NCBI RefSeq assembly: GCF_009708215.1
Contig: NZ_CP046175.1
Coordinates: 4,836,001 to 4,900,000, forward strand
Source: Occultella kanbiaonis
Lineage (GTDB): Bacteria; Actinomycetota; Actinomycetes; Actinomycetales; Beutenbergiaceae
Reading direction: 5' to 3'
DNA: 64,000 bases
A model generated the notes under the pieces. It did not search any database. It saw only the letters and a program-made list of their open reading frames with translations, and was not told where the DNA came from. A program made the position numbers and the translations under genes. Of this stretch, positions 1-64,000 are shown one piece after another; the stretch's first letter is position 1, and each line of letters starts with the position of its first letter.

Positions 1-208
1 CTGGGTGACGGTACCTGGCAAGGGTCCGACCTTGACGCCCCGACCGGTGAGCTCACGAATGTCCATGCCGCGGAGCCCTCGCTCGACAACTCGACGCCGG
101 GACCGCCTCCTCGAGCCTGGACGTGCTCGCACGCGCGCAATAACTCCTGTCCTGAACCACCAATGCACGCCGCGTTACCTGATCGGCACGCCCGGCGTGT
201 AAGAGGGT
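1..208. other. Non-coding or uncalled left edge
   Basis: I see no convincing gene in this stretch. Short open frames are present in GC-rich sequence but lack a ribosome binding site or recognisable protein. It may hold the promoter of the sigma factor gene to its right, but no clear -35/-10 pair was identified. Confidence 0.4.
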
Positions 209-280
209 GTGACCAAGACATCGGAAGCGACCTCCCCTGCGCCAGGCGCGCCGGGGCGCTCGCTCGTGGCGGGACGGGGC

Positions 281-808
281 ATGGTGCAGACCGGAGACCG
301 CGCTGGCGACTCGGAGTTCGAGGACTTCGTGCGGACCTCATCGCGAGACTTGGCGCGCTTCGCGTGGGTCTTGACTCTGGACCGTGACGAGGCGAGCGAT
401 CTGCTGCAGGAAGCGCTCGCCCGCACCTACGCACGTTGGCCGACGCTCAGCAGATCCCAGGGCGATCCGTACCCGTACGTGCGCCGCATCCTGGTGAACC
501 TCCGGACCGACCGCTGGCGCAAACGACAACGCCAACACGAAGCAGAGGCCCTGTGGTCCTCGCGGTCCTCCCGGGACCACCACACGGCGCCGGACCCGGG
601 CAGCTCGCCCGACGACGGCGCGTTCCTGGCTGCGGCCCTGTCCGGCCTGACCACACGCCAGCGCCGGGTCGTCGCCCTGCGCTACCTCGAGGACCTGTCC
701 GTTGAAGAGACCGCCACGACCCTCGGCATGAGCCAAGCCGCAGTGAAGATGGCGGCCTCCCGCGCCGCCACGCACCTTCGGACCACCATGGGAGGAACCG
801 ACCGATGA
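281..808 (+). CDS. SigE-family ECF RNA polymerase sigma factor
   Basis: Sigma-70 family extracytoplasmic-function regulator that would direct RNA polymerase to a small set of promoters. From the ATG at 281 it is 175 residues. An N-terminal region 2 segment (FEDFVRTSSRDLARFAWVLT, then DEASDLLQEALARTYARW) is followed by a charged linker. A C-terminal region 4 helix-turn-helix follows (LTTRQRRVVALRYLEDLSVE, then ETATTLGMSQAAVKM). This layout matches the actinobacterial SigE-type group. A GTG at 209 would add 24 residues, but its purine run ends only one base before the codon. The ATG at 281 is preceded by GGACGGGG and gives the family's usual length. The stop overlaps the next start (ATGA), so it is translationally coupled to the membrane protein that probably acts as its anti-sigma factor. 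Confidence 0.88.
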   Translation: MVQTGDRAGDSEFEDFVRTSSRDLARFAWVLTLDRDEASDLLQEALARTYARWPTLSRSQGDPYPYVRRILVNLRTDRWRKRQRQHEAEALWSSRSSRDHHTAPDPGSSPDDGAFLAAALSGLTTRQRRVVALRYLEDLSVEETATTLGMSQAAVKMAASRAATHLRTTMGGTDR

Positions 809-1593
809 GTACACCGCACCCCACCGACGACCGACCGTTCTCGCCCGAAATCTGGGACGCGATTCCCGATGACATCGGCGTCGACCTCGACGCGGTCCAG
901 GCTCGCGGGCGGCAACGTCGCCGGCGACGACGTGCCATGACCGCCAGTGTCACGGTTGCCAGCTTCGCGTTGATCGGTGCCGTCACATGGACGGTCGCCA
1001 CTTCCCCGCTCAGCACCCCGGTGGAACCCGCCACCGGCATCGTCGACACCGGTAACCCCACGCCCAGCGACACCGGATCGCCAGCGACGTCGGACCCCAC
1101 GAGTGATCCCACAACCGTCGAACCGCCAACCCAGTCCACCGATGACGACCCCGCCGCGCCCAATGCCGACGATGACGCCGCACTGGCGCCGCGCCTGCAG
1201 GTCACCGACATCGAGCAAATCGCGGCTGCGACCGGGTTGACGATCGACCGGTCATTCGTCGAGCGCAACATGCTCGACGCGTTGCTCGTGGACCCCAGCG
1301 GCGCACAGATCACCATCACAGTCACGACCGCCGACTCGGTAGCCGACGCGCTCAGCCACGCCATAGCCGACAGGCCCTACGACGAGAGCACCATCGCGGG
1401 CAGCACCGTCTACCACCGGCCCGCACCCGTACCCGGCGAGAGCGACCATTGGCTCACCGCCAGCTCCGACGGGACCCAGATGATCTCAGTGTCGGCCTTG
1501 CCCCCGGGCACCGCCGCAGACGGCAGAGAACTTCCCGCCGGCATCGTGGACCTGGTGGAAGCCGACATCCTGCCAGCGATCCTGGCCGCGTGA
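805..1593 (+). CDS. Membrane-anchored protein, probable anti-sigma factor
   Basis: A 262-residue single-pass membrane protein. The acidic N-terminal part (about residues 1-45, ending in an arginine-rich RGRQRRRRRR stop-transfer-like stretch) would be cytoplasmic. One hydrophobic helix follows at about residues 46-70 (TASVTVASFALIGAVTW), then a Ser/Thr/Pro/Asp-rich extracytoplasmic linker to about residue 125 and a C-terminal globular domain. Start ATG overlaps the sigma factor stop by four bases and has a GGAGG at 791-795. No HXXXCXXC zinc anti-sigma motif is visible. The anti-sigma role is therefore inferred from gene order and topology, not from a recognised domain. Confidence 0.75.
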   Translation: MSTPHPTDDRPFSPEIWDAIPDDIGVDLDAVQARGRQRRRRRRAMTASVTVASFALIGAVTWTVATSPLSTPVEPATGIVDTGNPTPSDTGSPATSDPTSDPTTVEPPTQSTDDDPAAPNADDDAALAPRLQVTDIEQIAAATGLTIDRSFVERNMLDALLVDPSGAQITITVTTADSVADALSHAIADRPYDESTIAGSTVYHRPAPVPGESDHWLTASSDGTQMISVSALPPGTAADGRELPAGIVDLVEADILPAILAA

Positions 1594-1701
1594 GGCACCT
1601 ACGCGTCACTGCCATCGGGCCTCGCTACCTACCGACCCGTGAATCTGTAGGTTCCTGTCCAGGTTGGCCTGTGGGGTGGCGCGGGTTCGGCGCCGCTGTT
1701 C

Positions 1702-2292
1702 TCAGGAAGGTATCCGGAAGTCCACCACGACCCGATATGGGTCATCAACGGTAAAGGCGCGGTACCCCGCCTGCTCGAACAGCCCCACGTACAGCCCGCC
1801 TGAGCCTCCCGACTGCTCGTGAAACTGAGCCTCGGCGATCGGGTTGCCAGTCGGGCCGGAGACGCCATGAACGCCGCCCGTCCCGGGCTGCCACGTGGCC
1901 CCGATAATGCTGAGCACCAGGATCTGCGATCCGTCGAGGGGAATGGCCTCGCCGCCCTCCGTCGTGACCTTGTCGACCCACGCGGCCCACAGACCAACGT
2001 CGCCGGCCTCCTCGTCCGGGTAGGAGCTGAATTCGACGACCACCCTTTCGAAGCCGTCACAAACAGCCGATTCGAGCGACTCGAAGAGCATGCCGCCGTA
2101 CCCGTCTCCGTGATGCTGGATCTCCCCTTGAAAGTCCGGCGGGAGGAAGTCCGCCTCACCATCAACGGACGCGATGTCACACGGTGCTACCGACGGCTCT
2201 GCGAACGGCGTGGGCGACGAGCCCGTGCACGAGCTGACACTCGCCAGGAGTGCCACCGACGACACCATCCACGCGCTGCGACCTCGGCCCAT
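1702..2292 (-). CDS. AMIN-like domain lipoprotein
   Basis: A 196-residue secreted lipoprotein. The N-terminus MGRGRSAWMVSSVALLASVS ends in a lipobox-like VSSC with the acceptor cysteine at residue 22. The mature part has the pattern of the AMIN-like actinobacterial lipoprotein family: a beta-rich domain with FERVVVEF near residue 70 and a closing PYRVVVDFRIPS. AMIN-type domains bind peptidoglycan or other envelope glycans, so a cell-wall role is plausible. The frame is open upstream for another 111 codons, but the signal peptide fixes the start at 2292. Its base composition is lower in GC than the catabolic regions downstream. Confidence 0.75.
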   Translation of the reverse strand: MGRGRSAWMVSSVALLASVSSCTGSSPTPFAEPSVAPCDIASVDGEADFLPPDFQGEIQHHGDGYGGMLFESLESAVCDGFERVVVEFSSYPDEEAGDVGLWAAWVDKVTTEGGEAIPLDGSQILVLSIIGATWQPGTGGVHGVSGPTGNPIAEAQFHEQSGGSGGLYVGLFEQAGYRAFTVDDPYRVVVDFRIPS

Positions 2293-2434
2293 GAGCGGAG
2301 AGTACCGGGAGGTGCTTGACCACCACTCGGTTCGGAGATGCCGGCGATATGGCATGTCTCGAAGTGTCGCCGGGACTACCGCGAACTGCTCATCGTCTGC
2401 ACCAGTCCCCCACTTCGGCCTCGCCGATCCCGAG

Positions 2435-2707
2435 TCAGGACCAGTTGAGTTCGTCGTCGCTATAGCCCGCAACGGTCCTCCGGATCTGCTGCGCAAGATG
2501 AGTTCGCGATACTGCGGCTGACCCGTCGCCGAAGAAGCCGATCGTGAAACCGGCGGGACCAACCGTTGGTTCCGGGGAGAACGAAACGTCAAAGACACCA
2601 CGCTCTGCTGCGCGTTCCGCAACACCGATGACGACGTCGCCCATAGCGAAGGAGAACGCTAGCGGCGGCATCAGGATGACCTGTCCGATCGTCGGAGTCG
2701 CATCCAC
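2435..2707 (-). CDS. Hypothetical small protein
   Basis: A possible 90-residue protein starting MDATPTIGQVILMPPLAF with an acidic C-terminus ending YSDDELNWS. No family is recognised. Third-position GC is only moderately raised and no strong ribosome binding site was found. It sits upstream of, and does not overlap, the AMIN-like lipoprotein if that gene starts at its signal peptide. Confidence 0.35.
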   Translation of the reverse strand: MDATPTIGQVILMPPLAFSFAMGDVVIGVAERAAERGVFDVSFSPEPTVGPAGFTIGFFGDGSAAVSRTHLAQQIRRTVAGYSDDELNWS

Positions 2708-2772
2708 TCAGGGCCAGCACGTTAGCGGCGACGACGGGCGGAATGGTCCTGCGTGGGAGATTGGCTCAAGAC

Positions 2773-3432
2773 TCAATCATCGACTCGGGTGGAATCCTCG
2801 CAACTGGGTAGGTACTGAAGTGCGCCGGTCGTGTCACCATCCAGCAGCGGGTCGACGTAGAGACTGAGGACGTAGTCGTAGTCCGGGAACGCCCCGACGT
2901 ACTCAGACTCGGCGAACGAGTGCAGCGTCTGGACCACCTCCACGACTGCGTCACGATCGCCCGCTTGGACCGCGGCCACGCCCGTCGACAACCAGGCACA
3001 CTTCCAGTCGATCGCCATCAAAGATGCGAACGAGCCCGGTTCGAACCATTGCGTCACCGGGTCGATCGCCCCAGAAACGAGGAGTTCCTCCCCATGGTCG
3101 CCCGAGAGCATCTCGATCTGGGAGTCAATCTCCTCGAGCACATACACGGGACCAAACTCGGTGCCCGCCGGCATGCTCAGGACGGCGCTCGCCTCCCCGA
3201 GCTCGGACTCCACCTGCGCCGCGATTTGTTCGCGGTTCAGTTCAAGTTCCGCGATCGCGTCTAGGACCGCCTGACTCGGCGCGGACGTCTGGCCCTGCGA
3301 TCCAACCTCTGTTCCGCCGGTACTCGGCTCCGAGTGCGCCGACGCGTCGCCCAGCGCCAAGATCGAGAGGCCGACGCCTCCCCCAACAGCGAGAATCGTC
3401 GCACCGCCGATGGCGACGGCAATCTTCTTCAT
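2773..3432 (-). CDS. Hypothetical exported or membrane-anchored protein
   Basis: A 219-residue protein from the ATG at 3432, opening MKKIAVAIGGATILAVGGGV and continuing hydrophobic to about residue 28. This can be an uncleaved signal anchor or signal peptide. A Ser/Thr/Gly-rich linker follows, then an acidic, mostly helical domain with several tryptophans. The frame is open for 19 further codons upstream, but the Lys-Lys start followed by a hydrophobic run is the natural N-terminus. No domain family is recognised. Confidence 0.6.
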   Translation of the reverse strand: MKKIAVAIGGATILAVGGGVGLSILALGDASAHSEPSTGGTEVGSQGQTSAPSQAVLDAIAELELNREQIAAQVESELGEASAVLSMPAGTEFGPVYVLEEIDSQIEMLSGDHGEELLVSGAIDPVTQWFEPGSFASLMAIDWKCAWLSTGVAAVQAGDRDAVVEVVQTLHSFAESEYVGAFPDYDYVLSLYVDPLLDGDTTGALQYLPSCEDSTRVDD

Positions 3433-3771
3433 GCGACGCACGACACGACCCCCATCCGATCTGCCCTCGTCTGGGCGCGCAGGCCCCACCCCGCGGGTCC
3501 CACCTGGCCCGACTCTCGCCTTCGACAGTACGACGTAGCGTAGGGCATCGGTCCATGGCCGGTGAAGAGCGCTGGAGCAAGTCAGTGATGCGGACCAGGT
3601 GGCTTTCCGGGGTCGTAGCTATGGCAGCGCGCTCGGCGCGAACCACAGATCGCCGTCGTAGTCGGCAGTGCCAATCCGTGGCGGATCGTAGTCTCGACCC
3701 AGCGCCCGACACATAGACACCAATGAGCCACGGCAGAGTTCTCACGCACCCTCGGAGTCACGACCACCGTC
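3433..3771. other. Divergent intergenic region
   Basis: About 340 bases between the divergently oriented exported protein and the small membrane protein. It must contain both promoters. I see no coding frame with plausible composition, no clear palindrome and no terminator. Confidence 0.4.
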
Positions 3772-4152
3772 ATGCAGCAAGTCTTCGAGCCACAGCCACC
3801 ACGACCCTCCATCTGGTGGGGAGCCTCGGCGGCTCTGTTCGCGCTCATCGTCATCGGTATCGACTACGGATTCTGGACGTTCTTCTTCGAGACGCGTCAC
3901 GACCTTGATGGAGTGGTCCCAGCTGGCAGCGATCTCTACTCCGAGATTGGCGAGGCGGGAAATCGCGTGCAGGCTACTGCAGCGACAGTCGCCAGAGTCG
4001 CAGCAGTTGGCTCGATCGTCGTTCCCGCAGTCCTGTACCTGCTCCGCGTCCGCCGATACGCCTGGACTGCGTTGGCCATCGCATTCCTCATGCATCCGAC
4101 CATCTTTCTGCTCACCCGGCCCGAGTTCGCACTCATCGACCGCTGGACCTGA
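3772..4152 (+). CDS. Small three-helix membrane protein of unknown function
   Basis: A 126-residue protein with three predicted membrane segments: about residues 15-38 (WWGASAALFALIVIGIDYGF), 72-92 (VARVAAVGSIVVPAVLYLL) and 97-114 (AWTALAIAFLMHPTIFLL). The helix pattern and charged loops (RVRRYA between helices 2 and 3) are those of a genuine small integral membrane protein. No family is recognised and no partner gene is evident. Confidence 0.65.
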   Translation: MQQVFEPQPPRPSIWWGASAALFALIVIGIDYGFWTFFFETRHDLDGVVPAGSDLYSEIGEAGNRVQATAATVARVAAVGSIVVPAVLYLLRVRRYAWTALAIAFLMHPTIFLLTRPEFALIDRWT

Positions 4153-4373
4153 AAGCGGCCAGGGAAACTGTCACAGTACTGGCACGGGGCCACAAGGCCG
4201 CAAGTTCCTGCAGGTCATCGCGATTCAGGCGCGAATCCCCCATCGTCTGCGAGCCATTCCGGTATCTCGCCAGCACAATGATTTCTGTCAAGATTCCGGT
4301 CCTCTGCCAACTCACCTCCGACGGGCCGAGCCCGCATGGGCGGAAGGCGGACATACGGCCCATGGGTCGACGA

Positions 4374-4799
4374 TCAAGGCCACCGTTCGTGGTCCTCCGG
4401 CAACCGGCCGCGATGGGCGAAGACTGCTAGGGCGAGCTCGGCCTCCTGCCTCAACTCTTTCCAAGCCGGCATCGCCTGAACCTGCCTGAGCGCCGGGTAG
4501 TCGTCAGCTAAATCGTCAGCGGCCCTGTCCCAGACGACCTGGAAGCGCCTCAAGGCTTCCTTCTCTTCCGCCGTGTAAACCTGTGCCTCGTCGAGCCAAA
4601 GATCCAAGCCGAGCGTCCAGTCCTCCCATTGGTTGATGATCTCGTAGGGAACATGCACAATGGGCGCCGCCGCCTCGTACCTCAATTGCGCGGTGAATGA
4701 GGAAGCGAACTCAAAGTACTCGATGAGGCGGTTGCGGATGCGCTGCTCGACAACTCGCTTGGTCGGCCACTCAGCGTTCGGGCCTACGGGATCACCCAC
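4374..4799 (-). CDS. Conserved hypothetical soluble protein
   Basis: A 141-residue acidic, mainly helical soluble protein beginning MGDPVGPNAEWPTKRVVEQR and rich in Trp, Glu and Asp (INQWEDWTLGLDLWLDEAQV). No catalytic motif or known domain is recognised. It lies just downstream of the FtsX-type transporter operon on the same strand, but is separated from it by about 65 bases. Functional linkage is uncertain. Confidence 0.6.
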   Translation of the reverse strand: MGDPVGPNAEWPTKRVVEQRIRNRLIEYFEFASSFTAQLRYEAAAPIVHVPYEIINQWEDWTLGLDLWLDEAQVYTAEEKEALRRFQVVWDRAADDLADDYPALRQVQAMPAWKELRQEAELALAVFAHRGRLPEDHERWP

Positions 4800-4863
4800 T
4801 GGGCCATTGTTGCCCCGCGGGCGATTGCACGTCGATCCCCTGTCCCAGGCCGCCCGAAACGAG

Positions 4864-6777
4864 TCAATCGGCCAAGCGGCGCACCAAGGGCGGACGGCGA
4901 GGCTGTAGGGCTGCTACCCCGAGCCCGGCGACGACTGGCACCACCAGGAGCATCGCGAGTGTTGGCGGCCATGGGATCACGAGCGATGTCGGCTGCCAGG
5001 AGAGGCTCGTGTCACGGACGGTCATGAGCAACCGGGTGCCGAGCAGCCCAACCGGGATGCCCGCGACCGCCGCGATCGCGGCGGCCCCGCCCGCCTGCCA
5101 CGCCGCGACCCAGCGCATGAACCTCGGGCGCGCGCCGACTGCCTCGAGCGTGACGACGTCCGGTCGTGCCTCTTCTCGGGCGAGCGCGCCCATGAGCCAC
5201 AGCAGGAGCGCAACCACGACCGCGGCGGCAGCAAGGAGGGCGTACTGCGTCGGCGCCTGCTCCAGTTCGGGCGGGCCCTGCTCGATCGCCAGCGTCCAGT
5301 CGTCCTCCTGTGCGGGCTGGCCGAGTCCCTCAAGCGCCGTTGGGTCGAGCCCGACCACGAGCACGGCGACCACGTGCACGTCCAGCTCGGTCGCCACGGA
5401 GCGCGGCAGCAGTGCCGTAGCAGGACCGCGCGGCAGGATCTCCTCAACTCTGACGGTGCGCTCGCCGCCCGGTCCAGTGAGCACCGCAGTTCCGCTGCCC
5501 CCGGGCAGCGTTCCTGGAGGGACCAAGAGTCTCTCAGCGGAGAGCGCGTCGCGTACGGAGACGTCGTAGCCCCAGGCGTCGATCAGGTCATCGGTCGCGA
5601 GCAAGGCGGCGGGCACGCCGGAGCCACCGAGCAGGCTGAACTCATCGGCGGGTTCGAACACGACAGTGCCCCGGCCGTTCGAGAGCCAGAGCGGGTCGTC
5701 TGGGGTGTGGAGTGGTACCGCGCGACCGTCGGCGCCCGCCTCGGTGACCATCGCGGACACCGCCTCCGTCTCGGCCTCGGTCACCTCGTGGGCCGAACCG
5801 TCCGGGTCCCAGCGCATCAGGATTCCCGACCCCGGGGGACCCATCGGGGTGTACCTGTCGAGTGCAGCCTGGTGGGTACTGCCGACGTAGGCCATCGCTG
5901 CGACCAGCAGGGTGACCATGGTGGCGCAGGCTATGGTCGTCGGAACCACGCGCATCGGATAGCGCGCACCCTCGCGCAGCGCGAAGCGCAACGAGTACGG
6001 TCCGCGGCGGGCCGTGCCGAGGAGCGACGTGAGGCCGACCGCCAGCAAAGCGGCCAGGCCCGCCCACGTGACCACGGTTCCGACAGCCACCAACAGCAGG
6101 TCGACGCGTCGGAGCCCAAGCGCCAGCACCATGCCCCCTACGGCCAGGCAGGCGACTGCCAGTCCGATACGACGCGAACTGCTCGTGGGCCTCGACGCGG
6201 ACACGTGGCCGTGAAGCGTGTCGACAACGGATGCGCCGCGGACGCGCCACGCCGTCATCAGCGCGGCGACGACGTTGACAGCGACGACGACCACCACGAT
6301 CGCGACTGCTCCGACGACCACGGTCAACGTCTCAGGCGCGCTGGCCGACCCGGCGCCGGTCCACAGGGCACCGCTCGCCAGCGCCAGGCCGAGCGGAGCC
6401 CCGACAACCGCGCCGACCGCGGCGGTCAACCCCGCCGGAGCGACCAGTGCGAGCGTCGTGTCACCGTCACGCCCTCCGGCTGCCTCCAACAGACCGATCT
6501 GCCGCAGGTTGCGGCGCGCGGCAGCCATGTGCAGCGGTGCCGTGACGAGGCAGATGACGCCGAGTGCGAGCCCGCAGACCAGCACGGTCGTCGCCGAGAC
6601 CCACGGATCCGTCGACACGCCGGCGCTCATTTGTCGACTCGCGACCGCCATCGCGACAGCAGCCGATCCGACCGCCGTCACCAGCGCAAGCAGGACGGCG
6701 ACGAGGATCGTCCGCAGTGTACGGCGGCGCAGGTCACGGATGGTCATGAGCAGCACAGGCCGGGCGCGGCGCCACAT
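4864..6777 (-). CDS. FtsX-like ABC transporter permease
   Basis: A 637-residue integral membrane protein with about ten hydrophobic segments, the duplicated FtsX/MacB-type layout common in Gram-positive exporters. An N-terminal helix near residues 15-40 leads into a first FtsX core (about 55-190). Two further helices precede a second half with a large extracytoplasmic domain (about 310-510), then three C-terminal helices (about 515-630). It pairs with the ATPase encoded immediately upstream: start ATG at 6777 overlaps that gene's stop in a TGATG junction. Such systems export antimicrobials, lipids or peptides, or act as sensors. The substrate cannot be read from the sequence. The frame is open further upstream, but the coupling fixes the start. 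Confidence 0.9.
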   Translation of the reverse strand: MWRRARPVLLMTIRDLRRRTLRTILVAVLLALVTAVGSAAVAMAVASRQMSAGVSTDPWVSATTVLVCGLALGVICLVTAPLHMAAARRNLRQIGLLEAAGGRDGDTTLALVAPAGLTAAVGAVVGAPLGLALASGALWTGAGSASAPETLTVVVGAVAIVVVVVAVNVVAALMTAWRVRGASVVDTLHGHVSASRPTSSSRRIGLAVACLAVGGMVLALGLRRVDLLLVAVGTVVTWAGLAALLAVGLTSLLGTARRGPYSLRFALREGARYPMRVVPTTIACATMVTLLVAAMAYVGSTHQAALDRYTPMGPPGSGILMRWDPDGSAHEVTEAETEAVSAMVTEAGADGRAVPLHTPDDPLWLSNGRGTVVFEPADEFSLLGGSGVPAALLATDDLIDAWGYDVSVRDALSAERLLVPPGTLPGGSGTAVLTGPGGERTVRVEEILPRGPATALLPRSVATELDVHVVAVLVVGLDPTALEGLGQPAQEDDWTLAIEQGPPELEQAPTQYALLAAAAVVVALLLWLMGALAREEARPDVVTLEAVGARPRFMRWVAAWQAGGAAAIAAVAGIPVGLLGTRLLMTVRDTSLSWQPTSLVIPWPPTLAMLLVVPVVAGLGVAALQPRRPPLVRRLAD

Positions 6778-7505
6778 CACACGCCCTCCAGCAGCGACTC
6801 GGGCTCGCCGGGTGCGCTCGTCGTGACGACCCGACCGTCCTCGAGGTAGAGCGTGCGGTCGGCCCATGCCGCGAGCCGCGCATCGTGCGTGACGATCACA
6901 CCCGCCGCACCGGCGTCGACCCGGTCGCGCATCAGGTTCATGACGTCTTCACCGGTGACCGAATCCAGCGCACCGGTGGGCTCGTCAGCAAGAAGCAACC
7001 GCCGCGGCCCCACAAGCGCACGTGCGATCGCGACACGCTGCTGTTGTCCGCCTGACAGCGCGTCCGGGAAGCGTTCCGCGAGATGGTCGACACCTACCGC
7101 CCGCAGCGCGTCGAGAGCTGCCAGCCGCGCCTCGCGGGCGCCAACGCCGTCCAAGTCCAGGGGTAGCGAGACGTTCTCGACGGCCCGCAACGACGGGATG
7201 AGGTTGAGATCCTGGAACACGTACCCGATGCGGCGCCGCCGAACTCGTGAGCGCTGCGCCCGACTCGCTCGACTCAACTCGGTCCCGGCCACGGTCACCG
7301 TTCCCGCAGTGGGGATGTCCAGCCCACCCAACATGTGCAGCAGCGTTGACTTGCCTGAGCCCGACGGCCCCATCACGGCGACCAACTCGCCCAGACGAAC
7401 GGTGAGCGAGACGCCGTCGAGCGCTGTCACAGCGTCTCCCCCGAGACCTGGGTACCGCCGCACCAGATCGCGCGCGTCGACGACGACGGCGCCTCCCGCC
7501 GTCAT
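6777..7505 (-). CDS. ABC transporter ATP-binding protein (MacB/LolD type)
   Basis: A 242-residue ATPase with Walker A GPSGSGKST at about residues 46-54, signature LSGGQQQR near 150 and Walker B LLLADEPTGALD near 170-180. Short MacB/LolD-type ATPases carry the same GQQQR and EPTGALD variants and drive FtsX-family permeases. Its start overlaps the PadR gene's stop by four bases and its stop overlaps the permease start by one, giving a tight three-gene operon. Confidence 0.95.
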   Translation of the reverse strand: MTAGGAVVVDARDLVRRYPGLGGDAVTALDGVSLTVRLGELVAVMGPSGSGKSTLLHMLGGLDIPTAGTVTVAGTELSRASRAQRSRVRRRRIGYVFQDLNLIPSLRAVENVSLPLDLDGVGAREARLAALDALRAVGVDHLAERFPDALSGGQQQRVAIARALVGPRRLLLADEPTGALDSVTGEDVMNLMRDRVDAGAAGVIVTHDARLAAWADRTLYLEDGRVVTTSAPGEPESLLEGV

Positions 7506-8107
7506 CTGGCGGCCCGCTCGGTCTCGGCGTGGGGGTCGGTGACGGCGGGTGTCACCTGCTCATCGGCGGCGGTTGCTCGCGCCGGACCACTGCGGGTCCG
7601 CCCGCGCGCGACCTGCTCGCGGACGTGATCGAGCCAGCGGACCTCGGCGTCGGCCGCGAAGATCATGCGGTCGAGGGTCAGGCGCCATCCCAGGTCATCG
7701 GGCTCCGTCGCGTCGCGCTTCAGGCGCGTGAGGTCGTGCATCGCACTGACGGTGGCCGCACGCTGGCTCGCGATCACCGTGGCCACGTCGACGCTCGGGG
7801 CGCCGATCGCCAGCGCCAACTTGATACTCACCTCCTCCCGGGCGGGCGTGGCACGGTCCGCGGGGTCCAGCCACCACGCCCGCACCTGCGCCAGCCCGGT
7901 GTCGGTGACCCGATAGCGCACGGGAGCATCGCCGTCGGGATCGGGCTCGGCAAGGCCGGCCTTGACCAGGCTGCCCAGGGTGACCGTGACCTGGCCCATG
8001 TTCAGCGGCCACGCCGAGGTGGTGCGGCGCTCGAACTCGCCCCGCAACTCATAGGCGTGCATCGGCCGATCAGTCAGGATCGCCAGCAGGCCGTCGCGAA
8101 CAGACAT
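7502..8107 (-). CDS. PadR-family transcriptional regulator
   Basis: A 201-residue repressor-type regulator. The N-terminal winged helix begins MSVRDGLLAILTDRPMHAYE, the characteristic PadR opening with MHAYEL, and continues to about residue 85. A C-terminal helical dimerisation region (Vir_C-like) follows, then a basic tail. The gene is first in an operon with the ABC ATPase and FtsX permease. PadR proteins often repress adjacent efflux systems until a ligand binds. A perfect 8-base inverted repeat sits 11 bases upstream of the start, consistent with autoregulation. GGAGG precedes the ATG. Confidence 0.92.
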   Translation of the reverse strand: MSVRDGLLAILTDRPMHAYELRGEFERRTTSAWPLNMGQVTVTLGSLVKAGLAEPDPDGDAPVRYRVTDTGLAQVRAWWLDPADRATPAREEVSIKLALAIGAPSVDVATVIASQRAATVSAMHDLTRLKRDATEPDDLGWRLTLDRMIFAADAEVRWLDHVREQVARGRTRSGPARATAADEQVTPAVTDPHAETERAAR

Positions 8108-8117
8108 CGCACCTCCA

Positions 8118-8152
8118 TGGTTACATCGAAACCAGTAGTTGCACTGTAACCA
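8118..8152. promoter_or_regulatory. Inverted repeat, likely PadR operator
   Basis: TGGTTACA at 8118-8125 and its exact reverse complement TGTAACCA at 8145-8152 flank a 19-base spacer. The repeat overlaps the expected promoter of the PadR-ABC operon, whose start codon is at 8107. PadR repressors bind dyad sites at their own promoters. Assignment to this protein is by position only. Confidence 0.55.
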
Positions 8153-8269
8153 CTCGATGCGGACGGACGGAACGACACGCCGTCGAACGTCGATGAGAAA
8201 TGGCGCCGACAGGAGTCTGAAATACGGTCCGGTGGAAACGTGCTGCGAGGTTCAAGGGAGAGCAACTAG

Positions 8270-8839
8270 ATGAGACCACTTCGATACTCGATCAACGTCA
8301 CGCTCGACGGCTGCTGCCATCACGAGGCAGGGCTCCCGCCCGACGAGGAGTCGATGCGCTACTGGACCGCGGAGATGGAACGAGCCGATGCCCTGCTCTT
8401 CGGCCGGGTGACGTACGAGATGATGGAGTCGGCCTGGCGGCGGCCGGCCACGGGCACGTGGCCTGACTGGATGGATGAGTGGGAGATCCCGTTCGCCGAG
8501 ACCATCGACAAGGCGAAGAAGTACGTCGCGTCGAGCACGCTGAGCGCGGTCGATTGGAACGCCGAGCTGGTGCGAGGCGACCTGGGGCAGGCGGTCCAGC
8601 GGCTCAAGCAGGAGCCGGGTGAGGGTCTGTTCGTGGGTGGCGTGACGCTCCCGCTGGCGTTGGCAGATCTGGGACTGATCGACGAGTACGTGTTCGTTGT
8701 GCAGCCAGTCCTTGCCGGCCACGGACCGACGTTGCTCGCCGGTCTGCGCGAGCGCATCCAGCTCGAGCTCGTGGATCGCCAGGAGTTCCGGTCGGGGGTG
8801 GCCGCCCTGCGATACCGGCCGACGCGAGCAACGGCTTGA
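8270..8839 (+). CDS. Dihydrofolate reductase family (RibD C-terminal-like) protein
   Basis: A 189-residue protein of the RibD_C/DHFR-like superfamily. N-terminal MRPLRYSINVTLDG is followed by ALLFGRVTYEMM (nucleotide-binding and substrate loop region, about residues 45-56). The central VASSTLS precedes the C-terminal GGVTLPLALADLGLIDEY, typical of the YyaP/YwjB group. These are NADPH-dependent reductase folds whose substrates are mostly unknown. A GGGAGAGC sits just upstream of the ATG. It is monocistronic and divergent from the PadR operon. Confidence 0.88.
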   Translation: MRPLRYSINVTLDGCCHHEAGLPPDEESMRYWTAEMERADALLFGRVTYEMMESAWRRPATGTWPDWMDEWEIPFAETIDKAKKYVASSTLSAVDWNAELVRGDLGQAVQRLKQEPGEGLFVGGVTLPLALADLGLIDEYVFVVQPVLAGHGPTLLAGLRERIQLELVDRQEFRSGVAALRYRPTRATA

Positions 8840-9206
8840 CGTGACGTGTCCTGGGGTTGGATGTCGCTTCGCGATGGAACGACTGTTCTCGAGCCCGATC
8901 CGAGGGTTCGGTCCGCCCAGACGTGCAAACGGAACGGCGCAGCCTGCATCACCGAGCGCCGCTCGACGACGGGCCGGGGACAGGTCCGGCACGCGGGAGC
9001 GCGCAACTCCTTGCGCCGGTCGGAACCATCGTGGAAACTGGCCGCAGTGGCGTCCGCTCAACGCCCAGTCGGTGCGAAGGCCCCAGCCCTGGCACCAACA
9101 GACGAAGGGGAGTACATCCTCGGGCACGTTCTGCTGAACCGTTCATGTCCTGACGATCGGCGGGCGCTGCGGGCTGGGGTCGTGCGCGTTTGGCCGAGGA
9201 GCTGAC
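8840..9206. other. Intergenic region without recognisable gene
   Basis: About 370 bases in which no frame shows a credible protein, transposase remnant or RNA gene. The right end must hold the promoter for the two tiny genes that follow. Confidence 0.4.
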
Positions 9207-9434
9207 ATGACCGAGGAATCCGATTTCAAGAAGCTGGTGCGTGAGCGGATGGCTCAGACCGGCGAGAATTACACCACGGCGCGGGCCGCGTTCCGCCCGG
9301 ATGAGCCAGCGGCGGCCCGGCCCTCCGATCCGCAACCAGAGCAGTCCGTCACCGACGGTGGGCTGGCCGCGTACCGTTCGGTTGCCCCCGAACTGACCAT
9401 TGACGAGCTGGTCCTGCTCAGCACCTCGGAGTGA
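9207..9434 (+). CDS. Tiny protein with a VRxRMxxTGExYxxAR segment
   Basis: A 75-residue protein. Residues 8-26 read KKLVRERMAQTGENYTTAR, a helix-turn-helix-like basic segment that I recognise as recurring in small actinobacterial proteins but cannot tie to a function. The rest is a Pro/Ala-rich linker and an acidic end. GAGGAGCTG lies directly before the ATG. The stop overlaps the next start in a GTGA, so the two are co-translated. Confidence 0.6.
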   Translation: MTEESDFKKLVRERMAQTGENYTTARAAFRPDEPAAARPSDPQPEQSVTDGGLAAYRSVAPELTIDELVLLSTSE

Positions 9435-9694
9435 GCGTGGACGAGTTCGCGGCGTTGCGAGCCGCCATGCCCGGCGTAGCCGTCGAAACCCTCGTCGGCG
9501 CGCCCGTCATGGGGTTGACCGCAGACGAGATCGTCGCGTGGCGTGCGATCGAGCCGACGATGGACCTGGACACGATGCTCGGTTCCCTGACGGTCGGGCT
9601 GACGCCCGAGAGATTCCTGGACTACGGCGCTGGTTCGCCGACCATCAGCGCCGCCGAGGCGTGGGCACTGCTTGCGGCGGGGGTCGCGCCCTGA
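9431..9694 (+). CDS. Small hypothetical protein, partner of the preceding tiny gene
   Basis: An 87-residue protein of regular helices with the repeated pattern L-R/T-A-D-E-I (MGLTADEIVAWRAIEP and LTPERFLDYGAG). It starts at a GTG overlapping the upstream stop by four bases. No family is recognised. The coupling and matched size suggest a two-component small module, possibly regulatory, but nothing in the sequence proves this. Confidence 0.5.
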   Translation: MSVDEFAALRAAMPGVAVETLVGAPVMGLTADEIVAWRAIEPTMDLDTMLGSLTVGLTPERFLDYGAGSPTISAAEAWALLAAGVAP

Positions 9695-9703
9695 GCCTGG
9701 CCG

Positions 9704-10099
9704 TCACGGCCGGATACGGATGTAGTCCGTGAACTGCCTGGCGGCCGAGGCTGTGATCACGTCCCGATCGGTACGTAGTTCGATCACGAGTTGGACAGTC
9801 CTCACTGCCCCGGGCGCAAGCCACGCCGGCCGGGTTCCCACAGTCACGGAATCAACCGACGCGGGCCGGTCCGGCTCGGCGCCCGGCTGCGGAAGCATCG
9901 ACCGGATCGCCCATGCCCCGAGCACCACGGTGACGCACACGACCAGCCCGCCGACCACCGCGAAGGACAGCATCCGCAGCCCCGCGAGTGGGCATCTCGT
10001 GCCGCGCTGCCTCCCGTATTTCTTCGTCGGCACCTCGGTGACCTGGACCAGCCGATGGTGGTCTCGGGCTGCCTCGACGACCGAGCAGGGCTTCATCAC
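9704..10099 (-). CDS. Hypothetical single-pass membrane protein
   Basis: Up to 131 residues with one strong membrane helix at about residues 44-66 (MLSFAVVGGLVVCVTVVLGA) preceded by a basic cytoplasmic segment. An outside domain with beta-strand-like periodicity follows. An internal ATG at 9973 would give an 89-residue form starting at the helix. No family is recognised. Confidence 0.45.
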   Translation of the reverse strand: MMKPCSVVEAARDHHRLVQVTEVPTKKYGRQRGTRCPLAGLRMLSFAVVGGLVVCVTVVLGAWAIRSMLPQPGAEPDRPASVDSVTVGTRPAWLAPGAVRTVQLVIELRTDRDVITASAARQFTDYIRIRP

Positions 10100-10154
10100 C
10101 GCGGCGAACCCGTCGGACTCGCGACCCGATCCACGACGCCACTAGCGCTCTGAG

Positions 10155-10168
10155 CGATTATCGATTAT
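10155..10168 (-). promoter_or_regulatory. GntR-type operator candidate, site A (ABC operon)
   Basis: On the plus strand this is two perfect 7-base repeats, CGATTATCGATTAT, ending 43 bases before the solute-binding protein start. Read on the minus strand with the next two bases it gives CCATAATCGATAAT. That matches the sites before the GntR gene and before the beta-helix gene, in the same orientation relative to transcription. Confidence 0.65.
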
Positions 10169-10211
10169 GGTCGGGTCCGCTAACGATGGCACGTACTCGA
10201 GAGGATCGACG

Positions 10212-11474
10212 ATGATCAGAAACCGCGCCGTACTGACCGTCGCGGCTGTTGCTGCCGTGGCCTTGGCGGGATGCTCCGCACCGGCTGAGGGAAGCGGGGG
10301 CGACGGCGACGGAGGCGTCGAGGTGAGCATGCTCGTCAACGTCACCCCCAACCTGACCGAGGAGTTCTGGAACGAACTGGTGGCTCCGTTCGAGGACGCG
10401 AACCCCGGCATCGATGTCGTGATCCAGAACCCGGGTGCCGAGGGCGTGGCTGCTGCGCTTCCGCGCCTGCTCGCCGCGGGTGATGCGCCCGACGTGGTCC
10501 AGTCACTGCCCCCTACCCCGGACCTGGCACCTGAGCTCGTGGACCTGTCCGCATACGAGTGGGCCACCAACGGTCCGCTGGCGGAGCAGTACACAATCGG
10601 CGGCCAGTACTACATGGCGGGCATTGGTGTGCAGCTGCAGGGCCTGATGTTCTACAACAAGACGGCCTTCGACGAGGCCGGCATCACGGAGCTGCCCACC
10701 ACGGTGGAGCAGCTGGACGATGCGCTGGCCGCGCTGTCGGCGGCGGGCTGGACGCCCATCCAGACCGGTGGTGACTGGATGAGCAGCCACGCGCTGCAGG
10801 CGCTGGCGCTGCCGACCGTGGTGGGCGAGGACCCCGACTGGTTCGCCAACATGTCCAGTGGGGAGGCGACCTTCAGCGAGACGTACGGTTCCTCGATCGA
10901 GCGCTACGCGGACTGGGTTGCCGCGGGCTACATCCCCACCGAGGCGCTCGGTATCCAGTACCCCGACGCCGAGCAGTCGTTCCTCGCCGGCGAGAGCGCC
11001 ATCTACCCGATGGGCAGCTGGTTCGCGGGCACCGAGGCTGCGGCCGAGAACCCGGCCGAGATCGGCGTCTTCGCTGCGCCCGCCATCGATGGTGTGAGCG
11101 ACGCGGCGATGGGCGCCAACATCGCGAGCCCGTACAGCATCCTCACGAGCAGCGACCGCGTGGATGAAGCGGCCCTGCTGCTGGAGTTCCTCACCACTGA
11201 CGAGACCGCGGTGGTCGACCAGTTGGCGGTGGACGGTAACTTCCGCGACGGCTACGCCTACGAGACGACCGCGCTCGGAGACGAACTGTTCCAGATCGTC
11301 TCCGACACCCCGGCCACGTCCTACACCCCGACCGGAGAGGGCTACGGCGAGCGGCGGTTGCCCAGCGGCTACTCCGAAGAATTGAACACGCAGACCCAGG
11401 CACTGATGGGCGGTACCGCTGGTGCCGACGTGAACAGCGCCATGGACGACTGGTTCGCCGCGAACGCAGGCTGA
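10212..11474 (+). CDS. Sugar ABC transporter substrate-binding lipoprotein (CUT1 type)
   Basis: A 420-residue extracellular solute-binding protein of family 1. The signal peptide MIRNRAVLTVAAVAAVALAG is followed by the lipobox cysteine at residue 21 (VALAGC). The mature protein has the family-1 layout, including an early VTPNLTEEFWNELVAPFEDA segment and central MFYNKTAFDEAGI. It would capture an oligosaccharide or sugar outside the cell and deliver it to the two permeases encoded next. The frame opens 15 codons earlier, but the signal peptide fixes the ATG at 10212. No ATPase gene is present in the operon. As in many actinobacteria, a shared MsiK-like ATPase is presumably encoded elsewhere. 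Confidence 0.93.
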   Translation: MIRNRAVLTVAAVAAVALAGCSAPAEGSGGDGDGGVEVSMLVNVTPNLTEEFWNELVAPFEDANPGIDVVIQNPGAEGVAAALPRLLAAGDAPDVVQSLPPTPDLAPELVDLSAYEWATNGPLAEQYTIGGQYYMAGIGVQLQGLMFYNKTAFDEAGITELPTTVEQLDDALAALSAAGWTPIQTGGDWMSSHALQALALPTVVGEDPDWFANMSSGEATFSETYGSSIERYADWVAAGYIPTEALGIQYPDAEQSFLAGESAIYPMGSWFAGTEAAAENPAEIGVFAAPAIDGVSDAAMGANIASPYSILTSSDRVDEAALLLEFLTTDETAVVDQLAVDGNFRDGYAYETTALGDELFQIVSDTPATSYTPTGEGYGERRLPSGYSEELNTQTQALMGGTAGADVNSAMDDWFAANAG

Positions 11475-11478
11475 GCCG

Positions 11479-11513
11479 GCGTGGGCACGGGTCGAGTCGG
11501 CTCGTGCCCACGC
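11479..11513 (+). terminator. GC-rich hairpin between binding protein and permease genes
   Basis: GCGTGGGCACG at 11479-11489 pairs perfectly with CGTGCCCACGC at 11503-11513 across a 13-base loop, starting five bases after the binding-protein stop. There is no U tract. It fits a partial terminator or 3' RNA-stabilising stem that lets the binding protein outnumber the permeases. Confidence 0.6.
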
Positions 11514-11533
11514 TCGATCAGGAGGGCTAGGAG

Positions 11534-12484
11534 ATGACAGCAACCGTGACAGCACCACCGGGGACCGGGAAGGGCTCGGAAGCCCCGCTCGTGCGCTCTC
11601 CACGACGCAAGAGCCTGCGGTCGCGACTGCCAGACCTTGTGATGGCAGGCCCAGCGGTCGTGGTCTTCCTACTGATGTTCATCATCCCGATGATCCTGGC
11701 TTTCGTGCTCAGCCTGACCGACTGGAACGGCTACAGTCTCAACTTCAATTTCATCGGGATAGAGAACTACCGGTTCGCATTCCGCAACCCCCGCACGGTC
11801 GACGCGGTGATCTTCACCGGGATCGTGGCGGTAACGGGCACCGTGCTGTGCAACATCATCGGACTGGCCGTCGCCGTGCTGATCGCGGCACCGGGCCGGG
11901 CGAACACGGTGCTGCGCACGATCTTCTTCTACCCGTACATCATCAGTTCGCTGATCATCGGGTTCCTGTGGTCGGCGATGCTGCAGCCCAACGGAGTTGC
12001 CAACGCGCTGCTCGGGCACATCGGGATCGGGCCGTTGCCGTTCCTCATCGACCCGACCTGGGCCAAGGGGAGCGTCATCGCGACCATTCTGTGGTCAAGC
12101 TTCGGCTTCAACATGATTCTGTTCATCGCAGGCATCAAGTCGGTCCCGACCGAGTACTACGAGGCGGCCACCGTCGACGGTGCCTCCCGCTGGCAGCAGT
12201 TCCGCTCCATCACCGTGCCGCTGATCGCGCCGGTGCTCACCGTGAACCTGGTCCTCACCCTCGTCGGTCTGCTGAAGGTCTACGACGTGGTCCTGGCGCT
12301 CACGGAAGGCGGGCCGGCCGCGGCGACCCAGACGGTCGTCTACCAGATCCTCAAGGACTCGTTCGCGCGTTCGGCCCTGGGGCTCGGGGCAGCGCAGTCT
12401 GTCGTGCTGCTGATCGCGACGGCGGTGCTCGGACTGACCGTCACCTTGGCCAGGCGCGGCGCTGAGCGGAAGGTGGCGGCATGA
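11534..12484 (+). CDS. Sugar ABC transporter permease (MalF/UgpA-like)
   Basis: A 316-residue inner-membrane permease with a cytoplasmic basic N-terminus and about six helices. The coupling motif is at about residues 212-228 (YYEAATVDGASRWQQFRSIT, the EAA loop with G at the conserved position). It forms a heterodimer with the next gene product. An AGGAGG lies shortly before the ATG, and the stop overlaps the next start (ATGA). Confidence 0.95.
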   Translation: MTATVTAPPGTGKGSEAPLVRSPRRKSLRSRLPDLVMAGPAVVVFLLMFIIPMILAFVLSLTDWNGYSLNFNFIGIENYRFAFRNPRTVDAVIFTGIVAVTGTVLCNIIGLAVAVLIAAPGRANTVLRTIFFYPYIISSLIIGFLWSAMLQPNGVANALLGHIGIGPLPFLIDPTWAKGSVIATILWSSFGFNMILFIAGIKSVPTEYYEAATVDGASRWQQFRSITVPLIAPVLTVNLVLTLVGLLKVYDVVLALTEGGPAAATQTVVYQILKDSFARSALGLGAAQSVVLLIATAVLGLTVTLARRGAERKVAA

Positions 12485-13335
12485 GTGCAGTTCGAGCCCG
12501 CGGTACGCTGCCGGGCGCAGTGCTCAAGTGGGTGGTGCTAGCCGCGATCGCGCTGGTCATGCTGATCCCGATGTACATCCTGGTGATCAGCGCCTTCAAG
12601 CCGCAGGCCGAGATCATCCAGCAGCCCCTGCTGATCGATCCGTCGACCTTCACGTGGGAGTACCTGCAGGCCGCACTGACGAGCGAGAAGTTCAACGTGG
12701 TGCGCGCGTACGGCATCACGCTGGCGTTCGTGGCGCTCGTCAACCTCTTCGGCATCGCACTGGCGGCACCGGTCGCCTACGTGATCGCACGTGGCCGCAA
12801 GAAGTGGCACATGGGCCTGTTGTTGCTGTTCGTCTCCGGCCTGTTCATCCCCGGGCAGGTCACGCTGATCCCGGTGGTCTTCGTCCTGAGAGTCCTCGGC
12901 CTCATCAACACAGTGCCCGGATTCATCCTCTTCGAGACCGCAGCGACGCTGCCGGTCACGATCTTCCTCTTCAGTGCCTACCTGCGCACCGTGCCGCGTG
13001 ACATCGACGAAGCAGCAGCACTGGACGGCGCGGGCCAGATCCGTGCGTTCTGGTCATGCATCTTCCCGATCATGAAGCCGGTCGTGGCCACCATCGTGGT
13101 GCTGAACTCGATCAGTGTGTGGAACGACTTCGTTTCGCCACAGATCATCCTCGGACCGAGCTCAGGGATCTACACGGTCACGACCGGGGTGTACGCCGCC
13201 GTCGGCCAGTACTCCACCAACTACACCGTGGTGTTCCCGACGCTGCTGCTCGCGATCCTGCCCGCCGTGATCTTCTTCGTCTTCATGCAGCGCCACATCA
13301 TCGGTGGCCTCATCGCAGGCGCAACGAAAGGATGA
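12481..13335 (+). CDS. Sugar ABC transporter permease (MalG/UgpE-like)
   Basis: A 284-residue permease, second half of the CUT1 channel. It has six helices and an EAA loop (DIDEAAALDGAGQIRAFWSC) near residues 178-197. Typical MalG-family features include a first helix after a short basic end and WNDFVSPQIIL near the C-terminal third. The ATGA overlap at both ends couples it to the upstream permease and the downstream enzyme. Confidence 0.95.
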   Translation: MSAVRARGTLPGAVLKWVVLAAIALVMLIPMYILVISAFKPQAEIIQQPLLIDPSTFTWEYLQAALTSEKFNVVRAYGITLAFVALVNLFGIALAAPVAYVIARGRKKWHMGLLLLFVSGLFIPGQVTLIPVVFVLRVLGLINTVPGFILFETAATLPVTIFLFSAYLRTVPRDIDEAAALDGAGQIRAFWSCIFPIMKPVVATIVVLNSISVWNDFVSPQIILGPSSGIYTVTTGVYAAVGQYSTNYTVVFPTLLLAILPAVIFFVFMQRHIIGGLIAGATKG

Positions 13336-15281
13336 CCGTGCTGATCCACACCGAGGCGATGCGGGAGATCCCGGCATGGGCTGTGCTTCAACGCCGCCTG
13401 TTCGACACAATCGAGACGGCCTGGCGCCAGTTCGCCGAGCGCTACACCGAGCCGGATGGTCGTCTGCGTTACAGCGGCGGCTTCGAGGATCGCGACGGCG
13501 TCGACGACCTCTACGAGCCGTTCTTCAACTGGCCCGCCTTCTACCTGCTCGGCGGCAGCGACGAGGTGCTAGCCGCAGCCAAGCACCACTGGTCGGGTGT
13601 GACGGCGCAGCTCACCGAGGCCGGCATGCTGACCGACCAGTACGAGAACGGCTACGACTGGTTCCACCAGGGTGAGTCGCTCGTCTTCTTCTACGGGCTC
13701 TGTGCCGCGGACCCTTCGGACCCTGAGTTCGCCCGCAGAGCGGCACGGTTCGCCGACCTCTACACCGATCCGACGCGGGGCAACTACGACGCCGAGCGCA
13801 ACATCATCCGGGCGCCGCACAACGGCGCTCGCGGTGCCCTCGAGGGCCTCAACCCGACCTGGCAGTCGTACGGTGCCGAACTCGTGTGGATGGAGCCCTA
13901 CGGCCTGCCGCTTCACGGACTGCCCGGCATTCGCAGTTGGGACGATCTCCGTTCGCCTGCGAACGCCGAAGCGATGGGCCTCGCCCTGCAGCATCGCGCC
14001 CAGGGAGACACCGCGGTGAATCTTGCGGCGACCTCCTTGGTCGCCAACAGGTGGCTTTACGACGGCGACCCGAGCGCGTCGTCATGGATCTCTCGCTATG
14101 TCGAGGGCTGGCACGAGCGGGCCAGGCTCAACGGCGGGCTCATCCCCGACAACGTGGCACCCGACGGCGTCGTGGGAGGCCTTCATGACGGTCGCTGGTA
14201 CGGCGGCCACTACGGCTGGACGTGGCCGCACGGGTTGCACTCGGTGGCATCGGGCACTCTGATCGCCGGACTCAATGCCTCGCTGGTCAGCGGCGACAGC
14301 AGTTTCCTCGACGTGACCCGCACCGTGTTGGACACCGTTCTCGAGCACGCGATCACGGCGCCGCCCGCCGAGGCGAATTTCAGCCTCAGCCAGTTCTGGC
14401 GCGCCCGCTACGGCCCTGGTGCCAACGAGCCCGCGCTGCTGGTCCCGCACCGACACGGAACGGACGGCTGGTTCGACTTCGGGCCGATGCAGTTGGAGTT
14501 CCCGCTATGGCTGTGGTGGTGGACCCGTGAGGAGCAGGACCGTACCCGGCTACAGCGTGTGCTCGACGGCATGCCCGAGGCGGCCTGGGACGTCCAACCG
14601 TTCCGGGACAAGATGGAGTCCGGCCACGATGCGCCCTGGCTCGCATACCTCGACGGCGAGGATCCCGACTACCCGGCCCGCGCCCTCTCGATGGCGCTGG
14701 GTCAGGTGGCTCGCCGCGTGGCGGTGATGGAGGCCGAGCACCCGGACCCGGCAACCGTTCACCTGCACTACTGGCAGCGCGTGAACCCGGTCGTCACCGA
14801 GGTCCTGTCGCAGCTGATCACCGGTACGCCGCAGACGCTCTACAACGGTGGTCTCCCGTTTTCCGCTCTGATCTACGAGGACCTCGACCGCGGCCGCGCG
14901 GGCCTGCCGCAGGATGTCGCCGCACTGGTCACCAGCCTCGCCCAGGACCGCATCGAGGTCGAGCTCGTCAACCTCTCAGCGACCCGGACGAGGCGGTTGC
15001 TGATCCGTGCCAGCCGGTTCGGTGAACACCGGCTGCAGCAGGTGGAGAGCCACGGCGAGGACGGCGGCGACTACCCCGGTCCGTCGACTGCTGAGACCTC
15101 TCGACCGGGAGTGCCCGTCTCGTCGAGCGCAGAGGTCGACGGCGCCGTGAAGGTGACGCTCCTGCCGTCGCACCGCACCCGCCTCACCCTCGCGACCACA
15201 CGCAGCACGCAACGACCGCACCACCGCGCGGCAGGCGCACATGCCTCCACCGCCACACGATCCGAACAGGGGAATCGATGA
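13332..15281 (+). CDS. Unknown enzyme, probable alpha-toroid glycosidase/lyase-like protein
   Basis: A 649-residue cytoplasmic protein (no signal peptide) starting MTVLIHTEAMREIPAWAVLQ at an ATG that overlaps the permease stop by four bases. It is rich in aromatic and acidic clusters (DDLYEPFFNWPAFYLLGG at about 57-74, NGYDWFHQGESLVFFYGL near 106-123 and YGGHYGWTWPHGLHSVASG near 290-308). Helical repeats suggest an (alpha/alpha) toroid as found in six-hairpin glycosidases and several polysaccharide lyases. I cannot assign a CAZy family. Its place directly after the importer suggests that it processes the imported oligosaccharide before the oxidative enzymes that follow. Confidence 0.6.
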   Translation: MTVLIHTEAMREIPAWAVLQRRLFDTIETAWRQFAERYTEPDGRLRYSGGFEDRDGVDDLYEPFFNWPAFYLLGGSDEVLAAAKHHWSGVTAQLTEAGMLTDQYENGYDWFHQGESLVFFYGLCAADPSDPEFARRAARFADLYTDPTRGNYDAERNIIRAPHNGARGALEGLNPTWQSYGAELVWMEPYGLPLHGLPGIRSWDDLRSPANAEAMGLALQHRAQGDTAVNLAATSLVANRWLYDGDPSASSWISRYVEGWHERARLNGGLIPDNVAPDGVVGGLHDGRWYGGHYGWTWPHGLHSVASGTLIAGLNASLVSGDSSFLDVTRTVLDTVLEHAITAPPAEANFSLSQFWRARYGPGANEPALLVPHRHGTDGWFDFGPMQLEFPLWLWWWTREEQDRTRLQRVLDGMPEAAWDVQPFRDKMESGHDAPWLAYLDGEDPDYPARALSMALGQVARRVAVMEAEHPDPATVHLHYWQRVNPVVTEVLSQLITGTPQTLYNGGLPFSALIYEDLDRGRAGLPQDVAALVTSLAQDRIEVELVNLSATRTRRLLIRASRFGEHRLQQVESHGEDGGDYPGPSTAETSRPGVPVSSSAEVDGAVKVTLLPSHRTRLTLATTRSTQRPHHRAAGAHASTATRSEQGNR

Positions 15282-16060
15282 CCGACACCGCCACCCAGCT
15301 GACACGACCGCAGATAGCGCTGCCGGTGCGCGGCGAACCGTACGAGCGGGTCTCCGCGGACGTGCGCGACTCACTTTCGCAGGTCTCCACCGCCACCGCG
15401 TGCGCGAAACTGCACTCGATAGGCATCCGCCAATCCTTCATCTCAGGGCCGCGCCCACTGAGTCCTGGGCAGCGCATGGTGGGTTCGGCGATCACCCTGC
15501 AGTTCATGCCACAGCGGGAGGACCTGGGATCGTCGGCCGGGCAGGAGTACGCCGAGCGACACACGGCGCTGTGGAAGGTGCTGGAGGAAGTACAACCGGG
15601 AGACGTCCTGGTGGTGCAGGCCTATGGCAGCACTCACTCGGGATGCATGGGTGACATCCTGACGAGCTACCTGAAGAGTCAGGGGGGTGTCGGTCTCGTG
15701 GTCGACGGGTGCATCCGTGACTCGGGACGCATCCGTGAGCTCGACCTGCCGGTGTGGAGCACCGGGACCACGCCGCACTACGCCTCGCAGTCCGACCTGT
15801 TCCCGTGGGCCTACGACGTGCCGGTCGCGGTCGGAGGTGCACTGTGCCTTCCCGGCGACCTCGTCATCGCCGACGACGACGGAGCTGTGATCGTCCCGCA
15901 AGCCGCCGCCATGGAGGTCGCCACTGCGGCCCACGACCACGAGGAGTGGGAGGTGTTCAGCCGGGAGCGACTCGCAGAGGGGGCCAGGCTGAGCGACTAC
16001 TACCCGCTCACGCAGGACAGCCGCGAGGAGTACGAGGCATGGCGTTCCGTCCAGTCCTGA
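15278..16060 (+). CDS. RraA-family protein, probable aldolase of a sugar-acid pathway
   Basis: A 260-residue member of the RraA/HMG-aldolase superfamily. The conserved active-site segments are present: HSGCMGDILTSYLKSQG (about residues 119-135) and VDGCIRDSGRIRELDLPVWS (about 141-160), whose Arg and Asp bind pyruvate enolate and a divalent metal. Relatives cleave 2-keto-4-hydroxy acids; others lack aldolase activity. Here it sits between importer genes and an aldo/keto reductase plus lactonase. Retro-aldol cleavage of a keto-deoxy sugar acid is therefore more likely than RNase E control, which is an E. coli role. It overlaps the upstream stop by ATGA. Confidence 0.85.
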   Translation: MTDTATQLTRPQIALPVRGEPYERVSADVRDSLSQVSTATACAKLHSIGIRQSFISGPRPLSPGQRMVGSAITLQFMPQREDLGSSAGQEYAERHTALWKVLEEVQPGDVLVVQAYGSTHSGCMGDILTSYLKSQGGVGLVVDGCIRDSGRIRELDLPVWSTGTTPHYASQSDLFPWAYDVPVAVGGALCLPGDLVIADDDGAVIVPQAAAMEVATAAHDHEEWEVFSRERLAEGARLSDYYPLTQDSREEYEAWRSVQS

Positions 16061-16065
16061 GACCG

Positions 16066-16980
16066 ATGAGCGACCCCGAGTCCGAGGCGTTCTGCGGGCT
16101 CGGGTGCGCCCCGATCGGCAACCTCTACACCGAGGTCGCCGAGGCCGACGCGCAGGCTACGGTCACCGCGGCACTCGAGGCAGGCATCCGCTTCTTCGAT
16201 ACGGCCCCGCACTACGGTGCCGGCCTCAGCGAGCAACGGCTCGGGCGAGCGCTCGAGGGCTTCCCTCGCGATGGGATTGTCATCGCCACGAAAGTGGGAC
16301 GTGCCGTGGTGGACGACGGCGGCCGGATCGTCGAGTCCGGCCGGGTGGGTTCTGACACGATCTTCGACGGCAGTCGCGATGGTGTGCTGCGAAGCCTTGA
16401 GGGAAGCCTGACCCGACTTCGGACCGACCGCGTCGACCTGCTCTATCTGCACGACCCACCCGACGTCGATGAGGCGTTGCGGTCCACCATCCCGGCGCTG
16501 CACGCGCTGAAGGCCCAGGGCATTGTGCGCGCCATCGGGGTCGGCATGGTGTGGACGGAGCCATTGACGCGATTCGTGCGGGAGGCGCCGATCGACGTCG
16601 TGATGGAAGCGGGCAGGCTCACGTTGCTTGACCGGCGCGCAGACGAGACGCTGCTGCCCGCGGCGCGCGTGGCGGGCGTCGGAGTCGTCGCCGCCGGAGT
16701 ACTGAACTCCGGTGTGCTTGCCGATCCCGACGGCAGCCCGTACTTCGACTATTTCCCGGCATCCGGCGAGATCGTTGCCCGGGCCAAGGCGATGCAGGAG
16801 CTCTGCGCCCAGTACGGGATCGAGCTCCGCCATGCTGCCGCCCGGTACCCGCTGCAGCACGAGGGCATCGAGGCAGTCGTCGTGGGAGCCCGAACAGCCG
16901 CTGAGGTGAATGACTGGGTGCTGGGCCTGGAGGCGCCGATCCCCGATGAGTTGTGGCACCTGCTGGAGGCGGCGGCGTGA
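16066..16980 (+). CDS. Aldo/keto reductase, likely aldose 1-dehydrogenase (L-fucose dehydrogenase-like)
   Basis: A 304-residue TIM-barrel oxidoreductase with the AKR catalytic tetrad: Asp and Tyr in FFDTAPHYGAG (about residues 44-54), Lys in IATKVGR (about 75-81) and His in LYLHDPPDV (about 127-135). The sequence resembles the D-threo-aldose/L-fucose 1-dehydrogenase group, which oxidises the sugar to its lactone. The next gene encodes the matching lactonase. An in-frame ATG at 16039 would overlap the upstream gene. The ATG at 16066, five bases after the RraA stop, is preferred. Confidence 0.85.
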   Translation: MSDPESEAFCGLGCAPIGNLYTEVAEADAQATVTAALEAGIRFFDTAPHYGAGLSEQRLGRALEGFPRDGIVIATKVGRAVVDDGGRIVESGRVGSDTIFDGSRDGVLRSLEGSLTRLRTDRVDLLYLHDPPDVDEALRSTIPALHALKAQGIVRAIGVGMVWTEPLTRFVREAPIDVVMEAGRLTLLDRRADETLLPAARVAGVGVVAAGVLNSGVLADPDGSPYFDYFPASGEIVARAKAMQELCAQYGIELRHAAARYPLQHEGIEAVVVGARTAAEVNDWVLGLEAPIPDELWHLLEAAA

Positions 16981-17792
16981 GGTTCGTCGACGCCCATCTT
17001 CACCTGTGGGATATCGGCCAGGTCTCGCTGTCCTGGTTCCGCGAGGGACAGGGCCTGCCCGGTCGGGCCGTCGTCGACGACCTGCTCGCCGAGATCGACA
17101 GTGACCCGGCAGACCGGCCCGAGCGCGCCGTCGTCGTCCAGGCCGCCGACACTCCCGAGGAGATGAGATGGCTGCTCGAAACAGCGGAGCGCGATCCGCT
17201 GGTGGCCGCTGTCGTGGCGCAGTACGAGCCGCGCCCCGACCGGTGGGCCGGCACCGCACAGGCAGTGCTCGACCACCCGGCGCTCGCGGGCATCAGGCTC
17301 GCGGTGCCTGGTCGCGCCGCCGATCTCAGTGACGTCCCGGGGGTGCACGACCTTGCGGCCGGCCTGGCCTCTGCGGGTCACGTGCTCGAGATGCTGATCC
17401 GCACGGAGCAGCTCCCCGCGGTCGCCGCGCTGGCCTCCGAGCACCCCGACCTCGCGATCGTCGTGTGTCACCTCGGCCTCGGCAGTGCCGAGTCCGATGA
17501 CATCTGGCGTCAGGGGCTCCGCGCCGTCGCCTCCCACGAGCGCGTGGCCGCCAAGGTCTCGGGTCTGCACCGGCCCGGCGCGGACCACGGGAGGGTTCGG
17601 AGGATCGTGCGGGATGCCGTCGAGATACTCGGTATCGAGCGCCTGATGTTCGGTAGCGACTGGCCCATCTCGACCCGCACCTGCGACTACCGGGAGACGC
17701 TCGCACGTACGCGGGATGCGCTGCCGGAACTCACGGCGCAGCAGGCGGACTCGTTCTGGCGGGGCCTGGCGACGAGGCTCTATCTCGCCTGA
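16977..17792 (+). CDS. Amidohydrolase family 2, L-fuconolactonase/rhamnonolactonase-like
   Basis: A 271-residue metal-dependent hydrolase starting at a GTG overlapping the reductase stop. It shows DAHLHLWD (residues 4-11), typical of sugar lactonases of the amidohydrolase-2 group, and the C-terminal metal-site motif FGSDWPI near residue 224. It would open the aldonolactone made by the reductase to the sugar acid. Its last 13 bases overlap the convergent GntR gene. No sugar-acid dehydratase is in this operon; an IlvD/Edd enzyme at 36.6 kb could supply that step. Confidence 0.85.
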   Translation: MRFVDAHLHLWDIGQVSLSWFREGQGLPGRAVVDDLLAEIDSDPADRPERAVVVQAADTPEEMRWLLETAERDPLVAAVVAQYEPRPDRWAGTAQAVLDHPALAGIRLAVPGRAADLSDVPGVHDLAAGLASAGHVLEMLIRTEQLPAVAALASEHPDLAIVVCHLGLGSAESDDIWRQGLRAVASHERVAAKVSGLHRPGADHGRVRRIVRDAVEILGIERLMFGSDWPISTRTCDYRETLARTRDALPELTAQQADSFWRGLATRLYLA

Positions 17793-18448
17793 GAGTCCTC
17801 GTCCGGCTCAAGGAGCGTGCCGGCGGCGTGCCGGGCGAACAGGTCGGCCGCGGCTGCCTCGTCGTCGCCCTGCAGCACCTGCAGCAGGCTCCAGTGCCAG
17901 TCCGCGACCTCGTGCCAATCACCCGGGAACTCGGGGTCGCCGAGCGCATGCGTGGCCCGCAGGCTGGGCTCGATTATGTCCCACATGCGGGGAAGATACG
18001 GGTTCCCGCTCGCCTCGATCACCGTGCGGTGGAACGCGAAGTCGAGCTCCCGGAACCTGCTGAGGTTGCGCTCGGTAGCGGCCGCGTGCATCTGCTCGAT
18101 CGCGGAGTCGAGCCGACTGCGCATCTCCTTGCTGAGGTTGCCGCACACCAACCGGCCGGCGAGGGATTCCAGCGCGGTCCGTGCGACCTTCGCCTGGTGC
18201 ACCTCGTCCTCGGTGTACTCGGCCACGAAGTTGCCGCGATTGCGCTCGTGCGTCACGAGACCCTCGTGAGCAAGCCGCTTCAGCGCGTCTCGGACCGGTG
18301 CCTGGCTGACCTTCCACTCGCGTGCGAGCTGTGACTCGACCAACTGCTGCCCGGGGACGAGCGTGGAGTCCTTGATCCTGTCCTTGATCAGGTCGTAGAT
18401 CTGATCAGAGAGCAGCCCCCGTGCGAGTCCCGTCGTCGTCTCCGTCAT
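17780..18448 (-). CDS. GntR-family (FadR/FCD subgroup) transcriptional regulator
   Basis: A 222-residue regulator. The N-terminal winged helix-turn-helix spans about residues 14-80 (LVESQLAREWKVSQAPVRDA, then LKRLAHEGLV and the wing NRGNFVAEY). The C-terminal all-helical FCD ligand domain (about 90-215) carries FRELDFAFHRTVIEASGN, the usual metal-site region. FCD regulators usually sense carboxylic acids or sugar acids, which fits the neighbouring oxidative sugar operon. A tandem 7-base repeat lies 19 bases before its start, and the same motif precedes the transporter operon and the beta-helix gene. It is therefore probably autoregulated and the local repressor. Confidence 0.93.
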   Translation of the reverse strand: MTETTTGLARGLLSDQIYDLIKDRIKDSTLVPGQQLVESQLAREWKVSQAPVRDALKRLAHEGLVTHERNRGNFVAEYTEDEVHQAKVARTALESLAGRLVCGNLSKEMRSRLDSAIEQMHAAATERNLSRFRELDFAFHRTVIEASGNPYLPRMWDIIEPSLRATHALGDPEFPGDWHEVADWHWSLLQVLQGDDEAAAADLFARHAAGTLLEPDEDSQAR

Positions 18449-18467
18449 CTCGTCAGTCTACGGCTAT

Positions 18468-18481
18468 CGCTAATCGCTAAT
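18468..18481 (+). promoter_or_regulatory. GntR-type operator candidate, site B (gntR gene)
   Basis: CGCTAATCGCTAAT is a perfect tandem repeat of CGCTAAT, ending 19 bases upstream of the GntR start codon. It shares TAATCGmTAAT with sites A and C. Confidence 0.65.
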
Positions 18482-18521
18482 GGGTGCTCCGGGCCGCGTG
18501 GCCACCAACCCGGAGCACCCA
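18481..18521 (-). terminator. Strong intrinsic-type hairpin after the beta-helix gene
   Basis: TGGGTGCTCCGGG at 18481-18493 pairs perfectly over 13 bases with CCCGGAGCACCCA at 18509-18521, with a 15-base loop. It begins 12 bases after the stop of the 1,367-residue exported protein and abuts operator site B. It would stop that long transcript before the regulator gene. No clear U tract is present. Confidence 0.75.
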
Positions 18522-18533
18522 TTCGGTGGCGAT

Positions 18534-21500
18534 TCAGCCGCAGCTCACCGCCTCGTAGTTCACGGTGTCGCGCTGGTAGTGACCGTGGTCCTCGTGCCAC
18601 GAGTAGCCCGCGACGCTCGCGCCATCGGGATCGATCGACGCGCCACCCGTGACGAACCCGTGGTAGACCGCAGCGCCCGGCTGCACCGCCGTGAACTTCA
18701 TGTCACCGAACGGTGTGGTCAGTCGGATGTCGGCAGGCAGGTCCGTCAGATTGACGGCGTGCACCGCAACCACGGCCTGGTCGCCCCAGCACTGCGAGCG
18801 GACGCTGATCCGCAGGTCGACATCGGTCTCGTGCTCGGGCGGCTCGGGACCGACGTCCTCGACCGGCGTGAGCGTCAGCGCGTTGACCTCGGCGTAGTGG
18901 TAGACGTTGAGGTATCCGACGTCGGCGATCGCGGCACCGGTCCCGGTGTCGAGACCGCTCCAGACGGTCACGCCGTCGACACGGAGCACGACCTCCATGC
19001 CCTCGTCCGTGGCCATGGTGCCGAACTCGATGACGTGGTCGCTCTCGGGGCTGATCGCGGTGTTCGGCACTACGTCGAGCATGCTCTGACCGGGTCGCCA
19101 ACTCTGGATCTCGATGACGTCCTCCTTGATCACCACGAGGTAGCCCTTGTTACTGCCCACCCAGCTCGGCGTGCCCGCGCGGTCGGACCGGACCGCAAAG
19201 CCGTACCACCCGCCGTCGAACGCCCCGAACGCGGCGTTGAAACGAAGCAGGCCGTCGGCGTAGGTAGCGCCCTCGTAGCCGATCACGCCTTCGCTCGTCA
19301 CGCGCAACGTGCCGCTCTCGAAGTCGGCGATGTCGTCGCCGACCCACCCGTCGACGTCCGAGAGCTCATCGGTCAGGTCCGTGATCACGTACTGGCCCTC
19401 GATCACCTCGACGGTGACACTCGCGCTGATCGCGGGATCCTCGGCCACCGTGACGGTCACCGTGGTGGCCCCGGGCGCGACCGCGCGGAGGCGCCCGAGC
19501 GCATCGACCGTGGCGATCTCCGGATCGGCCGACTCCCACGTAAGCGAGGCGCTGGCATCGCTCGGGGTGAGGGTGGCGGTCAGCTGACGGCTACCGCCCG
19601 CAGCGAGGACGATGTCGGTCTCGGCGATGGTGATCGACTCCGGTGCCGTGCGCACCAGCGAGAACGCGACGTCGTCGACGTCGAGGTGGCTGAAGCCCGA
19701 AACGTAGAACCCGACCCGACCCGAGGCGCCGGGGTTCGGGTTCGGTCCCGAGACCACGGCAGTGCCGTCGACAGAGACCGTCACACCGGTGGCGGCCGCC
19801 GTCAGAGCGACCTCGTAGTTGGTGCTCGGGTCGAGAGCCTGTTCAGGAGCCAGTACGCCCTCCTCCAGCACGGCCCAGTCGGAGTCGTAGATCCTCCACC
19901 GCGGACCGGTCTCGGCGTGCCGATACTCGATGAAGCCGCCGGGGTCGGTTCCGGCGCGGTCGTAGATCACGAGTACCCCACCCTCGGGCATGATCTCCGG
20001 TGTGCGGAGCTGGAACCGAAGCGTGTACTCGCTGAACGGCCGCGGATGCTGGGTGTTCGCCCCGTTGACGATCCGGTACGCGTGGTTCCCGGCGCCATCG
20101 GCCACGATGCTGCGGTTCGGATCGACAGGCCAGTCGTTGCCACCGGATTCGAAGTCCGTGAAGTGAAGGATGCCGTCACCCTCCACCACCACGACCCGGG
20201 CCACGGCGACGACCGCAGCGTTGGCTACGGAGGTGGCAGTCAGGTTTGCCTCACCCGGGGCGAGTGCCGTCACCGTGCCGGTCGCATCGACCTCGACGGT
20301 CGCCGGGTCGCTGCTCGTGTAGGTCACGCCGGTGTCGGAGGAGTTCCACGGCACTACCTGCGCGGCGAACGACTGCGACGAACCCAGCGGGAGGGTCAGC
20401 TGCTCCGCAGGAAGGTAGACACCGGAGACGTCGATCTGCGTGGGCGAGGAGGGATGACCCACCGTGCCCTGCGTCCCGATCTCGCCGAAAGCGGTCGGCT
20501 CGAACCCGGGGATCTGCTCGAACGCCTGCGCATCCTCTGCAAACGTGAAGTCGCCGGCCTGCCAGTCGATGAAACCCGGATCGGTCTCGGTGACCCAGTT
20601 GTTCGCGTAGTTCATCAGAGCGTGGACATCGCGGGCGCCTTCGGCGTTCACGTCCCCGGAACGCGTCAGGCCCGGGTTCCATACCACGTTGTTCTCGAAG
20701 ACGTTCGTGTCCGGGTAGTAGTGGTTCTCGTCAAAGAATGTCAGCAGTTCCGGGTAGCGCTCTGCGTAAGCGGTGCCGACGAAGTCGTTGTTCTCCTCGA
20801 ACAGTTCGATCCACTTGGGCATGTAGTCGGTGTCGACCTTGTTGCCTTCGCCGTCACCCATCCACATCTCATAGTTGTTGAAGGGGATGAAGGTGTCGAT
20901 GAAGACATTGTTGCGGGCGGTGATATATGAGCCGGAGCCGCTCTTGATGGCGTCGTTGCCCATCCGGTAGAAGTAGTTCCCCTCGATGGTCAGATCCATC
21001 GTGAGGTTGTCCGGATAGATGCCCTCCACACCGAGCCGGCCGATTCCGGTGTCGTGGAAGTAGTTGCCGCGGATCACGGTGCCACGCTGCTGTGGCGTCT
21101 CGCCTGCGTTCATGTAGATCGCACCGAGATCCTGGAACCTCTTGCAGATGTCGTAGATCTCGTTGCGCTCGATCAGGTGGTCGTTGCCGTGCACGATGAT
21201 GCCTGGGTGAGGCGCGTCGTGGATCTCGCTGCCCAGCACGGCGTTACCCACGCCGTCGAGCATCACACCGGGGTTGTACGCCTGGTGGTAGTACGCGAAG
21301 TCGTGGATGTGGGTGTTCACCACCCGGTTGTTGCCGGGTGTCAGCAGCGTCTTGTCCCCACCTTGAAGGACGACGGCGACCCCGCCGATGTGCTCCAAGT
21401 GCGAGTCCACGACCGTGTGGTCGATGCCTCCGCGGTTCACGGGGATACCGTCGTAGGTATAGCGGCCCGGAGAATTGATGTACACGCCGCCATCAGTGAA

Positions 21501-22637
21501 GTTGCGGATGTCGCTGCTCGAGATCGTGACGGATTCGCCTCCGAGGATCACCGCTGCGAGCGCCCGCCCGTACTCGAGCACGAGCTCGTCGAACACGATG
21601 TGCGATGCGCCGTCGGTGCGAAGCATCGGCTCCGAGAGCATCGAGACGGTGACCGCTCCGGTGCCGTGCTGGAAGCCCGCGTTGGGCTGGAAGTAGAGGA
21701 TGCCGGCATCGCGGTCCACGTAGTACTCACCTGGGGAGTCCAGTTCTTCGAGGAGGTTCTCGAAGTGATGGAAGTCCTCGAACCAGGTCTTCATCAGCCC
21801 GGACATCTCGCCGTAGCGCATCGTCAGTTGCTGAGCCTCGAGGTCGATCGAGGCGACCCTGTTGTACGACCACTCCCACGAGTAGCCGAAGATGCCGTCC
21901 ATCCAGATGTCCTCGGCCTGGGTCCAGTACTGAGGCCGGTCGTAGGTGAAGCTGAACGTTCCGCCACGGTCGTGCAGGTCGTCGTCTTCGCGGGTCGGGC
22001 CGACGTCGATGATCTCGCCCATCTGAACGGTGTCGCCGTTGTTCGGCCAACGAGCGAGCGTCATGCCCTCCCCCTCGACGAACAGTTCCATCGGTGGAGT
22101 CTCGCTGAGGTCGTTCGCCTGCCAGTACCCGTGCCGGCTGAGGTTGCCATAGTCAGTGATCCCGGCGTCGTCGAGATCGAGCTGGAGCACGGTGTCGTGC
22201 GCATCGACATCGACAATCCGGTCCAGCACCGCAGTATCTGTCACCGGTGTGAAGTCCCCGCGGTCGAGTTCGAGTCCGCCGGTCAGGCGTGCCGTCTCAC
22301 CAGGGTAGGAGGCGTAGGTGATCGGCGCCTCCGCGGTCCCGGAGTCCTCCGGGCCGAGCTCGAAACTCTGGGTGCGCTGGTAGGAGCCCTCACGCAAGTA
22401 GACCGTGACCGGGCCGTCGGGGAGGGTACCTTCGGAGCGTTGCACACGAATGGCGTCGCGTGCACCCTCGAGCGTGGCAAAGGGCTCCTCGAGAGTTCCG
22501 GGGGCTGCATCGTCACCACCCGGCGCGATGTACAGCGTGAGAGGCGTGGCGTCGGCCTGTGCGGGCACACAGAGTCCGCCCAGCCCGAGGGCGATCGTGG
22601 TGAGCAGCGTGAATAGCCGCCTGAGTATGGCTGACAT
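18534..22637 (-). CDS. Large exported beta-helix protein with Big2 domains, putative polysaccharide-active enzyme
   Basis: A 1,367-residue secreted protein. The signal peptide is about residues 1-30 (MSAILRRLFTLLTTIALGLG, cleavage likely after AQADA). The N-terminal half starts LYIAPGGDDAAPGTLEEPFA and forms a right-handed parallel beta-helix to about residue 720, with many Asn/Asp turns (HGNDHLIERNEIYDICKRF). A Big2 Ig-like domain lies at about 735-825, a concanavalin-like domain at 825-995 and a second Big2 at 1000-1085. Another lectin-like domain (1085-1260) and a C-terminal beta domain with two cysteines complete it. Beta-helix proteins of this type are polysaccharide lyases or glycosidases. 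The precise family is not assignable, but glycan binding and cleavage outside the cell is the best reading. GGAAGG precedes the ATG. Operator site C lies about 75 bases upstream. Confidence 0.85.
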   Translation of the reverse strand: MSAILRRLFTLLTTIALGLGGLCVPAQADATPLTLYIAPGGDDAAPGTLEEPFATLEGARDAIRVQRSEGTLPDGPVTVYLREGSYQRTQSFELGPEDSGTAEAPITYASYPGETARLTGGLELDRGDFTPVTDTAVLDRIVDVDAHDTVLQLDLDDAGITDYGNLSRHGYWQANDLSETPPMELFVEGEGMTLARWPNNGDTVQMGEIIDVGPTREDDDLHDRGGTFSFTYDRPQYWTQAEDIWMDGIFGYSWEWSYNRVASIDLEAQQLTMRYGEMSGLMKTWFEDFHHFENLLEELDSPGEYYVDRDAGILYFQPNAGFQHGTGAVTVSMLSEPMLRTDGASHIVFDELVLEYGRALAAVILGGESVTISSSDIRNFTDGGVYINSPGRYTYDGIPVNRGGIDHTVVDSHLEHIGGVAVVLQGGDKTLLTPGNNRVVNTHIHDFAYYHQAYNPGVMLDGVGNAVLGSEIHDAPHPGIIVHGNDHLIERNEIYDICKRFQDLGAIYMNAGETPQQRGTVIRGNYFHDTGIGRLGVEGIYPDNLTMDLTIEGNYFYRMGNDAIKSGSGSYITARNNVFIDTFIPFNNYEMWMGDGEGNKVDTDYMPKWIELFEENNDFVGTAYAERYPELLTFFDENHYYPDTNVFENNVVWNPGLTRSGDVNAEGARDVHALMNYANNWVTETDPGFIDWQAGDFTFAEDAQAFEQIPGFEPTAFGEIGTQGTVGHPSSPTQIDVSGVYLPAEQLTLPLGSSQSFAAQVVPWNSSDTGVTYTSSDPATVEVDATGTVTALAPGEANLTATSVANAAVVAVARVVVVEGDGILHFTDFESGGNDWPVDPNRSIVADGAGNHAYRIVNGANTQHPRPFSEYTLRFQLRTPEIMPEGGVLVIYDRAGTDPGGFIEYRHAETGPRWRIYDSDWAVLEEGVLAPEQALDPSTNYEVALTAAATGVTVSVDGTAVVSGPNPNPGASGRVGFYVSGFSHLDVDDVAFSLVRTAPESITIAETDIVLAAGGSRQLTATLTPSDASASLTWESADPEIATVDALGRLRAVAPGATTVTVTVAEDPAISASVTVEVIEGQYVITDLTDELSDVDGWVGDDIADFESGTLRVTSEGVIGYEGATYADGLLRFNAAFGAFDGGWYGFAVRSDRAGTPSWVGSNKGYLVVIKEDVIEIQSWRPGQSMLDVVPNTAISPESDHVIEFGTMATDEGMEVVLRVDGVTVWSGLDTGTGAAIADVGYLNVYHYAEVNALTLTPVEDVGPEPPEHETDVDLRISVRSQCWGDQAVVAVHAVNLTDLPADIRLTTPFGDMKFTAVQPGAAVYHGFVTGGASIDPDGASVAGYSWHEDHGHYQRDTVNYEAVSCG

Positions 22638-22712
22638 ACCGACCCTTCCGGCCACCCGGTTGGTGGCGATCGTCGTTGACCCGGCCCGAGTGGGCCGCGA
22701 TGGCGACGCTAT

Positions 22713-22726
22713 CACTAATCGATAAT
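22713..22726 (+). promoter_or_regulatory. GntR-type operator candidate, site C (beta-helix gene)
   Basis: CACTAATCGATAAT differs from site A at one base and from site B at two. It is 75 bases before the beta-helix start codon, in the same orientation relative to the gene as the other two sites. Confidence 0.65.
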
Positions 22727-22911
22727 CGAGGGTAGATTGGCTGCGATCGTCATGCGGCGACCACCCTTGGCCCAGCAGCACGGTTCCCACCTCGTATCCT
22801 CCGGAGGCCGGCTGAGCCGGGCGGAGCACATGGCGGGTCATATTCGCTTGTGCCCCAGCGAGCACTCACTAGCGTGAGCAGAAAGTTGAACAACGTAGGG
22901 AGTGGGTCCAC

Positions 22912-23499
22912 GTGCCCTTCGCAAGCCTCGATGTCCCGGACGGGCTGACCACGGACGAGTTCGTCCTCCGGCCGATCCTCGCCGCCGACGCCGAGCTGGA
23001 CTACGCGGCCGTGATGGAGAGCCGGGACTACCTGCGCGCCTGGGAGCAGTCGACGTGGCCGGCGGACGACTTCACCGTCGAGGCGAACCGGGAGGACCTG
23101 GTCGGGCTGGAGGAGCGGCACGCCGACGGCAGGGCCTTCACCTACACGGTGATGAACCCGGCCGGCACGGAGTGCCTCGGCTGCGTCTATCTGATGGCGA
23201 CGAATGGGCGCTCGTTCGACAACGCGCGCATCACCGCGGTGGGCGACCAGCGCTGGGACGAGTACGAGGCAGCCGTGTACTTCTGGGTGCGCCGGTCCCG
23301 ACTGGCGACGGAGACGGACCGGGCGCTGCTCGAGGCACTTCGGACCTGGCTCGCGCAGGACTGGAGCATGCGCGGGCACCTCTTCGTCACCAACGAACAG
23401 TTCACCCAGCAGGTCGGCCTGATCGGTCAGACCGACCTGCAGCTGCGGTTCACGGTCGAGAATCCGGGCAAGCCGGGCCGCTACCTGGCCTACTCCTAG
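22912..23499 (+). CDS. GNAT-like acetyltransferase family protein
   Basis: A 195-residue protein with the layout of GNAT acetyltransferases: FVLRPILAADAELDYAAVME at the N-terminus, then a substrate-side helix region. A central beta strand follows (TECLGCVYLMATN), then AAVYFWVRRSRLATETDRAL in the position of the acetyl-CoA-binding strand and helix. The canonical Q/RxxGxG/A loop is not obvious, so activity is uncertain. Start is a GTG with AGGGAGTGGG just upstream. Its stop codon shares a CTAG with the convergent alginate lyase-like gene. Confidence 0.7.
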   Translation: MPFASLDVPDGLTTDEFVLRPILAADAELDYAAVMESRDYLRAWEQSTWPADDFTVEANREDLVGLEERHADGRAFTYTVMNPAGTECLGCVYLMATNGRSFDNARITAVGDQRWDEYEAAVYFWVRRSRLATETDRALLEALRTWLAQDWSMRGHLFVTNEQFTQQVGLIGQTDLQLRFTVENPGKPGRYLAYS

Positions 23500-24686
23500 G
23501 CGTCCACACCCTGTCGAGCGTCGCCGGCAAGCACCACGTGCCGCGGCTCGCCGGTGGCAGCGAGACGTCGGTGCGCGTCGGCGACGCGGGGGTCGGCGAG
23601 GCCGATCGCCCCGATCCGGGCCGCGGCGATCGCGTGGTCTCCCGCGTGGTTGTCCTCGGCCTGGTCCACCCGGGCGTAGGGCCACTCGGCGCCGCCCAGG
23701 TAGGGCAGGAGGAACTCGTAGGCGAGGCGCAGGCTGCGCCCGTCGCTCGTGGTGTACGCCCACTGGTCCACCCCGAGCCCGGCGAGGACCTGGGCCTCGG
23801 TGGCGAGCGCGCGCAACCCGTAGGTCGCGTACTGCCACGCGTCGAGTCGGGCCATCTCCTCCGGCAACGAGCCGTCCGGGCCGAGCTGGTGATCGAGGTG
23901 CGTGCGACCGAGCTCGGCCAGGTCGGCGACCACCTCGGGCGTCGCGGTGCCGGCGTAGCCGGCGGCCGCGGCCACCTGCGCGAGCCAGAACGAGCCGTGG
24001 TTGTTGACCATCCGGCCCTCCGCCGTCCCGAACTCGCTGGTGCGCAGCCAGTGGGCGTAGTCCGCCATCCAGGCCCGCAGGCCGTCGCGGTCCGCGCCGC
24101 GCCAGTGGCCGTCCGCCTCGAGGAGGTGCACGTGGTCGAGCACCTCGACGAGCACCGCACCCTCGATGATGCCGATCCCCGCGCCGTCGTTGACGCCCGG
24201 CAGCACGGCCGCGTGACGCAGGTGCGGCGTCATCGACGTGCCAGGGTCCACGAACCAGGTCCGCAGCACCGCGGCGGCGGCCTCGCCCAGCTCGGCGTCG
24301 TCACCGATGAACGCGCCGAGCGCGAGCACCCGGACCCGCTCGACCATCTCGTCGTAGCGGGCCTTGTCATACCGGCCCGAGTTCGACTCGGGGTTGATCA
24401 GGCAGTCGCGGCGCAGGTACGGCAGCCCGTCCGCACGCTCCGGGTCGGGCCAGGCGTACTTGCCGATCGCGTAGAAGTCGCGGACCTCTCCCGACGGGCC
24501 CGGGTGCGGCTTGTCGGTCACGGTCACCGGAGCGAGCCCCGCGAGCGCCTGCCCCCGAGCGAGGAGCGCGTCCCGCGCGCTCCTCAGCGGTTCTCCCGCA
24601 GAACCGTCCCGCAGGGCCTCACGGGCACCGCTGAGGACGGTCCACGACATCGTGGTCAGGCTGGGCGGCGGTACGTTGGTGGGCAT
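23496..24686 (-). CDS. Alginate lyase family protein (PL5-like)
   Basis: A 396-residue protein of the alginate lyase/toroid superfamily. The PL5 hallmark MVNNHGSFWLAQVAAAAGY lies near residue 220; in known PL5 lyases the Asn-His pair neutralises the substrate carboxylate and assists catalysis. Also seen are DFYAIGKYAWPDPE near 64-77 and LPYLRRDCLINPESN near 84-98. No signal peptide is apparent, so it may act on imported oligosaccharides rather than outside the cell. ATG at 24686 is chosen. One at 24707 is possible, and neither has a strong ribosome site. Its stop overlaps the convergent GNAT stop by four bases. Confidence 0.82.
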   Translation of the reverse strand: MPTNVPPPSLTTMSWTVLSGAREALRDGSAGEPLRSARDALLARGQALAGLAPVTVTDKPHPGPSGEVRDFYAIGKYAWPDPERADGLPYLRRDCLINPESNSGRYDKARYDEMVERVRVLALGAFIGDDAELGEAAAAVLRTWFVDPGTSMTPHLRHAAVLPGVNDGAGIGIIEGAVLVEVLDHVHLLEADGHWRGADRDGLRAWMADYAHWLRTSEFGTAEGRMVNNHGSFWLAQVAAAAGYAGTATPEVVADLAELGRTHLDHQLGPDGSLPEEMARLDAWQYATYGLRALATEAQVLAGLGVDQWAYTTSDGRSLRLAYEFLLPYLGGAEWPYARVDQAEDNHAGDHAIAAARIGAIGLADPRVADAHRRLAATGEPRHVVLAGDARQGVDA

Positions 24687-24776
24687 GCAAATGGATGCTA
24701 CGCCCATAACATGGATCCGTTGACCTCCCGCGTGTGCCGGTAGGGCGCAGGCCGTCACCTCATTTAGGATCGCCTG

Positions 24777-25070
24777 GTGATCTTCAAGGCCGTCGGCGAT
24801 GCGCGCCCGTACCCGGACCACGGGCTGAGTACGCCCAAGGACTGGGCGCAGATCCCGCCCCGGCAGGTGCACCTCGACGAACTGGTCACCACCAAGGCCA
24901 CCCTCGACCTGCACAGCCTGCTGTCCGAGGACTCCACGTTCTACGGCGACCTGTTCGCCCACGTGGTGTCCTGGCGCGGCGTGCTCTACCTCGAGGACGG
25001 ACTGCATCGCGCCCTACGGACCGCGCTGCAGCAGCGCAACGTGCTCCACGCCCGGGTCCTGGAGATCTGA
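24777..25070 (+). CDS. Small conserved actinobacterial protein (VapB/ParB-like annotation)
   Basis: A 97-residue protein conserved, from memory, in many actinobacteria upstream of a LytR C-terminal gene, where it is often labelled VapB-type antitoxin. The segment LFAHVVSWRGVLYLEDGLHR resembles the ParB/sulfiredoxin fold more than a ribbon-helix-helix antitoxin. No PIN-domain toxin gene is nearby, so a toxin-antitoxin role is not supported here. Confidence 0.7.
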   Translation: MIFKAVGDARPYPDHGLSTPKDWAQIPPRQVHLDELVTTKATLDLHSLLSEDSTFYGDLFAHVVSWRGVLYLEDGLHRALRTALQQRNVLHARVLEI

Positions 25071-25120
25071 GCCATGGACAGTTCCGTGGTCCGCAGCCAC
25101 GTATCCGCTAGGTTCCTTCC

Positions 25121-25726
25121 GTGAGCACCAATGGCGTGCGCGACGCCGCCGAGGCCAGGGCAGCCCGGCGTCGGCACCTGCAGCAGCGACAGACCATCAT
25201 CTTCGGCGGCCTGATCGCGGTGATGCTGGTGATCGCGTTGACCGCCGGCGCCATGTGGGTGGGGATCCTGCCGACGCCGGTGAACATCCCGATCAACTCC
25301 CCCGAGCCCACCGAGGCCACGGCCGCCCCCGGCCCGTGCCCGCCGGAGGGCCAGACGTACATCAACTTCGCCGAGATCACGGCGACCGTCCTGAACGGGA
25401 CCACCACCAGCGGCCTCGCCGGCACGACCGGCGCCGAGCTCCAGGCCCGCGGCATCATCATCGCCGCCCAGGCCAACGCCGAGTCCAGCTACGCCGGGGT
25501 CGCCCGGATCGTCGCCGGTCCCACCGGGCTCGGTCAGGCCTACAGCGTGGCGCTGCTGTTCCCCGAATCGACCATCGTGCTCGACGAGCGTGCGGACGCC
25601 ACCATCGACGTGATCCTCGGCGCTCGGTTCGAGATGCTGCTGCCCGCCGAAGAGGTACTCCTCGACCCGGCCGTCGTGATCCCTGCTCCGCAGGGCTGCG
25701 AACCACTCCCGACGGCGACCGGCTGA
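25121..25726 (+). CDS. LytR C-terminal domain protein
   Basis: A 201-residue membrane protein starting at GTG 25121. A basic N-terminus (ARRRHLQQRQ) precedes a membrane helix at about residues 26-48 (TIIFGGLIAVMLVIALTAGA). A Pro-rich linker and a LytR_C domain follow (about 85-180, beginning ITATVLNGTTTSGLAGTTGA). LytR_C domains accompany cell-wall polymer ligases and are extracytoplasmic. It lies 50 bases after the small conserved protein gene and four bases before the DUF4190 gene. Confidence 0.85.
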   Translation: MSTNGVRDAAEARAARRRHLQQRQTIIFGGLIAVMLVIALTAGAMWVGILPTPVNIPINSPEPTEATAAPGPCPPEGQTYINFAEITATVLNGTTTSGLAGTTGAELQARGIIIAAQANAESSYAGVARIVAGPTGLGQAYSVALLFPESTIVLDERADATIDVILGARFEMLLPAEEVLLDPAVVIPAPQGCEPLPTATG

Positions 25727-25729
25727 GTC

Positions 25730-26158
25730 GTGTCCGACGGCGGCGGTTTCACGGCCCTCGCGCCGGTGCGCGCACCCGCACCCGAGGTGCGTGAGCCCGT
25801 GCGTGCCGACGCGTCGCTGCGCCCGTGGCAGGCAACCGCGCAGTACGGCGTCTCCCCGTTCGTGAACGGCTACACCCGCCCGCTGCCCTCGTACGCCGAG
25901 ACGTTCTCCGGCCCCGGCTACTACACGCCGCCCCCGAAGTCCTCGGTGTGGGCCACGCTCGCCCTGGTGTTCGCCCTGCTCGGCGTGGTGCTGTCGGTGC
26001 CGGCGCTGCTCGCGATCGTCTTCGGGCACATCGGCGTGGTGCAGACCAGGAACAACCTGATGCGGGGTCGCGGCCTCGCCATGGCCGCACTCGTGCTCGG
26101 GTACGTGGTGGTCGGATTCTGGGCGCTGCTGCTGACCGCGTTCTGGCTGTCCGGCTGA
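25730..26158 (+). CDS. DUF4190 domain membrane protein
   Basis: A 142-residue protein from GTG 25730. A Pro/Tyr-rich cytoplasmic N-terminus (about 1-70) is followed by two membrane helices (VWATLALVFALLGVVLSVPA and LAMAALVLGYVVVGFWALLL) with the loop IVFGHIGVVQTRNNLMRGRG, the signature of the DUF4190 family. Function unknown. It is probably cotranscribed with the LytR_C gene, being only three bases after it. Confidence 0.82.
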   Translation: MSDGGGFTALAPVRAPAPEVREPVRADASLRPWQATAQYGVSPFVNGYTRPLPSYAETFSGPGYYTPPPKSSVWATLALVFALLGVVLSVPALLAIVFGHIGVVQTRNNLMRGRGLAMAALVLGYVVVGFWALLLTAFWLSG

Positions 26159-26203
26159 CAGACGGCGGGGCCTCGCACGACTGAGCGGCGGCGCCCTTGG
26201 GTC

Positions 26204-26374
26204 GTGGCCGTCACCGCGGCCACCGTCCTGGCCTGGACCGGGTTCTTCGTCCACAACGTGGCCGACCTACCCGGCCAGACGATCCTCAGCCCCGAGTCGC
26301 TCGCGCCGACGCTCATCTGGCTCGCGGCCCTGGCCCTGTGGCTGCTGCCGCGGACCCGGGCGGTCGGAGCCTGA
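26204..26374 (+). CDS. Very small membrane protein
   Basis: A 56-residue frame starting at GTG 26204 and ending at 26374. Two hydrophobic segments (VAVTAATVLAWTGFFVHNV and LIWLAALALWLLP) flank a polar loop with ADLPGQTILSPESLAP. The composition is clearly protein-like and consistent with the downstream end of the DUF4190 operon. The frame is open upstream without an alternative start, and the ribosome site is weak, so the true N-terminus is uncertain. Confidence 0.45.
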   Translation: MAVTAATVLAWTGFFVHNVADLPGQTILSPESLAPTLIWLAALALWLLPRTRAVGA

Positions 26375-26458
26375 GCTCATCGCCACGACCGTGGCCTGGC
26401 TGAGGAGGGTCCGTGGGCCCAGGGCGTCGCACCGCCCGGGCTGAGGCCGGCTCCGACC

Positions 26459-27337
26459 TCAGCCATTCATCCCCAGCCCCGCCCGGAGCCGGCCGAGCAG
26501 GAGGTCGGCGGCGGGGGTCCGCAGGGTCGGATGACTGATCAGGCCGACCGATACGCCCAGCTCGGCACCGTCGGCACCAACGAGCACCGACCCGGGTCGA
26601 GGGGCCAGGCTGGCCGGGATGACGAGGGCGCCCATGCCGCGGGCGAACAGGTCCGTGGCGAGGGTGGGCGTGGAGACCTCGACCGTGATGTCGAGCCGTG
26701 CGCCGACGCTGCGAGCCGCCGCCTCAAGGACTCCGCGCGCTCCCGCGGCCGCGTCGAGCAGGATCAGCGGCACCCCCTCCAGCTCGGTGACCGGCGCCGG
26801 TCCGACGGCACGATCCAGGCCGACCACGGTCAGTGGGTCGCGCAGAAGCTCCGCCCAGGCCGGCCCGCCCAACTCGGCGGCACCGGCTCGCACCACGAGG
26901 GCCAGATCCAGGGCGGACTCGGACACCGCGCGATGCAGGTCCTGTGCCGACGCGGAGGAGACGACGAGTTCGATGCCCGGGAACTCCGTCGCGAAGTCCG
27001 CGAGGAGCTGCGCGAGATCGGGGAGGTCGGCGCCGGTCAACAGGCCCAGCCGCACCCGGCCTCGGCGCACGCCCGCGACGTCGTCGACCACCTGACGCAG
27101 CGCCGAGAGGGCCGCCAGGGCGGTCCGGGCAGCGGGGAGAGCCACCGTTCCGGCCGGCGCCAACCGGACCCGGCGGCTGGTCCGGATGAACATGGGCTGT
27201 CCGAGCTCCGCCTCGAGCTCCTTGATCCGTGCACTGATCGTCGACTGCGCGACGCGGATCCGGTCGGCCGCCGCGCTGAAGGACTCCTCCTCCGCGACGG
27301 CGACGAACGCCTCGAGCTTGGCCTCGTCCATCATCAA
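26459..27337 (-). CDS. LysR-family transcriptional regulator
   Basis: A 292-residue LysR-type regulator. The N-terminal helix-turn-helix spans about residues 5-63 (FVAVAEEESFSAAADRIRVA, then STISARIKELEAELG). The substrate-binding periplasmic-binding-protein-like domain begins near residue 90 (GRVRLGLLTGADLPDLAQLL). Three successive ATG codons at 27337, 27334 and 27331 are possible starts. It is divergent from the hemerythrin-domain gene, separated by 111 bases, the classical arrangement for LysR control of a neighbour. Confidence 0.92.
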   Translation of the reverse strand: MMMDEAKLEAFVAVAEEESFSAAADRIRVAQSTISARIKELEAELGQPMFIRTSRRVRLAPAGTVALPAARTALAALSALRQVVDDVAGVRRGRVRLGLLTGADLPDLAQLLADFATEFPGIELVVSSASAQDLHRAVSESALDLALVVRAGAAELGGPAWAELLRDPLTVVGLDRAVGPAPVTELEGVPLILLDAAAGARGVLEAAARSVGARLDITVEVSTPTLATDLFARGMGALVIPASLAPRPGSVLVGADGAELGVSVGLISHPTLRTPAADLLLGRLRAGLGMNG

Positions 27338-27448
27338 AGCCGATCTTAGCCATCACATCTATCGGTTTGCTTGATTCGTAGGTCGCGTCACAGACTGGTT
27401 CGCACCAACAGCGGCACTCACCGCACGGCACGAACAGTGGAGGAAGAC

Positions 27449-28195
27449 GTGACGAACGTCCGACCGATGCCCACCGGGCCCATCGCCGCAGAGGACCGCG
27501 CCGACCCGTTCACGATGACGCTGTTCCACTCGGCCCTGCGCCGAGACCTGACTCGAGCCCGGTTGCTGCTGGGCGATCCGGGCCTGTCCGTGCGGCGGCG
27601 CCGGCGCCTCGGGCGGCACCTGCAGTGGACGATGGCCCAGCTCCGGTGGCATCACGAGGGCGAGGACCACAGCCTGTGGCCGGTGCTGCTGGAGCGTGAC
27701 CCGGCGAGTCGCGTGGTCCTTGACGCCATGGAGGCCGAGCACGAGTTGCTCGACGGGCCGCTCCTCGCGCTCGAGGCGGCCGCCCGCGGCCTGGTCGCGG
27801 ACCGCGCGACTCCGGCGGACGCCCTCGCCGCCCTCGACGAGTTGGAGGGGCCCTTGCTCGCGCACCTGTCGCACGAGGAGAGTGCCGGACTGGTGATCGT
27901 GCGCCGGGTGCTCAGCCACCGCGAGTGGCGGGAGTTCGAAAAGCGCGCCTGGATCGACGGGTACACCGTGGCCGACACGCTTCGGTTCCTCCGGTGGATC
28001 GCCGACGGCGTCCGGTGGCGCCCGGATCTCGTCCGCCGATTCGGGTTACCCACCGCCCTGTACTGGCCGGTGCTGAAGCCGCTGGCCCGCAGCGCCCGCT
28101 GCCCCGGGCTGACGGTCTGGTCCGGCACTCCGGCGGCCCGCATTCCTAGTGCCGCCGGGTCGCCGTCGACGTCGACGTCGACGTCGACGTCGTGA
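27449..28195 (+). CDS. Hemerythrin HHE-domain protein
   Basis: A 248-residue cytoplasmic protein with a hemerythrin-like four-helix bundle. Iron ligands are suggested by LFHSALRRDL (about residue 25-35), LRWHHEGEDHSLWPVL (about 67-82), MEAEHELLDG and LAHLSHEESA (about 134-143). Such proteins bind a di-iron centre and sense or bind oxygen or nitric oxide. The GTG at 27449 with GGAGGA at 27439-27444 is preferred to an upstream in-frame ATG at 27371. The C-terminus ends in a Pro-(Ser-Thr)4-Ser tail encoded by four GTCGAC repeats. Regulation by the divergent LysR is likely by position. Confidence 0.85.
   Translation: MTNVRPMPTGPIAAEDRADPFTMTLFHSALRRDLTRARLLLGDPGLSVRRRRRLGRHLQWTMAQLRWHHEGEDHSLWPVLLERDPASRVVLDAMEAEHELLDGPLLALEAAARGLVADRATPADALAALDELEGPLLAHLSHEESAGLVIVRRVLSHREWREFEKRAWIDGYTVADTLRFLRWIADGVRWRPDLVRRFGLPTALYWPVLKPLARSARCPGLTVWSGTPAARIPSAAGSPSTSTSTSTS
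28165..28188 (+). repeat. GTCGAC tandem hexamer, four copies
   Basis: Four exact GTCGAC units at the 3' end of the hemerythrin gene, followed by a partial copy before the stop codon. They encode an alternating Ser-Thr tail. Copy changes would keep the reading frame, so only tail length would vary. Confidence 0.85.
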
Positions 28196-28275
28196 CCTTC
28201 GCTCACGGGGGCGAGTTGGCACGACGAGGCGTGGATCCGGGTTGTCCCGGGCGGCATCACGCGGCACCGTCAGGG

Positions 28276-28929
28276 TCAGAGCGGCTCGATCCGCAGGTTC
28301 GCGTACTCGGCGATCATCGGGGCCATCTGACGGAACCCGATCCGGCCCGGCCCCAGGGGCGGGCCTCCCACCGACCCGTCGTCGACCCACCGGAACGACT
28401 CGACGTCGTCGATCGAGAACGTCACCGCGCCGGCGGCGAGGGTGAGCCGGATCCGGTAGGGCCCGCGGGCGTCGGCCACGTCCGGCAGCGGGTCGGCGCC
28501 GGTGGCCACCAGGTGGAACCCGTGGGACTTGCGCAGGTTGCACGTGTGCAGGGCGCGTTCGTCCTCCCACCGGCGCCGAAAGTAGGACACGTGGTAGGCG
28601 TCCAGGCCGCCGTGGTGGTACTGCTCGTACTCGCCGGTCCGGGCCGGCAGCTCGGAGTCGAACAGGTCGCGCCCGTCGTGCCCCGTGGCGGCGAAGAACA
28701 GGATGCACAGCCCCGGCTCGTGGACCGGCCAGAAGTCCCAGCTGATCGCGACGCCGTCGGGCGCCTCGACCGGGCACCAGAACACGAGGTTCGCGGCCTG
28801 CCCCTGCGCCGGGTCCCGGGTGGATTCCAGGCGCATCCGGCCCTGGCCGAACGTCACGGCACCGTCGCCCTCGAGGACCCAGCCGGCCACGTCCTCCGGC
28901 CCGGCGAGCGGGTTGCGGTAACCGCTCAC
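28276..28929 (-). CDS. DUF1961 family protein
   Basis: A 217-residue protein of the DUF1961 family, a concanavalin-like beta sandwich. Typical segments are LEGDGAVTFGQGRMRLES, YHVSYFRRRWEDERALHTCN (near 115-135) and VTFSIDDVESFRWVDDGS. Start is a GTG overlapping the rhamnulokinase stop (GTGA), so it is the last gene of the rhamnose operon. No signal peptide is seen. A cytoplasmic role in glycan breakdown is inferred from context only. Confidence 0.82.
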   Translation of the reverse strand: MSGYRNPLAGPEDVAGWVLEGDGAVTFGQGRMRLESTRDPAQGQAANLVFWCPVEAPDGVAISWDFWPVHEPGLCILFFAATGHDGRDLFDSELPARTGEYEQYHHGGLDAYHVSYFRRRWEDERALHTCNLRKSHGFHLVATGADPLPDVADARGPYRIRLTLAAGAVTFSIDDVESFRWVDDGSVGGPPLGPGRIGFRQMAPMIAEYANLRIEPL

Positions 28930-30419
28930 GCCCGGTCCGCCGCGACCCCGTGCACGCGTTCCTCGGCGGCCGCCCAGGCCGCCCACTCGGTGCCGTCGGG
29001 TTCGTAGCGGGTCAGTGTCAGCCCGCGGGCAGCCACGGCGCGCAGGGCGGCGAGGTCACCGGTCAGGGCGCCGACGGCGCGGGCCTGGACGAGCACGTTG
29101 CCGATCGCCGTGCTCTCGTCCGGTCCGGCGATCACGGGCAGCCCGGTGGCGTCCGCGGCGGCCTGGCACAGCAGCACGTTCCGGGACCCGCCGCCGACGA
29201 TGTGCAGCACCCGCACCGGGTGCCCGGACAGCTCGGTGGCCTCCCGGACGGCCCGCCGGTAGGCGACGGTGAGGGAGTCCAGGATGCACCGGGTCACCTC
29301 GGCCGGGGTGGCCGGCACCGGCTGACCGCTTGCGCGGGCGTGCGCGGCGATCCGCGCGGGCATGTCCCCCGGCGCCAGGAAGTCGGGGTGATCGACGTCC
29401 ACGAGCGTGCGCCGCGCCGGGATCCTCGCGGCGGCGTCGAGCAGCGCGGTGATGTCCGTTCCGGTGTCCCCGGCCTCACGCCAGGTGCGCTGCGATTCCT
29501 GGAGCAGCCACAGCCCCATCACGTTGCGCAGGTACCGCACGGTGCCGTCGACGCCGAGCTCGTTCGTGAAGTTCGCGGCGCGGGAGGCCTCGGTGAGCAC
29601 CGGTTCGGTGAGTTCGACCCCCACCAGCGACCAGGTTCCGCAGGAGATGTAGGCGAAGTCGGCGCCGGTGGCGGGGATGCCCGCGACCGCCGACGCGGTG
29701 TCGTGGGACCCGACGGCGATCACGGGCACCTCACCGAGCCCGGTCGCCTCGCGCACGGACTCGCTCAGGGTGCCGATCACCTGCCCCGGCTCGACGACGT
29801 CGGGCAGCAGGCCCGCACGCACCCCGATCCGCCCGAGCAGGTCGGTGGACCAGGTCCGGGTCCGTTGGTCGAGCAGCGCCGTGGTGGAGGCGTTCGTGAG
29901 CTCGCTGACGGCCACCCCGGTGAGCAGGTACGCGAGCAGGTCCGGAATCAGCAGAACCCGCTCGACGCCGTCGAGACCGCCGGCGGCCCGTTCGGCCGCG
30001 AGCTGGTAGATGGTGTTGAACGGCAGGTGCTGCATTCCCGCGATCCGGTACAGCTCCTCCGGGTCGACGGCGGAGTGAACGCCGGCGATGACCGGCGCCG
30101 TCCGCTCGTCGCGGTAGGCGACGGGCTCGGCGACCAGTGCGCCGTCGGCGCCGATCAGGCCGTAGTCCACGGCCCAGCTGTCGATACCGATCCCAGCCAG
30201 CGGTCCGCGCCGCCCCGCGGCGCGCAGCCCCTGCACGACCTCACCGAAGAGCCCGGTGAGGTCCCAGCGCAGGGTTCCTGCGCCGTCGGGCACTGCTCCG
30301 TTCGCGAACCGGGCCACCTCCTCGAGGACGAGGCGCGGCTCGCCACCGACCCGGGCCACCTCGGCGCGGATCACCCGCCCCGAGGAGGCGCCCAGGTCGA
30401 CGGCGGCGAACGCGGTCAT
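28926..30419 (-). CDS. rhaB: L-rhamnulokinase
   Basis: A 497-residue FGGY-family carbohydrate kinase. The ATP-binding opening AVDLGASSGRVIRAEV (residues 6-21) is that of rhamnulokinases. IGIDSWAVDYGLI near 77-90 carries the catalytic Asp, and LHIVGGGSRNVLLCQAAADA near 405-424 is the second phosphate-binding motif. It converts L-rhamnulose to L-rhamnulose 1-phosphate. Start overlaps the RhaDE stop by one base, and its stop overlaps the DUF1961 start. Confidence 0.94.
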   Translation of the reverse strand: MTAFAAVDLGASSGRVIRAEVARVGGEPRLVLEEVARFANGAVPDGAGTLRWDLTGLFGEVVQGLRAAGRRGPLAGIGIDSWAVDYGLIGADGALVAEPVAYRDERTAPVIAGVHSAVDPEELYRIAGMQHLPFNTIYQLAAERAAGGLDGVERVLLIPDLLAYLLTGVAVSELTNASTTALLDQRTRTWSTDLLGRIGVRAGLLPDVVEPGQVIGTLSESVREATGLGEVPVIAVGSHDTASAVAGIPATGADFAYISCGTWSLVGVELTEPVLTEASRAANFTNELGVDGTVRYLRNVMGLWLLQESQRTWREAGDTGTDITALLDAAARIPARRTLVDVDHPDFLAPGDMPARIAAHARASGQPVPATPAEVTRCILDSLTVAYRRAVREATELSGHPVRVLHIVGGGSRNVLLCQAAADATGLPVIAGPDESTAIGNVLVQARAVGALTGDLAALRAVAARGLTLTRYEPDGTEWAAWAAAEERVHGVAADRA

Positions 30420-32455
30420 CAGCGCAGGAACGCGGCCGCGACCCCGGAGTCGACCGGGATGTGCAGACCTGTGGTCTGGCTCAGGTCACCGCCGGCGAGC
30501 GCGAACACCGCGGCGGCCACGTGCTCGGGCAGGACCTCGCGCTTGAGCAGGGTGCGCTGGGCGTAGTAGGCGCCGAGCTCGGACTCCTCCACGCCGTACA
30601 CGGCGGCCCGCTTGGCCCCCCACCCGCCGGCGAAGATGCCGCTGCCGCGCACCACGCCGTCGGGGTTGATGCCGTTGACCCGCACGCCGTGCTCACCGAG
30701 CTCGGCGGCGAGCAGCCGCACCTGGTGGGCCTGGTCCGCCTTGGTGGCGGAGTAGGCGATGTTGTTCGGCCCGGCGAACAGGGAGTTCTTGCTCGCGATG
30801 TAGACGATGTCACCGCCGAGCTTCTGGGCGATCAGCGCGCGGGCGGCCTCGCGGGCCACCAGGAACGAGCCGCGGGCCATCACGTCGTGCTGCAGGTCCC
30901 AGTCCTTGACCGTGGTCTCCAGCAGCGGCTTGGAGATGGACAGGCCGGCGTTGTTGACCACCAGGTCCACGCCGCCGAACGCGAGCGCGGCGGCATCGAT
31001 GAGGGCGGCGACCTGCTCCTCGCTGGTGACGTCGCACTGCACGGCCACGGCCACGTCCGGCCCGCCGAGCTCGGCGGCGACGGCCTGCGCGCCCTCCAGG
31101 TTGAGGTCGGCGATGACGACGCACGCGCCCTCGGCGGCGAGCCGCTCGGCGATGGCCCGGCCGATGCCGGAGCCGGCGCCGGTGACCAGGGCCACCCGGG
31201 TGGCGAGCGCCTTCGGCTTGGGGAGCCGGGCGAGCTTGGCCTCCTCGAGGGCCCAGTACTCGATCCGGAACTTCTCGGACTCCTCGATCGGGGCGTAGCT
31301 GGACAGCGCCTCGGCGCCGCGCATCACGTTGATCGCGTTGACGTAGAACTCGCCGGCCACGCGCGCGGTCTGCTTGTTCTTGCCGAAGGAGAACATGCCC
31401 ACACCCGGCACGAGCACGATCGCCGGGTCCGCGCCACGCATGGCGGGGCTGTCGGGCGTGGCGTGCCGGTCGTAGTACGCGGCGTAGTCGGCGCGGTAGG
31501 CCTCGTGCAGCTCGGCGAGGCGGGCGAGCACGTCCTGCACCGGGGCGGCGGCGGGCAGGTCCACCACGAGCGGCTTGACCTTGGTGCGCAGGAAGTGGTC
31601 CGGGCAGGAGGTGCCAAGCGCCGCGAGCGGGCCGAGCCTCTCGCTGGCCAGGAAGTCCAGGACCTCTGGGGAGTCGGTGAAGTGACCGACCTGCGGGGCG
31701 TCCGCGGAGGCGATGCCACGGATCGCGGGGGCGAGCGCGGCGGCCTTCGCGCGGCGCTCCGCCTCGGGCAGCGCCTCATAACCGGGCACCACGGCGCCGA
31801 ACGGGTCCGCCTTGCCGTGTTCGGCGATGTAGGCCTCGGCGGTGGCGATGATCTCCAGGGAGTTCGCCTCGGCCTGCTCGGAGGTGTCCCCCCAGGCGGT
31901 GATGCCGTGGCCGCCGAGAATGCAGCCGATCGCCTGCGGGTTGGCCTCCTTGATGGCGGCGATGTCCAGGCCGAGCTGGAAGCCGGGGCGGCGCCACGGG
32001 ACCCAGACCACCCGGTCCGAGAAGATCTCGGCGGTGAGCTGCTCGCCGTCGGCGGCGGTGGCGATCGCGATGCCGGAGTCGGGGTGCAGGTGGTCCACGT
32101 GCGCGGAGTCGACGAGCCCGTGCATCGCGGTGTCGATGCTCGGGGCGGCCCCGCCCTTGCCGTGCAGGCAGTAGTCGAACGCGGCGACCATCTCGTCCTC
32201 GCGGTCCACGCCGGGGTACACGCCGGTGAGGGCACGGAGCCGGTCCAGGCGCAGCACGGCCAGGCCGGCCTCCTTGAGGGTGCCGAGGTCCCCGCCGGAG
32301 CCCTTCACCCAGCACAGCTCGACGGACTCCCCGGTGACCGGGTCGATCTCGGTGCCCTTGGCGGAGGTGTTCCCGCCGGCGTAGTTGGTGTTGCGCGGGT
32401 CGGCGCCGAGGCGGTTGGACCGGGCGATGAGGTCGGCGACAGCCGGGTTCGTCAT
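30419..32455 (-). CDS. rhaD: Bifunctional rhamnulose-1-phosphate aldolase/short-chain dehydrogenase
   Basis: A 678-residue fusion (often called RhaDE or RhaEW). The N-terminal class II aldolase domain (about 1-390) has YAGGNTSAKG, HVDHLHPDSGIAIATA and GGHGITAWGDTSEQAE, whose His residues bind Zn. The C-terminal SDR domain (about 410-678) has VALVTGAGSGIGRAIAERLA, NNAGLS and YSATKADQ. It cleaves rhamnulose 1-phosphate to dihydroxyacetone phosphate and L-lactaldehyde. The dehydrogenase half oxidises the lactaldehyde, in characterised relatives to L-lactate. The local lactate dehydrogenase under a matching operator supports that end product. Confidence 0.95.
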   Translation of the reverse strand: MTNPAVADLIARSNRLGADPRNTNYAGGNTSAKGTEIDPVTGESVELCWVKGSGGDLGTLKEAGLAVLRLDRLRALTGVYPGVDREDEMVAAFDYCLHGKGGAAPSIDTAMHGLVDSAHVDHLHPDSGIAIATAADGEQLTAEIFSDRVVWVPWRRPGFQLGLDIAAIKEANPQAIGCILGGHGITAWGDTSEQAEANSLEIIATAEAYIAEHGKADPFGAVVPGYEALPEAERRAKAAALAPAIRGIASADAPQVGHFTDSPEVLDFLASERLGPLAALGTSCPDHFLRTKVKPLVVDLPAAAPVQDVLARLAELHEAYRADYAAYYDRHATPDSPAMRGADPAIVLVPGVGMFSFGKNKQTARVAGEFYVNAINVMRGAEALSSYAPIEESEKFRIEYWALEEAKLARLPKPKALATRVALVTGAGSGIGRAIAERLAAEGACVVIADLNLEGAQAVAAELGGPDVAVAVQCDVTSEEQVAALIDAAALAFGGVDLVVNNAGLSISKPLLETTVKDWDLQHDVMARGSFLVAREAARALIAQKLGGDIVYIASKNSLFAGPNNIAYSATKADQAHQVRLLAAELGEHGVRVNGINPDGVVRGSGIFAGGWGAKRAAVYGVEESELGAYYAQRTLLKREVLPEHVAAAVFALAGGDLSQTTGLHIPVDSGVAAAFLR

Positions 32456-32509
32456 GGAAGAGCCTTCACTCTCGAGGGTGGTGGGAGTCGGTTCCGGATG
32501 CGTAGCGGG

Positions 32510-33688
32510 TCAGGCGCCCCAGCCGGCCTGGGTACCGCCGACGCGCTCGGCGATGATCTTCTCGCCGTACCCGGACGCGCGGTAGGCGGCGATCGGGTCG
32601 GCGGCCAGGCCCTGGTCCTCGCGCACCTGTGCGAGGAGCGGTCGGACGTCGGTGTTGTAGGCGTCCATGAGCAGGCCGTTCGCGCCGAGCACGTCGCCAC
32701 TGGTCTGGGCCGCCTTGAGGGCCTCCCGGTCCACCAGCAGCGCCTTCGCGGTGGCCTCCTGGACGTTCATGACGGACCGGATCTGGGCCTGGATCTTCGG
32801 CTCAATGTTGTGGCACTGGTCGAGCATGAAGTTCACGCCGGACTCGGCGCGGAGCGCGTCGGCACCGACGATCTCGTTCATGATCCGGAACAGCTGGAAC
32901 GGGTCAGCGGCGCCGACCATGAGGTCGTCGTCGGCGTAGAAGCGGGAGTTGAAGTCGAACGCGCCGAGCCGCCCGAGCCGGATCAGCTGGGCGACGATGA
33001 ACTCGATGTTCGTGTTCGGGGCGTGGTGGCCGGTGTCCAGCACCACGGTGGCCCGCTCCCCCAGCGCGAGGCAGTGGACCAGCGAGGTGCCCCAGTCCGG
33101 GATGTCCATCGTGTAGAAGTACGGTTCGAAGAACTTGTACTCCAGGAGCAGCCGGTGGTGCTCGTCCAGCGCCGCGTAGATCTCGGCGAGCCCGTCGGCG
33201 AGCCGGTCCTGGCGGGCCCGGATGTCGTCCTGGCCGGGGTAGTTCGTGCCGTCCGGCAGCCACAGCTTGAGGTCCGTGGAGCCGGTCGCGCGCATCACGT
33301 CGATGCAGTCGAGGTGGTGCTTGACCGCCTTCGCCCGCACCTTGGCGTCGGGGTGGGTGAGCGAGCCGAGCATGTAGTCGTCGTCCTGGAACAGGTTCGA
33401 GTTGATCGCCCCGATGCTCACCCCGAGGTCACGGGCGTGCGTGGCGAGCGCGTCGTAGTCGTCGACGAGGTCCCACGGGATGTGCAGCGAGACGCGCGGC
33501 GCGGCGCCGGTGTAGGCGTGCACCTGCGCGACGTCGGCGATCTTCTCGTACGGGTCGCGCGGCACGCCGGCCTGGTTGAACACCTTGAACCGGGTGCCCG
33601 AGTTCCCGAACGCCCAGGAGGGCAGCTCGATGGTCTGGGCGGCGAGCGCGTCGCGCACCCCGTTGGCGGCGGTTGCCGGCGTGGTCAT
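32510..33688 (-). CDS. rhaI: L-rhamnose isomerase (Pseudomonas/Bacillus-type RhaI)
   Basis: A 392-residue TIM-barrel metal-dependent isomerase. Metal and substrate residues are in LLLEYKFFEPYFYTMDIPDW (about 205-224), VVLDTGHHAPNTNIEF (about 239-254) and FDFNSRFYADDDLM (about 269-282). It converts L-rhamnose to L-rhamnulose. It is first of four genes: rhaI, rhaDE, rhaB, DUF1961. The ATG at 33688 has GGAG at a good distance; an ATG four codons earlier (33700) is also possible. A LacI-type operator lies about 50 bases upstream. Confidence 0.94.
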   Translation of the reverse strand: MTTPATAANGVRDALAAQTIELPSWAFGNSGTRFKVFNQAGVPRDPYEKIADVAQVHAYTGAAPRVSLHIPWDLVDDYDALATHARDLGVSIGAINSNLFQDDDYMLGSLTHPDAKVRAKAVKHHLDCIDVMRATGSTDLKLWLPDGTNYPGQDDIRARQDRLADGLAEIYAALDEHHRLLLEYKFFEPYFYTMDIPDWGTSLVHCLALGERATVVLDTGHHAPNTNIEFIVAQLIRLGRLGAFDFNSRFYADDDLMVGAADPFQLFRIMNEIVGADALRAESGVNFMLDQCHNIEPKIQAQIRSVMNVQEATAKALLVDREALKAAQTSGDVLGANGLLMDAYNTDVRPLLAQVREDQGLAADPIAAYRASGYGEKIIAERVGGTQAGWGA

Positions 33689-33736
33689 GTTGTGCTCCAT
33701 GTCTGGTTCGGGATGATGGCGACCGGCCTTCGGCTC

Positions 33737-33748
33737 TGAAACGATTCA
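33737..33748. promoter_or_regulatory. LacI-type operator before rhaI
   Basis: TGAAACGATTCA, a near-perfect dyad with the central CG typical of LacI-family sites, 48 bases before the rhaI start. It differs by one base from the reverse complement of the sites before the GH106-like gene and lacI. Confidence 0.7.
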
Positions 33749-34010
33749 CCATCTGGATTCAGACTAGAAGCGGCCGACGGCGGGTGTCAAGCGATCGCTC
33801 GGCGCCGGCCTGCCTGGGGTCACGTCGTCGAGCCGCCGACCTAGTGGGTTCACCCTCGAAACAGTCCCGAACTTCTGGCTGAGTCGAGGGTGAACCCACT
33901 AACTCGGCGCTGCACCGGGGCCTCGTTCCAGCAGCCGAGCGAGGTGTGCGACACCTGACGCCGCCCCTCGGGCGCCAGGGGGACGCAGGGTCGTCCTGGT
34001 GCTGGTGGCG
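33749..34010. other. Intergenic region between rhamnosidase and rhaI genes
   Basis: About 260 bases holding the long inverted repeat at 33842-33901 and the upstream part of the rhaI promoter region. No gene is visible. The GC-rich stretch at 33950-34000 has further short dyads of uncertain meaning. Confidence 0.4.
33842..33901. repeat. 18-base perfect inverted repeat
   Basis: TAGTGGGTTCACCCTCGA at 33842-33859 and its exact reverse complement TCGAGGGTGAACCCACTA at 33884-33901 flank a 24-base spacer. It lies 109 bases after the GH106-like gene stop and about 150 bases upstream of rhaI. It could terminate the former, but the long perfect arms also resemble a dispersed palindromic element. No second copy is seen in the window. 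Confidence 0.7.
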
Positions 34011-36530
34011 TCAGTAGGTCACCGTCACCGGCCCGATCAGGCCGGACGGCAGATCGGCGCCCTCGTAGTGCACGGCCGCGCTGTTGCTGACGAGCAGTTC
34101 CAGCCGGTTCGCGCCCGCACGCAGGTGCTCGGCGCCGATCACGACGCGATACGGAGCCCACATCAGGTCCGTGACCGTGGCACCGTTGACGACCACCGTG
34201 GCCGCCTGCCCGACCTCGCCGAGGTCGAGGACGACCGCTGCCACATCGGCCGGCAGGTCCACCGAGGTCACGTACCGGTAGCTGCCCGAGAACAGCTGCA
34301 GGTCCGGGTGGTCCCGCCAGTCACCGAGGCCGAGCTCGGCAACGGGCGGGGCGGTCAGCCCGGCCGCGGGGGTGCCGGTCACGTCGCGTAGCTCGATCGT
34401 GTGGGTCGTAGCGGCCGACGCCGGCATCTGGGTCGGTAGGTCCGTCGCCTCGGTGAGCACGGCAGTCCCGCGGCGCGGCAGGTCGAGCCGGACGGCGCCG
34501 TCGGAGCGCATCCGGGCGTCCTCGCGGGCGCCGGTCAGCGGGTCCAGCCACTGCGGCCGGGCCGGTACCCGGTCCGGCGTGACCCACGCCGCGATGGCGT
34601 CCTCACCCTCGTTGAAGAACACCGAGTCGGTCGCACCCTCGCGGCGCACGGTGAGCACCCGCAGCTCCGGGGCGGGCGGCTCGATTGTGACCGCCACCCC
34701 ACCGCCGGCCCGCACGTGAGCGCGGGCCCGCTCAAGGCGCGCTGCATCGAGCACGCCCTCGTACGCCTCGACCAGGCCGCCATCAGCCGCGAAGGCGGCC
34801 AACCGCCGTCGGGCATCAGGACCGGCGCCCGGCCCGAGGTCGTCGACGACGACCAGGTAGCGCTGGTCCCCGACCAGCAGCGCGCCACCGTCAAGCGTGG
34901 CACCCGCGAGCGCGTCCGGGTCGATGTAGAAGAAGTCGAGCTGGGCCCGCAGCAGCTCGCCGGCGCGACGGTCGGGCAGGTGGTCGGGGTCGGCGAGCAC
35001 GGCGACGCTCGCGGTATGGGTGCCGGCGGCGACCAGGTCGGCGATCCGGCGCTGGTAGGCGACCAGGCGGGGGAAGTGCGGCCACCAGGAGTTGTGCCGG
35101 CCGAGGTCGGGCTCGCTCTCATAGGCTCTGTTGCCGCGCACGGACGCGAAGAACGCGTGCAGCACGAGTGTGGTCACCCCGCGGGACAGGTACCAGTCGA
35201 GCAGCCACTTCGCCTCGTCGAGACTGAGCCGCCAGCCGTAGGCGCCGAGCACCTCGGCCACGGCGGTCCCGTGCCCGCGCAGGTGGGCGGCACTCGCGGC
35301 ACCCTTCGGGGCCGTGGACTCGGGTCCGGCCAGGGCAGTGCCGTCGCCGGGCAGGACCCACCGCCAGACGGTGTCCTGGCCGGGCCAGTCGAAGCAGGCG
35401 GCGGAGGCCAGGTCGTCACCCTCGGCGGGGTGCCCGGTGAGCGCGATCCCGTGGTCGGCGCACCAGCGCGACTGGGCGCCGTAGTACACGGTGTTCAGAC
35501 GGTTCCGCAGGGCGACGTCGTAGGCGCGGCGCAGAGCCGGGTCCGTGGGGCCGTCGTCCCAGAGCGCGGGCAGTCGCCGCAGCACCTCGCTGACGTCCGC
35601 GCCGATCTCGGCCGCCACGTCGGTCTCGAAGCCGCGTGTGTAGGCGACGGCTCCCGGCGTGGGGCCGCGCCCGAGCATGGAGGCCTCGTCGGTGAACATC
35701 GCCACCACGGTGGTGCCGAGGTGGTCGGTGAGGGCGCGGGCGTAGCCCTCGTGGGTGAGGTCGATGAAGGCGGCGACGGCGTCCGGGTTGAGCAGGTCGG
35801 CCGCGGCGGGCGCGAGCGCGGAGTCGTCATCGGTGTCGGCGTAGGCGCCGCGGATGGTGCCCGCACTCGGAGCGTCGAAGATCGCGCACAGCCGCCACCT
35901 GCCGGCGGGCAGGTCGAGCGCGACCAGACCGCGCTCGTTCGGCTCGAGCAGCCGGGCGCCGGCGTCCAGCCGGTCGGGACCGGTGGCGCGAACGCCGGCA
36001 TCGAGGCCGGCGCCATCCGACCGGACGAGCGGCGTCGCCACCACGGCCAGCAGCCGCTGCGCGGGTGAGCGCCCGAGGGTCGGGCGCCAATGCTCGCGGC
36101 TGGGCGCGTGTACGTCCCGGATGACCCGTTGCAGGGACCGGGCCGCGAACGCCGGATCGCGCTGCACCACGAGTCCGTTCGCCGAGCCGGACGGGTAGGA
36201 CGCCTCGTCGTAGAGCATCACGGCCAGTCCCAGCCGGGCGCACTCGTCCACGGCCGCGCGGACCAGGTCGAAGAAGGCCGGGGTCAGGTAGCCGATCTCG
36301 CGGCTCAGCCCGATCCGCGCGCTGATCGTGACGCCTCGGAAACCGGCCGCGGCCAGGTCGGCCAGCTCGGCCCGGATCGCCTCGGCGTCCAGGTGGTCGT
36401 TCCAGAACAGGAACGCGTACGGGCCGGTCGGCGCGCCGCTGCCGCTGCTCTCCACCACAGACCCACTCGTCGCCGTGGATCCGCCGTCCGCCGTGGACCG
36501 GCTCTCCCCCGTTGGCCTGCTCTCCGCCAT
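34011..36530 (-). CDS. GH106-like glycoside hydrolase, candidate alpha-L-rhamnosidase
   Basis: An 839-residue protein with the GH106-like layout. The N-terminal catalytic barrel opens YAFLFWNDHLDAEAIRAELA near residue 38 and has VAMFTDEASMLGRGPTPG near 275 and LSLDEAKWLLDWYLSRGVTT near 440-460. The C-terminal jelly-roll glycan domain has FSGSYRYVTSVDLP and WAPYRVVIGAEHL. It would release L-rhamnose from glycosides. No signal peptide is present: the first 35 residues are Ser/Thr/Gly-rich. Action on imported oligosaccharides is thus likely. An operator identical to that before lacI lies 46 bases upstream. Confidence 0.82.
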   Translation of the reverse strand: MAESRPTGESRSTADGGSTATSGSVVESSGSGAPTGPYAFLFWNDHLDAEAIRAELADLAAAGFRGVTISARIGLSREIGYLTPAFFDLVRAAVDECARLGLAVMLYDEASYPSGSANGLVVQRDPAFAARSLQRVIRDVHAPSREHWRPTLGRSPAQRLLAVVATPLVRSDGAGLDAGVRATGPDRLDAGARLLEPNERGLVALDLPAGRWRLCAIFDAPSAGTIRGAYADTDDDSALAPAAADLLNPDAVAAFIDLTHEGYARALTDHLGTTVVAMFTDEASMLGRGPTPGAVAYTRGFETDVAAEIGADVSEVLRRLPALWDDGPTDPALRRAYDVALRNRLNTVYYGAQSRWCADHGIALTGHPAEGDDLASAACFDWPGQDTVWRWVLPGDGTALAGPESTAPKGAASAAHLRGHGTAVAEVLGAYGWRLSLDEAKWLLDWYLSRGVTTLVLHAFFASVRGNRAYESEPDLGRHNSWWPHFPRLVAYQRRIADLVAAGTHTASVAVLADPDHLPDRRAGELLRAQLDFFYIDPDALAGATLDGGALLVGDQRYLVVVDDLGPGAGPDARRRLAAFAADGGLVEAYEGVLDAARLERARAHVRAGGGVAVTIEPPAPELRVLTVRREGATDSVFFNEGEDAIAAWVTPDRVPARPQWLDPLTGAREDARMRSDGAVRLDLPRRGTAVLTEATDLPTQMPASAATTHTIELRDVTGTPAAGLTAPPVAELGLGDWRDHPDLQLFSGSYRYVTSVDLPADVAAVVLDLGEVGQAATVVVNGATVTDLMWAPYRVVIGAEHLRAGANRLELLVSNSAAVHYEGADLPSGLIGPVTVTY

Positions 36531-36575
36531 GGGTGGCGCTCCCTCGCGCTTCGGTCCGCCGGCCGGCGGATGCTT

Positions 36576-36587
36576 TGAATCGTTACA
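36576..36587. promoter_or_regulatory. LacI-type operator before the GH106-like gene
   Basis: TGAATCGTTACA, identical over all 12 bases to the site upstream of the lacI gene at 44553. It is 46 bases from the start codon at 36530. Confidence 0.72.
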
Positions 36588-36622
36588 CAACGATCCTAGG
36601 GCAACCGGTCACCGGCGGCGGG

Positions 36623-38350
36623 TCAGTGCGACTCGCGGCTCACCTCGCTCCCGCTGGAACCGACCAGGATGTCCAGGTCCGCACCCGAGTCGGCCTGCAG
36701 CACGTGGTCGACGTAGAGCCGCTCCCAGCCGCGGGTGGGCGCAGCGAACCCGGCCAGGGTCGCCTCGTTGGGAGTGCGGGCGGCGAGCTCGGCGGCCGGC
36801 ACGTCCAGGTCGAGCCGCCGGCCCGCGACGTCGAGCACGATCACGTCCCCGGTGCGGACCAGGGCCAGCGGCCCGCCGGCCGCGGCCTCGGGCGAGACGT
36901 GCAGCACTACGGTCCCGTACGCCGTGCCGCTCATCCGGCCGTCGCAGATGCGCACCATGTCCCGCACGCCCTGCTCCACGAGCCGCTTCGGCATCGGCAT
37001 GTTCGCGACCTCGGGCATGCCCGGGTAGCCCTTCGGTCCGCAGCCGCGCAGCACCAGCACACTGGAGGCGTCCACCTCGAGGCCGGGGTCGTCGATGCGC
37101 TCGTGGAAGTCCTCGATGGAGTCGAACACGACCGCCTTGCCGCGGTGCTGCAGGAGCTCGGGCGTCGCGGCGGCGGGCTTGATGATCGCGCCGGCCGGGG
37201 CGAGGTTGCCGCGCAGCACGGCGATGCCGGCCTCACCCAGGACCGGGGCCTCGCGGAGGCGGATCACCTCGGGGTCCCAGATCGGGGCGTCGCCCAGGTG
37301 GTCCACGAGTGGGGTCCCGTCGACCGTGAGCGCACTCGGGTCGAGCAGGTCGCGCACCTGTGCGAGCACGGCATGCAGCCCGCCGGCCCGGTAGAGGTCG
37401 TCCATCAGGAACCGCCCGGCCGGCTGCAGGTCCACGAGCAGTGGCACCCGGGAGCCGATCCGGTCGAAGTCGTCGAGGGTCAGGTCGATGCCGAGGCGGC
37501 CCGCGATCGCGAGCAGGTGGACGACGGCGTTGGTCGAGCCACCGATGGCGGCGAGCGTGACGATGGCGTTGTGGAAGGACGCCTTCGTCAGCACGTCGGC
37601 GGGCCCGCGATCGGCCGCGACCATCTCGACGACGAGCTTGCCGGTCGCGTGGGAGCCCTCGAGCAGACGGCTGTCCGGGGCCGGGGTCCCGGCCAGGCCG
37701 GGCAGCACCATGCCGAGCGCCTCGGCGAGCAGCCCCATCGTGGACGCGGTGCCCATCGTGTTGCAGTGCCCGCGGGAACGGATCATCGCCGACTCGGAAC
37801 GCGTGAACTGCTCCGCCGGGAGCGTGCCGGCCCGGACCTCCTCCGACAGTCGCCACACGTCGGTGCCGCAGCCCAGGGCCTGGCCTGCGAACGTGCCGGT
37901 GAGCATCGGCCCGCCGGGCACCACCACGGCCGGCAGGCCCACCGACGCCGCGCCCATGAGCAGCGCCGGAATGGTCTTGTCGCAGCCGCCGAGGAGCACC
38001 ACGCCGTCGATCGGGTTGCCGCGGATCATCTCCTCAATGCTCATCGCGGCCATGTTCCGCCAGAGCATCGCGGTGGGCCGCAGCTGCGTCTCGCCGAGGG
38101 ACACCACCGGCATGTTCAGCGGGACCCCGCCGGCCTCGAGCACGCCGTCACGCACGCTCGAGGCCACCTCGTTCAGGTGGGAGTTGCACGGCGCCAGGTC
38201 CGAGGCGGTGTTCGCGATCGCGATGTGCGGCTTGCGGCCCTCGAACGCGTCCGCGGGCACGCCCCGGCGCATCCAGGCCCGGTGGATGTAGGCATCGCGC
38301 CCCTGCCCGGCGTACCACTGCGCACTCCGCAACTGCTCCATCACAGGCAC
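36623..38350 (-). CDS. IlvD/Edd-family dehydratase, probable sugar-acid dehydratase
   Basis: A 575-residue iron-sulfur dehydratase. Cluster and active-site cysteines appear in ANTASDLAPCNSHLNE (near 46-61), LLGGCDKTIPALLMGAAS (near 119-136) and SRGHCNTMGTASTMG (near 191-205). The sequence follows the aldonic acid dehydratase branch (arabinonate/xylonate type) rather than the branched-chain amino acid enzyme; no other ilv genes are nearby. It would convert an aldonate such as L-rhamnonate, L-fuconate or L-arabinonate to the 2-keto-3-deoxy acid. It is the only such enzyme in the window and could complete the oxidative pathway of the 10-18 kb operon. Confidence 0.85.
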   Translation of the reverse strand: MPVMEQLRSAQWYAGQGRDAYIHRAWMRRGVPADAFEGRKPHIAIANTASDLAPCNSHLNEVASSVRDGVLEAGGVPLNMPVVSLGETQLRPTAMLWRNMAAMSIEEMIRGNPIDGVVLLGGCDKTIPALLMGAASVGLPAVVVPGGPMLTGTFAGQALGCGTDVWRLSEEVRAGTLPAEQFTRSESAMIRSRGHCNTMGTASTMGLLAEALGMVLPGLAGTPAPDSRLLEGSHATGKLVVEMVAADRGPADVLTKASFHNAIVTLAAIGGSTNAVVHLLAIAGRLGIDLTLDDFDRIGSRVPLLVDLQPAGRFLMDDLYRAGGLHAVLAQVRDLLDPSALTVDGTPLVDHLGDAPIWDPEVIRLREAPVLGEAGIAVLRGNLAPAGAIIKPAAATPELLQHRGKAVVFDSIEDFHERIDDPGLEVDASSVLVLRGCGPKGYPGMPEVANMPMPKRLVEQGVRDMVRICDGRMSGTAYGTVVLHVSPEAAAGGPLALVRTGDVIVLDVAGRRLDLDVPAAELAARTPNEATLAGFAAPTRGWERLYVDHVLQADSGADLDILVGSSGSEVSRESH

Positions 38351-38500
38351 CTTTCGGCTTCAGTGAAGGCGACCGGGACCCGGATGGGTGTACCGGGCGC
38401 GTTCCTGCCCCTCCAGGTACGAGGAGCAATCGACGACCAACTCGTTCGGGCCAAGCCTAGCCACCCGCCGCGCCCCGCCCTGACGGCCGCGACACGGCGC

Positions 38501-39583
38501 TCATGCGCTGTAGTACTTCGCCAGGCGCGTGAGCCCTTCGTCGATGCTCACTCGCGGCGCCCAGTCCAGCACGTCCCGGGTATGCCTCTGGTCGAACCAG
38601 TGCGCCGTCGAGAGCTGTTCGGCGAGAAACCGGGTCATCGGCGGCTCGTCAGCACCCGGCCGGATGGCCCAGACCGCCTCGACGGCGGCGCCCGCCACCC
38701 GGGCGAGCCCCGCGGGCACCCGCCACGTCGGCGGCTCGACCCCGGCTGCCAGGCACATCCCGGCGATCAGGTCCCCGATCGGGCGCGGCTCACCGTTCGT
38801 GACGACGAACGCCTGCCCGTGCCCGCGATCGGTGTGCTCGAGCGCCGCGATGATCGCCTCGGCCGCGTTGTCGACGTAGATCGTGTCGACGAGCGCGGCG
38901 CCGTGGTCCAGGAGCGGCAGCCGCCCCGCCCGCGCGCGCTCGATGATCCGGGCGACGAGCTGGGTGTCCCCCGGCCCCCAGACGAGGTGCGGACGCACGG
39001 CGGTTACCGCGAACCCGGGCGCGTCCGCCGCGAGCGCGGCGACCTCGGCGGCCGCCTTCGTGCGCGCGTAGTGCCCGCGGGCCCGCTCGGGCTGCGCCGG
39101 CCCCGCCCCCGCCCCGACGAGCGAAGCGCCCGTGTGGGCCACCGACGGTGAGGAGACCTGGACGAACCGGCTCACCCCCGCTTCGCGGGCTGCGTCGAGG
39201 AGCCCGGCGGTACCGCGGACGTTGATCCGCTCGTAGTCGGCCCGGCCACCGCTCACCGAGACCTTCGCAGCCAGGTGGACGACGGCATCCTGACCTCCTA
39301 CGGCGGAGGCGATCGCGGCGAGGTCGTCGAGGGAGCCGGCGAGGTCGCGGGCGCCGTCGACGCCGGACGGGCGGCGCTGGAAGGTGGTCACCATGTAGCC
39401 GGTCTCGACGAGGAGCCGTGCGACGGTGCCGCCGAGCAGCCCGCTCGCGCCCGTCACCAGCACCCGGGGTCCACGTTGCCCATCTGAGTCATCGTGGCCA
39501 CGCGCCACGCCGGAACCGCGCGGCGGGGTCGCCCGATCGGCATGATCGCGGGAGGCGGGTGGCACGTGGCCGGCCGGTGTCAT
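38501..39583 (-). CDS. oleD: OleD: NAD(P)-dependent 2-alkyl-3-oxoalkanoate reductase
   Basis: A 360-residue extended short-chain dehydrogenase of the 3-beta-HSD/epimerase group. After a 40-residue polar N-terminal extension comes the Rossmann motif VLVTGASGLLGGTVARLL (about 42-59). The catalytic Ser is in VQVSSPSVAHTG (near 137-148) and YARTKAAAE holds the Tyr-Lys pair. It reduces the 2-alkyl-3-keto acid made by OleA to the beta-hydroxy acid. Start ATG overlaps the OleBC stop by four bases (ATGA); this fixes the start despite an open frame running further upstream. Confidence 0.9.
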   Translation of the reverse strand: MTPAGHVPPASRDHADRATPPRGSGVARGHDDSDGQRGPRVLVTGASGLLGGTVARLLVETGYMVTTFQRRPSGVDGARDLAGSLDDLAAIASAVGGQDAVVHLAAKVSVSGGRADYERINVRGTAGLLDAAREAGVSRFVQVSSPSVAHTGASLVGAGAGPAQPERARGHYARTKAAAEVAALAADAPGFAVTAVRPHLVWGPGDTQLVARIIERARAGRLPLLDHGAALVDTIYVDNAAEAIIAALEHTDRGHGQAFVVTNGEPRPIGDLIAGMCLAAGVEPPTWRVPAGLARVAGAAVEAVWAIRPGADEPPMTRFLAEQLSTAHWFDQRHTRDVLDWAPRVSIDEGLTRLAKYYSA

Positions 39584-42231
39584 GGCGCGGGCATCCGTCC
39601 GCCGGCGAGCGCGCGGCCGGCCCAGCGGGCCAGGGCCCCGCGCTTGATCTTGGCGTTGTGCCGCACGTCCGTGGGCAGTTCGGCGACGCGCAGCACCGCG
39701 GCCACCGGCACCCCGGCCGCCCGGCGGACCGCCCGGGCCAGGCCCGGGGTGGCGAGCGCGGGCGATGCGAGCGCCCGCGGGTCGAGCGACGGCTCGGTCT
39801 CGAGGACGACGACGACCTGCTGCGTTCCCCGCGGACCGACCCCGACGACAGCGGCCCGCCGCACCCCGCGCACCCGCTGCACGCGGTGCTCGACCTCGAC
39901 CGGGGTGAGAATGCCCCGCGCCGTCGCGATGACGTGCGCAACGCGACCCTCGACCCACACGCGACCGTGGGCGTCGAGGTGTCCGACGTCGCCGGTGCGG
40001 TGCCAACCGGGGTGATCGGCGCCGGCGGTCTGCGTGGCCCAGAGCCGGTCGTAGGTCCTCTTCAGGTGGGGTGCGCTCACGGTGATCTCGCCGGTCACGC
40101 CCGGCTCGGTGGTCTGCGCACCGGTGGGCGCGCCGTCCGCGTCGAGCGGAACGATCCGCACCCGCACGCCCGGCACCGGCGGCCCCACGCAGGTGCCGTT
40201 CCCGGCCCCGGCCAGGCCGTCATGCACGTCACGTTCGGCCGCGCGGATGCCGTCGAGGTCGATATCCGTGACCGGTAGCACCTCGGTCATCCCGTACGGG
40301 GTGTGGGGGACGGCGTTCGGCATGACCCCACCCACCCGCGCGAGCAGTTCCGGCGCGATCGGCGCGCCGGCGGAGAGGAGGAGCTCCACGCCTGCGAGCG
40401 CCTCCCGTCGATCGGCGTCCAGATCCCCGGCCGTGGCGAGCACGTTCGTCAATGCCGACGGCGAGGTGAACACCGTCCCGGCCCCGACGGCGGCCACGGC
40501 ATCGGCGAGCGCGGTCGCCGTCAGGGTGGCCGGGGCTGTGACGTCCATGTCCGGCGTGACCGAGACGGCGCCCAGCGCGGTACCGAGCAGAGCGAACGGA
40601 GCGAAGCCGGCGACGAGCTGGGAGTCCGCACCCAGTCCGTAGGTGCGCGCCAGGGTGTCCCGCATCGCGGCGAGACGCCCCTGGGTGTAGACGACGCCCT
40701 TGGCCGGGCCCGTCGAGCCCGAGGTGAAGAGGATGGCGGCGTCGTCATCCGCTGCGGGCATGGGCCCCAGGTCCGTGCCGGCGGCACGCAGCGCGGCCCC
40801 CCGCGCGATGAGCCCGGGCACGGTCGCCTCGACCCCGAGTGCGCGCCGGCGAGCGGGGGCGAGGTCCGTCACCGAGATACGGCGGCCGGGCCAGCCCAGC
40901 ACCCGTGCACCCACCAACGCCCGTTCGACCCCGATGAGGTGGTCGGGGTCCGCCCCGCGGATCGCTCGGCTCATCCCCGCCCGGCCGAGGCCCTGGTCCG
41001 CCAGGACCACGACGGCCCCGATCCGCAGGCACGCGAACAGGCACGTCGTCAGGTCGACGCCCGGGGTCACGAGCAGGCTCACCCGCTGCGCGGGACGGAC
41101 CCCGGCGGCGGCGAGGCCGGCGGCCAGGTCCTCGACCCGCGCGGCGAGCTCGGACCAGGTGAGCGTGTGCGTTGCCCCGCCGGCGAGGGCGACGACCGCG
41201 GGACCGGTGCGCTCGGCCTGACTCTCGAGCACCGCCGAGATCGGGACGAAGTCCCCCTCGGGTGTCACGCCGCCGCCGTCGGAGGCGCCGGCGATCGCGT
41301 CGGACGGGGCCTCGAGACGGGCGTTCAGCCAGGCCAGGACCGTGCCCGCGACGTCGGCGTCCTCGGGCAGGAGGTGCCCGGCGCCCTCGAAGCGGTGGAC
41401 GTCGGCGTGCGGGAGCCGGCGCAACAGGTCGCGCAGGTACCGGGCCTGGAAGACCGGGTCACGCGGGCCCCACATGACGAGCGCCGGCACGTCGAGGGTG
41501 CGCACACCCTCGGCGATCTCGACGAGCGCGGGATGACTGGGGTGCCCGGGGCCCGCCGGGATGTCGCTGACGAAGTCGGCGATCCCCTGACGCCGGTCGG
41601 CGCTGCGATATGGAGAGCGGTAAGCGTCGCGGAGGGCGGCCGGCAGTGCCGGTGTGGCGAGGGCGAGGGTCGCGTTCAGGAACGTACTCGTCGTCCGGGT
41701 TGCCCACCCGTGCACCATGGGGTGCCCGGCCAACCGGAGGAGCGCGGGGATGCGGGTGGCGTCCTCGTGGTGCACGGCGGTGTTCGTGAGGACGACACCG
41801 GCGAGTTGCGCGCGGTGCGCGAGCGCCCAGCCCAGGGAGATGACCGCACCCCAGTCGTGGCCGACCGTGACGACCGGCCCGTCGAGCCCGAGCGTGTCGG
41901 TCAGCGCCCCGAGCTCGCGGATGCGATCGGCCAGGCGGTGGGTGCGTCCGTCCCGCTCAGAGAGCCCCATGCCCAGTTGGTCGACGGCGACGACCCGCCA
42001 TCCGCCGTCGACACCGGCGGCGAGGAGGTCGCGCCACAGGTAGGACCACGTCGGGTTGCCGTGGACCGCGAGCAGCGTGCCGCGTGCCGCGCCGTCGGCG
42101 AGCTGAGACCCGTTGTCGAGCAGGTGCCACCGGGCGGTCGTCCCCTCCGGCACCGTCGACACCGTGACCCAGCGGCTCCACTGCGGATCGAGGCCGGGCA
42201 TCGCTGAGAGGTTCACGGTGGGGCTTGCCAC
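39580..42231 (-). CDS. oleBC: OleBC fusion: beta-lactone decarboxylase plus beta-lactone synthetase
   Basis: An 883-residue two-domain enzyme. Residues 1-310 are an alpha/beta hydrolase of the haloalkane dehalogenase type, with oxyanion-hole HGNPTW (57-62) and the Asp nucleophile in VGHDWGAVISLGWA (Asp126), as in OleB. Residues about 345-883 are an acyl-AMP ligase-type domain with ILFTSGSTGPAKGVVYTQGR and YGMTEVLPV, as in OleC, which forms the beta-lactone. OleB then decarboxylates it to a cis-olefin. Fusion of these two activities is known in Micrococcus and other actinobacteria. The GTG at 42231, with GAGGTG upstream, is the likely start; it lies 46 bases after OleA. Confidence 0.92.
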   Translation of the reverse strand: MASPTVNLSAMPGLDPQWSRWVTVSTVPEGTTARWHLLDNGSQLADGAARGTLLAVHGNPTWSYLWRDLLAAGVDGGWRVVAVDQLGMGLSERDGRTHRLADRIRELGALTDTLGLDGPVVTVGHDWGAVISLGWALAHRAQLAGVVLTNTAVHHEDATRIPALLRLAGHPMVHGWATRTTSTFLNATLALATPALPAALRDAYRSPYRSADRRQGIADFVSDIPAGPGHPSHPALVEIAEGVRTLDVPALVMWGPRDPVFQARYLRDLLRRLPHADVHRFEGAGHLLPEDADVAGTVLAWLNARLEAPSDAIAGASDGGGVTPEGDFVPISAVLESQAERTGPAVVALAGGATHTLTWSELAARVEDLAAGLAAAGVRPAQRVSLLVTPGVDLTTCLFACLRIGAVVVLADQGLGRAGMSRAIRGADPDHLIGVERALVGARVLGWPGRRISVTDLAPARRRALGVEATVPGLIARGAALRAAGTDLGPMPAADDDAAILFTSGSTGPAKGVVYTQGRLAAMRDTLARTYGLGADSQLVAGFAPFALLGTALGAVSVTPDMDVTAPATLTATALADAVAAVGAGTVFTSPSALTNVLATAGDLDADRREALAGVELLLSAGAPIAPELLARVGGVMPNAVPHTPYGMTEVLPVTDIDLDGIRAAERDVHDGLAGAGNGTCVGPPVPGVRVRIVPLDADGAPTGAQTTEPGVTGEITVSAPHLKRTYDRLWATQTAGADHPGWHRTGDVGHLDAHGRVWVEGRVAHVIATARGILTPVEVEHRVQRVRGVRRAAVVGVGPRGTQQVVVVLETEPSLDPRALASPALATPGLARAVRRAAGVPVAAVLRVAELPTDVRHNAKIKRGALARWAGRALAGGRMPAP

Positions 42232-42277
42232 GTGGTCGGGCACCTCGTCGGGAAGTAGGGGGAGTCGGACGGGTGAT

Positions 42278-43312
42278 TCACCACGCGAGTTCGAGCATGG
42301 CAGCGTTGAGGCCGGACCCGACGCCCATGCACAGCACCCGGTCACCGCCCACGAGCGAAGGAGCCTCAGCGGCGAGTGTCATCGGCAGCGAGGCGGGTCC
42401 GACGTTCCCCCAGTGGGAGAACGTCACGGGGACCCGGTCCGGGTCGAGGTCGATGGCTGCGATGACTGCCTCGGTGTACGGCGTGGAGATCTGGTGCGTG
42501 ACGTAGCGATCCATGTCCAGCCACCCGAAGCCAGCGCCGTTGTTGGCCTCGCGCCACGCGTCGACGACGAGCGCCAGCCCTCCGGTCAGCAGGGCCTTGG
42601 TGTCGGTGAACATCCCCTCGAGCCCGCCGACGCACAGGCCGTGGTGCTCGGTGCCGGCGCGTGAGACGCCCCCGATGACGCGGTGTGCCCCGGCGTGCTC
42701 GTCCGCCCGTCCGAGGACCGCAGCCGCCGCTCCGCTGCCGAGAGTGAGGGACGCGAACTCGCGGCGATAGTCCGCACGGGTGACGTCCGGCCCGCTCAGT
42801 CGCGACAGGGTGGTCTCCTGGGTGCCTCGCGAGTCCTCGCTGTTGACGACCACGGCGTAGCGCACCTGCCCGGAGTCGATCATCGTCGACGCGAGCATCA
42901 TGGCGTTGACGAATCCGAGGCAGGCGTTGACGATGTCGAAGTTGACGGCGGATGTCGGCAACCTCAACCCGTCGTGGATGCGAGCCGCCACCGATGGCTC
43001 CAGGTGGGTGCGGGTCACCGATGTGTTGATGAGCAGGCCGACCTCGGCCGGCTCGACCCCGGCCTCGGCCAGGGCCTTCGCGCCCGCCTCGATCGCCGGG
43101 TCGTCGAAGCGGGTGCCCGGCTCCCACCAGCGGCGCTCGACGACGCCGGAGATCCGCGCGAGCAGGTTGGCTGGTAGGCGCAGGCGCTTACGCGTGGGGG
43201 CGAGTCGCTCCTCGAACTCCGCGGAGGAGACCTTAACCGGCGCCTCGATGTGCGTGACCGAAAGCAGGGCGCTGTTGTGATAGCGGAAGGAGGCGTTGCC
43301 GACATGACTCAC
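42278..43312 (-). CDS. oleA: OleA: acyl-CoA head-to-head (Claisen) condensing enzyme
   Basis: A 344-residue thiolase-fold ketosynthase of the KAS III branch. It carries the nucleophile Cys131 in NFDIVNACLGFVNAMMLAST, the OleA-specific Glu105 in TRTHLEPSV and the His/Asn region (RYVTHQISTPYTEA and FSHWGNVGPASLP). OleA joins two fatty acyl-CoA chains to a 2-alkyl-3-keto acid, the first step of long-chain olefin synthesis. It leads the oleA-oleBC-oleD operon and is divergent from a zinc dehydrogenase gene. Confidence 0.93.
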   Translation of the reverse strand: MSHVGNASFRYHNSALLSVTHIEAPVKVSSAEFEERLAPTRKRLRLPANLLARISGVVERRWWEPGTRFDDPAIEAGAKALAEAGVEPAEVGLLINTSVTRTHLEPSVAARIHDGLRLPTSAVNFDIVNACLGFVNAMMLASTMIDSGQVRYAVVVNSEDSRGTQETTLSRLSGPDVTRADYRREFASLTLGSGAAAAVLGRADEHAGAHRVIGGVSRAGTEHHGLCVGGLEGMFTDTKALLTGGLALVVDAWREANNGAGFGWLDMDRYVTHQISTPYTEAVIAAIDLDPDRVPVTFSHWGNVGPASLPMTLAAEAPSLVGGDRVLCMGVGSGLNAAMLELAW

Positions 43313-43513
43313 CCGCCGAATTTACATTCGGGGTGTTCCGGGCGCACACCAGGGTGCCGCCATGTGCGCGAGCTCACGAACCGGGAGGGGACCTAGGCTG
43401 GGTCCGGACCCGCTCCTGCCCCTCCGTCTCGTGGAGAGATCGACGATGTCCTCATGGCCCGCAGCCGCATCCACCACCCGCCCACACTCAGACCCGGTCC
43501 CCGGGATGCGATT

Positions 43514-44521
43514 GTGAGGGCGTTGGTCCTGACCGGTCCCCACGCCGCGGAGATCGCGGACGTCCCGGCGCCCCGGCCCGGCCCTGGCGAGGTCGTGGTG
43601 GACGTGAGCCGGGTGGGCGTCTGCGGCACCGACGTCGAGCTGTTCACCGGCGAGATGAGCTACCTCCACGACGGCCAGGCCGCCTACCCACTGCGGCCCG
43701 GCCACGAGTGGTGCGGCACCGTGAGCGCCGTGGGCGACGGCGTCGAGGAGGCCTGGGTGGGCCGGCGCACCACGGGCGACACGATGCTCGGCTGCGGTCA
43801 CTGCCGCCGCTGCCTGGCCGGTCGGCACCACGTGTGCGCCGACCGGTACGAGATCGGCATCCGCGGCGGTTGGCACGGCGCGCTCGCCGAGCAGCTGCTG
43901 GTGCCCGCCTCCTCCCTGCACGCACTGCCGGACGCCCTGGACGACACCGCCGGGGCGATGGTCGAACCGGGCGGCAACGCCATGCGCGCCGTACGGGCGG
44001 CGAACGTGGGCGAGGGCGACCAGGTGCTCGTGGCCGGGCCCGGCACCATCGGTCTGCTCGCGGCACTCTTCGCCGAGGCCGCCGGCGCACGGGTACACCT
44101 GCTCGGACCGGACGAACAGTCCCTGGAGTTCGCCCGCTCGCTCGGCCTGACGCACGCCTGGACCGAGGCGACGCTGCCGGACGAGCCGTGGGACGCCGTC
44201 GTCGATGCGTCCACCGGTGCGAGCGTGCCGGCCCGGGCCGTCGACCTCGTCGAACCCGCCGGCCGGGTCGTCTTCATCGGGATCGCGCCGACCCCGACCC
44301 TGTTCGACAGCCGCTCGCTCGTGTTCCGCGACATCACCGCGGTGGGCATCCTCGGGGCGTCCGCGGGCCTGGCGGGCGCGATCGAGGCCTATGCGAACGG
44401 GTCGGTGGATCCGCGGCCGCTGGTGGCGGCCACCGTCCCCCTCACGGAGGCCGCTGCGGTGCTCGCCGGCGAGCGGCCGGGCGGCCGGGGACCGAAGGTC
44501 CACATCGATCCGCGACGGTGA
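43514..44521 (+). CDS. Zinc-dependent medium-chain alcohol/polyol dehydrogenase
   Basis: A 335-residue MDR dehydrogenase from GTG 43514. Catalytic zinc ligands are VGVCGTDVELF (Cys) and LRPGHEWCGTV (His-Glu). Four structural-zinc cysteines lie in LGCGHCRRCLAGRHHVC. The NAD-binding motif VLVAGPGTIGLLAALFAEAA follows. Substrate is not determinable; members act on sorbitol, threonine or galactitol. Position between the ole operon and the rhamnose LacI gene leaves both contexts open. The frame is open for 20 codons upstream, but VRALVLTGPHAAEI is the normal family start. Confidence 0.82.
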   Translation: MRALVLTGPHAAEIADVPAPRPGPGEVVVDVSRVGVCGTDVELFTGEMSYLHDGQAAYPLRPGHEWCGTVSAVGDGVEEAWVGRRTTGDTMLGCGHCRRCLAGRHHVCADRYEIGIRGGWHGALAEQLLVPASSLHALPDALDDTAGAMVEPGGNAMRAVRAANVGEGDQVLVAGPGTIGLLAALFAEAAGARVHLLGPDEQSLEFARSLGLTHAWTEATLPDEPWDAVVDASTGASVPARAVDLVEPAGRVVFIGIAPTPTLFDSRSLVFRDITAVGILGASAGLAGAIEAYANGSVDPRPLVAATVPLTEAAAVLAGERPGGRGPKVHIDPRR

Positions 44522-44552
44522 ACACCGCCGGGTGAGGCACCCCGCCGACCCA

Positions 44553-44564
44553 TGAATCGTTACA
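44553..44564. promoter_or_regulatory. LacI-type operator before the lacI gene
   Basis: TGAATCGTTACA, identical to the site at 36576. It lies 82 bases before the LacI start, indicating autoregulation. Confidence 0.72.
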
Positions 44565-44646
44565 CTCGATCCTGGGCAGGGCTGCCGCGGTCACGAGTGA
44601 CCCCTGAGTCCTCGACCCGACGGAGCTCAGACCAACGAGGAGAACG

Positions 44647-45690
44647 ATGGCGGCGACCCAGCCTGGCACCGGCCGGAACGGCAAGCGCCCGAGCGTCACG
44701 GACGTGGCACGACTCGCCGGCGTGTCGGTGGGCACCGTGTCGAACGTGCTGAACCGCCCCGAGAACGTGGCCCCACCGACGCGAGCCAAGGTCGAGGCGG
44801 CGATCAAGGAACTCTCGTTCGTGCGCAACGCGTCTGCCCGCCAGCTGCGCAGCGGTGAGCTGAACACGGTCGGCGCCGTGGTGCTGGACATCGCGAACCC
44901 GTTCTTCACCGAGATGGCCCGTGGGATCGAGGACCGGCTCGCCCAGGACGAGTACACGCTGATGCTGTGCAGCTCGGACGAGAACCCCGAGCGCGAGGGC
45001 CGCTACCTGCGCCTGTTCGAGGAGCACGGCGTCCGCGGAGTGATCGCGACCCCCTCCGAGGGCAGCTTGGACATGCTCCTGGCGATGCGCGAGCGGGGCA
45101 TCGACGTGGTCCTGCTCGACCACACCTCTCCGCTTCCCGATCTGCCGTCCGTCGCCGTCGACGACGTCGGCGGCGGTTCGCTGGCCACGGAGCACCTGCT
45201 CGCCCAGGGCCACACCCGGCTGGCGTTCCTGAACGGCCCGCTGACGCTGCGCCAGTGTGTGGACCGCCGCGACGGCGTGATGCAGACCCTGACCGCGCAC
45301 GGCCTCGACCCGGCCACCTCGCTCGTGGAGATCGCGCTCGAGGCTCTCAACGCCGACGGCGGCGACGACGGCATGCGCCGGCTCCTCGCGGCCGACGGTC
45401 CCACCCCGACCGCCACGTTCTGCGTCAACGACGTGACGGCGCTCGGGGCGCTGCGGGCCCTGCGGGATCTGGACATCTCGGTCCCGGGTGAGATGGCCGT
45501 GGTGGGCTACGACGACGTCATGTTCGCGAACATGCTCGCCACCCCGCTCACCTCGGTGCGCCAGCCGATGTACAAGATGGGGTGGACCGCCGCGGACATG
45601 CTGCTGCGCCGCGGCTCGGAGGACCTGACCGCGGAGCAGGTCGAGTTCGAGCCGGAGCTCGTGGTGCGGGCCTCGAGCGTGCCCGCCTGA
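44647..45690 (+). CDS. LacI-family transcriptional regulator, probable rhamnose regulon repressor
   Basis: A 347-residue LacI-type repressor. The helix-turn-helix spans residues 14-40 (SVTDVARLAGVSVGTVSNVL) and the hinge is near 55-70. A sugar-binding type 1 periplasmic-binding-protein domain follows, with the usual VLDIANPFFTEMARGIEDRL near 80-99. CCAACGAGGAGAACG provides the ribosome site. Four matching 12-base operators lie before rhaI, the GH106-like gene, this gene and lldD, which defines its likely local regulon and suggests rhamnose or a product as inducer. Confidence 0.93.
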   Translation: MAATQPGTGRNGKRPSVTDVARLAGVSVGTVSNVLNRPENVAPPTRAKVEAAIKELSFVRNASARQLRSGELNTVGAVVLDIANPFFTEMARGIEDRLAQDEYTLMLCSSDENPEREGRYLRLFEEHGVRGVIATPSEGSLDMLLAMRERGIDVVLLDHTSPLPDLPSVAVDDVGGGSLATEHLLAQGHTRLAFLNGPLTLRQCVDRRDGVMQTLTAHGLDPATSLVEIALEALNADGGDDGMRRLLAADGPTPTATFCVNDVTALGALRALRDLDISVPGEMAVVGYDDVMFANMLATPLTSVRQPMYKMGWTAADMLLRRGSEDLTAEQVEFEPELVVRASSVPA

Positions 45691-45746
45691 AACGTCCGCG
45701 CACTCACGCCGGTGACCGCCGCGAGGGCGACTGGCATCATCGGGTG

Positions 45747-46088
45747 ATGGACGCCCAGCGCCGCTTCCCGGTCGCCGTCGCCACCGTGATCCTCGCCCTG
45801 ACGGCCGCGGGCTGCTCCGGTCCCGCCGGACTACCGGACCGGGACCCGGACGTCACCGGAACGGTCGGGACCGAGGGGACCACCCTGGTCCTGACCGAGC
45901 CCTCCGATCCCTACTACGAGGGCATGGGTCTCCTGCGCGGCGACCCGGACATCCTCCGCGGCGACCAGCCGATCGAGGCCGCCGACCTGGTGGACTCCGA
46001 GGTCGTCGAGGTCTGGGTCGAGGGCGGGTGCGCCGAGTCCTACCCGGTGCAGTGCGAGGTGGTCGCCGTACGCGCCGTCGGGGAGTAG
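45747..46088 (+). CDS. Small hypothetical lipoprotein
   Basis: A 113-residue secreted lipoprotein. The signal MDAQRRFPVAVATVILALTA leads to lipobox TAAGC (Cys at 23). The mature part is acidic with two further cysteines (GGCAESYPVQCEVVAVRAVG) that could form a disulfide. No family is recognised. Confidence 0.65.
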   Translation: MDAQRRFPVAVATVILALTAAGCSGPAGLPDRDPDVTGTVGTEGTTLVLTEPSDPYYEGMGLLRGDPDILRGDQPIEAADLVDSEVVEVWVEGGCAESYPVQCEVVAVRAVGE

Positions 46089-46131
46089 CCCGCCCTTTTG
46101 GGCCGCTGACCGGACCCGCTATGCTGCCTGC

Positions 46132-47421
46132 ATGACTGGTGATGCAACGATGCTTCAAGACCCTCCTGCCGAGACGAAGGGGGTCGGAACGATCCTGCTC
46201 CGGTCCTCCTGGCAGACCATCAACATCGGGGACGTGGCCCACACGCCGGGCGCGATCACGGCGCTGCTCGGTGCCGGCGCGAGCCGGATCATCCTGTGGC
46301 CCGGCAGCCTGGGTGAACGGGAGCAGGCCATGCTCGCGGAGCGGTTCGGCGATCTCGAGTTCGCCTACGGCGACATCGGCGCCGACGGACGCCCGGACAC
46401 CCCGGAACTCGCACGCGCCTTCGACGAGGCGGACCTGTTCATCCACGGCAGCGCCGCCGGCATGGGGTCGAGGCCCGGCCTGCGGGCGTGGCGCCCCTCC
46501 GGAAAGCCGTACGGATTCTTCGGCATCACCTTCGACCCGCTCGGCAACTTCATGCCCTTCCAGCTCCCCGATGCACGCCGGGTGGTCGGCGGGATCGCCC
46601 CCGGCCACCTCGACGACGAGGCCCGCGAGATCCTCGACGGCGCCGCGTTCGTGTTCTGCCGGGACACCATCTCGCTGGACTACCTGCGCGGCCAGGACGT
46701 GCACGCCGAGATCCTCGAGGCCGGCCCGGACGCCACGTTCGCGTTCGACATCCGCGACGAGGCCGGCGCCGATGCCGTGCTCGCCGACCACGGCCTGGAA
46801 CCCGGCTTCCTCGTCGCCGTGCCCCGGCTGCGCTACACGCCCTACGCGCACATCCGGAACCTGCCGATCACCGCCACCGACCTCACCAAGGACGCCGTGA
46901 ACGACGCGTTCACCCCGCGCGACCTGGGCGTCCTGACCGAGACCATCGCCTGGTGGGTCCGGACCACCGGCCGGCAGGTGCTCATCGCGCCCGAGATGAG
47001 CTACGCCGTCGCCCTGATCGCCGACCACTGGCCCGCGACCCTGCCGCAGGACGTGCGCGGGAAGGTCGCGATCATGGACGAGTTCTGGGACCTGCCCACG
47101 GCGACCGCCACGTACGCGCGAGCAGCCGCCGTCGTCAGCATCGAGTGCCACTCCCCCATCCTGGCCACCACGGTGGGCGTGCCCGGCACCTACCTGCGCC
47201 AGCCGACCGACACGGTCAAGGGCGCCATGTACGCGGACCTGGGCGGGTCGGACATGGTCAACGAGATCGACGACGGCGCAGCCGAGGTCATCGAGCGGCT
47301 CGCCCGGGTGGTCGCGGACCCGGCCGCCGCGCGCGGCGCCGCCGAGCGCGTGCACGCCGAGGCGCTGCGCCGGCTGTCCCGGATGGGCCGGGCGGCGGTG
47401 GCCGCGAGCCGGGTCAGCTGA
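46132..47421 (+). CDS. Polysaccharide pyruvyl transferase family protein
   Basis: A 429-residue protein of the polysaccharide pyruvyl transferase family (CsaB/WcaK type). It shows [15 protein letters not shown] at the N-terminus, [17 protein letters not shown] near 101-117, [20 protein letters not shown] near 166-185 and [20 protein letters not shown] near 330-350. These enzymes add pyruvate ketals to envelope glycans, which can anchor S-layer proteins, although divergent members have other roles. No glycan assembly genes are adjacent. Its last eight bases overlap the convergent lldD gene. Confidence 0.85.
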
Positions 47422-48682
47422 CCGGGCGCTCGCTCTCGGCGCGGGCCGCCCGCTGCAGCGGTGCGAGCCGGCTCAGCTGGGTCACGTGCTGTGGCCCGAG
47501 CTCATCGAGCGAGGCGACCCCGAGCAGGCGCATGGTCCGGGTGATCTCCGCCGTGAGGATGGCGATCATCCGGTCCACGCCCGCGCGGCCGCCGGCCATC
47601 AGGCCGTACAGGTAGGCGCGGCCGACGAACGTGAAGTCGGCACCGAGGGCGATCGCGGCGACGACGTCCGCCCCGCTCATGATGCCGGTGTCCAGCACGA
47701 TCTCGAGGTCGTTCCCGAGCTCGCGGGCCACCTCCGGCAGCAGGTGGAACGGGATCGGGGCCCGGTCGAGCTGGCGTCCGCCGTGGTTGGACAGCACGAT
47801 CCCGTCCACGCCGAGGTCCGCGACGCGCTTGGCGTCCTCGAGGGTCTGGATCCCCTTCACCACGACCTTTCCGGGCCACTGTTCGGAGACCCAGCGCAGG
47901 TCGTCGAAGTCCACGGTCGGGTCGAACATCGTGTTCAGCAGATCTGCGACGGTGCCGGACCAGCGGTCGAGGGAAGCGAACGCGAGCGGCTCGGTGGTGA
48001 GGAAGTCGATCCACCACTGCGGCCGCGGGATCGCGTTGATCACGGTCTTCGGGGTGAGGGAGGGCGGGATCGTCATGCCGTTGCGGGTGTCCCGCAGCCG
48101 GGCACCGGCGACGGGCACGTCGACGGTGACCAGGAGCGTGTCGAACCCGGCCTTCGCGGCCCGGTCCACCAGGGCCATCGACCGGTCCCGGTCCTTCCAC
48201 ATGTACAGCTGGAACCAGTTCCGCCCGCCGGGGTTCGCGGCGGCGACGTCCTCGATGGACGCGGTACCCATGGTCGACAGCGAGAACGGGATCCCGGCGG
48301 CGCCGGCCGCACCGGCACCGGCGATCTCGCCCTCGGTCTGCATCATCCGGGTGAAGCCGGTGGGGGCGATCCCGAACGGCAGCGCCACCGGGCCGCCGAG
48401 CACGGTCGCCGAGGTGTCCACGGCGGAGACGTCCCGCAGGATCGCCGGGTGGAACTCGATGTCCTCGAACGCCTGACGGGCACGGGCCAGCGACAGCTCC
48501 TTCTCGGCGGCGCCCTCGGTGTAGTCGAACGCGGCCTTCGGGGTGCGCCGCTTGGCGATCGTGCGCAGGTCCTCGACGTTGAGGGCGGCATCGAGGCGGC
48601 GTTTGCGACCGCTCAGTTCCGGTGCCTTGAACTGCATCAGCGGCGCGAGGTCGCGCACCTTCGGGATTCGACGCTGAACCAT
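47414..48682 (-). CDS. lldD: FMN-dependent L-lactate dehydrogenase / alpha-hydroxy-acid oxidase
   Basis: A 422-residue TIM-barrel flavoenzyme. FMN-site segments are [13 protein letters not shown] near 104-116, STMGTAS near 137 and [10 protein letters not shown] near 160. The catalytic His is in [15 protein letters not shown] near 298-312 and the phosphate site in [21 protein letters not shown]. It oxidises L-lactate to pyruvate. With the rhamnose operon producing lactaldehyde, then lactate, and a rhamnose-type operator 78 bases upstream, it probably completes rhamnose use. Confidence 0.88.
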
Positions 48683-48760
48683 CGGGGGGAACTCTCCAGT
48701 CTCGTCACGCGGGGGCGGCTGTCCGCCGCCCCCGCGATGGTAGCGGACCCGACCTCCGAT

Positions 48761-48772
48761 TGTATCGATTCA
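48761..48772. promoter_or_regulatory. LacI-type operator before lldD
   Basis: TGTATCGATTCA, one base different from TGTAACGATTCA, the reverse complement of the sites at 36576 and 44553. It is 78 bases upstream of the lldD start. Confidence 0.65.
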
Positions 48773-48959
48773 GAGTGCTGCGGCTCGATGAGGTGGCTCC
48801 ATGGCGCGTCAGGTTGCCGGCCGTGCCACCGTCACCTCTCCACCTGCCGCAAACGAGCACCCGAATCAGTTTGGAGTCGGTAAAATGTTTCCGGTCGGGG
48901 CAGGCACGGTGGGATCGCCGCCCGGCCACGGTCTACAGCAACGTCGTCGAAGGGCCCAC

Positions 48960-49820
48960 GTGAGCATCCAGTCCCAGATCCAGGCGAAGCGCGACACCCT
49001 CGCCCCGTCGATGCGCCGCGTGGCGGATGCGATCCTGGCCGACCCCGGCCTGGTCCTGGAGGAGACGATCTCCGAGCTCGCTCGTAAGTGCGCCACGTCG
49101 GAGACCACGATCGTCCGCTTCTGCAGGACGCTCGGCCTGGCCGGATACGTCCAGCTCCGGCTCGCCCTGGCGACCGAGGTCGGCCGCGAGGGTGCCCGGC
49201 GGTCCCCGACGGCGACCTACGGTTCGGACATCTCCGCCGGCAGCACGCTGGAGGAGGTCGTGGCGAGCATCGGGTTCACCGAGAACCTCGGCATCGAGGA
49301 GACCATCAACAGCCTCGACATCGCCGAGCTCGGCCGCGTGGTGGACGCCATCGACGCCGCCACCCGGATCTCGGTCTACGGCGTCAGCGCGAGCGGCTGG
49401 AGCGCCGCCGACCTGCACCGCAAGCTGTTCCGGATCGGCCGGGTGGCCTATTCGTTCGCTGACGGGCACGACGCCGTCACCTCGCTCGGCCTGATGGGTG
49501 CCGGCGACGTCGCGGTCGGCTTCTCCCACCGTGGCACGACGGCAGAGGTGGTCCGGTTCCTCGAGGCCGCCCGGGAGCGCGGGGTGACCGCGGTGGCGAT
49601 CACGAACGCCGCCGGCTCCCCCGTGGCCGGAGCCGCCGATCTCGTGCTTCGGACCGCGGTCCGGGAGTCACCGTTCCGCTCCGGGGCGATGGCCTCCCGT
49701 ACCGCGCAGCTGCTGATCGTGGACTGCATCTTCGTCGCGGTCGCCCAGCGTCGGATGACCGAGACGGTCGACGCGCTGCGCGACACCCACGACGCCGTCG
49801 CCCAGTTCCGTGACAACTGA
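48960..49820 (+). CDS. MurR/RpiR-family transcriptional regulator
   Basis: A 286-residue regulator starting at GTG 48960. The N-terminal RpiR helix-turn-helix spans about residues 1-77 (LARKCATSETTIVRFCRTLG). A SIS sugar-isomerase-like ligand domain spans about 110-260 (RISVYGVSASGWSAADLHRK and GDVAVGFSHRGTTAEVVRFL). SIS domains bind phosphosugars; in MurR this is N-acetylmuramic acid 6-phosphate. Position next to MurQ and NagZ makes that ligand likely here. Confidence 0.9.
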   Translation: MSIQSQIQAKRDTLAPSMRRVADAILADPGLVLEETISELARKCATSETTIVRFCRTLGLAGYVQLRLALATEVGREGARRSPTATYGSDISAGSTLEEVVASIGFTENLGIEETINSLDIAELGRVVDAIDAATRISVYGVSASGWSAADLHRKLFRIGRVAYSFADGHDAVTSLGLMGAGDVAVGFSHRGTTAEVVRFLEAARERGVTAVAITNAAGSPVAGAADLVLRTAVRESPFRSGAMASRTAQLLIVDCIFVAVAQRRMTETVDALRDTHDAVAQFRDN

Positions 49821-49823
49821 GCC

Positions 49824-51017
49824 GTGGCCCCTGATTCCATGACCAGCCGAACCGCACACGCCGGGGCCCCGGGCGACGCGGGCGTCGAGCCGGAGCCGAC
49901 CGCCGCGCTGCAGGCCCTGCTGGACTCGGCCACCCGCAGCGCCGCTGCCGGCCCGGCCCCGATCGGAGCCGCCGACCCGGTCCCGGGCACAGCCGGCGCC
50001 GACGCGTTGATCGCCCACCGCGGGCGGGTGGTCGCCCGCGCCCGGGCCGGGTACGCCGCCCTGTTCGCGGCCGACGGCGCACTGCTCCCGACGGCGCAAC
50101 GGCTCCCGCTACCCGCCGATCCGGTGTTCGACGTCGCCTCCCTGACGAAGCTCCTGACCACGGTCACCGCCCTGGTCCAGGTGGACGCGGGTGTCCTCGA
50201 CCTCGACCGGCCGGTGGCCGAGCACCTCCCCGAGTTCGCCGAGGACCGTGCGCACGAGCGGGTCAGCGCCCGGCAGCTGCTCACCCACACGTCCGGCCTG
50301 CCCCCGGTGCTGCGCCTGTGGGAGGTGCCCGGCACCCGCGAGGACCGTGCCCGGCACGTGCTGGGCACGGAGCTGCGCTCCGAACCCGGCTCGGCCCACG
50401 CGTACTCGTGCGTTGGCTTCATGGTGCTCGGCCTCCTCCTCGAGCGCCTGACCGGGCGGACCTTGCCCACCCTCCTGACGGAGACCGTCACCGGGCCGCT
50501 GGCGATGACGAGCACCGGCTACGACCCGCGCGGAGTGGGCGAGCGCGTGGTGCCGACCGAGTACCAGTCCGTCCCCGACCGCGGCCTGGTGTGCGGCACC
50601 GTTCATGACGAGGCCGCCTGGAGCCTGGGGGCGTCCGGGAACGCCGGGGTGTTCAGCACCGGGCCGGACCTGGTCCGGTTCGCGGCCGCCCTCGGCGCCG
50701 ACGGGCCGGGGCTGCTCAGCGCAGACTCCCTGGCCCTGCTGCGCCGGGACGTGCTTCCCGCGTCCGAGCGGGACCGGGTCGGGTACGGGCAGGCGCTCGG
50801 TATGCGCCTCGGCGACGCCACGTTCATGGGCACCGACGACCCGTCGGTGATCGGGCACACCGGTTTCACCGGGACCTCGCTGGTGATCGACACCGAGGCG
50901 GACCTGATCGTGATCCTGCTGACCAACCGCGTGCACCCGGTCCGGACCGCGTTCGACGCCGGGCCGCTACGTCGCGCTGTGACCGCAACGGCCCGGGAGC
51001 ACGTCGCTCAGACCTGA
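49824..51017 (+). CDS. Serine beta-lactamase-like hydrolase
   Basis: A 397-residue cytoplasmic serine hydrolase of the beta-lactamase/EstB superfamily. The nucleophile motif SLTK lies in FDVASLTKLLTTV near 98-101. The second motif is YSC in AHAYSCVGFMVLG (normally YxN). VIGHTGFTG carries the third HTG motif near 345. Start is a GTG four bases after the RpiR stop; an ATG at 39 bases upstream of alternatives (49839) is also possible. Members of this group include the AmpH-like peptidases linked to murein recycling in other bacteria. That role is inferred from neighbours. Its 3' end overlaps murQ by 10 bases. Confidence 0.85.
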   Translation: MAPDSMTSRTAHAGAPGDAGVEPEPTAALQALLDSATRSAAAGPAPIGAADPVPGTAGADALIAHRGRVVARARAGYAALFAADGALLPTAQRLPLPADPVFDVASLTKLLTTVTALVQVDAGVLDLDRPVAEHLPEFAEDRAHERVSARQLLTHTSGLPPVLRLWEVPGTREDRARHVLGTELRSEPGSAHAYSCVGFMVLGLLLERLTGRTLPTLLTETVTGPLAMTSTGYDPRGVGERVVPTEYQSVPDRGLVCGTVHDEAAWSLGASGNAGVFSTGPDLVRFAAALGADGPGLLSADSLALLRRDVLPASERDRVGYGQALGMRLGDATFMGTDDPSVIGHTGFTGTSLVIDTEADLIVILLTNRVHPVRTAFDAGPLRRAVTATAREHVAQT

Positions 51018-51937
51018 GCGTCCAGGACCCCGCCGAGCCGGCCGCCGGCCTCGGCGAGCAGCCGCTCCGCGGCGGTCCGGTCCAGGCCGCGCGCCACCAT
51101 GATCGCGGCGACCGGGACCCGTTGACCGGAATCGGTCAGGGCCTGCGCCGCCGCTCGGGGGTCCGCGCCCGTGATGGTCGAGACCAGGCGCTCGGCCCGC
51201 GCCCGGAGCTTGACGTTGCTCACGGACAGATCGACCATCAGGTTCCCGTAGGTCTTGCCGAGCCTGATCATCACGCCGGTGGAGATCATGTTCAGGACCT
51301 GCTTCGTGGCGGAGCCCGCCTTCAGCCGGGTGGATCCGGCGAGCACCTCCGGGCCCACCTCGACCTCGATCGGCAGGTCCACGGCTGACCCGAGCTCGGA
51401 TCCGGTGTTGCAGGCCAGGCCGACGGTCAGCGCGCCGGCGGCGCGCGCCGCCCGGACCCCGCCGAGCACGAACGGGGTGCGACCGCTGGCGGCGATCCCG
51501 ACGACCGTGTCGATCGCGGTGACGCCGAGGTCGGCGATCTCCTGGGCGCCGAGCTCGGCACGGTCCTCCGCGCCCTCGACGGACTCGAACATGGCACCGC
51601 GCCCGCCCGCGATCACGCCGACGACCTGGCCGGGATCCGTGTGGAACGTGGGCGGACACTCCGAGGCGTCCACCACCCCCAGTCGCCCCGAGGTCCCGGC
51701 ACCGAGGTAGACCAGTCGCCCACCGGACTCCATCCGGACCGCGACGGCCTCCACGACCGCAGCGACCTGCGGCAACACGGCCCGTACCGCGAGCGGCACC
51801 CCCGCCTCGGCCTCGTTCATGGCCCGCAGTACGTCCAGCGTCGGGATCGCGTCGAGCCGTCGGTACCGCTCGTCGATCTGCTCGGTCCCGAGCAGGTCGG
51901 TCCGCTCGCCCGTCGCCGGTTGGGAGTCAGCCACCAT
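51008..51937 (-). CDS. murQ: N-acetylmuramic acid 6-phosphate etherase
   Basis: A 309-residue SIS-domain etherase. Hallmarks are GRLVYLGAGTSGRLGVVDAS near 73-92 and ECPPTFHTDPGQVVG with the catalytic Glu near 93. C-terminal LGKTYGNLMVDLSVSN is also present. It removes D-lactate from MurNAc 6-phosphate to give GlcNAc 6-phosphate. A MurNAc kinase is needed to make its substrate unless a PTS does so, and neither is in this window. It is divergent from the NagZ gene across a region with an inverted repeat. Confidence 0.95.
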   Translation of the reverse strand: MVADSQPATGERTDLLGTEQIDERYRRLDAIPTLDVLRAMNEAEAGVPLAVRAVLPQVAAVVEAVAVRMESGGRLVYLGAGTSGRLGVVDASECPPTFHTDPGQVVGVIAGGRGAMFESVEGAEDRAELGAQEIADLGVTAIDTVVGIAASGRTPFVLGGVRAARAAGALTVGLACNTGSELGSAVDLPIEVEVGPEVLAGSTRLKAGSATKQVLNMISTGVMIRLGKTYGNLMVDLSVSNVKLRARAERLVSTITGADPRAAAQALTDSGQRVPVAAIMVARGLDRTAAERLLAEAGGRLGGVLDAQV

Positions 51938-51964
51938 GTACCTCTTCCTCCATGTTCAAACGAA

Positions 51965-52020
51965 TTCAAGTAAACCAGCAACTGCGCCTCGATGAAAATA
52001 ATTGACGGCCTCTACTTGAA
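51965..52020. promoter_or_regulatory. Inverted repeat in the murQ-nagZ divergent promoter
   Basis: TTCAAGTA at 51965-51972 and its reverse complement TACTTGAA at 52013-52020 are separated by 40 bases, between the murQ start (51937) and the nagZ start (52051). They are candidate half-sites for the RpiR/MurR-type regulator encoded 3 kb away. Confidence 0.45.
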
Positions 52021-52050
52021 GTGCGCCAATGATTGACCCACGATGGGCAT

Positions 52051-53604
52051 ATGCTCCACGACCGCGGCTCCGACCGCTCGCTCGAGTCCCTCGCCCATTC
52101 CGTGTTGTGGCCCGGCTTCACCGGCACGCGAGCGCCCGACTGGTTGCTGCGCGCACGCGATGCCGGGACGCCGGGAGCGCTGCTGTTCGCGCACAACATC
52201 GACCCCGATGACGCGGGCCAGGTGTCCCGCCTGGTGGGCGAACTGGATGGCACGCGTGGCAGCCTCGTCGGAGCCGACGAGGAGGGTGGCCTGGTGACCC
52301 GGCTGCACGCCCGGGACGGCTCGCCCAGCCCCGGCCACGCGGCGCTGGGTCGCCACGACGTGGCGGCGGACACGGAGATTGTCGCCGAGCAGATCGGCGC
52401 CGAGCTCGCGCGCCACGGCATCGCCATCGACCTGGCCCCCGTCGCCGACGTGAACAACAACCCGGCGAACCCCGTCATCGGCAGCCGCTCCTTCGGAGCC
52501 GATCCCGAGCTGGTGGCGCGGCACACCGCCGCCTACGTGCGCGGACTGCAGCGCGCGGGCACCGCGGCCTGCGCGAAGCACTTCCCCGGCCACGGCGACA
52601 CCACCACCGACTCCCATCTCGCCGTCAGCAGGATGGACGTCAGCGCCGACGAGCTCGAGGAGATCCACCTCGCCCCGTTCCGGGCTGCGATCGAGGCCGG
52701 CGTCCGCTCCGTGCTGACGGCGCACATCATCGTGCCCGTCCTCGGCCCGGAACCCGCGACCGTGAACCCGCGGGCGCTGTCGATGCTGCGTGGGATGGGC
52801 TTCGACGGGCTGATCATCTCCGATGCGGTCGAGATGGAGGCCATCGCGAGCACGCTCGGGATCGGCCCGGGTACGGTCGCGGCGCTCGCCGCCGGCGTGG
52901 ACCTCGTCTGCCTCGGCAATCAGGGCGCGGACCCGCGCACGCCCGAGAACCCGCACCCGGACGAGTTCGCCTACCGGACGGTGCACACCGCCGTCGTCGA
53001 CGCCATCCGCTCGGGATCGCTCCGCGCAGAGCGCCTCGAGGAGGCGGCCGAGCGGATCGCCGCCCTCCGTACCTGGGTCGCCGCGCACCGCACGAGCGGG
53101 GGCGCGGACGGGTCGCCCGGGACCTCGGAGACCGCGGCTCCGGGCGCCCCGCCGGTCGCACCGAACCTCCCGACGGCCACCGCGGCACGGGTGGCCGCGC
53201 ACGCCTGCGACGTCCGCGGCGACGTCCGGCTCCGTGCGGACGCGCCCGTCACCGTGATCGACGCCAGGGTGCTGCGCAACCGCGCGGCCGGGCGGGAGGC
53301 GGACCTGGTGGGCCGGGCGCTTGCCGCGCGCCGGGCGATCAGCCACCACCGGTTCGATGCCGCTGGCACCGCAGAGCTCCTGCGCGCGGACCCGCCGGGG
53401 GAGGTCGTGCTGGTGGTCGACCAGCCGCACCTCGCCGCCGCGGAGCGCCACGCGCTCACCGACGTGCTGGCCTGGCACCCGGACACGGTGGTGGTCCGCC
53501 TGGGCTGGCCCGGAGACCTCGGGGTGGACCTGCCCCGGCTGGTCACCACGCACGGCTCGAGCGCCGTCAGCGCGTCCGCCGTGGCCGACCTCCTGCTGGG
53601 GTGA
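52051..53604 (+). CDS. nagZ: Beta-N-acetylglucosaminidase / GH3-family glycosidase (NagZ-like)
   Basis: A 517-residue GH3 enzyme from ATG 52051 (a TTG six codons earlier is possible). The NagZ-type His-Asp dyad motif CAKHFPGHGDTTTDSHL lies near 178-194, and the nucleophile Asp is in GLIISDAVEMEAI near 253-265. A C-terminal domain of about 160 residues follows the barrel, as in Bacillus-type two-domain NagZ. No signal peptide is visible, so it should cleave GlcNAc from imported muropeptides in the cytoplasm. Confidence 0.92.
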   Translation: MLHDRGSDRSLESLAHSVLWPGFTGTRAPDWLLRARDAGTPGALLFAHNIDPDDAGQVSRLVGELDGTRGSLVGADEEGGLVTRLHARDGSPSPGHAALGRHDVAADTEIVAEQIGAELARHGIAIDLAPVADVNNNPANPVIGSRSFGADPELVARHTAAYVRGLQRAGTAACAKHFPGHGDTTTDSHLAVSRMDVSADELEEIHLAPFRAAIEAGVRSVLTAHIIVPVLGPEPATVNPRALSMLRGMGFDGLIISDAVEMEAIASTLGIGPGTVAALAAGVDLVCLGNQGADPRTPENPHPDEFAYRTVHTAVVDAIRSGSLRAERLEEAAERIAALRTWVAAHRTSGGADGSPGTSETAAPGAPPVAPNLPTATAARVAAHACDVRGDVRLRADAPVTVIDARVLRNRAAGREADLVGRALAARRAISHHRFDAAGTAELLRADPPGEVVLVVDQPHLAAAERHALTDVLAWHPDTVVVRLGWPGDLGVDLPRLVTTHGSSAVSASAVADLLLG

Positions 53605-53621
53605 GACCGCCTGCGGCGACC

Positions 53622-54473
53622 TCACCCGGCCAGGCGCCGTCGGGGGTTCGGCGCCGCGGCCAGGAGTCGCTGCGTGTACTCGTGGGTGGGTGCGTCGATC
53701 ACCTGTTCGCTCGAGCCACGTTCGACGACCGTGCCGTGGTACATCACCAGGGTCTGCGCGGAGTACGCACGGGCTGAGCCCAGGTCGTGGGTGATGTACA
53801 GGACCGCGAGCTCCTCGGTCCGGCGCAGCTGGTCCAGGAGATCGAGCATCCCCTTGCGGATCGTCACGTCCAGCATCGAGACGGGTTCGTCCGCGAGCAG
53901 CACCTTCGGTTCGGCGGCGAGCGCGCGAGCGAACGAGATCCGCTGCCGCTCGCCACCGGAGAGCTCGTGCGGGAACCGGTGCAGGTAGCGCTCCGCCGGT
54001 GCCAGCTCCACCTTCCGGAGCAGCGCGAGGCTGCGTTCCTCCACCTCGTCCGCGCTCATCGGACCGCCGTGGATCCGCAGGGCCCGGCCGAGGGTGTAAC
54101 TGACCCGGTGCAGGGGGTTCAGCGAGGAGAACGGATCCTGCAGGGTCATCTGCACGGTGCCGGTGTAACGGATGAACGCTCGGCCACGGGTGGCCGAGAC
54201 CGGCTCGCCGTTCAGCAGGAGCTCGCCGGAGGTCAGCGGCATCAGTTGGGCGAGGAGCCGGCCGACCGTGCTCTTCCCCGAGCCGCTCTGACCCACGAGG
54301 GCGGTGACCTCACCGGCGCGCAGCTCCAGCGAGACGTCGTCCACGGCACGGAAGTACTCCCGGCCGAAGACTCCCGCCCGCTTGTTCGTGCGGAAGTCCT
54401 TCACCAGGTTCCGTGCCTCGAGGACGACGCGGCCCTGCTCGGGCTCGGGCGGATTCACGACGTCGGTACTCAT
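53622..54473 (-). CDS. Peptide-type ABC transporter ATP-binding protein (OppF/DppF-like)
   Basis: A 283-residue ATPase with Walker A GQSGSGKST at 61-69, signature LSGGERQRISFARAL near 170 and Walker B VLLADEPVSMLD near 190. The C-terminal HEYTQRLLAAAPNP is typical of the Opp/Dpp group. It is last in the seven-gene minus-strand operon and overlaps the upstream permease-ATPase stop/start by four bases. Confidence 0.93.
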   Translation of the reverse strand: MSTDVVNPPEPEQGRVVLEARNLVKDFRTNKRAGVFGREYFRAVDDVSLELRAGEVTALVGQSGSGKSTVGRLLAQLMPLTSGELLLNGEPVSATRGRAFIRYTGTVQMTLQDPFSSLNPLHRVSYTLGRALRIHGGPMSADEVEERSLALLRKVELAPAERYLHRFPHELSGGERQRISFARALAAEPKVLLADEPVSMLDVTIRKGMLDLLDQLRRTEELAVLYITHDLGSARAYSAQTLVMYHGTVVERGSSEQVIDAPTHEYTQRLLAAAPNPRRRLAG

Positions 54474-56356
54474 ACGAGGGCTCCCATGTCGGCGAGTGAG
54501 GCCAGCAGTGCCTGCGTGTACGGATGACGGGGCTCGGCATAGACCTCGAGGGCCGGCCCGTACTCGACCAGCCGGCCACGCTGCATCACGGCGATGCTGT
54601 CGGAGACCTCCAGCAGCAGTGACAGGTCGTGCGTGGTGAAGATGATCGCGAAGCCGTACTCGTCCCGCAGCGCCATCACCTGGTCGAGCACCTCGCGTTG
54701 GATCAGCAGGTCCAGCGCCGTGGTCGGCTCGTCCATGATGATCACGTCCGGCTCAAGCACGAGCGCGATGGCGATCGCGACCCGCTGCTTCATCCCGCCG
54801 GAGAGCTCGTGCGGATAGGAGGTGACCCGGCCGGCGTCGATGCCGACCTTCTCCAGCATCGTGCGCGCCAGCGCCTCCCGCTCCCGGGCCGGCATGCTCG
54901 GCCGGTGCACGCGAAGCACGTCGTCGAACTGCGCCCCGACGCTGGTCACGGCGTTCAGCGCGTTCATGGCGCTCTGGAACACGATCGCGATCTCGTCCCA
55001 GCGGTAGCCGCGCAGTTCCTCCGCGGACAGCCCGAGCAGGTCGATGGCCTCCGCCGTGCCCGGACCGGCGTCGCTCGACGCACTCGAACGGGCGCGAGCG
55101 GCCCGGTGGTAGGTGATGGATCCCCCGGTCACCTGCGCCGGGTTGCGGAGCAGCCGGGTGATCGCATTGGTCAGGGTGGACTTGCCGCTCCCGGACTCCC
55201 CCGCCAGGCCGAGGATCTCCCCGCGGTGCAGGGTGATCGAGACGTCGTCGACGGCGTGCACCACCTGGTCGACGCTGGGGTAGTCGACCTTGAGGTTGCG
55301 GACCTCGATGATGGGATCCCCTGGCACGTCGATGGGGCGGAGCTGCGCCTCGGTCGCGGCGCCACCCGAAGACTCGGGGCCCGACACCTCGTTCACGCCG
55401 TCCTCGTGCGGGATCGGCGCCATGCCCGGCGAGTCGACGCCCGAGGCCACGGCCGCGGCGCCCGCGGTGCTCAGCGCGGCCGCGTGCGGCCCGCTGGTGC
55501 GCACCGCCCGGCCCCGGCTCTTGCCGGTGCGCAGCCGCGGGTTGGAGTACTCGTCGATGCCGAAGTTGATCAGGGCCAGGCCGGCGCCGAGGACCGCGAT
55601 CGCCAGGCCGGGCGGTACGAACCACCACCAGGCGCCGTACAGGAACGCCTGCGCGCTCTGCGCGAAGTAGAGCATCGACCCCCAGCTCGTGGTCGTCAGC
55701 GAACCGAGGCCCAGGAAGGACAGCCCGGCCTCGGCCAGGACCGCACCGATCACGGAGAACAGGAAGCCGGAGGCGATCAGCGGCATGGCGTTCGGCATGA
55801 TCTCGGAGAAGACGATCCGGGTGCGCGACTCACCGGTGGCCCGAGCGGCCTCGACGAACTCCCGTCGCCGCAGTGACATGGTCTGGGCGCGCAGGACCCG
55901 GGCCGAGCCGGCCCACGAGGTGATCGCGATGACGAACGCCACCGAGACCATCCCCCGCGAGGGCAGGTATCCGGTCAGCACGATCAGCAGCGGCATCCCG
56001 GGAACGACCAGGAACACCGCCGTGAGGATGTACAACAGGTCGTCCGAGATCCCTCGGAAGTAGCCACCGATGACGCCGACGAGGACCGAGACGATCTGCG
56101 AGATGATGCCCGCGAACAGCCCGACGCCGAGCGAGACACGGGCGCCGTACACGAACTGGGCGAAGACGTCCTGACCGGTCTGGGTGGTGCCGAGCCAGTG
56201 CGCGCCGGACGGCGGCTGGAGCAGGTCGGTCCCGCTGGCCTGCGGTGAGTAGCTCGTCAGCATCGGGCCGAACACGGCCATCAGCACGAAGAAGATGGCG
56301 ATGATCAGGCCAGCGCGCACCTTCCCGGACGCCGGCACGAGTCGTGAGAGGTTCAT
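54470..56356 (-). CDS. Peptide-type ABC transporter permease (DppC) fused to ATPase (DppD)
   Basis: A 628-residue fusion. Residues 1-300 form a DppC-like permease with about six helices and an EAA-type loop (RRREFVEAARATGESRTRIV near 165-184). After a Gly/Ala/Pro linker comes a complete ATPase. It has Walker A GESGSGKST near 395, signature LSGGMKQRVAIAIAL near 515 and Walker B VIIMDEPTTALDLL near 537. Continuous frame through the linker, with no stop or alternative internal start, supports a true fusion. The start is ATG 56356, two bases after the DppB stop. Confidence 0.92.
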   Translation of the reverse strand: MNLSRLVPASGKVRAGLIIAIFFVLMAVFGPMLTSYSPQASGTDLLQPPSGAHWLGTTQTGQDVFAQFVYGARVSLGVGLFAGIISQIVSVLVGVIGGYFRGISDDLLYILTAVFLVVPGMPLLIVLTGYLPSRGMVSVAFVIAITSWAGSARVLRAQTMSLRRREFVEAARATGESRTRIVFSEIMPNAMPLIASGFLFSVIGAVLAEAGLSFLGLGSLTTTSWGSMLYFAQSAQAFLYGAWWWFVPPGLAIAVLGAGLALINFGIDEYSNPRLRTGKSRGRAVRTSGPHAAALSTAGAAAVASGVDSPGMAPIPHEDGVNEVSGPESSGGAATEAQLRPIDVPGDPIIEVRNLKVDYPSVDQVVHAVDDVSITLHRGEILGLAGESGSGKSTLTNAITRLLRNPAQVTGGSITYHRAARARSSASSDAGPGTAEAIDLLGLSAEELRGYRWDEIAIVFQSAMNALNAVTSVGAQFDDVLRVHRPSMPAREREALARTMLEKVGIDAGRVTSYPHELSGGMKQRVAIAIALVLEPDVIIMDEPTTALDLLIQREVLDQVMALRDEYGFAIIFTTHDLSLLLEVSDSIAVMQRGRLVEYGPALEVYAEPRHPYTQALLASLADMGALV

Positions 56357-56358
56357 GG

Positions 56359-57345
56359 TCAGCCTTCCTGACGCGTGCGGGGGTCGAGGAACACGTAGAC
56401 GACGTCTGCCACGAGGTTCGCGGCGATCACCGCCAGCGAGATGATCAGGAAGAGTCCCTGCATCAGCGGGAAGTCCTGGTTCTGGACCGCCTCGAACAGG
56501 GTGTAGCCGACGCCGGGATAGTTGAAGATCACCTCGGTGAGCATCGACCCACCGACGACGGCGCCGAGGGAGAGCGCGAACCCCGTCACCGAGGGCAGGA
56601 TCGCGTTCCGGGCCGCGTAGTTGACGAGGACCATCCGCTTCGGCAGGCCCTTCGCCTCGGCCATGGTCACGTAGTCCTCGCCGAGGACGGTCACCGTCAT
56701 GTTCCGCATGCTCAGCACCCATCCGGCGAAGGAGGCCAGGATGATCGTGATCGCCGGCAGGATCCCGTGATAGAGGACGGAGGAGATGAACTCCCAGTCC
56801 CAACCCGGCACCAGCCCCGGCTCGTAGGCGTGCGAGACCGGGAACCAGCCGAGGTTCACCGAGAGGACCAGGACCAGGATCAGTGCCATCCAGAAGTACG
56901 GAACGGCGTTGAGGAAGGTGAGGGCCGGGAGCAGGTGGTCGGTCCAGGAGCCGCGCCGCCAGGCCAGCACCACACCGAGGCCGGTGCCGATCAGGAAGCT
57001 GATCACCGTGGTGATGCCGACCAACCCGATCGTCCACGGCAGCGCACCCAGCACGATCTCGGAGACCGGGACCGGGAAGAAACCGATCGAGAGGCCGAGG
57101 TCGCCGGCTGCCAGCGAGGTGAGGTAGTCCCAGTACTGCACGTGCAGCGGGGCGTCGGTGAGCCCGTAACTCTCCGCGATCGCGTCCATGGCGGCCGGGT
57201 CGATCCGCCCCGACAGCCGTTCCACGAGGAGGGCGACGGGATCGCCCGGCATCAGCCGGGGGATCAGGAAGTTCATGGTGAGCGCAGCCCAGGCGATGAA
57301 CACGTACAGCATCACCTTGCGCAGGAGGTACTTCAAGCGGGACAA
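56359..57345 (-). CDS. Peptide-type ABC transporter permease (DppB-like)
   Basis: A 328-residue permease with six helices. The N-terminal MSRLKYLLRKVMLYVFIAWA leads to FLIPRLMPGDPVALLVERLS, the DppB family opening. The EAA loop is in YVTMAEAKGLPKRMVLVNYA near 227-246. It pairs with the DppC half of the fusion protein. A GC hairpin separates it from the binding protein gene upstream. Confidence 0.94.
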   Translation of the reverse strand: MSRLKYLLRKVMLYVFIAWAALTMNFLIPRLMPGDPVALLVERLSGRIDPAAMDAIAESYGLTDAPLHVQYWDYLTSLAAGDLGLSIGFFPVPVSEIVLGALPWTIGLVGITTVISFLIGTGLGVVLAWRRGSWTDHLLPALTFLNAVPYFWMALILVLVLSVNLGWFPVSHAYEPGLVPGWDWEFISSVLYHGILPAITIILASFAGWVLSMRNMTVTVLGEDYVTMAEAKGLPKRMVLVNYAARNAILPSVTGFALSLGAVVGGSMLTEVIFNYPGVGYTLFEAVQNQDFPLMQGLFLIISLAVIAANLVADVVYVFLDPRTRQEG

Positions 57346-57378
57346 CCTCTCGGATCGGATTCGGCCGGGCGGCGGAGG

Positions 57379-57408
57379 CGGGCGGGCGGCGGGTGCGCCG
57401 CCCGCCCG
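57379..57408 (-). terminator. GC-rich hairpin between binding protein and permease genes
   Basis: CGGGCGGGCGGC at 57379-57390 pairs perfectly with GCCGCCCGCCCG at 57397-57408 with a six-base loop, 12 bases after the binding-protein stop. It probably attenuates or protects the transcript, so that more binding protein than permease is made. Confidence 0.65.
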
Positions 57409-57420
57409 ACCTCGCCGCGG

Positions 57421-59076
57421 TCAGCCGGCGGGCGTCAGGTTCGTGACGACCAACAGGTTGTCCGGGAACTGGAACGGTGCGCCGAGGGCGTACGGGTCCT
57501 CCTCGGTCGGGAACCCCTCCCACCGTGCGGTGTTGTACTGGAACCAGTTCGGGGACTGCAGCATCGCGATGACCGGGAGCTGCTCGACCATGATCTGCTC
57601 GAGTCCGTCGAACGCGGCCTGCTGCTCCTCGGGGTCGCTGGTCGCCGCGAAGGATTCCAGCAGTGCGTCGGCCTCGTCGTCGTAGTAGCGGTTGTAGTTC
57701 GAGACGACGGTCTCGCCCGGTCCGGTCCGGTACTCGGAGCTCATCATCGAACGGAACAGCGTGTACGGGGTGAGGCCCATCGCCACGGACGCGATGGTCA
57801 TCTGGTAGTTACCGGAGTTGCGGGCCTCCAGCCAGGCCTCGAACGAGACACCCTGGGGCTCCACGACCACGCCGATCTTCGCGAGCTGCTCCTGGAGCAG
57901 GCCGCTCATCGTCACCCAGTCCACGTAGCTCGACGGGATCTGCAGCGCGTAGGACATCCGCTCGCCGTCCGGGGTGGTGCGCACACCGTCGCTGCCCAGC
58001 ACATAGCCGGCCTCGTCCAGGATGGCGTTCGCCTCATCGACGTCGTAGCTGAACTCGGCGTCGGCGTAGTCCTCGCTCATCACCGACTCGTACGCCGGCA
58101 ACGGCAGCCCGGTGGGGTGGGCAGCCGGGGTGTATCCCTGCATGGCGACCTCGGAGAGCTGGTCGCGGTCGATGCCGGCGCTGAGTGCCTGGCGCACCGC
58201 CACGTCGTCGAACGGTGCCGTCTGCGTGTTCACGAGCAGGTTCACGAGCCCGTCACCGGGGTACCAGTAGGACCGGTGCTCGGGGTCCCCGGAGACATAG
58301 ATCTGGTCGATGTTGGCGACGAACCCGCCGGACCAGTCGAACTCGCCGGCCTGCAGCGAGCTGTTGAACGTCTGGTCGGAGGACGCCGGGTAGCGGACCT
58401 GCTCGACCTCGACCTCGTCGGCGTTCCAATAGCCCTCGTTCGCGCTGAGCGTGTAGAGCTGCTGCCCGAACTGCTCGAGCACGAACGGCCCGGTGGCCAC
58501 CGGCTCCTCGTTCTGGAACTCGATCGGGTCAACGTCGGCGAACACGTGCTCCGGGACCATCACGGTGTTCGCGATGGAGGCCTGGAACGCGAACGCGACA
58601 CTGTTGAAGGTCACGTCCACGGTGAGGGGGTCGGTGGCGACCGCGTCGGCGAGGTCGAGCGCACCCGCGTTCGCCGCCGGGTTGTCCCGCATCAGGTTGA
58701 AGGTGAAGGCGACGTCGTCGGCGTCGAACGCCTCGCCGTCGGACCAGGTGACGCCCTCGCGGAGCACGAACGTGACGACGGTGCCCTCCTCGTTGAACTC
58801 CATCGACTCGGCCAGCCACGGCTGCGCGTCACCGGGGACCATCGGGGTGGCGATCATCAGCGGCTCGTACAGCATGCCCTTGGTGCCCTGGAGCGCCGTC
58901 GGGGAGAACGGGTTGAAGTTCTGCTGATAGGTGTTGGCCGTGTTGGCGTGGATCGTCAGCGGCGCGACCGCGCCGGCGTCCTCGCCGGCGTCGTCGCCGC
59001 CGCCGGTACAGGCCGACAGGGCGAGGGCGCCGGCCGTCAGCACGGCGGCCAGGCGAATGAACCTCGGGGTTCTCAT
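57421..59076 (-). CDS. ABC transporter substrate-binding lipoprotein, family 5
   Basis: A 551-residue lipoprotein. Signal MRTPRFIRLAAVLTAGALAL ends in lipobox LSAC (Cys at 23). The mature protein has the SBP family 5 pattern: MLYEPLMIATPMVPGDAQPW, then FVLREGVTWSDGEAFDADDV near 117-136 and NTQTAPFDDVAVRQALSAGI near 283-302. Family-5 proteins bind peptides, murein tripeptide (MppA) or oligosaccharides. With NagZ, NamZ and MurQ around it, a muropeptide or MurNAc-GlcNAc ligand is inferred. Start at 59076 follows from the signal peptide. Confidence 0.93.
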   Translation of the reverse strand: MRTPRFIRLAAVLTAGALALSACTGGGDDAGEDAGAVAPLTIHANTANTYQQNFNPFSPTALQGTKGMLYEPLMIATPMVPGDAQPWLAESMEFNEEGTVVTFVLREGVTWSDGEAFDADDVAFTFNLMRDNPAANAGALDLADAVATDPLTVDVTFNSVAFAFQASIANTVMVPEHVFADVDPIEFQNEEPVATGPFVLEQFGQQLYTLSANEGYWNADEVEVEQVRYPASSDQTFNSSLQAGEFDWSGGFVANIDQIYVSGDPEHRSYWYPGDGLVNLLVNTQTAPFDDVAVRQALSAGIDRDQLSEVAMQGYTPAAHPTGLPLPAYESVMSEDYADAEFSYDVDEANAILDEAGYVLGSDGVRTTPDGERMSYALQIPSSYVDWVTMSGLLQEQLAKIGVVVEPQGVSFEAWLEARNSGNYQMTIASVAMGLTPYTLFRSMMSSEYRTGPGETVVSNYNRYYDDEADALLESFAATSDPEEQQAAFDGLEQIMVEQLPVIAMLQSPNWFQYNTARWEGFPTEEDPYALGAPFQFPDNLLVVTNLTPAG

Positions 59077-59119
59077 GTGGTGACCTTTCGATGGGTGGAG
59101 CGGGGGAACAAAGGTGGCG

Positions 59120-60112
59120 TCAGTCGCCCAGGTCGGCACGCAGCACGTCGAAGCGCCGGGTGATGCGGAACCCGGACCGCAGGTAGAGGTGCCCGGCCGG
59201 TGAGTCCTCGCCGGTCCACAGGAACCAGGCGCTCTGGGCGCCCTCGGCGCGCATCCGGGTGAGGGTCTCGTGCAGCAGCACCTTTCCGAGGCCGGTGCCG
59301 CGAGACGTCTCGTCCACCCCGTACGGGCCGAACCGTTCCCGCAGGCCGCGGTAGGCGCCGTAGGTGGAGAAGCCCACGACGGGACCCTCGGGGTGGCGCG
59401 CCAGCAGCACCCTGTCGATCCGTCCGTGCTGCATGACGGAGTCCCGGACCGCCTCACCCCAGTCCGGTGCCAGCCGCTGCGCGGCGAAGGAGATCACCTC
59501 GGGCAGGTCGTCGGGGCGGGCGACGGCGAACGCGTACCCCTCGGCGACGCGCGCCGCACGCAGGTCGAGCACATCGGCCGGGGTCGCGTACCCGGCCAGA
59601 TCGAGGCTCATCGCCGCGGCCGTGTACAGCCGCCGGAAGCCGGCCCGCTCGAACAGCCGGGCGGCGTCCGGGTAGGCGGCCGCGTCGAGGCCCGGCACGA
59701 AGTAGGCCAGCGGATACGCGGCGTAGTTGACCCAGTGGGCACCCTTGCCGGCGAGGAACACCCCGGCCCGCCGCACCAGCTCGGTCCCGATGCCCTGCCG
59801 GCGCGCCTCGGGCCGGACGCAGCCGATGGTGATCCACCCGCCGTCGGGATCGGGCCCGATGCCCCGCCCGGCGCGCACCGCGTAGACGAAGCCCTGAGCC
59901 TGCCCAGTGGCCGCGTCCACGGCCACGATCAGGCCGTCGGGGTCGAAGTTCGGGTCCAGCAGGACTGTGTGGGTGAACCAGTCCTCGCTGACGGCGTCGC
60001 GCGGCATCGCGACCGTCGTGAGCTCGGCGAGCCGGGCGGCATCACCGGAACGGTGGGCACGATAGGTGACCTGCAAGGGAATGACCTTTCCGATCTGTTC
60101 GATGGTGCTCAT
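59120..60112 (-). CDS. Tandem GNAT-domain N-acetyltransferase
   Basis: A 330-residue protein of two GNAT units. The first has the acetyl-CoA loop in ITIGCVRPEARRQGIGTELV near 93-112. The second has FGPYGVDETSRGTGLGKVLL near 267-286 with RGTGLG. Both loops appear intact. It could acetylate an amino sugar or peptide amine released from murein, judged by the operon context; no substrate evidence exists in the sequence. Confidence 0.85.
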   Translation of the reverse strand: MSTIEQIGKVIPLQVTYRAHRSGDAARLAELTTVAMPRDAVSEDWFTHTVLLDPNFDPDGLIVAVDAATGQAQGFVYAVRAGRGIGPDPDGGWITIGCVRPEARRQGIGTELVRRAGVFLAGKGAHWVNYAAYPLAYFVPGLDAAAYPDAARLFERAGFRRLYTAAAMSLDLAGYATPADVLDLRAARVAEGYAFAVARPDDLPEVISFAAQRLAPDWGEAVRDSVMQHGRIDRVLLARHPEGPVVGFSTYGAYRGLRERFGPYGVDETSRGTGLGKVLLHETLTRMRAEGAQSAWFLWTGEDSPAGHLYLRSGFRITRRFDVLRADLGD

Positions 60113-60158
60113 TGACGGTGGCTGGGCGGCGGGTACCTCCCTCCGTCGGAGGGCAGGT

Positions 60159-60854
60159 TCAGTCCAGGGGCGCCATGCCCCAAGTCCGCCCGGAGGAGAG
60201 CGCGACGGCGTGGGGCACGCCGGCGAGGCAGCCCCGGGTGATCATCTGGGCCGAGTAGAAGTCGATGTAGCGGAAGCCGTAGGTCTCCCCGCGAGCGAAC
60301 GCCTGGCCGCTGATGGCCTCGGTCCAGAGCCTGTGCGCCTCCGTGGATATCTCCACGAAGAGGTCCGCATCGAAGCCGGTCGCGTCCTCCCAGTTCTCCG
60401 TGAACAGCAGCCGGCCGACACCGTGGCGCGCGGTCTCGTCCTTCCACCCGGGCAGGCCGGCCAGGAACCGACCCCGCTCGGCGACGATCGAGGCGTTCTC
60501 GTGGTCGGTGTGGATGCTGCGCCGCCAGTGCGCGAGCAGCGTGGTCGGCCTGATCTCACGAATCAGGTCGGCGACGCGTTCAGCGACCGCGTCGTCGGCC
60601 GTGAGGAACCCGTCGGAGATGTCGTCGAAGACGACCACCTCGGCGCCGATCCCGGCCGCGAACGCCCGAGCCTCGGCGATCTTCTGCTCGCGGTAGTCCG
60701 TGGCGGACATCCGAGGGTGCCCCCGCTCCCCCGGCGTGAGCGCCACGAGAACGGACCGGCCGCCGTCGAGCACGTTCTGCGCCAGCAGCGGCCCAGCGGC
60801 GAGGTCCATATCGCCGATGTGACCGCCCACGGCCATGATCGTCTGAGGTGACAA
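60159..60854 (-). CDS. PIG-L-like deacetylase with altered catalytic motif
   Basis: A 231-residue LmbE/PIG-L fold protein. The N-terminal motif reads AVGGHIGDMD instead of the usual AHPDDE. His12 and Asp15, the metal ligands by alignment to MshB, are kept, but the first Asp (general base in MshB) is Gly14. The third metal ligand motif HTDHENAS near 115 is present. Other members remove acetyl from GlcNAc-type sugars. Between NamZ and the transporter, an amino-sugar N-deacetylase role is suggested but the missing Asp makes activity uncertain. Confidence 0.85.
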   Translation of the reverse strand: MSPQTIMAVGGHIGDMDLAAGPLLAQNVLDGGRSVLVALTPGERGHPRMSATDYREQKIAEARAFAAGIGAEVVVFDDISDGFLTADDAVAERVADLIREIRPTTLLAHWRRSIHTDHENASIVAERGRFLAGLPGWKDETARHGVGRLLFTENWEDATGFDADLFVEISTEAHRLWTEAISGQAFARGETYGFRYIDFYSAQMITRGCLAGVPHAVALSSGRTWGMAPLD

Positions 60855-60888
60855 CGGATTCGTCCTTCGTTCGTGTTCGGCGGGGTGT

Positions 60889-62079
60889 TCAGACGTAGAG
60901 AAGTGCGTCCGGCGGCACGATGGGCGTCGGTGGACCGCCGTCGAGGATCGCGCTCAGGTCCGCCCCGCGATCGATTCCCTCGCGCAGGGCCGGCGAGCCC
61001 CAGAGGAGGTCGATGAACGGCGGGCGGCCGGGCCGCGCCGGCAGCCAGATCGACTCCCCGGGATACAGGCCGGCGACGGCCTGGAGCACGGCCACGCCGG
61101 TCGCGATCGGATCGAACGCCGCGGCGTCGCGCACGTGCAGTTGGGCGCCGTGCACCACGTCGCCGTGCCACTTGCTGAACGTGGGGCGGAAGACGGCCTC
61201 CCGGAAGGCGACGCCGGGCAGGTCCCGCTCGGTCAGCGCGACGGCCAGGCGCCCGTCGGTCCAGGACGCTCCGAACAGCTCGAACGGCTTCGTGGTGCCG
61301 CGGCCCTCCGAGAGCACGGTGCCCTCCAGCAGACCGATGGCGCCGAAGACGGTCGCGGTGGTCAGCGTTGGCATGTTCGGCGACGGCATGACCCAGTCGT
61401 CGTCCGGCGCCCGGCGCTGCCGGCTCCAGCCGGCCAGCTCGATCACCTCGAGATCGGCTCCGGTGCCGACTGCGTCCGGTACGTGGGCGACGTTGAACCA
61501 CCGTGCCAGCTCGCCGAGGGTGAGTCCGTGCTGGAGCGGGATCGAGACCCGGCCCACGAAGCTGGCGCAGGAAGGATCGAGCCCGGGTCCGGTCCGGACC
61601 AGGCCACCGAGGGGATTCGGCCGGTCGAGCACCACGATGCGGATCCCGACCCGTGCCGCGGAGCAGAGCAGGTCGAAGAGCGTCCAGGTGTAGGTGTAGA
61701 ACCGAACGCCGATGTCCTGGAAGTCCACCAGGATCGTGGCCACCCCGGACTCGCGCAGCAGCCCGTCGAGCCGCGGCCCGTCGCAGCGGTAGGTGTCCAA
61801 CACCGGCAGACCGGTGCCGAGGTCGACGCCGTCGCCCTCACTCTCGCCGGCCTGCACCGCACCCCAGTAGCCGTGCTCCGGCGTGAAGATCGTGGTCAGC
61901 TCCACGCCCGCACCCAGCAGCGCGTCGACGCCACGGCGCAGGTCCTCCGTGACGGACGTGTAGTTCGCGCACAGGCCGATGGGGCCGTCGCCGATCAGGC
62001 CGGGTTCTGCGATCGCCCGGCCCAGGCCCGTTCGGACCCGCGCCACATCGTCCACCTCGACCACTGGCCGTTCCCCCAC
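60889..62079 (-). CDS. namZ: DUF1343 protein, NamZ-type exo-beta-N-acetylmuramidase
   Basis: A 396-residue protein of the DUF1343/GH171 family, whose Bacillus member NamZ removes terminal MurNAc from peptidoglycan fragments. Conserved features include FTPEHGYWGAVQAGE near 65-79, ILVDFQDIGVRFYTYTWTL near 116-134 with the catalytic Asp/Glu region and MPSPNMPTLTTATVF near 231. SEGRGTTKPFELFGA near 258 is also present. No signal peptide is visible, unlike the secreted Bacillus enzyme, so a cytoplasmic role on imported MurNAc-GlcNAc is likely. It is first gene of the operon running to 53622. Confidence 0.9.
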   Translation of the reverse strand: MGERPVVEVDDVARVRTGLGRAIAEPGLIGDGPIGLCANYTSVTEDLRRGVDALLGAGVELTTIFTPEHGYWGAVQAGESEGDGVDLGTGLPVLDTYRCDGPRLDGLLRESGVATILVDFQDIGVRFYTYTWTLFDLLCSAARVGIRIVVLDRPNPLGGLVRTGPGLDPSCASFVGRVSIPLQHGLTLGELARWFNVAHVPDAVGTGADLEVIELAGWSRQRRAPDDDWVMPSPNMPTLTTATVFGAIGLLEGTVLSEGRGTTKPFELFGASWTDGRLAVALTERDLPGVAFREAVFRPTFSKWHGDVVHGAQLHVRDAAAFDPIATGVAVLQAVAGLYPGESIWLPARPGRPPFIDLLWGSPALREGIDRGADLSAILDGGPPTPIVPPDALLYV

Positions 62080-62189
62080 TCGTCATCGACTGATGTAAGT
62101 ACGCTACACAGATCGTCAGACTAGGGTCAATTAGTTACGTCGACGTTACGCGCGCTTCCCACGCGTGCCGTGCCCCGCGGAGCAGCCTC

Positions 62190-64000
62190 TCAGAGGCTGC
62201 CGACCAGGCCGGGCAGCGCCCCGGCGCGGGCGAACACCGGGATCACCTCGATCGGCGCGTCGACCTCGATCCGCTGCCCGCCGTGGTGCACCTCGCCGGT
62301 GCGCAGGTCGGTCCAGTCCGTCCCGGCCGGCAGGTAGACCGGCCGCGAGCGCGCCCCGGCCCGGAGCACCGGCGCGACCAGCAGGTCCGGCCCGAACAGG
62401 AACTGATCGGCCACGTCCCACGCAGCCGGGTCGCCCGGGAACTCATGGAACAGGGCGCGCATCACCGGCTGTCCGTCGGTGTGCGCGGCGCCCATCACCG
62501 ATCGCGTGTAGTCGCGCAGCCGCTCCCGCAGGTGGGCGTAGCGGGACAGGATCGCGAACACCTCCTCGCCGAAGCTCCAGAGCTCGTTGGCGGCGCCGGA
62601 GTCCCGGCGGTGGCTCCCGTCCGCGGCCCGGACCCGCTCGGCCGGGCCGCGGTCACCGTGCAGCCGCATCACGGGCAGGAAGGTCCCGAACTGGAACCAG
62701 CGCACCAGGAGTTCGTGGAAGGCCGGGTCATCGGTGCGTCCGCCGCCGAACCCACCGATGTCCGTGGTGAACCACGGGATCCCGGCCACGCCCATGTGGA
62801 TCCCCGCGGTGATCTGGCGGGCCATCGACGCGAAGCTGGAGTGGATGTCGCCGGACCAGACGAGGGCGCCGTAGCGCTGACTGCCGGCCCACGCGGCCCG
62901 CACCAGACTGACCGGAGCACCGTCGCCGTCGGCCATCAGTCCGTCATGGAAGGTGCGCGCGAACAGTTGCGGGTAGATGTTGCCGACCTCGCGGACCTGG
63001 CCGAGGTGGTACCGGTAGGCGGCGTAGTCGTAGAACGCGAACTCGGGCTCCGCCTCGTCCAGCCAGAACAGCCGGATGCCGTGCCGGGCGTAGTTGGCGC
63101 GGCAGGTCTCCCAGAGGAACTCGCGGGCCGCCGGGTTCGTCACGTCCACGAACTGGCTCGGGCCCTCGAACGCCATCTGGACGTCGACGCCCCGGTTGGA
63201 CAGGGCGAGCCAGCCCTCGCGGGCCATCCGCGCATAGTTCTCCGAGGAGTGCGACACCTGGGGCCACACCGACACCATGAGCTCGATGCCGAGGTCCTTC
63301 AGCTCCGCGACCATCGCGGCCGGATCGGGCCAGAACTCCTCCTCGAACCGGTAGTCGCCCATGTGCGGCCAGTGGAAGAAGTCGGCGACGATGACGTCCA
63401 TCGGCAGCCCACGCCGTTTGTGCTCCCGGGCCACCTCGAGCAGCTGCTCCTGGTTCCAGTACCGCAGCTTGCACTGCCAGAAGCCGAGGCCGTGCTCCGG
63501 CATCATCGGCGCGTGCCCGGTGGCGTCCGCGTAGGCGGCGGTGATCTGCGCCGGCGACGATCCCGCGGTGACCCAGTAGTCGATCTGCCTGGTGGACTCG
63601 GCGACCCACTCGGTGCGGTTGCTCGCGAACGTCGCCCGGCCGACCGCGGGATTGTGCCAGAGGAACCCGTAGCCGGCACTGGACAGCACGAACGGCACGC
63701 TCACCTGCGAGTTGCGGTGGGCGAGCTCGAACGTGCAGCCCTTGATGTCGAGGATGTCCTGCTGGTACTGACCCATCCCGTAGAGCTTCTCGGTGGGATC
63801 GGCCACCAGGGCGAGCGTGGTGGCATAGGTACCGCCGTCCTGCGCCGAGTAGTCCCGAGCCCGCAGCTTGAGGGCGCCGCCGGCGTCCGCCTCGGCGAAC
63901 AGCAGGCGTCCGTCGGCCCCGTAGAACTCCAGCCGGCACGCGAAACGCTGGTAGCCGGACTGTCCGTCGAAATGGTCCCGGGCGGTCGCGACGACGCGCA
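62190..64000 (-). CDS. GH31-family glycosidase, partial (runs off the window)
   Basis: At least 603 residues, with the N-terminus beyond the right edge; the frame stays open to base 64000. GH31 features are KLYGMGQYQQDILDIKGC, the FWQCKLRYWNQEQLLEVARE stretch and DVIVADFFHWPHMGDYRF. The nucleophile region is RLFWLDEAEPEF and the acid/base region is ALVWSGDIHSSFASM, where the Asp is expected. The sequence looks closer to alpha-xylosidase/alpha-galactosidase-type GH31 than to maltase, but the specificity is unproven. No signal peptide can be judged. It is separated from NamZ by about 110 bases and may be a different unit. Confidence 0.9.
   Translation of the reverse strand, partial: RVVATARDHFDGQSGYQRFACRLEFYGADGRLLFAEADAGGALKLRARDYSAQDGGTYATTLALVADPTEKLYGMGQYQQDILDIKGCTFELAHRNSQVSVPFVLSSAGYGFLWHNPAVGRATFASNRTEWVAESTRQIDYWVTAGSSPAQITAAYADATGHAPMMPEHGLGFWQCKLRYWNQEQLLEVAREHKRRGLPMDVIVADFFHWPHMGDYRFEEEFWPDPAAMVAELKDLGIELMVSVWPQVSHSSENYARMAREGWLALSNRGVDVQMAFEGPSQFVDVTNPAAREFLWETCRANYARHGIRLFWLDEAEPEFAFYDYAAYRYHLGQVREVGNIYPQLFARTFHDGLMADGDGAPVSLVRAAWAGSQRYGALVWSGDIHSSFASMARQITAGIHMGVAGIPWFTTDIGGFGGGRTDDPAFHELLVRWFQFGTFLPVMRLHGDRGPAERVRAADGSHRRDSGAANELWSFGEEVFAILSRYAHLRERLRDYTRSVMGAAHTDGQPVMRALFHEFPGDPAAWDVADQFLFGPDLLVAPVLRAGARSRPVYLPAGTDWTDLRTGEVHHGGQRIEVDAPIEVIPVFARAGALPGLVGSL

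What the first reader, a model, noticed from the sequence alone, without database searches (positions are those of the whole stretch)
48960..62079. Peptidoglycan-salvage island using a peptide-type ABC importer instead of a PTS
MurR-like regulator, MurQ, NagZ and NamZ recall the Bacillus murein-recovery cluster, but the MurP PTS and amidase are absent. A seven-gene operon supplies a family-5 binding protein, DppB, a DppCD fusion, DppF, a double GNAT and a PIG-L protein. NagZ and NamZ lack signal peptides, suggesting that intact disaccharides or muropeptides are imported and digested inside. No MurNAc kinase is present, so the route to MurNAc 6-phosphate is open.
Basis: partly seen in the sequence, partly recalled or inferred. 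Interest (0 to 1): 0.75.

Follow-up and report, generated by a model that had tools for sequence, protein, structure and literature searches.

The report
Sugar importer operon recycling bacterial walls
A soil actinobacterium carries a gene cluster that probably imports intact two-sugar pieces of bacterial cell wall with a chitin-sugar-type pump and digests them inside the cell, which would make it a candidate for an importer still unknown in this phylum.

Summary
The cluster is real: MurR-type regulator, MurQ, NagZ, and a seven-gene NamZ-to-DppF operon, found in Occultella, Ruania, Isoptericola and a further genus. "ABC importer instead of PTS" holds: the single-contig genome has no PTS_EIIC (PF02378) match. 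Three points of the reading fail. (1) The importer is not peptide-type: its binding protein scores 257 bits with Vibrio chitin-oligosaccharide binders, 70 with DppA, and in 21 of 40 related loci a family-1 sugar importer stands near the same genes. (2) An amidase candidate is present: 49824-51017 is a PBP4B/AmiE-like beta-lactamase-fold protein. (3) Kinase candidates exist elsewhere: AnmK beside a second MurQ, and two BadF-family genes. A palindrome, GTCAATNATTGAC, lies before MurQ/NagZ and before NamZ and recurs in some, not all, relatives. The PIG-L protein is odd: HIGD replaces the catalytic HPDD (8 of 8 orthologues; 21 of 21 paralogue loci hold HPDD), and 15 of 15 PIG-L genomes tested have MurQ. 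The double GNAT weakly resembles GlmA, a glucosaminide N-acetyltransferase. Best reading: import of muramyl disaccharides, digestion inside. New variant of a known kind; the substrate is inferred.

The parts
48960..49820 (+). MurR-like RpiR-family regulator (HTH_6 + SIS); the open frame reaches up to 48801, start at 48960 more likely
   Evidence: HTH begins at residue 56 of the long frame; orthologues in other genera match from residue 40-49 on
49824..51017 (+). AmiE/YfeW(PBP4B)-like serine hydrolase of the beta-lactamase fold without signal peptide; possible muramyl-L-alanine amidase-type enzyme
   Evidence: PF00144 198 bits; best NCBIfam PBP4B 91.9 bits, cut-off 385; SLTK and HTG motifs
51008..51937 (-). 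MurQ, MurNAc 6-phosphate etherase
   Evidence: 379 bits against a cut-off of 168; TIGR00274 342.5 against 302
51994..52006 (+). operator-like palindrome copy 1 (2 mismatches to GTCAATNATTGAC), between MurQ and NagZ
52025..52037 (+). operator-like palindrome copy 2 (1 mismatch; the only site with fewer than 2 mismatches in the genome)
52051..53604 (+). cytoplasmic NagZ (GH3 beta-N-acetylglucosaminidase); frame opens at TTG 52033
   Evidence: signature KHFPGHGDTTTDSH; no signal peptide
53622..54473 (-). DppF-type ATPase
54470..56356 (-). fused permease-ATPase (DppC + DppD)
   Evidence: OppC_N, BPD_transp_1 and ABC_tran in one frame
56359..57345 (-). DppB-type permease
   Evidence: 74-99% identical in the other clusters of this kind
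57421..59076 (-). family-5 binding lipoprotein of the oligosaccharide clade (cluster C, subcluster IV)
   Evidence: SBP_bac_5; LSAC lipobox read by eye
59120..60112 (-). tandem GNAT, weakly GlmA-like
   Evidence: Acetyltransf domains; best solved relatives 5kga/5kf1, E 4.5e-8
60159..60854 (-). PIG-L/LmbE-fold protein with HIGD in place of HPDD
   Evidence: PF02585; alignments A1 and A3; model pLDDT 92.9
60889..62079 (-). cytoplasmic NamZ, exo-beta-N-acetylmuramidase
   Evidence: NamZ_N 199.9 and NamZ_C 132 bits; TPEHG motif; no signal peptide
62126..62138 (-). operator-like palindrome upstream of the NamZ operon (2 mismatches)

Best explanation
The island is a regulon for salvage of peptidoglycan sugars. 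An ABC importer with a chitobiose-type (not peptide-type) binding lipoprotein takes up muramyl oligosaccharides, most likely the disaccharides GlcNAc-MurNAc and/or MurNAc-GlcNAc. In the cytoplasm NagZ removes terminal GlcNAc, NamZ removes terminal MurNAc, the AmiE-like hydrolase clears any remaining stem peptide, and the GlmA-like GNAT re-acetylates de-N-acetylated sugars. MurNAc or 1,6-anhydroMurNAc is phosphorylated by a kinase encoded elsewhere (AnmK and/or a MurK-like BadF kinase). MurQ then splits MurNAc 6-phosphate into GlcNAc 6-phosphate and D-lactate. The MurR-like protein controls the MurQ/NagZ and NamZ promoters through a GTCAATNATTGAC-type palindrome. Shown here: gene content, layout, clade of the binding protein, the palindrome, lack of a PTS_EIIC. 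Inferred: substrate, each enzyme's reaction (from family), regulator-operator pairing, kinase, and the role of the PIG-L protein.
For: Genes and motifs. No PTS_EIIC match in the genome. Binding protein alone: Vibrio chitin-oligosaccharide binding proteins 257 bits, the 4pft/1vr5/4jsd/2o7i/4pfu group (recalled as Thermotoga oligosaccharide binders; 4pfu is named a mannoside binder) 153-183, next a nickel-binding protein 97, DppA 70; the profile gives the same order of groups. Of ten VhCBP sugar contacts, the critical Asp365 is identical in 9 of 9 aligned proteins, and Trp363 and Trp513 stay aromatic in 9 of 9; the other seven differ in the window's protein, several being smaller (against passages of PMC8449061). 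Among 40 PIG-L loci, 34 have MurQ or NamZ in the fetched stretch, 34 the tandem GNAT, 6 the window's importer type and 21 a family-1 (CUT1-type) importer pair within 5 kb (families checked). AnmK or a BadF kinase stands in some sister clusters. Palindrome before both transcription units. Cytoplasmic NagZ/NamZ against a separate pair with signal-peptide-like starts at 2.55 Mb.
Against: No binding or growth data. Seven of ten VhCBP contact residues differ, so the sugar is uncertain and plain chitobiose is not excluded. The AmiE-like gene would also suit imported muropeptides. The kinases are not in the palindrome's genome-wide list, are unproven, and the BadF genes match solved kinases only weakly. 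13 of 40 PIG-L loci show neither importer. The palindrome was chosen after looking at the sequence; 10 of the 28 loci scanned, Isoptericola and one Ruania among them, hold no site of 10 of 12 or better, and 3 of the 7 other genome sites looked at lie by sugar-importer-like genes. The structure model of the binding protein failed (pLDDT 38), so the pocket could not be inspected.
Confidence: 0.65

Rival explanations
1. The importer carries muropeptides or murein peptides; sugars are trimmed after import and the AmiE-like enzyme releases the peptide.
For: Dpp-type permeases and ATPases; AmiE-like gene in the cluster; two MurQ loci of the same order (L110, L113) do pair MurQ, AnmK and an AmiE-like gene with Dpp-type permeases and a family-5 protein, and the L110 protein is of the dipeptide/nickel/heme clade: best 149.5 bits (5u4o), DppA 133, murein-peptide binder 83, chitin-oligosaccharide binder 64. 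YejBEF-YepA of Agrobacterium is a shown muropeptide ABC importer (passages of PMC9790009).
Against: The window's own binding protein is not of that clade (257 against 70 bits), and family-1 sugar importers stand in its place in sister clusters.
Confidence: 0.17
2. The importer is a chitobiose or chito-oligosaccharide importer that happens to share the operon with muramyl salvage, NagZ serving both.
For: Closest solved relatives bind (GlcNAc)n (PMC8449061).
Against: Seven of ten contact residues differ; NamZ is the first gene of the same operon; the importer keeps company with NamZ, and in most cases MurQ and MurR, in several genera.
Confidence: 0.12
3. About PIG-L and GNAT only, compatible with any importer: they form an N-acyl exchange pair. 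PIG-L removes an unusual N-acyl group such as N-glycolyl from muramic acid and the GNAT puts acetyl back before the MurQ pathway.
For: GNAT present at 34 of 40 PIG-L loci; all 15 PIG-L genomes tested hold MurQ; the fold is that of amino-sugar deacetylases.
Against: The general-base Asp of the family is Gly in the 8 of 8 orthologues aligned; which of these species make N-glycolyl muramic acid was not tested; 6 of 40 loci have no GNAT detected.
Confidence: 0.3

Closest known systems
B. subtilis murQ-murR-murP-amiE-nagZ-namZ (ybbIHFEDC) cluster
   Same: MurQ, MurR-type regulator, AmiE-like enzyme, NagZ, NamZ (layout from passages of PMC5061867, where the last gene is still ybbC of unknown function; that ybbC is namZ is recalled)
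   Different: no MurP PTS; ABC importer instead; NagZ, NamZ and AmiE-like proteins without signal peptides; extra PIG-L and GNAT
Vibrio chitin-oligosaccharide binding proteins (VhCBP/VcCBP, subcluster C-IV)
   Same: best solved relatives of the binding protein; critical Asp and two aromatic sandwich positions kept
   Different: seven of ten sugar contacts changed; sits with NamZ/MurQ
YejBEF-YepA of Agrobacterium
   Same: ABC importer of the peptide-transporter type that takes the place of a standard importer in wall recycling
   Different: imports muropeptides; YepA is reported only in Alphaproteobacteria (passages of PMC9790009); the window's protein belongs with sugar binders
GlmA, glucosamine/glucosaminide N-acetyltransferase (5KF1; that the crystal protein is from Clostridium acetobutylicum is recalled)
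   Same: tandem GNAT of like length (328 and 330 aa); best solved relative of 59120-60112
   Different: weak similarity (35.8 bits); activity untested
LmbE/PIG-L deacetylases and GalB hydratase
   Different: HIGD in place of HPDD; among the three solved relatives shown as alignments only GalB also lacks the first Asp (HSAD)

Membership tests
Bacillus-type MurNAc recovery cluster | MurQ etherase | tested here: met
   over cut-off in three models
Bacillus-type MurNAc recovery cluster | MurP PTS transporter | tested here: not met
   no PTS_EIIC (PF02378) match in the whole genome
Bacillus-type MurNAc recovery cluster | NagZ and NamZ | tested here: met
   (NagZ 159.8 bits, below the PRK05337 cut-off of 207, signature intact; both NamZ domains over cut-off)
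Bacillus-type MurNAc recovery cluster | amidase AmiE | tested here: inconclusive
   PF00144 met, PBP4B model best but 91.9 bits against a cut-off of 385; activity not testable
Bacillus-type MurNAc recovery cluster | secreted hydrolases | tested here: not met
   no hydrophobic N-terminal stretch in NagZ, NamZ, AmiE-like; NagZ2/NamZ2 with signal-peptide-like starts lie elsewhere
Subcluster C-IV oligosaccharide binding proteins | closest solved relatives are C-IV members | tested here: met
Subcluster C-IV oligosaccharide binding proteins | four residues conserved in the five C-IV members of PMC8449061 (Asn204, Trp363, Asp365, Trp513) | tested here: inconclusive
   of nine proteins: Asp365 identical in 9; Trp363 Y4/W4/F1; Trp513 F6/Y3; Asn204 aligned to Asp in 7, Ala in 1, Asn in 1, gap placement uncertain
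Subcluster C-IV oligosaccharide binding proteins | binds an oligosaccharide | not testable with these tools
   needs binding assay
Peptide-type Dpp/Opp importer | binding protein of the peptide clade | tested here: not met
   DppA 70 bits against 257 for chitin-oligosaccharide binders
LmbE/PIG-L N-deacetylases | fold | tested here: met
LmbE/PIG-L N-deacetylases | HXD1D2 motif with D1 as general base (PMC4101496 passage) | tested here: not met
   HIGD in 8 of 8 orthologues
GlmA glucosaminide N-acetyltransferase | tandem GNAT with sequence similarity to GlmA | tested here: inconclusive
   E 4.5e-8, 35.8 bits
GlmA glucosaminide N-acetyltransferase | acetylates glucosaminides | not testable with these tools
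   needs assay

The most novel reading that the evidence does not exclude
Actinobacteria have a dedicated muramyl-disaccharide ABC importer that arose from chitobiose-type importers, and their muramic acid breakdown includes a step, shared with some Clostridia, carried out by a base-less PIG-L protein whose chemistry is not N-deacetylation (for instance a metal-dependent hydration or lyase step, as in GalB).
Probability: 0.2. Interest if true: 0.82.

Novelty: new variant of a known kind. Interest (0 to 1): 0.6.

Why it matters
How actinobacteria import muramic acid is open: S. coelicolor has MurQ but no MurP ortholog (PMC5061867 passage), and a 2026 mycobacterial preprint still writes of uptake 'by an unknown transporter' (PMC13041923, Discussion read). 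The cluster and its relatives name concrete candidates (a C-IV importer and two family-1 variants) that can be expressed and tested, and they point to an unexplained PIG-L subfamily that keeps company with MurQ.

Tried and rejected
AlphaFold of the binding protein with 9 sequences failed (pLDDT 38.3), so no pocket analysis was made. PIG-L as a replacement of MurQ (a second lactyl etherase) was considered and set aside: 13 PIG-L genomes whose fetched locus lacks MurQ, and 2 with it, all carry MurQ (15 of 15). This is not a proof: 5 of the 15 are Kribbella. LldD next door (47414-48682, FMN_dh) as part of D-lactate use is unsupported: among the cluster loci searched it is beside the cluster only in Occultella, and LldD-type enzymes usually take L-lactate (recalled). 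The APH search for an AmgK-type kinase gave 36 matches and decides nothing. NagA: two matches below the curated cut-off. Of the other genome sites of the palindrome I looked at 7 loci: three (L134, L135, L142) lie at genes that look by eye like sugar ABC importers, one (L133) by a GntR-like regulator; not followed up. Palindrome scan of 28 loci: no site of 10 of 12 or better in L048, L055, L057, L058, L059, L062, L070, L073, L076 and L089; sites in L056, L060 and L079 are not at cluster promoters. MurQ-centred control: 40 of the 47 MurQ places were fetched (left out: both of G000, the same cluster in G009, and four others); no PIG-L or GNAT was detected in any of the 40, a family-1 permease pair within 8 kb in 12, DppB+DppC in 2, neither detected in 26. 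PTS genes were not looked for in those 40. So PIG-L is an accessory, not a constant, of MurQ loci. Bias: the 40 named PIG-L loci were found with the patterns VG[GA]HIGDM and FAAGIGAE, so 44 of 44 HIGD (43 distinct genomes' genes, L046 and L054 being the same) is partly built in; the fair figures are 8 of 8 orthologues (7 found by the unseeded search, plus the window) against 21 of 21 paralogue loci with HPDD (a six-frame motif scan of each locus). Same genomes, by equal contig length: L043/L050, L044/L051, L045/L052, L046/L054, L048/L055; alignment A3 left out L051 and L054.
Full report
Setting. The window is part of a complete, single-contig genome of 5,648,255 bases. Three named Occultella species (Actinomycetota, Micrococcales, Ruaniaceae) carry the same cluster at 80-99% protein identity, and the three genomes listed as of the window's genus have contigs of the same lengths, so the window comes from an Occultella.

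Gene content. Pfam and NCBIfam give: RpiR-type regulator (48960-49820, +), PF00144 serine hydrolase (49824-51017, +), MurQ (51008-51937, -), NagZ (52051-53604, +), and on the minus strand NamZ, PIG-L, tandem GNAT, binding lipoprotein, DppB, a DppC-DppD fusion and DppF (62079 down to 53622). Gaps inside this seven-gene run are 34, 46, 43, 75, 2 and -4 bp, so one operon is likely. It scores well under that model's cut-off (91.9 against 385), so I call it AmiE/YfeW-like; that B. subtilis AmiE is of the same fold is recalled.

Location of digestion. NagZ, NamZ and the AmiE-like protein lack an N-terminal hydrophobic stretch, while the binding protein has one with a lipobox. The same genome has a second NagZ-NamZ pair, both with signal-peptide-like starts, at 2.5486-2.552 Mb. 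So outer and inner hydrolases probably coexist, and the window's pair would act on imported oligosaccharides.

No PTS, and kinase candidates elsewhere. PTS_EIIC (PF02378) is absent from the genome (0 matches; 7 of 14 control genomes ring). AnmK is present in full at 1.7706 Mb (320 bits), followed by a second MurQ and an RpiR regulator and preceded by a family-1 binding protein and permeases. Two BadF/BcrAD genes over the Pfam cut-off lie at 5.034 and 4.708 Mb. The first matches N-acetylglucosamine kinases best (35 bits) and the second ties between a hexokinase and 8zo3, a MurNAc/GlcNAc kinase (36 bits): weak evidence. In some sister clusters a kinase is inside: AnmK beside NagZ in Candidatus Ruania gallistercoris (L048/L055; PF03702 305.6 bits), AnmK beside MurQ in Acrocarpospora (L069), and a BadF-family kinase beside MurQ in 5 of 6 Microbacterium loci, both Georgenia loci, Glaciibacter, Leifsonia and one unnamed Microbacteriaceae. 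The Georgenia kinase (PF01869) matches a hexokinase at E 1.6e-16 and 8zo3 at E 4e-11. So the route to MurNAc 6-phosphate is probably AnmK or a MurK-like kinase.

The importer is of the sugar clade. The window's binding protein alone scores 257 bits with Vibrio chitin-oligosaccharide binding proteins, 153-183 with a group that I recall as Thermotoga oligosaccharide binders, 97 with a nickel-binding protein and 70 with DppA; a profile of nine relatives gives the same order of groups. As a contrast, a family-5 protein from another MurQ locus of the same order (L110: binding protein, DppB, DppC, MurQ, AnmK, AmiE-like, DppF-type ATPases) scores 133 with DppA, 83 with the murein-peptide binding protein and 64 with the chitin-oligosaccharide binder. 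So peptide-clade importers beside MurQ do exist, but the window's is not one. VhCBP contacts (passages of PMC8449061) map onto the window by the HMMER alignment with an offset of two between chain index and paper numbering, which fits all ten residues. Asp365, whose loss cost VhCBP 8.6 kcal/mol, is Asp386 in 9 of 9; Trp363 becomes Tyr (4), Trp (4) or Phe (1); Trp513 becomes Phe (6) or Tyr (3). Glu10, Asn204, Ser221, Asn409, Phe411, Arg436 and Phe437 differ in the window's protein, several being smaller. This fits a bulkier or different sugar; it does not name it.

Conservation and importer swapping. A PIG-L profile scan of named genomes gave 40 loci. Within the fetched stretches (some short) 34 of 40 have the tandem GNAT, 34 MurQ or NamZ, 24 MurQ, 24 NamZ, 22 an RpiR regulator, 16 a BadF-family kinase, 6 AnmK; 6 carry the window's importer type (Occultella x3, Ruania x2, Isoptericola), 21 a family-1 permease pair within 5 kb, 13 neither. 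I call the family-1 importers CUT1-type from SBP_bac_1 plus two permeases. Their genes lie between GNAT and PIG-L in 8 loci (Kribbella x3, Leifsonia, Acrocarpospora, Rugosimonospora, Sphaerisporangium, Microbacterium resistens), after PIG-L in 10 (other Microbacterium x5, Georgenia x2, Agromyces, Glaciibacter, Brachybacterium), and otherwise in 3 clostridial or MAG loci. One module keeping its enzymes but changing between a family-1 and a C-IV importer argues for a sugar cargo.

Regulon. The palindrome GTCAATNATTGAC occurs at 51994-52006 and 52025-52037 (MurQ/NagZ promoter region) and 62126-62138 (before NamZ). A degenerate form with one mismatch allowed matches 4 times in the window (3 sites, one on both strands) against 0.47 expected. 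It recurs before NamZ in the other Occultella genomes, in two of three Ruania genomes, in L049 (perfect, plus a second copy after PIG-L) and in L053 (perfect), and before MurR in Leifsonia. It was not found at this strength in 10 of the 28 loci scanned, among them Isoptericola and the third Ruania. Genome-wide there are 19 sites with up to 2 mismatches against 7 for the reversed control; the only one-mismatch site is in the MurQ/NagZ promoter, and 3 of the 19 are in this cluster. The motif was chosen after inspection, and MurR binding is inferred.

Print check. Searches for NamZ/MurQ/transporter (25 of 64 listed), muropeptide ABC importers (3 of 3), PIG-L with MurNAc/MurQ (15 of 16), MurNAc uptake in actinobacteria (15 of 37) and MurK/CUT1/Streptomyces (12 of 86) listed no paper that, by title and start of abstract, describes this module or a MurNAc ABC importer in actinobacteria. 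Only open-licence papers are held. The mycobacterial preprint PMC13041923 (Discussion read) states that the transporter is unknown.

Verdict. A real and conserved muramyl-sugar salvage cluster, a new variant of the MurQ-NagZ-NamZ system, with an oligosaccharide-type ABC importer.

Noticed in passing
G000:C1 1.767-1.774 Mb (L009 5305-11613): Second salvage locus: family-1 sugar importer, AnmK, second MurQ and RpiR regulator in a row; similar sets, often with NagZ or a BadF kinase added, in L092, L094, L099, L124, L125 and L127.
   Followed up: partly
G000:C1 2.5486-2.552 Mb (L012 7606-10939): Adjacent NagZ and NamZ with signal-peptide-like starts, the probable extracellular pair.
   Followed up: partly
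L110 3836-14755 and L113: MurQ with AnmK, AmiE-like gene and a Dpp importer whose binding protein (tested for L110) is of the peptide clade: a better candidate than the window for a muropeptide ABC importer.
   Followed up: partly
L105, L129 (also in part L096, L116, L121): NagZ2- and NamZ2-like genes with AmiE-like, RpiR, MurQ, family-1 importer and BadF kinase: a Bacillus-like cluster with ABC importer plus kinase in place of the MurP PTS.
   Followed up: partly
window 46132-48682: A polysaccharide pyruvyl transferase (PF04230) and an FMN-dependent dehydrogenase (PF01070) flank the cluster in the four Occultella genomes seen.
   Followed up: no
window 62190-63806: GH31 glycosidase just upstream of NamZ; at the same place in two of the three other Occultella genomes, not in O. 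glacieicola.
   Followed up: no
L046/L054: AnmK beside NagZ in Ruania albidiflava appears broken (pieces in different frames); an intact copy stands in Candidatus Ruania gallistercoris.
   Followed up: no
L049 6224-9509: Two tandem binding proteins (61% and 50% identical to the window's) in one cluster of the same family.
   Followed up: no
G000:C1 5033813 (L010): BadF-family kinase next to a frame that looks by eye like CutC.
   Followed up: no
L134, L135, L142: Three further two-mismatch palindrome sites of the genome lie at genes that look by eye like sugar ABC importers.
   Followed up: no
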